Virus record (IMG/VR): IMGVR_UViG_3300011113_000683
Coordinates: 1-29,124 of that record
DNA from: a virus
DNA length: 29,124 nucleotides
Strand: one strand, 5' to 3'
Shown piece after piece: positions 1 to 29,124 of the stretch (position 1 is the first letter of the stretch; every line of letters starts with the position of its first letter). A program made the translations under genes and the position numbers. Below the pieces are notes generated by a model. It worked only from the letters and a program-made list of their open reading frames with translations. It was not told the origin of the DNA and searched no databases.

Positions 1-123
1 ATATGGGAAAAACAAAACTCAAAAGAAGAAGAATTTGATATTTCTGAAATGGATGATGACTTACTACATGGTTTGATAAGTAAAGATATCAATTCTGATA
101 ATCAGAATTTTACTATGAAATAA
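1..123 (+). CDS. C-terminal end of an unidentified phage protein (partial)
   Basis: An open frame runs from the first base to a TAA at 121-123, giving 40 residues of a protein that starts before the window. The tail is acidic (EEEFD and EMDDD clusters) and hydrophilic, with no recognisable motif. The next gene starts one base after this stop, so it is probably the preceding member of the same plus-strand virion-structure operon. Too little is visible to name a function. Confidence 0.6.
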   Translation: MWEKQNSKEEEFDISEMDDDLLHGLISKDINSDNQNFTMK

Positions 124-124
124 T

Positions 125-2176
125 ATGTCATTAGATATAAATCAAAGCTATAATGACGCAAATCAAAAAATAAAATCTATCAACACCTACAAAGATTCTA
201 GGGATGAAATAAAAGATAGATTAAATCAGGCGGGCAGTAATGTCAAGGACAAATCTAATGACATAAAAAATAAAGTTCAAGATGGTAAAAATAAAGTACA
301 GGAAGGTATAAATAATATCCAATCCGGATTAAATAATTTACAAGCTGGTATAGGTAATTTACAAGCCACCGCATCTGATGCTTTATCATATGCCAGAAAT
401 GAGTCAATTAATCAACTTGATAGACTTATTAATACTTACACAAATTCTCAACAACCTGGTTCAGCAACATTGTCATACTTATTGGGTAAATTTATTAGGT
501 CTTTTAAGATTTTAAAACCACAATTAAAAGATATTTTTATAAATTGTATTTTAGAAAAACTAAATTGCGATTATGAATCGGAGTATATTATTGATGAGGA
601 TGTCGCATATTATATTAAAATAAATAATTTTGATTTCCAACAACTATTAAAAATTGAACCAAGTTCTAGGTCAGGTAAAATACTATATGAAAGAGTTCCA
701 TTTACAAACGCCCAAATAAATCTTTCTCCTAAGAGCACAAATAATTTATTTTGGAATTTAATACAAAATTTAAATGTCCCAATGTCAGAGATTTATTCAG
801 CATCATATAAAGGTACAAACAATCAATACTTATTTGACTTAACTTATGTTAAAGATTATTTTAACGAAGAAGGAGGACAAGTTTTTGGTGATTTTATAAA
901 AGTAAATCTAAAAAAACCTGTTAACACTGAAGGTCAGTTTATTGATAAAGCAAAAGTTTATGATTTTTTAAAAAGTTATTACGGTACAATTGAAGTTTTT
1001 GATATAAGGGCATTTTTTAATTCTATTCTTAATTTAAATTTTGGTGCATTAGATATAGAGTTGGGTTATGGTTCAAAAACACTTACTGATAAGACTAAAT
1101 TTGGATTATTAGTACAACGTTTGCTTGGTCAGTGTTATGACGAAGATACCGAAATATCTGTCGGAGGATTCAGTAAATTACCTGAATTGGATGACACTTC
1201 AGACAGATTTTTTGAGTTAAGTTTCAATCAAGAAATTTTCATTGAAACTAAAAATGCTTTAACTCTGAAAAAAGTTGCAGTATTTGAAAATTGTGATTCG
1301 GTCGAACTACCCGTAAGTGATGAACAAATTGAATATATGTTCGCATTAAATGAATCCGTAACCGAAACAAATATTGAAAACTATCTTTCAAATACACTTA
1401 TTACTACTTTGTCAACTGACCCATCGTGGTCTTTAACTTTCCCATTTCCAAACAGACTTAAAGCTTCTTTTTTAGGCGGATTAATTTCTGAATTCCCACT
1501 TTTAGTTACTATAAGTGTTATGGGTCCAAAAGTGGTATTTCCATTATTTGTTATGTTAAAAGCTTTGGGTATACCTTATCCTGAAGATTTAATTAATAGT
1601 CGTGTTGAATTTTTAAAAAAATTCAGGAAATTTTTTGAATGCATTTCTTCTCGTATTATGTCACATTTTATTAAAATTATTTATGAAGAAATAAAAAAGG
1701 ATTTAAAAAATTTAGCGAAGGCTCTTTATATTGACATTACCGGAGACGCCACTGCGTCTGTATATATTGTGGTTGAATCTTTGGTAAACGTAGCGTTGGT
1801 AATTTCTTCACTAATTAAAGATTATCGTAGATGTCGTAGTATTATAGATGGAATTTTAAGTTTATTAAAATTATCAAGAAATGTTGCATCAAATATACCC
1901 GGACCGTTACTTCTATTAAGTAATCTAAAGCCTGGATTTTCACCAACAAGAGTATTCATTGAGCATATTGGAAATTTGGATAAGTTGGGGTTACCTACAG
2001 GTCCAGGTCCTGATGGGAGTCCAAACATGGACCTGATGAAAGATTTTTCATTAATAAGTAGTTTCCATCGAGAAATGATTGAAAATGGAAAAATGGTAGG
2101 GGCGTTTTCTCTTGAGGGTGTTCCACCCACTGGTGGGTTTCCATCCTACGTAAAAATACAAGGAAATTTCTTATAA
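125..2176 (+). CDS. Large virion structural protein, probably baseplate-associated (unrecognised family)
   Basis: A 683-residue protein that I do not recognise with certainty. Residues about 1-100 are hydrophilic, rich in Asn, Lys and Gln, with heptad-like repeats (NIQSGLNNLQAGIGNLQ), suggesting a coiled-coil or fibrous N-terminus. The middle is mixed alpha/beta. Residues about 445-490 contain a hydrophobic stretch around GGLISEFPLLVTISVMG that could be a buried helix or a membrane-active segment. The C-terminus has a Gly/Pro-rich motif, LPTGPGPDGSPN, followed by a VPPTGGFPS segment; as I recall, similar tails occur in large structural proteins of marine T4-like phages. It lies two genes upstream of a gp5-like hub protein in a near-continuous operon, which is the main reason for suggesting a baseplate role. 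The ATG at 125 follows the upstream stop by one base. Confidence 0.6.
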   Translation: MSLDINQSYNDANQKIKSINTYKDSRDEIKDRLNQAGSNVKDKSNDIKNKVQDGKNKVQEGINNIQSGLNNLQAGIGNLQATASDALSYARNESINQLDRLINTYTNSQQPGSATLSYLLGKFIRSFKILKPQLKDIFINCILEKLNCDYESEYIIDEDVAYYIKINNFDFQQLLKIEPSSRSGKILYERVPFTNAQINLSPKSTNNLFWNLIQNLNVPMSEIYSASYKGTNNQYLFDLTYVKDYFNEEGGQVFGDFIKVNLKKPVNTEGQFIDKAKVYDFLKSYYGTIEVFDIRAFFNSILNLNFGALDIELGYGSKTLTDKTKFGLLVQRLLGQCYDEDTEISVGGFSKLPELDDTSDRFFELSFNQEIFIETKNALTLKKVAVFENCDSVELPVSDEQIEYMFALNESVTETNIENYLSNTLITTLSTDPSWSLTFPFPNRLKASFLGGLISEFPLLVTISVMGPKVVFPLFVMLKALGIPYPEDLINSRVEFLKKFRKFFECISSRIMSHFIKIIYEEIKKDLKNLAKALYIDITGDATASVYIVVESLVNVALVISSLIKDYRRCRSIIDGILSLLKLSRNVASNIPGPLLLLSNLKPGFSPTRVFIEHIGNLDKLGLPTGPGPDGSPNMDLMKDFSLISSFHREMIENGKMVGAFSLEGVPPTGGFPSYVKIQGNFL

Positions 2177-2177
2177 T

Positions 2178-2387
2178 ATGGAGAAAAATATAATTATAGA
2201 GACAATTAAGGACTACGAAAATAGTACAAATAATAATTTAGAGTACACTTTAAAGGGTTTGAGTTTGGAGTTTGAGGAGACTAAGAAATTAGTAATAAAA
2301 TTGACTCACCATTTAGATAATATAGAATCCAACTACAACAAAATTTTAAAAGAGTATAAAAAAAGGACAGGTAATGATGGAAAATAG
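2178..2387 (+). CDS. Small charged coiled-coil protein
   Basis: Encodes 69 residues, mostly predicted helix, with regular hydrophobic spacing (LEFEETKKLVIKLTHHLDN) and a Lys-rich C-terminus. It starts one base after the preceding stop and its end overlaps the next gene by 14 bases, so it is probably translationally coupled inside the structural operon. No family is recognised. A small chaperone or linker for the neighbouring baseplate proteins is possible, but that rests on position only. Confidence 0.6.
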   Translation: MEKNIIIETIKDYENSTNNNLEYTLKGLSLEFEETKKLVIKLTHHLDNIESNYNKILKEYKKRTGNDGK

Positions 2388-3972
2388 AATTTTATTTACA
2401 GGAGTTGTTAAACATAATCAAGACCCGTTTGTCACTGGTCAAGTGAGAATCATACCTAAGGACGACGAAGATATTGTTTCTTTGTTGAGTGATTATTATA
2501 AAAAGTCGGGATTATCTGAAAAAGAATTTTACAACGAAGACAAAAGTGATATTAACCAAAACATATTCTACACCAAAAATGACCCTTTTGTATATCAACA
2601 GTTTTCAGACAGTGCTATTAGTATACAACCAAATGTTGGAGCTCTTTGTTTATTAATTTATACCAACAAATCTAGTAATTCAGGTAGAAAAAACCAATTT
2701 TATATTCCAATGCCAAAACATTCTATAGAGAATTTGGTATCTGAAAATGCAAATAAAACCGAAGGAAATTTAGCAAAAGGGGTTAATTATAGTTTTAGAA
2801 AACCTTTAAAGGATGTCAACGGACAATATAACAATAAGAAAACTTTTGGTTGTTTTGCCGAACCTAATGATAACGCATTTTATGGTAAAGGAACTACAAA
2901 TGTTATTTTAAAAAGTAACGATGTACTAATAAGGGCCGGTTCGTGCTTGAATTTAGGGGATGGGTCAGCTCCTGACATAAATACAAAAATGGGATTTATT
3001 CAGGTTTCTAATTTTGCAGGTAACAAAATCAAACTACCAAATAATGTAGTTGACAATAGTGTCCCTGATACAACACCAATATCAAAGGTAGTCGAGTATG
3101 AAATTACTTCAGGTTTAGATTCTCAAACAGATGAATATTCAGGTAATGTCAAAATATTTAATATGCCAAATCTAAAAGATTTGGCTCAGAATTTGTTTGG
3201 ATTTATAACCCCATTACCCGAACAAGTTAAAGCACCAATTAAAGAATTTGCATTTACAAATTTACCAGCATCGGGTGTTTCTGAGTTTGTAAACACCGTT
3301 TTACAAGGAATGAACGATGGTAAAATAGTATTTGAAGATAGTAGTTATCCTTCGTATACACCTGAACAACCTATTTTTCCTTTCTTTTACAGACCATCAA
3401 TAAATTTGAGAAAAATATTAAGTTCTTTGGCTAACCCCACTACCGAACCTACATCGTTTCTAGAGAAATTAAATTTAATTTCAATTTATAGTGAAATAAA
3501 ACTATCAGATTCTTTAGGAATTGCAGGATTTGGATTGGTCAGAGGAAAAAATAAATTTGGACCTGGATACAAAAAAGTTAAACAAGTAACTCCAGCATCT
3601 AAATTTTCAAGTAAGCCATCAAGTTCAACTATTGTTGGTAGTAATACTATATATTTACTAAGTTACGATTCACAGATACCTTCTAACGTCGAGCGTATTA
3701 ATCTTTTGAAAAAAGATTACTATGGGATTTCAGCGGATAGAGTTAGTGATGAAATATTACCCAAAACAGAACCAATGGTTAGAGGAGAAAGTCTTAAAGA
3801 ATTATTAGAGTTGATTGTTTCATTTTTGGTAAACCACTCACATCCATATTCGCAGTTACCTCCTTACGAACAAGCTAAAAGTGAAGATGCAACAATTAGT
3901 AAATCTGACATTACCGCTGAGTTTGCACAATATAGTTCTAAGGTTTTGAATACAAATATTCGAATTAATTGA
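2374..3972 (+). CDS. Baseplate hub protein with gp5-type OB-fold domain
   Basis: A 532-residue protein. Residues about 5-125 look like the N-terminal OB-fold of T4 gp5-type hub proteins: an opening strand FTGVVKHNQDPFVTGQVRI, then DPFVYQQFSD, then NVGALCLLIYTN and NQFYIPMP, the usual order in hub and spike proteins that pass through the tail tube. Further on are an ILKSNDVLIRAG segment and, near residue 487, a motif LLELIVSFLVNHSHPY of the kind often seen at the C-terminus of such hub proteins. No lysozyme domain is visible between them, unlike T4 gp5. Two ATGs (2374 and 2377) are possible; AGGACAG just upstream may serve as a weak ribosome binding site. It overlaps the preceding small gene. 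Confidence 0.7.
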   Translation: MMENRILFTGVVKHNQDPFVTGQVRIIPKDDEDIVSLLSDYYKKSGLSEKEFYNEDKSDINQNIFYTKNDPFVYQQFSDSAISIQPNVGALCLLIYTNKSSNSGRKNQFYIPMPKHSIENLVSENANKTEGNLAKGVNYSFRKPLKDVNGQYNNKKTFGCFAEPNDNAFYGKGTTNVILKSNDVLIRAGSCLNLGDGSAPDINTKMGFIQVSNFAGNKIKLPNNVVDNSVPDTTPISKVVEYEITSGLDSQTDEYSGNVKIFNMPNLKDLAQNLFGFITPLPEQVKAPIKEFAFTNLPASGVSEFVNTVLQGMNDGKIVFEDSSYPSYTPEQPIFPFFYRPSINLRKILSSLANPTTEPTSFLEKLNLISIYSEIKLSDSLGIAGFGLVRGKNKFGPGYKKVKQVTPASKFSSKPSSSTIVGSNTIYLLSYDSQIPSNVERINLLKKDYYGISADRVSDEILPKTEPMVRGESLKELLELIVSFLVNHSHPYSQLPPYEQAKSEDATISKSDITAEFAQYSSKVLNTNIRIN

Positions 3973-3979
3973 TATTTAT
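3973..3979 (+). promoter_or_regulatory. TATTTAT motif, candidate late promoter
   Basis: TATTTAT lies directly after the hub gene's TGA stop and 13 nt before the ATG at 3993. It is the only exact copy just upstream of a gene in the plus-strand structural operon, and could give this gene its own transcript. Confidence 0.4.
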
Positions 3980-3992
3980 CTAATAAAAGATA

Positions 3993-5504
3993 ATGTCAGT
4001 TCATTTTTCATATTTCAAAAAGAATAATACGATACTATATAATAGTTTTACTAATACAGGTAGAGCTCCATATACTCAATTGTATTTCGGTTCAAACAAC
4101 GATGGAATATCCTCACCAGGTTTTAGTAGATTTATATTTGATTTAGATTTGACAGATTTAATTAACAAATATACAGGTACAACAATTACTACCGCCTGTA
4201 CTACAACTTCACCTATCAGACACATTTTGAAAATGACAAATACCTCAAGTTTTGACGATTCATTATTGAATAGTGAAACTTCAGACGGTAGATTAAGGGC
4301 AACATCATTTGATTTATTCTTATTCAGATTGCCAAAAACATCAGGTAATACGGGAACATATCAATTATGGGACGAGGGAGTTGGTTCGGATTATTATGAC
4401 GTTAGAAAAACTATTAATTCAAATAATTCTTTACTTAGTCCAGTAATGTTACCTGATAATAAAAGTTTTTCACAAAGACCTTCAAATTGGTATCACGCGA
4501 CAACAATATCTGGTTGGTCACAAAATGGAATTTATTCAAACACAAACACAGGTTTAGTTAACTATTCAGGATTAACAATTGTAGGTACACAACATTTTCA
4601 ATTTGGTAATGAAAATCTTGAAATTGACATGACAAATGAAATCAATTCAATATTGAATGGAACATTAACCGGAACAACAGGATGGGGAATTGCCTTCCTT
4701 CCTGAGTTAGAAAATATGAGTGGTCTTACCTCAAACTATTCAGTTGGGTTTTTTACAAGGCATACTCAAACTTTTTACGAACCAAAATTAGAAACAATAT
4801 ATGATGATTATATAAATGATAATCGAAATAATTTTTCACAATATAAAGAAAATAAATTATATCTTTATTCATATATAAACGGTGAATTAACAAACTTAGA
4901 CTCTGCTCCAATATTTTCATTATTAGATAGTAACAATAATTTTGTGAATTTTGGTAATGGTGTAACAGAGTTAAATACTTGTTTAAAAACAAAAGGGATT
5001 TATGAGGTAACAATACCGCCTCTTAGTGGTTCGGCACCTTGTACTTTTTATGATGTGTGGAGACCAATTAATTATAATGGCGTTCAACTACCTGACACAG
5101 TTAATTCTGTAATTATGTATCCATATGAAACATTTTTTGAGTTAGGATTCAAAAGTAAAAATCCTTCAATATATGGATTTGATTTTTATGGATTAAAACA
5201 AGATGAAAAAATAGTTAATAATGATTTACGTAAGATTGGTGTATCAATAAAAAAAGCTTATTCAACACAAGAAATTTTGAACGATGTTTCAGCTTATTAT
5301 AGAGTATATGTAAGAGAAGGTACTACTGAAGTTGACGTTCAAGATTGGACTAAAATAAGCAAATCCTCAAACGAATACTTTTTCTTTTTTGACACAAGAG
5401 ACAAAATACCAAATGAGTATTTTATTGATTTAAAAGTATTAAGTTCAGGTGAGGTGAATACTTATAAACAACAGATTAAATTCCAAATAGTAAATCAGAA
5501 ATAA
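3993..5504 (+). CDS. Beta-rich virion structural protein (tail or receptor-binding candidate)
   Basis: A 503-residue protein rich in Ser, Thr, Asn, Tyr and Phe with few helices apparent, as in beta-structured tail and fibre proteins. The first 260 residues resemble a jelly-roll or carbohydrate-binding type module in composition (PGFSRFIFDLDLTDLI, WGIAFLPELE, YSVGFFTRHTQTFYEPKLE), followed by a DNRNNF segment and a second half with DVWRP and YRVYVREGT strands. It follows the gp5-like hub gene and is followed, with a TAATG overlap, by a small leader-bearing gene. Function is inferred from composition and position only: tail fibre, baseplate decoration or whisker-like protein are all possible. 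Confidence 0.55.
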   Translation: MSVHFSYFKKNNTILYNSFTNTGRAPYTQLYFGSNNDGISSPGFSRFIFDLDLTDLINKYTGTTITTACTTTSPIRHILKMTNTSSFDDSLLNSETSDGRLRATSFDLFLFRLPKTSGNTGTYQLWDEGVGSDYYDVRKTINSNNSLLSPVMLPDNKSFSQRPSNWYHATTISGWSQNGIYSNTNTGLVNYSGLTIVGTQHFQFGNENLEIDMTNEINSILNGTLTGTTGWGIAFLPELENMSGLTSNYSVGFFTRHTQTFYEPKLETIYDDYINDNRNNFSQYKENKLYLYSYINGELTNLDSAPIFSLLDSNNNFVNFGNGVTELNTCLKTKGIYEVTIPPLSGSAPCTFYDVWRPINYNGVQLPDTVNSVIMYPYETFFELGFKSKNPSIYGFDFYGLKQDEKIVNNDLRKIGVSIKKAYSTQEILNDVSAYYRVYVREGTTEVDVQDWTKISKSSNEYFFFFDTRDKIPNEYFIDLKVLSSGEVNTYKQQIKFQIVNQK

Positions 5505-6016
5505 TGAAAGTTAAATTAACAGAAAGTCAAATTTCAAAACTTGTAAAAAAAGTAGTAAAAGAAGGTCAAAAAGAAATTGATGCAATTTTAGATAAAATTA
5601 ATTTAGTTGGAGTTGAGGGTCTGTCAAAAAAAGAAAAAGAATACTTAGACCATCACGCAACTACAGGCAAATTTTTAGATAAAGAAAGTCTAACAAGTTC
5701 ACATCAAATTGCACAATATGGGGAAACTTGGTATTTTCAACATCCAGGTATGCCAACATATCAATTTAAATATGAAGTAACTGAAGAAACTCCTGATGAA
5801 ATAATTCATACAGGATATTTAAATGTTAACAATGATGAGTATTACGGTGAAATATTCTGTGATACTGAAGGTGATTTTAGTGTTTGTAACTTCAATGACA
5901 GTGAGGGTGAAAATGTGTTTGAAAAATATGAAGGTTTAGAAAAAGAAATAGAAACTTTCTTACAAGTTGTATGTAATGATTTAAAAGATGAAATGAAAGG
6001 AGGAATGTCCGTATGA
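5504..6016 (+). CDS. Small protein with protease-type N-terminal leader
   Basis: A 170-residue protein. The first 20 residues (MKVKLTESQISKLVKKVVKE) form a basic amphipathic segment ending in VKE. This is close to the LxE/IxE site after which the T4 gp21 protease cuts capsid-targeting leaders, and similar leaders occur on other genes here. The remainder is acidic and probably alpha/beta (ETWYFQHPG, YEVTEETPDEIIHTGY), with no recognised fold. The start overlaps the upstream stop (TAATG) and the end overlaps the next gene by ATGA, so the genes are coupled. It could be an internal head protein, but that is an inference from the leader alone. Confidence 0.6.
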   Translation: MKVKLTESQISKLVKKVVKEGQKEIDAILDKINLVGVEGLSKKEKEYLDHHATTGKFLDKESLTSSHQIAQYGETWYFQHPGMPTYQFKYEVTEETPDEIIHTGYLNVNNDEYYGEIFCDTEGDFSVCNFNDSEGENVFEKYEGLEKEIETFLQVVCNDLKDEMKGGMSV

Positions 6017-6531
6017 AAAATATAAATGAAACAATTAAAAAGATTTTAAAAGAAGAATCTGAAAGATATATGTTCTTTAGTAATTTAGAACAAATGAGAA
6101 GACAATGTGGTCTTTTATTAGATTTAGACCGTAATATGGTTGAAGAAATTTTATCTAATGGTCATGATTGGGCTCAAGACCATATTGCTGAGGCAAAAAA
6201 CAATATGGACCAAGTGTTTGATTTTTTAATGAATGAAACAAAAAGTGGTGATATGTGGAAATCTGAAGAAGTTATGGAAGATGGAAGTTTAGAAGATTTA
6301 GCATTAGCCGATGAAGCGGATGGAATGAATCCAAATAAAGCCCTTGCGTTGTCTATGACAGAAGGTCGTAAAAAGGCCGGAACAAAACTATGTGCTCGTG
6401 GTAAAGCGGCTGCGAAGGCAAAATTCAAGGTCTACCCCTCAGCCTATTCGAATGGGTTCGCCGTACAAGTTTGTCAGGGCCGAATGAAAGGATTAGACGG
6501 AAAGAAAAAATGTTCGTCACCTTATTGTTAG
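6013..6531 (+). CDS. Leader-bearing protein with Cys-containing basic C-terminal domain
   Basis: A 172-residue protein with two parts. Residues 1-14 (MKNINETIKKILKE) form a leader ending in LKE, an LxE site suitable for a gp21-type prohead protease. The middle is acidic. Residues from about 118 to the end form a basic domain with a KLCARGKAAAKAKFKVYPSA stretch, then QVCQG and a final KKCSSPYC. As I recall, this small YPSAY-type domain recurs in marine phage genomes without a known function; its four Cys could bind a metal. Because the leader looks like a capsid-targeting sequence and the mature C-terminus is basic, an internal DNA-associated head protein is plausible. The ATG overlaps the upstream TGA (ATGA). 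Confidence 0.65.
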   Translation: MKNINETIKKILKEESERYMFFSNLEQMRRQCGLLLDLDRNMVEEILSNGHDWAQDHIAEAKNNMDQVFDFLMNETKSGDMWKSEEVMEDGSLEDLALADEADGMNPNKALALSMTEGRKKAGTKLCARGKAAAKAKFKVYPSAYSNGFAVQVCQGRMKGLDGKKKCSSPYC

Positions 6532-6555
6532 TTCAATAGTTTTACCATATCTTTG
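6525..6555 (+). promoter_or_regulatory. Bacteroidetes-type sigma-A promoter
   Basis: TTG at 6525-6527 and TATCTTTG at 6548-6555 are separated by 20 nt, fitting the Bacteroidetes primary-sigma consensus (TTTG, then TAnnTTTG about 20 nt later). The ATG at 6576 lies 21 nt beyond the -7 box, leaving room for a short leader. The tmRNA promoter has the same spacing. The -33 element overlaps the end of the preceding gene. Confidence 0.6.
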
Positions 6556-6575
6556 TGAATATATTCATAAATGAT

Positions 6576-7010
6576 ATGAACCCAATTAAAAGACAATACT
6601 ACAAACTACGAATTTTACTTCGTAACAACTTAACTCGTCCGGATTATGTTATTGAACAAAAAAAATACGAGTCTTTATGTGTTAATGTCGCAAAAAGTCT
6701 TATAAGAAGTTCCGATTCGATTCTTATAATGACACCGAAAACAAACAAGTATTATATTAAAAATGAAAACCTTGGTGTTTATATGGTGGTTTGTGACTCA
6801 GTATTGTCAGTAACAAATCATAAGTACTCCTACGAAATCAAATTAACCCCAAAAAACGAACGAAAACTAATTAACGTGTTCGACAACGAATTAGAAAAAA
6901 GAGGGGAAATTTACGACACAGAAATGATTTTACAAATAAAAGAGTCATTAACAGATATTTATAATAAAATATCAGAAAATGAACGACAAGGATTTGAAAA
7001 AAACAATTAG
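6576..7010 (+). CDS. Hypothetical protein, 144 aa
   Basis: I place the start at the ATG at 6576 (MNPIKRQYYK) rather than the in-frame GTG at 6555, because that GTG is part of a good promoter -7 box. The N-terminus is strongly basic (RQYYKLRILLRNNL); the rest is mixed alpha/beta with a Lys/Glu-rich helical tail. No motif or family is recognised. Its end overlaps the next gene by 32 bases. Having a host-type promoter instead of the usual phage motif suggests it may be expressed early in infection. Confidence 0.6.
   Translation: MNPIKRQYYKLRILLRNNLTRPDYVIEQKKYESLCVNVAKSLIRSSDSILIMTPKTNKYYIKNENLGVYMVVCDSVLSVTNHKYSYEIKLTPKNERKLINVFDNELEKRGEIYDTEMILQIKESLTDIYNKISENERQGFEKNN
6956..6962 (+). promoter_or_regulatory. 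TATTTAT motif inside the upstream gene
   Basis: TATTTAT lies 16 nt before the ATG at 6979 but within the coding region of the preceding gene. This is the only copy of the upstream motif found inside a gene yet correctly spaced from the next start, so it may give separate late expression of the 63-aa protein. Confidence 0.35.
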
Positions 7011-7170
7011 AAAACACCTTAAAGAAGGATTTGCAAAATACTCTAAATTTGAAAGAGCAATGATTATTCAGGATGTCTTGGATAGAGTTGGTCAATACGA
7101 AGATGAATATGTAAACGCTCTAAAAGAATTTAATTCTCAATTCCCCTCAACGCTATATAAGAGAGACTAA
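6979..7170 (+). CDS. Small leader-bearing protein, 63 aa
   Basis: Residues 1-16 (MNDKDLKKTIRKHLKE) form a basic amphipathic leader ending in LKE, matching the LxE site of T4-type prohead proteases. The 47 residues after it are helical and charged (FERAMIIQDVLDRVGQYED). If cut, the mature product would be a very small head-internal protein. It overlaps the upstream gene by 32 bases, which supports coupling, and its stop overlaps that of the convergent metallopeptidase gene. An uncleaved regulatory peptide is an alternative. Confidence 0.55.
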   Translation: MNDKDLKKTIRKHLKEGFAKYSKFERAMIIQDVLDRVGQYEDEYVNALKEFNSQFPSTLYKRD

Positions 7171-7559
7171 TTAAAAATTTCGTTTTGTTTATTTTTATTT
7201 TTTCTTATGAACATTTTTGTATATTCACCAGATTTTGAATTTGCATAATTTTCCGATTCTCCACCAATATCTTTTCTATCTTTAATTTTAATCTTTTCAT
7301 GGTCATGCGCATGAGCCCATTCGTGTGATAATGTCCTTAATATATCGGCTAACATTCTGTCTCTAGATAAAATTTTAATTCTGTTTTCTTTTGGTGAGAA
7401 TGACCCTGTTGTCATTTTACCTTTTCTATCATTTAAAAATTCAATTGTTAAGTCATTTGACAACTTCATTTTTTTCATCAATAGATTACAAAATTTTTTA
7501 ATAATTTCAATTTGTTTTTTATCTATGGTGTTTTTGTAAATTTTAAAACAAATTTTCAT
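7167..7559 (-). CDS. Small zincin-type metallopeptidase-like protein
   Basis: A 130-residue protein with a classic HEWAH zinc motif (HExxH, residues 79-83) in the setting RTLSHEWAHAHDHEKI. It is followed about 17 residues later by DIGGESENYAN, where Glu101 or Glu103 could be the third metal ligand. This layout is typical of the small predicted metallopeptidases carried by many phages, often described as SprT/zincin-like. No secretion signal or zinc-ribbon is present, so it probably acts in the cytoplasm or in virions. Its start overlaps the stop of the leader-bearing 215-aa gene upstream (ATGA), so the two are likely co-expressed. Substrate unknown. Confidence 0.7.
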   Translation of the reverse strand: MKICFKIYKNTIDKKQIEIIKKFCNLLMKKMKLSNDLTIEFLNDRKGKMTTGSFSPKENRIKILSRDRMLADILRTLSHEWAHAHDHEKIKIKDRKDIGGESENYANSKSGEYTKMFIRKNKNKQNEIFN

Positions 7560-8203
7560 AATAAACTTTTTAAAATGTTTTTGATAATCACATCCTCATT
7601 GGTTTTTTTTGGTTTGTATGACACCATTTTTGGTTTGTTACCTGTACCTGTTTTTGAATGTGTTTTTTCAGCCTTTCTTTTTTGTTGACATGCTGATTTT
7701 TTTTGTGAGTCTGTCATTTTTGCAGCAACTCCCGCAGCTCTACATTTAGGATATCCTTTACTGTCAGCTTCAGGTCTTCCACATGGGGGATGACCACCAC
7801 CTTCTTTTTTTCTACAAATATTAACCCACGGACCTTTTGGTTGTTTACTACCTTTAGGTTTCTTTTTAGTTCCAAACCAAACACCCAAATCTTCATTAAT
7901 TGTGTGAGCCTCATGTTTATCAATCTTGTATGAACCATCATCATTCTTTTCCCAAACACCAACTTTAGTTTTGATGTTATTTTTCAATGTTTTTTGTTTA
8001 GAATTATGATTGTGTTCAATATCTACAAATTCTTCAAAGGGTAATAAATGACTTTTTTTCCATTTTTTTAACCCAATTTCAATTGGAGCGTTGTAAATTC
8101 CGGCTGTAACACTAGTATCCGCTTCTTCTAATTTATAAGTTTTTGTTTTCTCATTCAAAGGTTTAAAGACCTTATTGATAATTTCATTAATATTTCCTAT
8201 CAT
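7556..8203 (-). CDS. Basic leader-bearing protein with DUF5872-like domain
   Basis: A 215-residue protein. Residues 1-18 (MIGNINEIINKVFKPLNE) resemble a protease-type leader ending in LNE. The centre contains LGVWFGTKKKPKGS, then GPWVNICRKKEGGGHPPCG, GYPKCRAAG and a long Lys-rich tail. The Trp, Cys, CGR and YPKCR series resembles the small DUF5872-type basic family that I recall from giant viruses and phages. Cysteines near residues 130, 140 and 153 could bind a metal. The positive charge suggests nucleic-acid contact, and the leader suggests packaging in the head, but neither is shown. The metallopeptidase gene follows with an ATGA overlap. The ATG lies 4 nt from a TATTTAT motif. Confidence 0.65.
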   Translation of the reverse strand: MIGNINEIINKVFKPLNEKTKTYKLEEADTSVTAGIYNAPIEIGLKKWKKSHLLPFEEFVDIEHNHNSKQKTLKNNIKTKVGVWEKNDDGSYKIDKHEAHTINEDLGVWFGTKKKPKGSKQPKGPWVNICRKKEGGGHPPCGRPEADSKGYPKCRAAGVAAKMTDSQKKSACQQKRKAEKTHSKTGTGNKPKMVSYKPKKTNEDVIIKNILKSLL

Positions 8204-8207
8204 ATAT

Positions 8208-8214
8208 ATAAATA
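8208..8214 (-). promoter_or_regulatory. TATTTAT motif in a 20-bp divergent gap
   Basis: On the minus strand TATTTAT ends 4 nt before the ATG at 8203. On the plus strand the same bases read TATAAATA (8207-8214), the T4 late-promoter box, 9 nt before the ATG at 8224. One site may therefore serve both diverging genes. Confidence 0.4.
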
Positions 8215-8223
8215 TTTGAAACT

Positions 8224-8469
8224 ATGGAACAAAACGATTTACTGAATAAAATACAAGAAAAAGTTAAAGAAATTAATCCTCAAAAAAATGTTTTTGATGC
8301 TATTTTTTACAATGATAATTTAGAATTAGATGTATTCATTTCAAACTTAAATCAGGAACAAGCAATTTTTTGTCTAATTGAAGCTTGTAAGAAATCCTAT
8401 GAAAGAGGAACATTTAACATTGTAGAAAGTGAGTTAGTATCAAAGTCTATAAGAATTTTAGAAAAATAA
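8224..8469 (+). CDS. Hypothetical protein, 81 aa
   Basis: A single-gene plus-strand unit between a divergent gap and a strong terminator. The protein is acidic and helical (LLNKIQEKVKEINPQ, then LNQEQAIFCLIEACKKSYERG). The N-terminal helix ends in VKE, like the leaders on other genes here, but it is less basic and probably not a propeptide. No family is recognised. Confidence 0.6.
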   Translation: MEQNDLLNKIQEKVKEINPQKNVFDAIFYNDNLELDVFISNLNQEQAIFCLIEACKKSYERGTFNIVESELVSKSIRILEK

Positions 8470-8473
8470 AAAA

Positions 8474-8491
8474 GGTCAGATTTCTCTGACC
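8474..8491. terminator. Bidirectional intrinsic terminator
   Basis: A 7-bp stem, GGTCAGA (8474-8480) and TCTGACC (8485-8491), with a TTTC loop. It is followed by seven T on the plus strand and preceded by six A, so it can stop both the 81-aa gene and the convergent major capsid gene. Confidence 0.85.
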
Positions 8492-8515
8492 TTTTTTTAT
8501 TTATATTAAGATATA

Positions 8516-10351
8516 TTATCTTAATTCGTTTAAGTCAAATGTACGTACTCCGTCAACTGTGATACGTCCGAAGAAACGGTTATTAACCATTTTCTTAGCG
8601 TAACGTGTCATGATACCTTTGATAGGTGTAAAGTTGAATGGGTTGTACATGGTTGGTGTTAATTGTAATGGTACGTATGGTGCGTAGATATAACCTGTAT
8701 CTAATAATGACGTTCCTTTGTGACCAATCAAGATAGTGTTTGGTGGGAAGTATGGGTCACGATACACTTGGTAACGTCCACTCAATGTTCCTACTCTTTC
8801 AATACCCATATTGTATTGGTCTTGTTCAGGAGCCGCGTTTGATACGTGGAAATATTGTAAATCGTCGAAAATCGCACTGATTTCAGAAGATACAACAATC
8901 CAGTTAGCCCCACCTCTCAATGTAGACTTATGAATTTGAGCTGAGATTTGGTTAATCGCAGTAATCAAAGTTTGGTTCCAGTCTTTTTGAGTGTATGGAG
9001 TAGATTGGTTGTTCAGTCTCTTCCATCCGTTGTAATCCCAACGTAATGTCCAAGCCGCACCTTTACGTAAGTCACGTAAGATTTCACGGTCAATTTCAGC
9101 CGCAACTTGTTCAGACAACAATGCTGTCAATTCAGCTTCAGCATCAATGTTGTGGAATGCAGCAACGTCTTGTGCCAATTCAGGAGACCATTGTGCTCTT
9201 AACTTTCTTTCAGTAACAGAAACTGTAACAGATTCTAAATTGAAAGAAACTTCACCAATTTTGTCTTCGAATTCTAACTCTTTGTATCTTCTGTATAACG
9301 CAATAAACGCATTGTTTGCAACAGTTGATGAAGAGAATGTAGACCCTGTATAACCATCAGGAGATGATTGACCACATGAAATACATGCTGGTTGTTGTAA
9401 ATCTACTTCCAAGTAAATTACACCTCTAGCGTCACAAAGACTGTTGTATGTACCACCATTACCACCAGTACTACTTGTGTTCCAAGAGGCTGTTGATTGT
9501 GTGTCTCCAACATTCACAATTCCTTGTCCGTATTGTTGAGTAATTACTCTAAACAAGTATGGAATAGCTGTGTTTGTAGATGTGCTTGTGTTAGATGAAA
9601 CACCAACAATTCTCAAATCAGATAAGAAAGATTCAGTGTCAATTTCTTGTCCGTCAGGACCGATTAATTTACCAACACCTGAAGTTGAGAATCCACTGAC
9701 TCCAACAATTACTTTTCTGTAATCTGTGATAGAATAAGCTGACTGAATCAATTGTCCTGAAGTATTAAAACCATAAGTTGTTGTACCTGCAGTAACGACA
9801 ACAAATGGTCCTTTAGAATAATCAAATAGGCCAGCAGGATTCAAACCAGGTTCAGTACCTTCGTAAAACAAATCATAAAGATTTTTCTGATAAGCCCCAG
9901 CACTTGTTCCGTATCCGGCATTTGGGTCACCAGGATAATTACCAGGTGCTCCAACAGGTGCGTAATGTTCACCACTTGCACCATTACTTGTATAATAAGC
10001 GTTTCCGCCACTATATCCCTGAATTTGAGGTACAAAATAGAACAATTTACCGATTGGTAAGTTCATAGCTTGTACAGATACGATATCGTTAGCTAACAAT
10101 TTAGAGAACACACGTCTGATGATAGGAAATACCACAGTTTCGAATGAACCTGAATCGGCTGTAGATGAAGATTCGTTAATCAAATGTGAAGCTTGGTTTT
10201 CATATAACTGAGCTACATTTTCTTTTAGGTGGCCTCTAAGACCTTCTAGGAACCCTAATTTGTCCCATTTGTTTATAGTGTCTTCTTTGATAACTTTAAG
10301 GTGCTTAAGACCAATGTTACCTACTAATCCACTTTCTAATAATGCTCCCAT
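8516..10351 (-). CDS. Major capsid protein, T4 gp23-like
   Basis: A 611-residue precursor of the hexamer-forming shell protein. The N-terminus resembles the T4 gp23 propeptide: NKWDKLGFLEG aligns by eye with the T4 NKWKPLLEG region, then YENQ, then HLINE, where the prohead protease would cut after Glu60 to leave SSST. The HK97-type body follows (FPIIRRVFSKLLANDIVSVQ). The C-terminal third is well conserved: TLRGGANWIVVSS, then GYIYAPYVPLQLTPT and MTRYAKKM. It is longer than T4 gp23 (521 aa); the extra length seems to lie in residues about 95-330, a Gly/Ser/Thr/Asn/Tyr-rich region including a CISCG motif. It follows the scaffold gene by 33 bases and shares its transcript. Confidence 0.93.
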   Translation of the reverse strand: MGALLESGLVGNIGLKHLKVIKEDTINKWDKLGFLEGLRGHLKENVAQLYENQASHLINESSSTADSGSFETVVFPIIRRVFSKLLANDIVSVQAMNLPIGKLFYFVPQIQGYSGGNAYYTSNGASGEHYAPVGAPGNYPGDPNAGYGTSAGAYQKNLYDLFYEGTEPGLNPAGLFDYSKGPFVVVTAGTTTYGFNTSGQLIQSAYSITDYRKVIVGVSGFSTSGVGKLIGPDGQEIDTESFLSDLRIVGVSSNTSTSTNTAIPYLFRVITQQYGQGIVNVGDTQSTASWNTSSTGGNGGTYNSLCDARGVIYLEVDLQQPACISCGQSSPDGYTGSTFSSSTVANNAFIALYRRYKELEFEDKIGEVSFNLESVTVSVTERKLRAQWSPELAQDVAAFHNIDAEAELTALLSEQVAAEIDREILRDLRKGAAWTLRWDYNGWKRLNNQSTPYTQKDWNQTLITAINQISAQIHKSTLRGGANWIVVSSEISAIFDDLQYFHVSNAAPEQDQYNMGIERVGTLSGRYQVYRDPYFPPNTILIGHKGTSLLDTGYIYAPYVPLQLTPTMYNPFNFTPIKGIMTRYAKKMVNNRFFGRITVDGVRTFDLNELR

Positions 10352-10382
10352 TTTTATTTTTTAGGTTTTATTATTTTATTGT

Positions 10383-11849
10383 TTATTTTATTAATTTTTG
10401 CATGATGTCTTTCATTCTTAGGAATTGTGGGTTTTCATAAGTTTTAGACTCAATTAGGTTGATTGCTGAACCTGACTTTTGGTCAGTATCAATAATCTTT
10501 TCAATTGATTCAGTAACTGGTTTTCTAACATCACTTCCTGAAAGTTCATCCTTTATTGTTTTATAAAGTGCTTTGGATTCTTTAATAGTTTCAGCCGAGT
10601 CAAATCTTCTCAAGATGTTAATTTTTTCTTGTTTAGATGTTGAGTGTTCAGTGAAAAGTCTTGTTGCATAAGCTAAGTTTGAATTGAATATAGCAACTTC
10701 GTTAAGTTTGTCTCTGAACATATTCAAAGCCTTTCTATATTCTTCGTTTTTAGCTTTCAACATTTCAACTTCTTTTTCTACTGATTCAGTGAAAGTACGA
10801 GCCGATTCTTGACCTGCTCTTGCTCCTTTTGGTAGTGCTCCTTTTCTCCATCCTGTTCCGTAAGTACGTGCGGCTTCTTTAGCTTCTTCCTTACTTAATT
10901 TTGGAGTTCTACTTGGCATATCAAAAGTATTACCTTCTTTGAATTCAAATTTAGCCTTACCCATACCGACACCTTTAGTACCTTGTTTCATTTTTTCTTT
11001 GAAACCTCCCGTAGATTTTTTGTATGAGAATTTTGAAGCTGAACCTGTTTTTGCTCCTTTTCCTACTTTAGGTTTTGAGACCATTTTAGATTCCATCATA
11101 TTATCTTCTGATTCATATGTGTCCATTGATTCATTTTGTTCCTCATTATCATCTTCATCGTTCATTACAATTTCGTAGATTGTTTCATCCGTTTCATCGT
11201 AACTTTCGTCCATTTCCTCATAAGTTTCTTCCATTTCATTGTAAGATTCTTTCATTTTAGACTTCGGAACAAATCTAGCATCTGATTTTGACTCTTTCTT
11301 GTCCATTTTTTTTTCGTCTTTATCGTCTTCATGTTCAGACTCTTCTAACCAACCTTCCTCTAACTCTTCTTCACTTTCAGTTTGAATTAAATATTCAACA
11401 TCTTCAGTGTCATCAGTTAAATGAACATAATCACCGTCTTGTGTAACAGTAATTTCGTCGTCGGCTGACATTGCTTTAAAAACTTTTAGAACCTCGTCAT
11501 CTGACGCATCTGTTAAATCAATAACTTCATCTTCATCATCAGATACTGTATCATCAAAATCAAACGAGTCATCTTCTAAGTCATCAATCATTTCTTGACC
11601 ACCTAAATCCATTCCTCCGTCTAAATCTGATAATTCATCATCATCTTCTTCGCCTCCGTCGTCGTCAACATCTATGATGTCAACATCTTCTTCAGCTTCA
11701 TCAGTCTCTTCTTTCATAGACTCTTTTACTAATTCGCTAATTTCTTCCTTCATTGTAGAAGCAAGTATTTCTTTTGCGTTTTCGTTAATAACCTCTTCCA
11801 AATTTTGAATTTGGATAAGAGTTTCTTCAACTAAGTTTTTTTCTGCCAT
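10383..11849 (-). CDS. Prohead core scaffold protein, gp22-like
   Basis: A 488-residue, very acidic, low-complexity protein directly upstream of the capsid gene, the position of the T4 gp22 scaffold. Residues about 1-50 are helical. Residues about 50-240 are dominated by Asp and Glu, with a folded island near residues 117-157 (EVLKVFKAMSADDEITVTQD). A basic Gly/Lys segment follows at about 255-340 (SKMVSKPKVGKGAKTGSAS). The last 130 residues are helical (KEVEMLKAKNEEYRKALNMF), as expected of a scaffold contacting the shell. Several possible LxE/IxE cleavage sites occur. Assignment rests on composition, size and gene order rather than on a clear sequence match. Confidence 0.8.
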   Translation of the reverse strand: MAEKNLVEETLIQIQNLEEVINENAKEILASTMKEEISELVKESMKEETDEAEEDVDIIDVDDDGGEEDDDELSDLDGGMDLGGQEMIDDLEDDSFDFDDTVSDDEDEVIDLTDASDDEVLKVFKAMSADDEITVTQDGDYVHLTDDTEDVEYLIQTESEEELEEGWLEESEHEDDKDEKKMDKKESKSDARFVPKSKMKESYNEMEETYEEMDESYDETDETIYEIVMNDEDDNEEQNESMDTYESEDNMMESKMVSKPKVGKGAKTGSASKFSYKKSTGGFKEKMKQGTKGVGMGKAKFEFKEGNTFDMPSRTPKLSKEEAKEAARTYGTGWRKGALPKGARAGQESARTFTESVEKEVEMLKAKNEEYRKALNMFRDKLNEVAIFNSNLAYATRLFTEHSTSKQEKINILRRFDSAETIKESKALYKTIKDELSGSDVRKPVTESIEKIIDTDQKSGSAINLIESKTYENPQFLRMKDIMQKLIK

Positions 11850-11863
11850 TTTGCATTTTTTTA

Positions 11864-11870
11864 ATAAATA
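11864..11870 (-). promoter_or_regulatory. TATTTAT motif before the scaffold-capsid unit
   Basis: On the minus strand TATTTAT lies 14 nt before the scaffold ATG. The upstream unit ends at the terminator at 11915-11937, so a promoter is needed here, and this is the best candidate. Confidence 0.45.
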
Positions 11871-11914
11871 TGTAGATATTCTAAAAAAATACGTTTATAT
11901 ATTTAAAAAATAAA

Positions 11915-11937
11915 AAAAGGGACAATATGTCCCTTTT
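11915..11937 (-). terminator. Intrinsic terminator after the protease unit
   Basis: A 10-bp stem, AAAAGGGACA and TGTCCCTTTT, with a 3-nt loop. On the minus strand it runs into a T-rich tract. It separates the protease and DUF4494-like genes from the scaffold and capsid genes. Confidence 0.8.
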
Positions 11938-11961
11938 ATTTTTAAATTAATTTTTAATTAA

Positions 11962-12177
11962 TTACTCAAAAATTTCGTCAATCTTACTTTCAGCAACTGA
12001 AGTAATTCTCCAATCATAACTAAATGATTTGTAAGCTTCAGTAACTTTAGCTTCAACATCGGTTACATTGTAACCTTTAACTAATTTTTCTTCACGTACT
12101 TTTTTAATTTTACCTGAGTTTTCATCTGGCAAATCGTACTGAACTTTTGCCACAAAATATTTTTCATCCATTTCCAT
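11962..12177 (-). CDS. DUF4494-like small protein
   Basis: A 71-residue protein of beta-strand then helix pattern: YFVAKVQYDLPDENSGKIKK, a strand with VREEKLVKGYNVT, a helix DVEAKVTEAYKS, then WRITSVAESKIDEIF. This order and the opening (aromatic, then K-V-x-Y) resemble DUF4494, a small family common in Bacteroidetes; the match is from memory. It lies 6 nt after the protease gene in the same transcript, between the T4 equivalents of gp21 and gp22. A role in head assembly is possible from position; nothing catalytic is visible. Confidence 0.6.
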   Translation of the reverse strand: MEMDEKYFVAKVQYDLPDENSGKIKKVREEKLVKGYNVTDVEAKVTEAYKSFSYDWRITSVAESKIDEIFE

Positions 12178-12183
12178 AATATA

Positions 12184-12903
12184 TTATTTTCCTAAATAAT
12201 CGTTCAATCTATTCATTAAATCAAGCGATTTGTTACCATCACGCTGCATTTTTTGTTCTTTTTCTTCCTGTAAATTTTCTTCAAACTTAGATTGGTCTCC
12301 TTTTTCTTTGAAAAGGTATGCTCCTGGTGTGGACGGTGCTTGCACCAAGTCAAAACAAATTAACTCAAAATCATCCTGAACTTCATTTTGTTCACCTACT
12401 TTTTTTAACGAACCAACTCCTCTTGAGGATATGCCTAATGTAACTCCTAATCTTAGTAGATTTGCCGCTTGGTCACCTTTTGTTGATACAATACCTCTTT
12501 CATGAAAACCGGGTGAAGTTAATAATTTTAGTTTACCTATAAGAATATTCTTATCCCACCATACATCAGTTATAATATGTGAAACTCTATCTAAATCAAT
12601 CAATGAGGATTCAGGGTGATTTAATTCTGAAAGAGCGGTATTCTTTTTAATGTAGTTTTTAATGTAATTATCGGCTTCTCTTTTTAATACTCTTTCAGGA
12701 TAAATTCTACCATTTCTGTTTGGGGTATTGTATTTTTGAAGTACCGCATAAAACTCAAATGGTTTAGAGTAGTCACCAACCTCAAATGATTCTTTTATTA
12801 TTCTATCATTTGAAAATTCAATAGGTGACACGTATCCCGCATCATATTCAATTAATATTCCTCTACCTGAATCACTAGGACCTAATATTTTGTAATTTTG
12901 CAT
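12184..12903 (-). CDS. Prohead core maturation protease, gp21-like
   Basis: A 239-residue serine protease of the herpesvirus-assemblin-like phage group. Visible landmarks are FYAVLQKYNTPNRNGRIYPE (residues 52-71), the catalytic His in SELNHPESS (His96), an acidic VSHIITDVWW segment, and the Ser motif GISSRGVGS (Ser159/160), followed by FELICFDLVQAPSTPGA. It should cut capsid, scaffold and core proteins after Glu in (L/I)xE sites once the prohead is complete. The C-terminal 35 residues are charged and probably removed on activation. It stands between the portal group and the scaffold as gp21 does in T4, and begins a short transcript ending at 11915. Confidence 0.92.
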   Translation of the reverse strand: MQNYKILGPSDSGRGILIEYDAGYVSPIEFSNDRIIKESFEVGDYSKPFEFYAVLQKYNTPNRNGRIYPERVLKREADNYIKNYIKKNTALSELNHPESSLIDLDRVSHIITDVWWDKNILIGKLKLLTSPGFHERGIVSTKGDQAANLLRLGVTLGISSRGVGSLKKVGEQNEVQDDFELICFDLVQAPSTPGAYLFKEKGDQSKFEENLQEEKEQKMQRDGNKSLDLMNRLNDYLGK

Positions 12904-12919
12904 TTTAGAAGTTTTATAT

Positions 12920-12926
12920 ATAAATA
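12920..12926 (-). promoter_or_regulatory. TATTTAT motif before the protease gene
   Basis: On the minus strand TATTTAT lies 16 nt before the protease ATG, in the short gap after the 150-aa gene. Its complement reads TATAAATA. Confidence 0.4.
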
Positions 12927-12929
12927 GTA

Positions 12930-13382
12930 TTAAACTTCTATTTTAATTTTTTTATCAGTTTTTGTTAAATGAAATGTAAATAAATCATTATTTTTAAATA
13001 TTTCTTTTGATATTGAGTCAACTATTTCTTTAACTGAACTTTTTATTTTTGTGGATTTAAAATCTAAATCACCTTTTACAAATAAAGTAATTTCTAAATT
13101 CATGAATGATTTTTTATTTACTGAAATCCCACTTGACCTTAAATCTAAATCAACTATAAATTTATTTTCAAATGTAAATTGATTTAGTATTTCACCAATA
13201 AAATTCTTTAATTTTCTATGGAAATTGGATACTACTCTTTCCCAGTTTTCTTGATGATTTCTTGGTTTAACCCAAGATTGTAAGTTTATGTAAATTGATT
13301 TAAAATTTTTGGAGTCTACCGTGCCGTATGAACATTTAAAGTTTTTATATCCTTTAACTGTACATGATTTTCCTTTCTTCAT
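12930..13382 (-). CDS. Basic hypothetical protein between portal and protease genes
   Basis: A 150-residue, Lys-rich protein, probably alpha/beta. It opens with KKGKSCTVKGYKNFKCSYG and later has KSIYINLQSWVKPRN, a helical centre and paired strands (FIVDLDLRSSGISV and LEITLFVKGDLDF). No family is recognised. In T4 the small prohead core genes 67 and 68 sit near this position, but no sequence likeness to them is visible. It starts just after the terminator at 13458-13478, and its leader contains TTTATATT rather than the exact TATTTAT motif. Confidence 0.55.
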   Translation of the reverse strand: MKKGKSCTVKGYKNFKCSYGTVDSKNFKSIYINLQSWVKPRNHQENWERVVSNFHRKLKNFIGEILNQFTFENKFIVDLDLRSSGISVNKKSFMNLEITLFVKGDLDFKSTKIKSSVKEIVDSISKEIFKNNDLFTFHLTKTDKKIKIEV

Positions 13383-13457
13383 TATCTCTCATATTCGAAG
13401 TTTATTGTTAATATAAATTTAGAATAATTTTATTGTTTTGTCAAAAATAAAATAAAA

Positions 13458-13478
13458 AAGTCCGTATATTACGGACTT
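13458..13478 (-). terminator. Intrinsic terminator after the terminase-portal unit
   Basis: A stem of GTCCGTA and TACGGAC, extended by AA/TT, with a 3-nt loop; on the minus strand it is followed by a run of six T. It closes the terminase, beta-propeller, portal and 233-aa gene unit. Confidence 0.85.
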
Positions 13479-13501
13479 ATTTTTATATATGTAATTTTAA
13501 A

Positions 13502-14203
13502 TTACAAATTTTCATTTAGTGTGAGTAATTTAATATACTCTTTTTTTGAAAACTCTATTGATGAAATTTTATTTTTTGTCTCAAGTAAAGTTGTCTTCAT
13601 TGTGTCATCAGATTCTTTTAACAAAGTTTCCAATTTTTGAATGGTGCTTTCTTTTAAAGTTTCAAATTTTTCCTTTGTTGATTCATCAGATTTTAAAACC
13701 TCTATAACTTTTTGTTTTTCAGATTCACTAAGAGTATCTAAATGTTTTTTAATTGTGTTATTCGCCACCTTAACTAATGAACTCAGAGGTAATTTCGGAC
13801 TTTCTTTTTTGACAGGTTTTTTAACAATGCTTTCGACTATTCCTTTCTTAATTTGAAACTTATCTTCAATGTTCAAGTCTTTTGAGAATATAAAATTGTC
13901 AATATTTTCATATTTATTTTCCAAAACAATGTTATTTGTCCAAGTTTTTATTGTTTTTATTGTTGATTCGTTTATTTTCAAAGTTTTTAACTCAGACATA
14001 GTTTCGTCAAATAGGAATGATGCCATTTCCTTGTCAATACCTTTATTTTCATTTAAAGTATCGTAACTATTCATCATTTTTGCAAATGATTTATCAGACT
14101 TTATTATTTTATTTAAAATTTTTAAATCTTTTTTTAATTGATTATCAACGTATGATTGAACCAATTTATTTTCAACTAAAGTTTTTAATTCACCGAATTT
14201 CAT
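13502..14203 (-). CDS. Helical Lys/Glu-rich protein, candidate prohead core component
   Basis: A 233-residue, almost wholly helical protein rich in Lys, Glu, Leu, Ser and Thr. It begins MKFGELKTLVENKL and ends LLTLNENL; it contains several LxE/IxE tripeptides (TLNE, KINE, IVLE) that a gp21-type protease could cut. A Pro-containing break near residue 130 (KKPVKKESPKLPLSS) separates two helical halves. It directly follows the portal gene, where T4 has its small core genes, so a core or scaffold-associated role fits position and composition. Sequence alone does not prove this. Confidence 0.5.
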   Translation of the reverse strand: MKFGELKTLVENKLVQSYVDNQLKKDLKILNKIIKSDKSFAKMMNSYDTLNENKGIDKEMASFLFDETMSELKTLKINESTIKTIKTWTNNIVLENKYENIDNFIFSKDLNIEDKFQIKKGIVESIVKKPVKKESPKLPLSSLVKVANNTIKKHLDTLSESEKQKVIEVLKSDESTKEKFETLKESTIQKLETLLKESDDTMKTTLLETKNKISSIEFSKKEYIKLLTLNENL

Positions 14204-14218
14204 TTTGTTATTTTCTTA

Positions 14219-14225
14219 ATAAATA
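14219..14225 (-). promoter_or_regulatory. TATTTAT motif between portal and 233-aa gene
   Basis: On the minus strand TATTTAT lies 15 nt before the ATG at 14203 and directly abuts the portal stop codon. It may give the 233-aa gene its own promoter within the unit. Confidence 0.4.
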
Positions 14226-16049
14226 TTAATCATTTAATAAGTTATTCAAAGTTGAGTTCATTTCATTCAATGTTTTTTTAGCTTTACTCAAATCAATTTC
14301 TTCATTGTCGTTAGCCCAATCTCCTTCTAAAATAATATTTAGTCTATTTTCTCGTGATTCGGGGGCTAATCCTGGCTCTCCTGCCGGTGGTGCGGGTTCG
14401 GCCGGACTAGGTCCTCCTGATGGTGGTGGAGGTGTCATTCCTCCTAAATCTTCACCACCTTCCATTCCTCCTCCTGGTTCAGCGGGGGCTGCAGGTTGTT
14501 CACCTTCTTTTTTACCGTATAATCTATCTAAGTTATCAAACAATCCTGTGTGTGTAATTACTTCAGCTGTTTTTGTTAATTCGGCACCAACAGCATTTTC
14601 GATTCTTTGTTGTTGTAAATCAAGTTTAATTTCCTCATCTGAAAATCCAAGAATATGTTTTTTAGCCCATGATACTGAAGTTGGTGCAATTCCTTGAATT
14701 GCGGTTACCATGTCTTTGTATAACAATATTTTTTCTTTCCACACATCTACCATTAACAAGTCAGCTTGTTTAGATGGGTTTGTTAAGGATAAAGTAAAAT
14801 TTGAAATTTCGTCTTCAAATCCTAATAAAAATAAATGTACAATTGCAATTTTATTCAATTCCTGAATCATACTTTTTTGTATTCTATTAATGGTACGAGC
14901 GAATCGTATGTCCATTAATGCCAAATTCTTACCATCACCAACTGCCTCCTCAAAACCTAAGAATCCTTTTGGAACTCTTAATGCTGTTAACAATTTCTTT
15001 TGAATGTATTCAATATCTGCAATTTCTGATAAATTTTGAGCACCTGCTAATGTCTCTATGGGTGAGGCTTGTGCTGGGTCACGAACAGGAACAAAATAAT
15101 CTTGGTCAACAGCCATTTGATTAAACCTCATGTCTACGTTACCTGTTTGAGGGTCAACAGTTTGAGACCTTTTAAATTTGTTTGCAAATCTTTGGATATA
15201 TGGTTCAACATCGGCATCATCCATATTTCCAACAAACACTTTAAATACTCTTCTTTCAGGAGCTCTTGAAGTTCTGTAAATTAACATTGCATCTTCTGAA
15301 AGTAATAACTGTTTCCAAATCCTTCTTGCCTTTTCAAGCATTGATGTTCCGTATGGAAGTCTTCTGTCGTCGCCCAATAATCTAAAATGGGCAATTTCCC
15401 ATGAATTAAACTCCATGTCTTTTTGTTTCCATTTAAACTTGAGAGCCTTTTTTGATGGGTCAGTTTCAGGGTCAGTTTTTTTAATACCCATACCAGCTTC
15501 ATGTCTCTCAATTTCAATGTTTGGTAATTGCATACATCCAACAACACCTTTTTCAGGGTTGAGTTTAAGGAACACAAAATTGTCACCATATTTACATGTG
15601 TTTCGTGTCCACATTGGTAAATTGGTGTTAATATCTAATGAATTAATGAATAAATCTACAAGTATCGCCTTTATTCTTTTTGAATCCGAATAAATTTGTA
15701 AAATGTGACCGTCTTGGTTTGGAGTTGTTGATTCTTCGGCGTATATGTCTAATGCTGCAGAAATTTCAGGAGTAAACTCCATTGATTCATAATCGTAAAA
15801 TGATGCAAGTCTTGTTGGTTCGTAATATACTGCTTGGGTGTATAGGTTATTTTCTATTCTTGCCCACTGATTGGCCAAATAATATGTTTGACGTGCTTCT
15901 AATTTTTCTCTTTCGTATTCTTGTTTTGAAGTAGTTTTTAAAAGCTCTTTTTTATCGTATTTGTATGTTGGGTAATCTTGTCCTAATAATGAATTAGGAC
16001 CAAATGCTTGTGATAACCTTTGCCATACCGTTAAATTTTGTTCACTCAT
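14226..16049 (-). CDS. Portal protein, gp20-like
   Basis: A 607-residue protein forming the dodecameric DNA gate at the head vertex. Features typical of T4-like portals are an N-terminal QANQWARIENNLY-like region (seen as LANQWARIENNLYTQA), then EISAALDIYAEEST, MWTRNTCKYGDNFVFLKLN, RAPERRVFKVFVGN and LRVPKGFLGFEEA. From about residue 510 an unusual tail of Pro, Gly and Ala (MTPPPPSGGPSPAEPAPPAG) leads to a helical end. An IILE tripeptide in the tail could be a protease site. The gene follows the beta-propeller gene by 39 bases and precedes the core-like gene. The N-terminal 500 residues are close to the full length of T4 gp20. Confidence 0.92.
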   Translation of the reverse strand: MSEQNLTVWQRLSQAFGPNSLLGQDYPTYKYDKKELLKTTSKQEYEREKLEARQTYYLANQWARIENNLYTQAVYYEPTRLASFYDYESMEFTPEISAALDIYAEESTTPNQDGHILQIYSDSKRIKAILVDLFINSLDINTNLPMWTRNTCKYGDNFVFLKLNPEKGVVGCMQLPNIEIERHEAGMGIKKTDPETDPSKKALKFKWKQKDMEFNSWEIAHFRLLGDDRRLPYGTSMLEKARRIWKQLLLSEDAMLIYRTSRAPERRVFKVFVGNMDDADVEPYIQRFANKFKRSQTVDPQTGNVDMRFNQMAVDQDYFVPVRDPAQASPIETLAGAQNLSEIADIEYIQKKLLTALRVPKGFLGFEEAVGDGKNLALMDIRFARTINRIQKSMIQELNKIAIVHLFLLGFEDEISNFTLSLTNPSKQADLLMVDVWKEKILLYKDMVTAIQGIAPTSVSWAKKHILGFSDEEIKLDLQQQRIENAVGAELTKTAEVITHTGLFDNLDRLYGKKEGEQPAAPAEPGGGMEGGEDLGGMTPPPPSGGPSPAEPAPPAGEPGLAPESRENRLNIILEGDWANDNEEIDLSKAKKTLNEMNSTLNNLLND

Positions 16050-16069
16050 AACAACAATAATAATTAATT

Positions 16070-16076
16070 ATAAATA
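16070..16076 (-). promoter_or_regulatory. TATTTAT motif before the portal gene
   Basis: On the minus strand TATTTAT lies 20 nt before the portal ATG in a 39-bp gap, the longest spacing among the copies. The complement reads TATAAATA. Confidence 0.4.
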
Positions 16077-16088
16077 GTAAGAAATAGT

Positions 16089-17384
16089 TTAACATCCTTT
16101 TAGTTTTATAAATGATGGGATACTTTCACCACTTTCAAGTTTAGTAATTCCCGCACCTTTTAAAAAATAACCTCCGTTAGATGATTTATATATAAATTCT
16201 CCTGAAGCTCTTCCAGTACTAATAAAATTTGTTGTATTAAAACTCTCATCAATTGACCCATCAGGGTTTAGTCTCTTATAAACCGTTGTTACAATATCCC
16301 CTTCCTCAACACCATAAGAGACTAATATTTTACCATCAACATCTAAATCTATTGACCTCACAGGACCTGGTAAATTTGGGTTGATAAAAGTATTGTCAAT
16401 TCCAACACCAAAGTCCAATTGTTCAATTCTTAAAATGTAACTATATCCATCAACATTTGTAAAAAACCCACCAACTAAAATTTTACCATTACCAACATAC
16501 TTAATCGAAGTTATATAATCATTAATTTCTGTAAATGGCGAAAACCATTCATCGTCAACATATCCATATTGGTCTAAGAAAGTTATGTTAATATTTCCAA
16601 AGTTTTGATATTCTTCAAATTTTCCTCCAATTGCTATTTTATAATAATTTGGATTATTAGTTGGAATTATTTCTATACTAAAAACAGAAGAAGTATTTGC
16701 CGGCCAAAATTGGGTTTGACGATTAATTTGAGTATCCGTTTGATTGGAAAAATTTATATCTATACTCCCGTCCATGTTAAGTTTATAAATTTGTTGTGAA
16801 TAACTTGGAGTGTTGGCGGTATAATTAATTTTAAAAGGACTTTGACCTGCTCTCATATACGTCAAAATTTTATTATCTGGCGTAATTTTGACTAAAGAGC
16901 GAGCAACAGGATTTGAGGTTCTAAACCCCAAAATGAATGAATTATCAAATGATAAATCCGCATTTAATTTTCTTAAAAATCTATTAGAATTTCCACTCCA
17001 CAAATATTGATTAAGCGGTAATTGTGCAATAGATAGTGGGTTAGTTAAAGAAGTATTGTTAATTAAAACTTCTCCACTTTTACTATCAACAACTGATGTT
17101 CCATTAATTCTACCCAAAATAAGTTTATTTTCACCATAAAAAGGATTTTGGTCTAAGCAAATTATTACAATACCACCCAAACTATGAACAAAATCAGGGT
17201 CATATAAACCTTGTTCAAAAGTACAGGGTACAAAATTGTTAGTACCAGGTTCTATTGCAGGATATTGGTTTGTTTCTGAAAATTGATTTTTGGGTACTAA
17301 AGTTGATGGTGTTCCTGTGTTACCAATAACCATTTTAGTTCCATTAAATTTTCTGTTTGTTTTTTTTCTCTGACTAAGTCCCAT
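16089..17384 (-). CDS. Delta-60 repeat (DUF5122-type) beta-propeller protein
   Basis: A 431-residue protein starting at the ATG that overlaps the terminase stop (TAATG). A longer frame from 17408 is less likely. It contains repeated signatures of the delta-60 repeat family: strands such as GKILVGGFFTNVDGY and YKIAIGGKFEEYQ, with caps YKLNMDGSIDINF, YKRLNPDGSIDESF and FLRKLNADLSFDNSF, spaced roughly 60 residues apart or in multiples. These repeats fold as a beta-propeller and are common in large Bacteroidetes surface proteins. No signal peptide or transmembrane segment is seen. Its place between terminase and portal suggests a virion part such as a head or neck fibre, or a captured adhesin. 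The basic N-terminus (SQRKKTNRKFNG) may anchor it. Confidence 0.75.
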   Translation of the reverse strand: MGLSQRKKTNRKFNGTKMVIGNTGTPSTLVPKNQFSETNQYPAIEPGTNNFVPCTFEQGLYDPDFVHSLGGIVIICLDQNPFYGENKLILGRINGTSVVDSKSGEVLINNTSLTNPLSIAQLPLNQYLWSGNSNRFLRKLNADLSFDNSFILGFRTSNPVARSLVKITPDNKILTYMRAGQSPFKINYTANTPSYSQQIYKLNMDGSIDINFSNQTDTQINRQTQFWPANTSSVFSIEIIPTNNPNYYKIAIGGKFEEYQNFGNINITFLDQYGYVDDEWFSPFTEINDYITSIKYVGNGKILVGGFFTNVDGYSYILRIEQLDFGVGIDNTFINPNLPGPVRSIDLDVDGKILVSYGVEEGDIVTTVYKRLNPDGSIDESFNTTNFISTGRASGEFIYKSSNGGYFLKGAGITKLESGESIPSFIKLKGC

Positions 17385-19135
17385 TATCGCATTCCTCCAA
17401 ATAACCAAGAATGTTTCATATAATCGTCCTTGGTTGCAGTATTAGGTTTATAATTATTGTTTTCAATAATCGGGTTAAAGTAACTTGTTTGTTGTTGGGT
17501 AGTTGTGTTTACGTGCCAAGAATCAATCATGGCCTTTGTATGCTCGGTTACTTTTGTCATTGATGTGAATGAATTTTCACCCACATATATACACATAGCC
17601 GTAGCCATAATTAAATCATCATGATGTCCTTTTTGATGGTCAGGTCTTCCATTTACGTATACAAAAGTTGACATTTCATTAAGTAATCTGTTTGAGTATA
17701 CTTTAAATCCATGTCTCAAATATTCCTCAAAAGTTGCAATAATTTGAACTCGTTTTGCGTTAAAATTAATGCCAGGTATTTTATCCGCAGCTTTTGGGTC
17801 AAACTTCCATTTGTTTTGATAATCAACTCCATCTACATACAAATTTCTATATCCTAATTCTTGTAATTTTCTTGAAGTTGTAACTCCCATTCCACCTGTA
17901 ATATCCACAACAATAAATGCTGAATACATATTACCCCACTTATAACATATTTCAGCCAAAGTATCAGGTGGAATTTTACCAATATATTCTGCAACTTGTT
18001 CCCTTGTATCAAAATCTAATATTTGGAATGTTGAAAAGTCTTCGCTATCCCCTCTACTTACGTCAACTCCCATTATGTATTTGTGCCCAATTTCAGGTTC
18101 TTTCCAAATCCATAATGAACCTCCCATAAATTTGTTTTGAGGTTCCTTAACTAAATTAACTCGTATATTATCTAATATATTGTTATCAAATACATTATCA
18201 CCTGAACCCAAAAATGCACATTCTAACTCCTGATTAACCTTTCTTCTATCATATTTGAGTTTTTTAACCATTGACTCATACCAAGAAGAATGTGGTTTAT
18301 ACCCACTTGCAATTAAAGCCTTTATGTCATCAAAATTCCTTTCTCTTGGAGGTACATCCTTATAATCTATTGTTTCAACTTCAGGGTATTCATCCCTGTT
18401 TAAATAATAATGAATGATGTCGTTAACTTTTATTAACGATAAATCTTTTGTATATCTTGGGTCTTTAAACCAAACCATTTCCGAGATTTTAAACTCGTTC
18501 ATGTTCTTTAATGCTTGGTCATATATTTCATAATAAATTGGGTCATACCCATTTGGGGTTGATACAACAATTACTTTACCCCCTGTGGATAATGACGCCA
18601 TACAAGCCGCCCAAAAATCTCCGTCGGCTTCAATATACGCGGCTTCATCAAATACAAGTATAGTTGGTGTATAACCACGTAAAGCGTCTTTAGATGTAGC
18701 AACAGCTTTTACCTCACACCCGTTTGTTAATTTGAAGTGTCTTTGTGAGTTTTTTTCAGATGAGAATGTAACACCGACCCACTTTGGCCATTGTTCAGTA
18801 AAACCTCTAATTTTATTTGCCATTTCAACTGCAGTATCCAATTTGTTGGCAATGATTAGAATTTTTTCAGGTTTGTTTTTTCTTGCAAAAACCAATCGTT
18901 TTGATGTCCAAGCCGCAGTTACAGTAGATACACCAGCCTGACGATATTTTAATGCAATGTTTTCATTAAAGTTTTCATAGTCTTCCAATAAACTTATTTG
19001 GTCAGGAAATAATTCCAAAGGGACATATTTTGATACCGTGTTGTCATAAGTTTGTAAATAGGTTTTAAGTGCATATTCTGTCGATTTCATACACTTACCA
19101 TATTCAATAATGACTTGCTCTTTTGTTAAACTCAT
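17384..19135 (-). CDS. terL: Terminase large subunit, gp17-like
   Basis: A 583-residue DNA-packaging motor. ATPase motifs: a Walker A variant KYRQAGVST (residues 63-71), Walker B TILVFDEAAYIE (158-169) with catalytic Glu164, and the coupling motif VIVVSTPNG (188-196). The RNase H-like nuclease domain has YIMGVDVSRGDSEDF (Asp358 region), AFIVVDITGG (Asp411) and HHDDLIMA (504-511), the three acidic groups needed for metal binding. The length is close to T4 gp17 (610 aa). The ATG is preceded by a TATTTAT motif at 7 nt and by the terminator of the upstream unit, so this gene starts a transcript. No small terminase is recognised in the window. Confidence 0.95.
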   Translation of the reverse strand: MSLTKEQVIIEYGKCMKSTEYALKTYLQTYDNTVSKYVPLELFPDQISLLEDYENFNENIALKYRQAGVSTVTAAWTSKRLVFARKNKPEKILIIANKLDTAVEMANKIRGFTEQWPKWVGVTFSSEKNSQRHFKLTNGCEVKAVATSKDALRGYTPTILVFDEAAYIEADGDFWAACMASLSTGGKVIVVSTPNGYDPIYYEIYDQALKNMNEFKISEMVWFKDPRYTKDLSLIKVNDIIHYYLNRDEYPEVETIDYKDVPPRERNFDDIKALIASGYKPHSSWYESMVKKLKYDRRKVNQELECAFLGSGDNVFDNNILDNIRVNLVKEPQNKFMGGSLWIWKEPEIGHKYIMGVDVSRGDSEDFSTFQILDFDTREQVAEYIGKIPPDTLAEICYKWGNMYSAFIVVDITGGMGVTTSRKLQELGYRNLYVDGVDYQNKWKFDPKAADKIPGINFNAKRVQIIATFEEYLRHGFKVYSNRLLNEMSTFVYVNGRPDHQKGHHDDLIMATAMCIYVGENSFTSMTKVTEHTKAMIDSWHVNTTTQQQTSYFNPIIENNNYKPNTATKDDYMKHSWLFGGMR

Positions 19136-19142
19136 ATATGTT

Positions 19143-19149
19143 ATAAATA
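19143..19149 (-). promoter_or_regulatory. TATTTAT motif before the terminase gene
   Basis: On the minus strand the bases read AAGTATTTATA, 7 nt before the terminase ATG and just after a terminator. The AAGTATTTAT core also occurs at 24217-24223 and 28521-28527. Confidence 0.5.
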
Positions 19150-19161
19150 CTTAGAAATAAT

Positions 19162-19185
19162 AAACCCCTCAACTTGGAGGGGTTT
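19162..19185 (-). terminator. Terminator hairpin after the 521-aa gene
   Basis: A 9-bp stem, AAACCCCTC and GAGGGGTTT, with a 6-nt loop, lies 8 nt past the minus-strand stop at 19194. The T-tract on the minus strand is interrupted (TTTATTATTT), so termination may be partial. Confidence 0.75.
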
Positions 19186-19193
19186 AATGTTTT

Positions 19194-20759
19194 TTATAAT
19201 CCTAAATCAGATAAGTAATCGTCATCGGTTTCATCGCTCTTATACTTTTTCTTTTCTCTGTATGATGGATTACTTTGCATTTTTGATTGTAATTTCTTTG
19301 ACTTATCTACTAATCCCTGTATGTAGTTTTCTGCAAACTGAGGGTCAGAAAGTCCCATAGTAAATAAAGACTTGGCAAGTTCAACCAAAGTTTCATACTT
19401 TTCTTCAGATAAAAACTTTAACATAAATGGAGTTAAGTCTCTTTGCTCTTGCGAATCTGAAACTAATCTGTTAAATATTTTATAAAACTCTAAATAGAAT
19501 TTTTCACCATATACTAAATCGTAAGCTTCAATTTCAAGTGAAGTTGCTTGTTTTTTAGCAAGTTGACCTTTTTCACTTTTATCACCACCGGCAGATGTGA
19601 AAAACATAATTACACCCTTAACCAATTCGTGAACCAAAAGTGGTAATGTCATCGCTCTCGCTCTGATAATGAACGGGCCAGATTGTGATGGTGATTGCGA
19701 TGGACGATTTTCTTGTCTTGGTGGTTGAGGGGTTTCCTCTTCGTCATCATCTTCTTCATCGTCACCTCCTCCACCTGGTCTTTGCATCCCACTTGGTGGT
19801 TTAACTTCTATTTGACCAATTTGTCCACCTCCAGTTGTTGCAATACTTCCAATATCGGGGAATAACCAATACATGTGTAACATAATTGGTTGTAAAATAT
19901 TTGATAATTGTATAATTCTTTCTCCACCGGGTAATTCCTCAATTCTATCACTACAAATATCATAAGCATTTGCGTAATAAAGAGCCATACCTCTTCTGAA
20001 TAAATTAATAATCATTCTTCTTGACACTTCATCTGAAAATGCCGCTTTAGCTTTTTCCGCAGTTTCAGGAGACATAACAAATGATGTCTCAATAGCCTCT
20101 TTGGCTTTCTCCTCATCAAATTCAACACCCATACTTTCAAAGTCATCCCTCATTTGCTCTAACTTCTCTTTCTTCTCCTCATCAACGTCTGCAAATTTTT
20201 TCATGATTTCTTCATCAGAAATGTTTTCAACCCTGTCCTTCATCCCTTTTAATTTTTTCAAAAAACCTTCAGTAAACTTTCCGTCTAACTGTAATTTCTT
20301 TGCAAAAAACTCTCTATCAATACCCATTGCTTTTTCAACTGACTCACTTGCGATTTCTTCTAAAGCCTCTCTGTTTCTATTTTGTAATTGGAGTAGTTCT
20401 TGTAATAACATCCCAACTAATTGGTATAGTTCGGCAAATGCGGTTTGAGCATCTCTTTTTAATGATTGGTTACCCGCAACTAATCTTCTATCAATCCCTG
20501 AATATCTATTAAACAATCTTTCTAATCTAACAATTGACTCTTTAAACGCTTCAGATGTAAAGAAATCAACTTGAGCTTGGGTTAGTCCAAATTTACTAAG
20601 AGGTAATTCCCCTCTTTCAATTTTTCCTTTAAGTGAACCTGCAGGTCTTGCTCCTCCAACTTCAGTCCCAAAACTCATTGGTGGGGCTTCGTTCAATAAT
20701 TTTTTGAACTTGTCAACCAATTGGTTTTCTGTGATTGTTTTTTTACTCTTTAGTCTCAT
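19194..20759 (-). CDS. Leader-bearing virion or core-like protein, 521 aa (family unrecognised)
   Basis: Residues 1-24 (for example ENQLVDKFKKLLNE, then APPM) look like a protease-type leader ending in LNE. After it comes a helical region with Gln/Leu-rich and Glu/Lys-rich stretches (about 90-225), an SRRMIINLFRRGMALYYANA helix, and an acidic Gly/Pro/Gln linker near 335-370. A conserved-looking helix follows, ARAMTLPLLVHELVKGVIMF, of a kind I associate with uncharacterised T4-like phage proteins. The tail ends in DETDDDYLSDLGL. It follows the repeat-bearing 281-aa gene by one base and ends at a hairpin. Likely a virion or prohead-core protein, judging by leader and neighbourhood. Confidence 0.6.
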   Translation of the reverse strand: MRLKSKKTITENQLVDKFKKLLNEAPPMSFGTEVGGARPAGSLKGKIERGELPLSKFGLTQAQVDFFTSEAFKESIVRLERLFNRYSGIDRRLVAGNQSLKRDAQTAFAELYQLVGMLLQELLQLQNRNREALEEIASESVEKAMGIDREFFAKKLQLDGKFTEGFLKKLKGMKDRVENISDEEIMKKFADVDEEKKEKLEQMRDDFESMGVEFDEEKAKEAIETSFVMSPETAEKAKAAFSDEVSRRMIINLFRRGMALYYANAYDICSDRIEELPGGERIIQLSNILQPIMLHMYWLFPDIGSIATTGGGQIGQIEVKPPSGMQRPGGGGDDEEDDDEEETPQPPRQENRPSQSPSQSGPFIIRARAMTLPLLVHELVKGVIMFFTSAGGDKSEKGQLAKKQATSLEIEAYDLVYGEKFYLEFYKIFNRLVSDSQEQRDLTPFMLKFLSEEKYETLVELAKSLFTMGLSDPQFAENYIQGLVDKSKKLQSKMQSNPSYREKKKYKSDETDDDYLSDLGL

Positions 20760-20760
20760 A

Positions 20761-21606
20761 TCAATTATCTTTTTTGTTTTTTAACATTCCCATTCTTTTA
20801 ACTTTTGACATAAACCATTCTAAATTTTTTGCTTCAGGGTCAGTCAATTCTGCTTCAGGGTCTTCATTTGGATATGGCTCATCCCACGGGTCAAAATCAG
20901 TATCTGTGTCAGGTTTTACACCTGGTTTTGGTTTTACCAAAGGGTCAGGTGAGTTTGACTCAGGGTCAGGTAATTCTGCTTCAGGGTCTTCATTTGGATA
21001 TGGCTCATCCCACGGGTCAAAATCAGTATCTGTGTCAGGTTTTACACCTGGTTTTGGTTTTACCAAAGGGTCAGGTGACTCATTTAATTTTTTAACTCTA
21101 ATTGCTTCTAACAAATCTTTTTTAGAAATTTTAGGTGTTAAATGTTTTTCAACAAGTTCAGACATTTTTTGTTCAATCAAAAATTCATAAGGATTTTTAC
21201 CTTCTTCAATTGTTTTCTTAACACCTTTTACACATCTTTCATATTTTTTCATTTGACCTTTAGTCCATTCACTTCTTTCAGATGTTCCAAATTCATCGGA
21301 CAAACTTGATGTACAAATCGCCCAAGGATTTTTACCTTTTTTAGATTTATTTTTTTCCTCTTCCATTGGTGTTGCAACTGTCTTTCCTGCCTTTGTAGAT
21401 ATTTGATATCCTTTAGGTGATGCGGGTAAATTTGCCGAACCATCACCTGTAATTTCATAAGAAGGTTTGTTAACTACTTTTACCTCAGCTTCCTTTACCA
21501 ATCTTTTATGTAAAGCATTTACCTGAGACTCAGTCATTAAAGAAAGGGTTTTCTTACTGAAACCCAACTTCATTATATCTCCGATTTTTTGATTGTGTGT
21601 TTTCAT
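20761..21606 (-). CDS. Leader-bearing protein with duplicated acidic Pro-rich repeat
   Basis: A 281-residue protein. From Met12 it reads MKLGFSKKTLSLMTESQV and then ALHKRLVKEAEV, a long leader of the same style as other genes here ending in VKE. The start at 21606 overlaps the upstream stop (ATGA); the ATG at 21573 is an alternative. The middle has GKNPWAICTSSLSDEFG and KKYERCVKGVKK, a small two-Cys motif that I recall from other marine phage proteins. Residues about 190-270 are two nearly identical 42-residue units rich in Pro, Asp and Glu (KPKPGVKPDTDTDFDPWDE), from a 126-bp tandem duplication. Possibly an internal head protein; the repeat is probably unstructured. Confidence 0.6.
   Translation of the reverse strand: MKTHNQKIGDIMKLGFSKKTLSLMTESQVNALHKRLVKEAEVKVVNKPSYEITGDGSANLPASPKGYQISTKAGKTVATPMEEEKNKSKKGKNPWAICTSSLSDEFGTSERSEWTKGQMKKYERCVKGVKKTIEEGKNPYEFLIEQKMSELVEKHLTPKISKKDLLEAIRVKKLNESPDPLVKPKPGVKPDTDTDFDPWDEPYPNEDPEAELPDPESNSPDPLVKPKPGVKPDTDTDFDPWDEPYPNEDPEAELTDPEAKNLEWFMSKVKRMGMLKNKKDN
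20846..21078. repeat. 126-bp tandem duplication inside the 281-aa gene
   Basis: Two copies with a 126-bp period. Bases 20846-20952 and 20972-21078 appear identical over 107 bp, with differences only at the edges. The period is 42 codons and keeps the frame, giving two KPKPGVKPDTDTDFDPWDE units. The near identity, even at third codon positions, points to a recent event. Confidence 0.9.
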
Positions 21607-21989
21607 AATTCAAATTCTTTATAAAATTCTAATATTATATCTTTTTCGTATAATTTATCTTTAACTTCTTGTTCAGTCATCCCATAATGAAAAACAAGTC
21701 TATTTTCTAAATCTTTATCCTCTTCCCATGCAAGGGCTACGACTTTATCGACCGCATCCTTCATACAAAAAAAATCAGAGTTTTGAACGAGTTCCATTTC
21801 TATACCTTCTCTGTTCAATACTCCGACCTTTTCAATTTCATTTATGTCTGGTGTTGTTGGGTTTCCGTTAGCAGGATTTGTATCCCAATCATCCCCCCAT
21901 ACATCATCACTTTTTGAGAATACAAACTCGTAAGTTTTATTCCCTTTATAATTAGCTCCTAACCCATTTACAAACACTAAATAACTCAT
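21603..21989 (-). CDS. Hypothetical protein, 128 aa
   Basis: An acidic protein opening with strands SYLVFVNGLGANYKGNKTYE and FVFSKSDDVWGDDWD, then a short linker, a strand segment VGVLNREGIEMELVQ and two helices (KDAVDKVVALAWEED, GMTEQEVKDKLYEKD). It appears to be a small folded alpha/beta protein. It overlaps both neighbours by ATGA, giving strict translational coupling among the 412-, 128- and 281-aa genes. No family is recognised, and no catalytic motif is seen. Confidence 0.6.
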   Translation of the reverse strand: MSYLVFVNGLGANYKGNKTYEFVFSKSDDVWGDDWDTNPANGNPTTPDINEIEKVGVLNREGIEMELVQNSDFFCMKDAVDKVVALAWEEDKDLENRLVFHYGMTEQEVKDKLYEKDIILEFYKEFEL

Positions 21990-23224
21990 AGTATCTGTCC
22001 ATTAGGTGTAACTTTCAATTGCTTATTTTTATTTTCAAATACCAAATTACCCTTATTTGTTTTTCCTACAAAGGTAACCTCTGGAAAGCTATTAATCACC
22101 TTTTCAGCAACATTTTTTTGTTTTAAACTTTCAGATAATCTAATAATTTCTTTCAAATCATTTTTCTTTTTGTTTTCAACAACATTTTTTTTAATTTTTT
22201 TCTTGTTTTCAACAAATTTCTTTTCACTTTCAGAAATCATAAAATATTTTGACAATACCTTATCAACTTTAGACTCTTTGAATACTCTATCCATAGCTGT
22301 TGATAGGAATTTCTCGGTCATTTCTCCTTCGCTCATTTCACCGTCTTCTGCTGGCATTTCATCACCTGAAGGTAAGTCTGAAAATTCTTCACCGTCAGTT
22401 GGCATTTCATCATTCATATCCATACCCATATCCTCACCATCTTCTTCCTCACCTTCCAATTTTGTTACAATATCCATTTTGTCATCTTCATCCAAATTGT
22501 CCTCAAGAGCTGATAAAATTGAATTAATAACATATTTTGCGTCTTTTGATGAAATTTCTTCACCAGCATCTTCCATTGCTCTAATTTTTTGTCCCAACTT
22601 ACCTGTAAGTTTTTGAATTGTTTTAAAAGTAACATTAGCATCCTCATCTGAAGAATCTGGTTCGTCAGGAGTTCCCATGTCTTCCATGTTACCCATATCG
22701 TCAGTTGGTAAATCTGTTTCAGGTTCTGCTGGAATGTCTGAATCCATTCCCATATCACCTGACATGTCGGGTTCATCCGGCATTGGTGCGGGTGGTGGAA
22801 CGTCCTCAACGGGTAGAGTATCCTCTACTTCAGGAGCTGCAGGTTTTGGGGTTTTAAGAAAATATTTTTTTTGTTCAGTGAATAAAGAAATACCTTCAGA
22901 AATGTTATTAGTCTGATTAATTTCTTTGGCCATCAAGTTTAATACTTTCATAGCATCGGCATATGAATTATAGTATTTTCTATTTTTCATAGGTGTGATG
23001 TACTCAGACTGACTTTCAGTTAAACCTTGCTTGATTATATACCCCATTTTTTCTTTCACAATATGGTAAACATTACCATCAGCAAGTTTTGTAGTATAAT
23101 CTGTCTTAGAAGTTTCGTTTATTGACAAAGGCGTTACTTCTTTGTAGTGAGCAATTTCTAAAATTCTTTTTATTTTCTCATCTCCCTGAAGTTTTTCACT
23201 TCCTATTGGTTTTAATCCACTCAT
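21986..23224 (-). CDS. Acidic low-complexity protein, scaffold-like
   Basis: A 412-residue protein with an alpha/beta N-terminus (about 40-110), a long Pro/Asp/Glu/Met-rich region (about 125-200: PVEDVPPPAPMPDEPDMSGD), and a helical domain (VTFKTIQKLTGKLGQKIRAM, then YVINSILSALEDNLDEDDK, about 205-265). A second Met/Gly/Asp/Glu stretch and a Lys-rich helical C-terminus follow. This alternation of acidic disorder with helices resembles phage prohead core proteins, and the gene lies in an operon with leader-bearing proteins. It is distinct from the gp22-like scaffold at 10383-11849. SLFTE and KFLSTAMD regions might hold cleavage sites. Role unproven. Confidence 0.55.
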   Translation of the reverse strand: MSGLKPIGSEKLQGDEKIKRILEIAHYKEVTPLSINETSKTDYTTKLADGNVYHIVKEKMGYIIKQGLTESQSEYITPMKNRKYYNSYADAMKVLNLMAKEINQTNNISEGISLFTEQKKYFLKTPKPAAPEVEDTLPVEDVPPPAPMPDEPDMSGDMGMDSDIPAEPETDLPTDDMGNMEDMGTPDEPDSSDEDANVTFKTIQKLTGKLGQKIRAMEDAGEEISSKDAKYVINSILSALEDNLDEDDKMDIVTKLEGEEEDGEDMGMDMNDEMPTDGEEFSDLPSGDEMPAEDGEMSEGEMTEKFLSTAMDRVFKESKVDKVLSKYFMISESEKKFVENKKKIKKNVVENKKKNDLKEIIRLSESLKQKNVAEKVINSFPEVTFVGKTNKGNLVFENKNKQLKVTPNGQIL

Positions 23225-23236
23225 TTTATTTTTTTT

Positions 23237-23419
23237 TTAATTATTTAATCCGTTAAATCCACCAAGTGTTACGGCGTCTAATTGCACTATAACATCAGCT
23301 GAGTTAGTAGCGTTAAAAACTGGATGAGGTTGTAGTCTTGAAATACAAGTACCACACCCTCCTGATACCACATTAGGTATAACTACATAAGTATAAGTTC
23401 CTGATGAAAGTTGTGCCAT
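23237..23419 (-). CDS. Small hypothetical protein, 60 aa
   Basis: A short beta-like protein: MAQLSSGTYTYVVIPNVVSG, a CGTC pair, then VIVQLDAVTLGGFNGLNN. I accept it as a gene because it fills the gap between the 412-aa gene and the nucleotidyltransferase gene and has a TATTTAT motif 12 nt upstream. Its two Cys (CxxC-like spacing) could form a disulfide. A small virion decoration protein would fit its size and strand content, but there is no direct evidence. Confidence 0.45.
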   Translation of the reverse strand: MAQLSSGTYTYVVIPNVVSGGCGTCISRLQPHPVFNATNSADVIVQLDAVTLGGFNGLNN

Positions 23420-23431
23420 ATATTTTTCTTT

Positions 23432-23438
23432 ATAAATA
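23432..23438 (-). promoter_or_regulatory. TATTTAT motif before the 60-aa gene
   Basis: On the minus strand TATTTAT lies 12 nt before the ATG at 23419. The complement reads TATAAATA. Confidence 0.4.
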
Positions 23439-23456
23439 TATCATTAATTTATTATT

Positions 23457-24212
23457 TTAAAAAAATGTGTTTAATTCTTGTAGTGATAGTTTTTGGTCTA
23501 ATAACTTATCTCTCATTTCCAACAGCTTACCAATATAACCGTTTCTTCTTAGGTACTTAAAAACTAAATTCTCTATTGAGAATTCTCCTCCTTTTTCTAA
23601 CCCTGATTGTCTACATTTTTTAATTTTTTTGTAACATTTTTTCAAAGTTTCTTGTGAGTCCTGCAAGTCTTCTTTTTTGGCTTGTTCAATACACTCATCA
23701 ATAATTTTCATCCATTGTTCAGCTTTAGTTTTAATAAGCTCTTTATTGATTTTTTTCACATCTTTAGTTGGTTTACTAATAAACTCATCAAACATTATTG
23801 AGTATACCCCATCACTAAAGGCTTCGGAATTTTCATCTTGCAAATACAATTCAACATCAAAACCTTTTATTTTGATGTCATGTTTTAAATTAAATAATGT
23901 CTTTTTTAAATCAAATAGTTCAGAGTATAATTCATACTGTTCATTAGGGAATTGATTATAATCGGCAATTATGTGTAAATCAAAATCAGAGTAATCTGAC
24001 CAATTGTAATTTGATAAAGAGCCCATCAAAACGATGTCTGAAATAATCACATCAATATCTACATAATATAAAAATTCCTGAGCCGCAGATAACAATCTTT
24101 GTCTGATTTCTTTTTTCAAAGTTGCCTTGTTAATATCGGCATAGTTATCCCATACTTTAGGATTAAGCGTATCGTTTAATTCAAAACTTTTAACAATTCT
24201 GTCGTCTTTCAC
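23457..24212 (-). CDS. Predicted nucleotidyltransferase-fold protein
   Basis: A 251-residue protein with the polymerase-beta-type nucleotidyltransferase signature: LMGSLSNYNWSDYSDFDLHI (Gly64-Ser65, Asp76 and Asp78) and a third acidic strand GFDVELYLQD (Asp119). Such proteins transfer a nucleotide to RNA, protein or a small molecule; the target here is unknown. The C-terminal half is helical and Lys/Glu-rich (CIEQAKKEDLQDSQETLKKC). The start is a GTG, only 4 nt after a TATTTAT motif. Lone NTase genes of this type occur in many large phages. No HEPN partner or antitoxin-like gene is visible next to it. Confidence 0.7.
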   Translation of the reverse strand: MKDDRIVKSFELNDTLNPKVWDNYADINKATLKKEIRQRLLSAAQEFLYYVDIDVIISDIVLMGSLSNYNWSDYSDFDLHIIADYNQFPNEQYELYSELFDLKKTLFNLKHDIKIKGFDVELYLQDENSEAFSDGVYSIMFDEFISKPTKDVKKINKELIKTKAEQWMKIIDECIEQAKKEDLQDSQETLKKCYKKIKKCRQSGLEKGGEFSIENLVFKYLRRNGYIGKLLEMRDKLLDQKLSLQELNTFF

Positions 24213-24216
24213 ATAT

Positions 24217-24223
24217 ATAAATA
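24217..24223 (-). promoter_or_regulatory. TATTTAT motif before the NTase gene
   Basis: On the minus strand the bases read GAAGTATTTATATAT and then the GTG start. With only 4 nt of spacing, a promoter here would give a leaderless transcript. Confidence 0.4.
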
Positions 24224-24231
24224 CTTCAAAA

Positions 24232-24474
24232 TTACAACTTTTTGTATTTGAAATTCTTAGATATTTGTTTACTGAAAAAACTACCTTGAGATTCCGCTCT
24301 TCTCATTGCGGTAAACACATTTAATGGAACATCCAAATATTCATATTTTGAATTGTTATTGAACTCAATTATTAAATTTTTTGATTCGGTGTCATAATCA
24401 GCACCTTTAATATTAGATGATTTAATTTCACAAATAATGTGAGTTCCTTTAATTTCTTCTTTTGTGATTGCCAT
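24232..24474 (-). CDS. KTSC-domain protein
   Basis: An 80-residue protein matching the small KTSC domain: KNLIIEFNNNSKYEYLDVPL, then VFTAMRRAESQGSFFSKQI and a final FKYKKL. The domain is known as a short stand-alone module in bacteria and phages, with suggested but unproven nucleic-acid links. In this copy the segment before the strand (SNIKGADYDTESKNLII) fits the family's opening. It starts 68 nt from the divergent Clp gene and precedes the NTase gene by 19 nt. Confidence 0.75.
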   Translation of the reverse strand: MAITKEEIKGTHIICEIKSSNIKGADYDTESKNLIIEFNNNSKYEYLDVPLNVFTAMRRAESQGSFFSKQISKNFKYKKL

Positions 24475-24542
24475 AATTTTTTTTAATAAGATTAATAGTT
24501 GAAATTTTATTTTTAAACACTTAAATTTAAGAAAAAAATGTT

Positions 24543-26597
24543 ATGATAGAATCAATCGACGACGGAAATAAAGGTAAATCAAAAAATCAGTCAAATTCTC
24601 AGACGCCAGTTTTGGATAATTTTAGTAGAGACTTAATAAAATTAGCCCAAGATGGAAAATTAGACCCTGTGGTCGGTAGAGAAAACGAAATAATAAGAAT
24701 TGCACAAATTCTTTCACGAAGAAAGAAAAATAACCCAATTATCATTGGTGAACCAGGTTGTGGTAAAACTGCAATCGTTGAGGGTCTCGCAATGAAGATA
24801 TTTGATGGAGATTGTCCAAGAAATTTATTAGATAAAAGAATTTTGTCCTTAGATTTAAACTCAATCATTGCCGGAACAAAATACAGAGGTCAATTTGAAG
24901 AGAGGTTGAAAGTAATTTTAGAGGAATTACAAGCAAATCCGAATATTGTTTTGTTTATTGATGAAATTCACACCATTGTTGGAGCAGGTAATGCTTCAGG
25001 CTCATTAGACGCATCAAATATATTAAAACCAGCCCTTTCTCGTGGAGAAATTCAATGTATTGGTGCAACTACATTAGACGAATACAAAAAACAGATTGAA
25101 AAAGACGGAGCATTAGATAGAAGATTCCAAAAAGTAGTAGTTTCTCCATCAACTACGGAAGAAACACTACAAATTCTACGAAATGTTAAAGACAAATACG
25201 AAAACTACCATAAAGTTAATTATACTGAGGAAGCATTGAAGACTTGTGTTGAACTTGCTGACAGATATATCACCGACAGAGAGTTTCCTGATAAGGCTTT
25301 TGATATTTTGGATGAAGTTGGAGCAAGAGCTCAAGTTGACGTTAAAAACCCTGAAATTATTGAGGATTTGAAAAAACAATCTCAGGAAATTAAGGAACAA
25401 AAATTACTCGTAGTTAAAAAACAAAACTACGAGATGGCGGCAGAACTCAGAGATAGGGAGAAAAAAGTTTTAACTCAATTAGACGAGGAAAAAAAGAAAT
25501 TTGAAGAAGAATTACTTACAAAAAAGAAAAATATTCCGATTGAATTGGTTTACGAGGTAGTTGCCAACATGACAAAAATACCTGTAACTAAACTTTCATT
25601 AGATGATACCAAAAATCTGATTAATTTGGAAGAAAATTTATCAAAAAGAATTATTGGTCAGTCTGAAGCTGTTTCCAAAATTGCAAAAGCAATCAGAAGA
25701 AATAGACTTGGAATCAAAGACCCAAATAAACCGATTGGTTCATTCATTTTCTTGGGGTCAACGGGTGTTGGTAAGACATTATTAGCCAAGGAACTCGCAA
25801 AACAAATTTTTGGAAGTGATGAAAACCTAATCAGAGTAGATATGTCTGAGTTCCAAGAGAAACATAGTGTTTCTCGTTTGATTGGTTCACCTCCAGGTTA
25901 TATAGGATACGATGAGGGCGGACAATTGACTGAACAAGTGAAGACAAAACCATACTCAGTTGTATTATTTGACGAGGTTGAGAAAGCCCATAAAGATATT
26001 TTCTCGTCATTACTTCAAGTTTTAGATGAAGGTTATTTGTCAGATAGTTTTGGAAGAAAAGTTAACTTCAAAAACTGTTTAATTATAATGACATCAAACA
26101 TTGGAGTTAAAAAATTACAGGATTTTGGGTCAGGAATCGGATTTGGAACTAAAGGTAATGTTTATTCAGACCAAGAAGCCAAAAAGAGTATTTTAACAAA
26201 AGAACTTAAAAACTACTTTGCACCTGAATTCATAAATCGTTTAGATGAAATGATTGTGTTTAACGCTCTTAGTACGGAAGATGTTAAAAAGATTGTTAAA
26301 ATTGAAATGTCGGGTCTTGTTAAGAGATTAAACGGTTTAAAATACAATATCACATTTGACGAGTCCTGTATTGATTACATTTCCAAAATAGGATTTGATG
26401 AAGTATATGGAGCAAGACCACTTAAAAGAGCAATACAAGAAAAATTTGAAGATTTTATTTCTGATGAAGTATTAAAAGAAACAATCTTGGTTGATATTCC
26501 TTACACAATATCTATTACGGACGAAATTGTTACAATTAAAGAAAACGAACCTGAAAAAACTAAGACCAAAAAACCAAGAAAAAAGAAGGGGGAATAA
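24543..26597 (+). CDS. ClpC/ClpA-type AAA+ unfoldase lacking the N-domain
   Basis: A 684-residue double-ring ATPase. D1 has Walker A GEPGCGKT (69-76), pore loop GTKYRGQFEER (111-121) and Walker B VLFIDE (136-141). A short middle segment with a UVR-like NYEMAAELRDREKK motif (about 295-308) resembles ClpC. D2 has Walker A GSTGVGKT (405-412), pore loop GYIGY (452-456) and Walker B VVLFDE (473-478). The tripeptide IGF (532-534) stands where ClpC carries its VGF ClpP-docking loop, so docking to a ClpP peptidase is plausible, unlike in ClpB. The adaptor-binding N-domain (about 140 aa) is absent and replaced by a short Ser/Asn/Lys segment; the C-terminus is a basic tail (TKTKKPRKKKGE). No ClpP gene is in the window. 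Confidence 0.92.
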   Translation: MIESIDDGNKGKSKNQSNSQTPVLDNFSRDLIKLAQDGKLDPVVGRENEIIRIAQILSRRKKNNPIIIGEPGCGKTAIVEGLAMKIFDGDCPRNLLDKRILSLDLNSIIAGTKYRGQFEERLKVILEELQANPNIVLFIDEIHTIVGAGNASGSLDASNILKPALSRGEIQCIGATTLDEYKKQIEKDGALDRRFQKVVVSPSTTEETLQILRNVKDKYENYHKVNYTEEALKTCVELADRYITDREFPDKAFDILDEVGARAQVDVKNPEIIEDLKKQSQEIKEQKLLVVKKQNYEMAAELRDREKKVLTQLDEEKKKFEEELLTKKKNIPIELVYEVVANMTKIPVTKLSLDDTKNLINLEENLSKRIIGQSEAVSKIAKAIRRNRLGIKDPNKPIGSFIFLGSTGVGKTLLAKELAKQIFGSDENLIRVDMSEFQEKHSVSRLIGSPPGYIGYDEGGQLTEQVKTKPYSVVLFDEVEKAHKDIFSSLLQVLDEGYLSDSFGRKVNFKNCLIIMTSNIGVKKLQDFGSGIGFGTKGNVYSDQEAKKSILTKELKNYFAPEFINRLDEMIVFNALSTEDVKKIVKIEMSGLVKRLNGLKYNITFDESCIDYISKIGFDEVYGARPLKRAIQEKFEDFISDEVLKETILVDIPYTISITDEIVTIKENEPEKTKTKKPRKKKGE

Positions 26598-26611
26598 ATC
26601 CCCCTTTTTTT
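26588..26611. terminator. Terminator between convergent Clp and peptidase genes
   Basis: GGGGGA (26588-26593) and TCCCCC (26599-26604) form a stem, followed by seven T on the plus strand. The Clp stop codon lies in the hairpin loop, and the peptidase gene's stop overlaps the T-tract. The minus-strand version lacks a good T run. Confidence 0.85.
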
Positions 26612-27425
26612 ATAAGTTATATTTTGAAACGTGGTTAAATTTATACTTTTTGTAACCAAGTTTTTCAATTAGTTTTTGTCCAGTCCTTGTTCCTGCAAAT
26701 ACCTCATCAACAACCACATATTCATTTTTGGTGTGGTAATTATGGTAACCAACTGAAAAGTTAATACATGAGAAATCAAATTTCTTTTTCAACTGCCAAA
26801 CATCAGTATATGGATGTTGCATAAATTTTGGAGCCGATAACATACCTTCAGTCAAAACTTCTCTTGCCGACTGATGAAATTCAGAATCAGTCTCAAAAAG
26901 TTTCACACCAAAACAATATTCTGTAACCATATAGTCGTCAGGAGCGTCAAACTGAATTGCATAACCTACGTTTTCAAAAAACTTTGGGTCGGCTTCTTTT
27001 GAGCCAATACAACCAACTTCTTCTGATACAAAAAAAGCCGCTTTTAATACATCAAATTCTTCAAGTAACTGAAGACATGCAAAAACTCCACATTTATCGT
27101 CCCCACCAATTCCTGTAGGCTCACCATTATCGTTATAGGCTTTTAATGAATAACTTTTGTTACCTTTTGTATCGGGAAGATATTCTTCACGAATGTTAAT
27201 AGTGTCAATTTTATGAACAGTGTCGGTGTGAGCAACAACACAAGGATAAAATTCACCTTCTGAAATTTGTCCTTTTGTTACATAAATGTTACCCAATTCA
27301 TCAATATGGAAATCATATTTTTTTTCTAACAAATAATCAGTTAGAAATTCAATCATCTTATCCTCTTGGAAAGAATGGGTGGGGATGGACAATACAGTCC
27401 TTAAAAAATCTACATTTTCAATCAT
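26610..27425 (-). CDS. Compact M20-family (peptidase T-like) zinc aminopeptidase
   Basis: A 271-residue protein with the di-zinc peptidase set: VVAHTDTVHK (His66, catalytic Asp68), GIGGDDKCGV (bridging Asp109 or Asp110), FFVSEEVGCIGS (catalytic and ligand Glu135/136), AIQFDAP (Asp160) and YHNYHTKNE (His231). This resembles peptidase T and related M20 enzymes, which trim small peptides in the cytoplasm. Usual family members have about 370-450 residues; here the lid or dimerisation domain seems to be missing, leaving little more than the catalytic core. It converges on the Clp gene across a shared terminator. It could finish off peptides released by Clp proteolysis, which is an inference. Its promoter appears to be host-type. 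Confidence 0.8.
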   Translation of the reverse strand: MIENVDFLRTVLSIPTHSFQEDKMIEFLTDYLLEKKYDFHIDELGNIYVTKGQISEGEFYPCVVAHTDTVHKIDTINIREEYLPDTKGNKSYSLKAYNDNGEPTGIGGDDKCGVFACLQLLEEFDVLKAAFFVSEEVGCIGSKEADPKFFENVGYAIQFDAPDDYMVTEYCFGVKLFETDSEFHQSAREVLTEGMLSAPKFMQHPYTDVWQLKKKFDFSCINFSVGYHNYHTKNEYVVVDEVFAGTRTGQKLIEKLGYKKYKFNHVSKYNL

Positions 27426-27430
27426 AAGGA

Positions 27431-27463
27431 CAAATATAATAAAAATTTTAGATATTAGAACAA
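27431..27463 (-). promoter_or_regulatory. Bacteroidetes-type promoter, possibly giving a leaderless mRNA
   Basis: On the minus strand TATATTTG (27438-27431) fits TAnnTTTG, with TTG at 27463-27461 and 22 nt between. The start codon follows only 5 nt after the box, so the transcript would have almost no leader. The spacing is slightly longer than in the other two promoters of this type. Confidence 0.4.
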
Positions 27464-28504
27464 TTCAGGATGAAATAAAAAATTTTGAAAATCTTCTAAA
27501 TTCATTTTCATTCTTCGGCCAGGGATTACAACAATTATTTTACCGTCTTCAACTTTATCTAACCTAAAAGTTTGACCAGTTTTAGTCCCAAAACTTTTTT
27601 CTTTGGGGAAATTGTATGTTTTGCCAAAATAGTATCCCAATTTTTTTACATAATTAATCAATTCAAAATTTTTCTCTAAGGTTCCTTCTTCTAAATCTTC
27701 AAGTAATTTATCATAAATTTTTTCTAATTGTCTATAAACCGAACTATCAAATGCGTCGCGATTAAAATTTCTATCATCATAATATGCGTGATAATCATCA
27801 TATAAATCCTCATCAAATGTTAAATTATTCTCTGAAACATACTGCTTAAGACACTCAACAAAATCAATACTTTGTTTATCAATGTCATATTCTTCAAAAA
27901 ATTGGATTAGTAAGCTGGCAGTTGTAATGTATTTTTCCGCGCATCTTTGTTCAAAGAAATGTATATCGTGAAATTTATTACATAATTGTTTTATTACATA
28001 TTCTCTAAGTCCGGCAACTAAGGCTTCATCATAATACTCAGCATATTCATAAGCGATTTGGTTACAGGCGTCCTCATCAATTGATAATAAAAGTCTTGCA
28101 ATTTCTTCATATTGGTCAGTAACAGTTATATTTAAATTTGGAGATGTCATGTCAAGAATTTTCTGAATCAATTTATGATTATCTTCATTCATATATCTTA
28201 AAATATAACCTTCTCTAAAATCATCATCAGCATAACTACTGTCAATAAAAACTCCACTGTGATAAAATCCTCTACTTCCACCAAACGCAACTGAAATTAG
28301 ATATTTGTTATTAGTTTCTCTACCTTCATCGGTAAACATCTCAACATATTCACTTTCAGTAAATGTTAATACCACAACACTTTTACCTAAATTTTTTTCA
28401 TTATGATAATTTATATCAATTGTTCCACTCTCGTCAGACCTTCTAACTGAATTTGGAGTTGATTCTCCATTAACATATGATTTTAATTTTTCGTATATTG
28501 ACAC
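27455..28504 (-). CDS. Hypothetical acidic protein, 349 aa
   Basis: Starts with a GTG at 28504, 16 nt after a TATTTAT motif. The first 120 residues are mixed, with strands KSVVVLTFTESEYVEMF and KYLISVAFGGSRGFYHSGVF. The central part is strongly acidic and aromatic-rich, with helices (QIAYEYAEYYDEALVAGL, then DEDLYDDYHAYYDDRNF). The C-terminus has strands (TGQTFRLDKVEDGKIIVVIP) that could be a small beta-barrel. No domain is recognised. Its 3' end carries the promoter of the downstream peptidase gene. The acidity could reflect DNA mimicry or simply a structural role; neither is supported further. Confidence 0.55.
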   Translation of the reverse strand: MSIYEKLKSYVNGESTPNSVRRSDESGTIDINYHNEKNLGKSVVVLTFTESEYVEMFTDEGRETNNKYLISVAFGGSRGFYHSGVFIDSSYADDDFREGYILRYMNEDNHKLIQKILDMTSPNLNITVTDQYEEIARLLLSIDEDACNQIAYEYAEYYDEALVAGLREYVIKQLCNKFHDIHFFEQRCAEKYITTASLLIQFFEEYDIDKQSIDFVECLKQYVSENNLTFDEDLYDDYHAYYDDRNFNRDAFDSSVYRQLEKIYDKLLEDLEEGTLEKNFELINYVKKLGYYFGKTYNFPKEKSFGTKTGQTFRLDKVEDGKIIVVIPGRRMKMNLEDFQNFLFHPELF

Positions 28505-28520
28505 AATAAAACTTTTTTAA

Positions 28521-28527
28521 ATAAATA
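28521..28527 (-). promoter_or_regulatory. TATTTAT motif before the 349-aa gene
   Basis: On the minus strand CAAGTATTTATT lies 16 nt before the GTG at 28504. It sits back to back with the tmRNA promoter, whose TTG element begins 2 nt further on. Confidence 0.45.
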
Positions 28528-28528
28528 C

Positions 28529-28559
28529 TTGTGGATTAAAGAATATATTTATATATTTG
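28529..28559 (+). promoter_or_regulatory. Bacteroidetes-type promoter of the tmRNA gene
   Basis: TTG at 28529-28531 and TATATTTG at 28552-28559 are 20 nt apart, matching the Bacteroidetes primary-sigma consensus. The mature tmRNA begins 25 nt after the -7 box, leaving a short 5' extension to be removed by processing. Confidence 0.7.
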
Positions 28560-28583
28560 TAAAACAAAAGTTCTTTGAATTAT

Positions 28584-28978
28584 GGGGATGTTTTTTGGCT
28601 TTGACAGGAATGGATTTGTCATAAAACGCACGTCGGGGCTAAGCTAACCCTGTTTAACTGGCTTGAATTTTAAACGGCAACGTGATTAACAAACTTTCTA
28701 CAATCGGTTTAATCCGCACTGAGGAAGTATCTGTAGCTTAATCTGGGATTAACCTACTAGGGGTCGGCAGACATATAACCTTGCAACAGAAGTCGTAGTT
28801 GTGGTGTGGTTTCTACCCAAAAAGAAACAAAGTGGATGATTAGTTCTCAGTAAACCGAACCACTATAAAATAAGGGAATTGTGAAGTTTCGGATTGTTTA
28901 GAAAAACAATGACCTAAGCGTGTAGTGTTTTATGGTAGACTTTTTTGGACCCGGGTTCGACCCCCGGCATCTCCACCA
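28584..28978 (+). ncRNA. ssrA: tmRNA (transfer-messenger RNA)
   Basis: A 395-nt tmRNA, which frees stalled ribosomes and adds a degradation tag to the unfinished protein. The 5' end GGGGATG pairs with CATCTCC before an encoded ACCA 3' end (28978); GGCTTTGACAGG follows the 5' arm as in known tmRNAs, and the T-arm CCGGGTTCGACCCCCGG is intact. GGGG and AACCCTG segments (28635-28651) look like pseudoknot 1. The likely tag frame resumes at GGC (28676) and reads 21 codons to TAA (28739-28741), beginning Gly-Asn-Val and ending EEVSVA. That is longer than the usual 8-15 residues, and the end differs from the common LAA. The Gly start fits Bacteroidetes-style tags. The exact resume codon is inferred. 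Phage genes flank it on the left. Confidence 0.93.
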
Positions 28979-28981
28979 ATA

Positions 28982-29124
28982 TTATGAAACGGAGGACTCG
29001 TCCTCTGTTTCATTTATTTCATTACAAATCCTCATTGTCGAATTCAAATCTTCAATATTTGTCGGATTATAAGAAATATGGAAGTGTCCTCCAGTAGCTC
29101 CTCTTGATGGAAATCTATACTCAT
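28982..29124 (-). CDS. C-terminal end of an unidentified protein (partial)
   Basis: A minus-strand frame enters from the right edge and ends at a TAA at 28984-28982, giving about 46 residues: YRFPSRGATGGHFHISYNP, then a helical acidic end (NSTMRICNEINETEDESSVS). The stop is only 3 nt from the tmRNA 3' end, and the last codons contain the tmRNA terminator hairpin. The GATGGHFHISY segment looks like part of a folded domain, but I do not recognise it. Confidence 0.55.
   Translation of the reverse strand, partial: EYRFPSRGATGGHFHISYNPTNIEDLNSTMRICNEINETEDESSVS
28986..29011 (+). terminator. Terminator hairpin of the tmRNA gene
   Basis: GAAACGGAGGA and TCCTCTGTTTC form an 11-bp stem (one G-T pair) with a CTCG loop, 8 nt after the tmRNA 3' end, followed by a moderately T-rich tract. 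The hairpin also encodes the last residues of the convergent gene. Confidence 0.75.

Follow-up and report, generated by a model that had tools for sequence, protein, structure and literature searches.

Phage-supplied tmRNAs have been known for years, with their function not settled; they occur in Bxz1-like mycobacteriophages, Bacillus phage G and methylophage Melnitz (PMC4131195, PMC9004378). The authors of the Melnitz study had earlier proposed that host proteins are tagged for recycling or for the upkeep of hijacked machinery (PMC9004378). Huge phages carrying both tmRNA and SmpB have also been described, the tmRNA having been searched for by ARAGORN (PMC7162821), and group I introns have been reported in the T-loop of tmRNA, those at position 3 from Bacteroidia only (PMC11915505).

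The window analysed here, a stretch of 29,124 nucleotides (IMG/VR record IMGVR_UViG_3300011113_000683), is a fragment of a giant-phage genome in which genes for an unfoldase (clp), an M20 peptidase (m20) and a tmRNA lie inside 4.5 kb (Table 1). The likeness to the described huge phages consists of tmRNA plus SmpB, and the distant relatives of the window include metagenomic phage genomes of 634-642 kb; however, that description names tmRNA and SmpB, and 'Clp' is absent from its main text (PMC7162821). The Melnitz tmRNA is two-piece and under a riboswitch, and 'Clp' is absent from that paper (PMC9004378), whereas the tmRNA found here is one-piece. Unlike those of the Bxz1-like phages, phage G and Melnitz, it is linked to an unfoldase, a peptidase and, in relatives, SmpB and ClpP. 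Bacterial trans-translation with ClpXP or ClpCP matches the phage set part by part and in logical order (tmRNA, SmpB, AAA+ unfoldase, ClpP and peptidase), but the phage version differs in a tag of 21-22 aa without an LAA end and in an unfoldase without N-domain, and in the phage relatives all parts are phage-encoded. The tmRNA, SmpB and Clp genes of huge phages were known singly; what appears to be new is their conservation as a module that has a tag of its own.

Table 1. Features of the clp-tmRNA locus (positions in the window)
Feature	Position	Strand	Basis
ClpC-type AAA+ unfoldase without N-domain, 684 aa	24543..26597	+	Pfam/PHROG/NCBIfam; ClpC 6em8; motifs in 61 distinct sequences
D1 Walker A GEPGCGKT, residues 69-76	24747..24770	+	invariant in 61 sequences
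UVR-like ClpC M-domain motif, residues 293-307	25419..25463	+	conservation in 61 sequences
D2 Walker A GSTGVGKT, residues 405-412	25755..25778	+	conservation in 61 sequences
ClpP-docking tripeptide IGF, residues 532-534	26136..26144	+	61-sequence comparison
Lid-less M20/PepT-like metallopeptidase, 271 aa	26610..27425	-	PF01546, phrog_4191, weak PepT match, kept ligands
Conserved protein without matching fold (o349), 349 aa	27455..28504	-	alignment of relatives, AF2 pLDDT 87.4
tmRNA promoter, Bacteroidota-type, TTG-N20-TATATTTG	28529..28559	+	promoter scan
One-piece tmRNA (ssrA), CCA encoded, intron-free here	28584..28978	+	RF00023
Tag reading frame GNVINKLSTIGLIRTEEVSVA, stop TAA	28676..28741	+	sequence read and comparison of relatives
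tmRNA T-arm	28951..28967	+	intron site in relatives
Terminator-like hairpin followed by T-rich stretch	28986..29011	+	read directly from sequence
			

Conservation of the locus and its proteins

The original prediction, based on the letters of the window, was of an unfoldase with a ClpP-docking IGF, a stripped-down M20 peptidase and a tmRNA with an odd tag inside 4.5 kb, and this was borne out by Pfam, Rfam RF00023 and conservation. Among the unfoldase contigs with at least 5.5 kb of downstream sequence (n=46), both m20 and tmRNA were present in 46/46 and o349, an ORF between the peptidase and the tmRNA that the prediction had not included, in 45/46, with the order clp/m20/o349/tmRNA kept. Contigs chosen by terminase agreed with this co-occurrence, and those chosen by the tag contained clp in 24/25 and m20 in 24/25. 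In one relative (L222), the peptidase was not seen within 10 kb of the unfoldase because the unfoldase gene is lengthened by two intein-like insertions, at the D1 and D2 Walker A sites; its contig, G055, has a tmRNA above the cut-off. The order of the flanking genes (KTSC, o251 and terminase) was as conserved as that of the trio, and gene order by itself is therefore no proof of joint function.

The unfoldase matched the Pfam domains AAA_2, AAA_lid_9 and ClpB_D2-small, and its two AAA+ domains, Walker A/B motifs, pore loops and Arg finger were all kept in the 61 distinct sequences compared. It scored below the NCBIfam equivalog cut-offs of both ClpB (819 bits, cut-off 1232) and ClpA (718 bits, cut-off 993) and was therefore named ClpC-type. 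Its best match among solved structures was ClpC (6em8), covering residues 9-645, with which it shares the two AAA+ domains, the UVR-type M-domain and the ClpP loop, but from which it differs in lacking the N-domain and in length (684 aa vs about 818). Loss of this adaptor domain had been predicted, and no Pfam match to Clp_N was found in the window protein, and none of the 61 distinct relatives has an N-domain; in the relatives measured, only 35-54 residues precede the LDP motif that opens D1. The predicted docking loop was likewise present in 61/61, as VGF (40), IGF (20) or LGF (1). Bacterial matches, mostly actinobacterial ClpC of about 50% identity, pointed to no particular host and were not used for host assignment; PADLOC matches were rejected as generic AAA+ similarity.

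The peptidase matched PF01546 marginally (25.0 bits, cut-off 24.6), and its metal-ligand motifs and catalytic residues were kept in 58 aligned sequences. The motifs HTD, GGDDK, SEE, QFD and YHT are common to it and the PepT-like peptidases of M20/M42 (3gb0, 3rza), but sequence similarity is weak and the phage enzyme, at 271 aa, is without a lid domain: Pfam gave no match to the dimerisation (lid) domain and the protein is too short for one. For the o349 product, family searches including Pfam and PHROG gave nothing above cut-off, and its predicted structure matched no PDB fold at E<=0.001. The peptidase and this ORF probably share a common transcript. They lie on the strand opposite to that of clp and tmRNA, which counts against a joint pathway.

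The tmRNA and its tag peptide

The tmRNA matched RF00023 over the whole length of the covariance model (124.3 bits, E 1.7e-48, model 1-374, cut-off 47). ARAGORN, the program applied to the huge phages (PMC7162821), missed it in the window; absence by ARAGORN was therefore not counted as absence, and Rfam was used. The acceptor stem is of the Ala type, with GGGGATG pairing with CATCTCC, including a G-U third pair (G3-U70-type), followed by ACCA. Hairpins 3' of the CCA are present in relatives as in the window. In eight relatives, a group I intron was located in the T-loop after GGGTT, corresponding to the junction between 28957 and 28958; this is apparently position 3 of PMC11915505, but in a phage tmRNA.

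Host-type promoters had been predicted for both the peptidase and the tmRNA. That of the tmRNA was found, and 43 of the 54 distinct upstream sequences contain it, whereas the scan of the - strand upstream of the peptidase found none.

The phage tag, (A)GNVINKLSTIGLIRTEEVSVA, has 21-22 aa vs 9-10 aa in sampled Bacteroidota, and phage tags end in VSVA, VTVA or VVA, those of the sampled Bacteroidota in ALAA, AMAA or RLAA. Its pN/pS was 0.42 in frame vs 0.93 and 2.2 out of frame, and 53% of the variation fell at third codon positions (p=0.0007). Judged from this pattern of variation, purifying selection acts on the tag at the level of the peptide. The tag DNA had no match in the bacterial genomes searched. 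One tag call, in L554, was evidently spurious.

SmpB, ClpP and the host

Neither SmpB nor ClpP was found in the 29-kb window, which counts against a phage-encoded pathway. SmpB adjoins the tmRNA in 25 relatives and lies about 94 kb off in two others (G004 and G005); the SmpB of L488 scored above the equivalog cut-off. In LR756504, a distant phage of 636 kb, smpB lies 3.7 kb from clp. The unfoldase had been presumed to serve a host ClpP, but the closest large relative of the window (G001) encodes its own, and relatives of this ClpP are encoded on 89 contigs. In G001 the ClpP gene is about 98 kb away, a distance that also counts against a phage-encoded pathway. ClpP, clp and tmRNA were found on one contig in seven large relatives (G001, G047, G316, G317, G318, G320 and G321), in five of which SmpB is also in the block; the catalytic Ser, His and Asp were kept in those ClpP sequences that were read among the seven. 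ClpP was not seen in most large relatives, most of whose contigs extend less than 98 kb past the tmRNA on its downstream side, and its lack was therefore read as truncation. Conversely, clp was found in none of 14 ClpP contigs checked, nearly all of which end short of the G001 spacing, except one of 214,776 bp. In the 634- and 642-kb phages, clp, clpP and smpB were present with no tmRNA above the cut-off, which counts against a module.

T9SS sorting domains are encoded near clpP in G001 and indicate a Bacteroidota host. The huge phages carrying the locus probably infect Bacteroidota.

Alternative explanations and significance

On balance, we think it fairly probable that a trans-translation pathway run by the phage, which hands its products to a phage ClpC-ClpP, has its conserved core at this locus. 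The original prediction of a protein-turnover module held in that the co-occurrence is non-random, and SmpB and ClpP in relatives were added to it; as to the reading of the tag, the role of the peptidase, early timing and purpose, we infer the following. Expressed early, alanyl-tmRNA with SmpB of the phage or the host would enter stalled ribosomes, and (A)GNVINKLSTIGLIRTEEVSVA would be added to the unfinished chain. The unfoldase would take the tagged protein without those host adaptors that work via the N-domain and thread it into ClpP, as encoded by relatives, docked on the conserved [IV]GF loop, and the PepT-like peptidase would cut the resulting peptides down to amino acids. The likely gain would be ribosomes freed during host mRNA degradation, plus a supply of amino acids. 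Since the tag is unlike those of the presumed hosts, the trio is present, and a protease and a tagging partner occur in relatives, a private phage line of protein disposal is possible. Only tentatively do we suggest an orthogonal channel, in which the long tag would not be served by host adaptors, its sole reader would be the adaptor-independent ClpC with phage ClpP, and the o349 product would act as a phage-specific adaptor or regulator; proteins stalled in infection would then be kept apart from host proteolysis.

That these are separate accessory genes, co-linear in one clade, with host proteases processing the tmRNA products and the unfoldase acting on different substrates, seems rather unlikely. 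Neighbouring genes of the structural region do match the trio in order conservation, and in LR745206 and LR756502 no tmRNA lies within 20 kb of clp, but SmpB, the dedicated partner of tmRNA, is in the same block of 25 contigs and stays close to clp even in the distant LR756504, relatives also encode ClpP, and the tag shows selection as a peptide. The length of the tag, twice that in sampled Bacteroidota, and its different end could also be those of a shield or decoy, by which the phage tmRNA outcompetes that of the host and releases ribosomes without degradation, the odd end barring host proteases and the unfoldase having a separate job; the tmRNA reported from DS6A has little beyond the tRNA-like domain, and such a molecule inhibits host tmRNA (PMC11915505, PMC4131195). 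A shield or decoy would, however, have no obvious need for 21-22 conserved residues or for a linked unfoldase and ClpP. Moreover, tags ending in -VA support degradation by ClpXP in Escherichia coli, as in GFP-LVA variants, and we regard this explanation as improbable. It is hardly to be expected that the unfoldase acts independently of ClpP, serving virion assembly or host proteins as a chaperone or remodelling factor: its gene adjoins the head and packaging region, but the [IVL]GF loop is present in 61/61 sequences, the top solved structure is ClpC and not ClpB, and ClpP shares the contig in seven relatives.

A block of tmRNA, SmpB, a ClpP-competent unfoldase, a peptidase and a selected tag makes the function of a phage tmRNA directly testable. 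If phage-encoded trans-translation feeding ClpC-ClpP is the correct reading, the tag and its protease would be a new orthogonal degron-protease pair usable as a tool, and giant phages would replace not only parts of translation but also the quality-control line behind it.

Gene block and its conservation

A head module of T4 type, encoding the major head protein, an S77 prohead protease, the portal and the terminase, is present in the window, a virus record of 29,124 bases. The unfoldase, peptidase and tmRNA named in the original prediction were all found to be real, with a fourth gene, a 349-aa ORF, sitting among them. In an unfoldase-based survey, the peptidase and tmRNA were present in all 46 contigs that extend 5.5 kb or more past the unfoldase gene on its downstream side, so that the co-occurrence proposed as a check held in every contig long enough, and the 349-aa family was present in 45 of these. 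A survey starting from the terminase, which presupposes none of the three, revealed an identical gene order of the block in the contigs that reach far enough, except for contig L222, and in a survey based on the tag DNA the unfoldase and the peptidase were each found in 24/25 contigs. Since the genes flanking the block were conserved as well, synteny alone is no proof of function.

Coordinates of the block and of associated features in relatives
Feature	Position	Strand	Basis or remark
Unfoldase	24543-26597	+	Pfam
Peptidase	26610-27425	-	Pfam
349-aa ORF, between peptidase and tmRNA	27455-28504	-	
tmRNA	28584-28978	+	RF00023 match
Group I intron in tmRNA T-loop	L007:14402-14631; also L006, L012, L013, L016, L017, L028, L119		
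GOLLD RNA	L053:16465-16858		about 1.6 kb beyond tmRNA
GOLLD RNA	L002:17538-17943; L003:14061-14467		2 to 6 kb from unfoldase gene, two huge phages
Phage proteins with T9SS sorting domains (types A and B)	L491:5769-6800 and 15492-17090		G001

Unfoldase, peptidase and 349-aa protein

By sequence search, the solved structure best matching the unfoldase was ClpC 6em8 (residues 9-645). Among 61 distinct sequences, the Walker A motifs, pore loops and Arg finger were kept, and the ClpP loop read VGF in 40, IGF in 20 and LGF in 1. The predicted absence of the N-domain was borne out, as this domain was sought in the unfoldase relatives and found in none; unfoldases of the huge phages LR745206, LR756502 and LR756508 likewise begin just before the AAA+ domain D1, which indicates that the loss is ancient and not confined to the window. 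Many relatives have a basic C-terminal tail finishing KKKGE (26583-26597 in the window), a KGE end being seen in 30/61. Interruptions of the unfoldase gene were also noticed in L222 (reverse complement 16896-21749), G032, G042 and G048. In L222, intein-like halves occur at both Walker A motifs, with borders (slashes) GEPG/CVLGDTI...VVSHN/CGKT and GSTGVGK/CVCEDTE...ILSHN/TLLA, and stop codons and endonuclease-like ORFs lie between the halves; these insertions resemble split inteins whose N-part is very short, and the portal match in L222 is split too.

The peptidase cleared the PF01546 cut-off narrowly and is devoid of a lid domain, in keeping with the stripped-down M20 enzyme predicted; it also matches phrog_4191. 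Motifs HTD, GGD(D/N), EE, (Q/E)FD and YHT were retained in 58 sequences, and the closest solved structures were PepT-like, with weak matches. The 349-aa family is conserved along with the block, although its members differ both in size and in sequence, sharing 22-62% identity with the protein of the window. An AlphaFold prediction gave pLDDT 87.4 and pTM 0.77, and a PDB structure search with this model returned nothing at E<=0.001; that the protein is an adaptor or regulator would be a guess.

tmRNA, its tag and the host

The window tmRNA matched RF00023 over its full length (124.3 bits). ARAGORN did not detect it in the window, and huge-phage surveys relying on this program therefore probably undercount tmRNA. 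The acceptor stem (GGGGAUG/CAUCUCC) has G-U as its third pair, an alanine identity feature, and the CCA end is genome-encoded. The tag frame opens with GGC (28676), stops at TAA (28739) and encodes GNVINKLSTIGLIRTEEVSVA. Across the clade (65 distinct tmRNA sequences), tags were 21-22 aa long and ended in VSVA, VTVA, VAVA, VVA or VNVA, whereas of 31 Bacteroidota loci analysed with ARAGORN, comprising a sample of the top scorers and one further locus, 30 gave tags of 9-10 aa that end in YALAA, YRLAA, YSLAA or YAMAA. Over 16 codons aligned without gaps, pN/pS was 0.42 when read in the tag frame, compared with 0.93 and 2.2 for the two other frames; of the variation among 32 distinct cores, 53% fell at third codon positions (permutation p=0.0007, kinship ignored). 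This low in-frame ratio and the concentration at third positions indicate that the tag is under selection as a peptide. The tmRNA of the distant 636-kb phage LR756504 has the tag DNVNSFEQSILNELFAPVEMAVAA. In the 484-kb phage LR756508 (L485), the tag of the tmRNA is apparently 32 aa long, ADYESAGFTAEDFAQMDGESLYHGSERKPAAV, in a frame chosen by eye, suggesting that long tags may be widespread among huge phages.

The tmRNA T-loop of 8 relatives is split just behind GGGTT by a group I intron some 230 bases long, and 6 of these 8 score above the cut-off of Rfam Intron_gpI. Pairing of GGGTT with GGACCC of the intron is possible, with a U-G pair at the splice site; G is the last base of the intron, whose removal restores the loop. 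The host-type promoter predicted for the tmRNA was located 25 bases upstream as the Bacteroidota-type TTG-N20-TATATTTG, which recurs in 43/54 distinct upstream sequences. Two proteins near the ClpP gene of G001, the closest large relative, carry type A and type B T9SS sorting domains above NCBIfam cut-offs, and such domains are typical of Bacteroidota. From these domains, together with the type of promoter and the position of the intron in the T-loop, both of which fit such a host (PMC11915505), we infer that the host belongs to Bacteroidota.

SmpB, ClpP and the proposed pathway

SmpB directly adjoins the tmRNA in 25 relatives, in the order unfoldase, peptidase, 349-aa ORF, tmRNA and smpB, and one SmpB protein among them passes the SmpB equivalog cut-off. 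In G004 and G005 the distance to an SmpB gene is about 94 kb, and G001 encodes ClpP about 98 kb past the tmRNA in the downstream direction; comparison of positions revealed that most relatives with no ClpP or SmpB match stop short of these distances. Homologues of the G001 ClpP were found in 89 viral contigs. All parts of the block plus smpB and clpP are on one contig in G316, G317, G318, G320 and G321, and the unfoldase, peptidase, tmRNA and clpP in G001 and G047; those ClpP sequences of these contigs that were read have the catalytic Ser, His and Asp. In LR756504, a distance of 3.7 kb separates the unfoldase gene from smpB, and the tmRNA is encoded elsewhere; this lends some independent support to a functional link. 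In the 642-kb phage LR756502, a short ClpP-like gene was seen 2.6 kb from smpB (L490:438-1004 and 3586-4023).

tmRNA and SmpB have been reported in huge phages (PMC7162821), and host-protein recycling was proposed earlier for a phage tmRNA (PMC9004378); a limited literature search found no description of the linked module or of the tag GNVINKLSTIGLIRTEEVSVA. The original prediction of a phage-controlled route of tagging, unfolding and trimming is strengthened by the parts and their linkage, which are observed; it is not proven as to tag recognition, ClpP pairing, timing and benefit, which we infer. Most likely, the block works by trans-translation followed by the ClpC-type unfoldase, ClpP and the peptidase: phage alanyl-tmRNA and SmpB would rescue stalled ribosomes, the rescued chain would receive the phage tag, the N-domain-less unfoldase, independent of N-domain adaptors, would feed the tagged chain to ClpP, and the peptidase would finish the resulting peptides.
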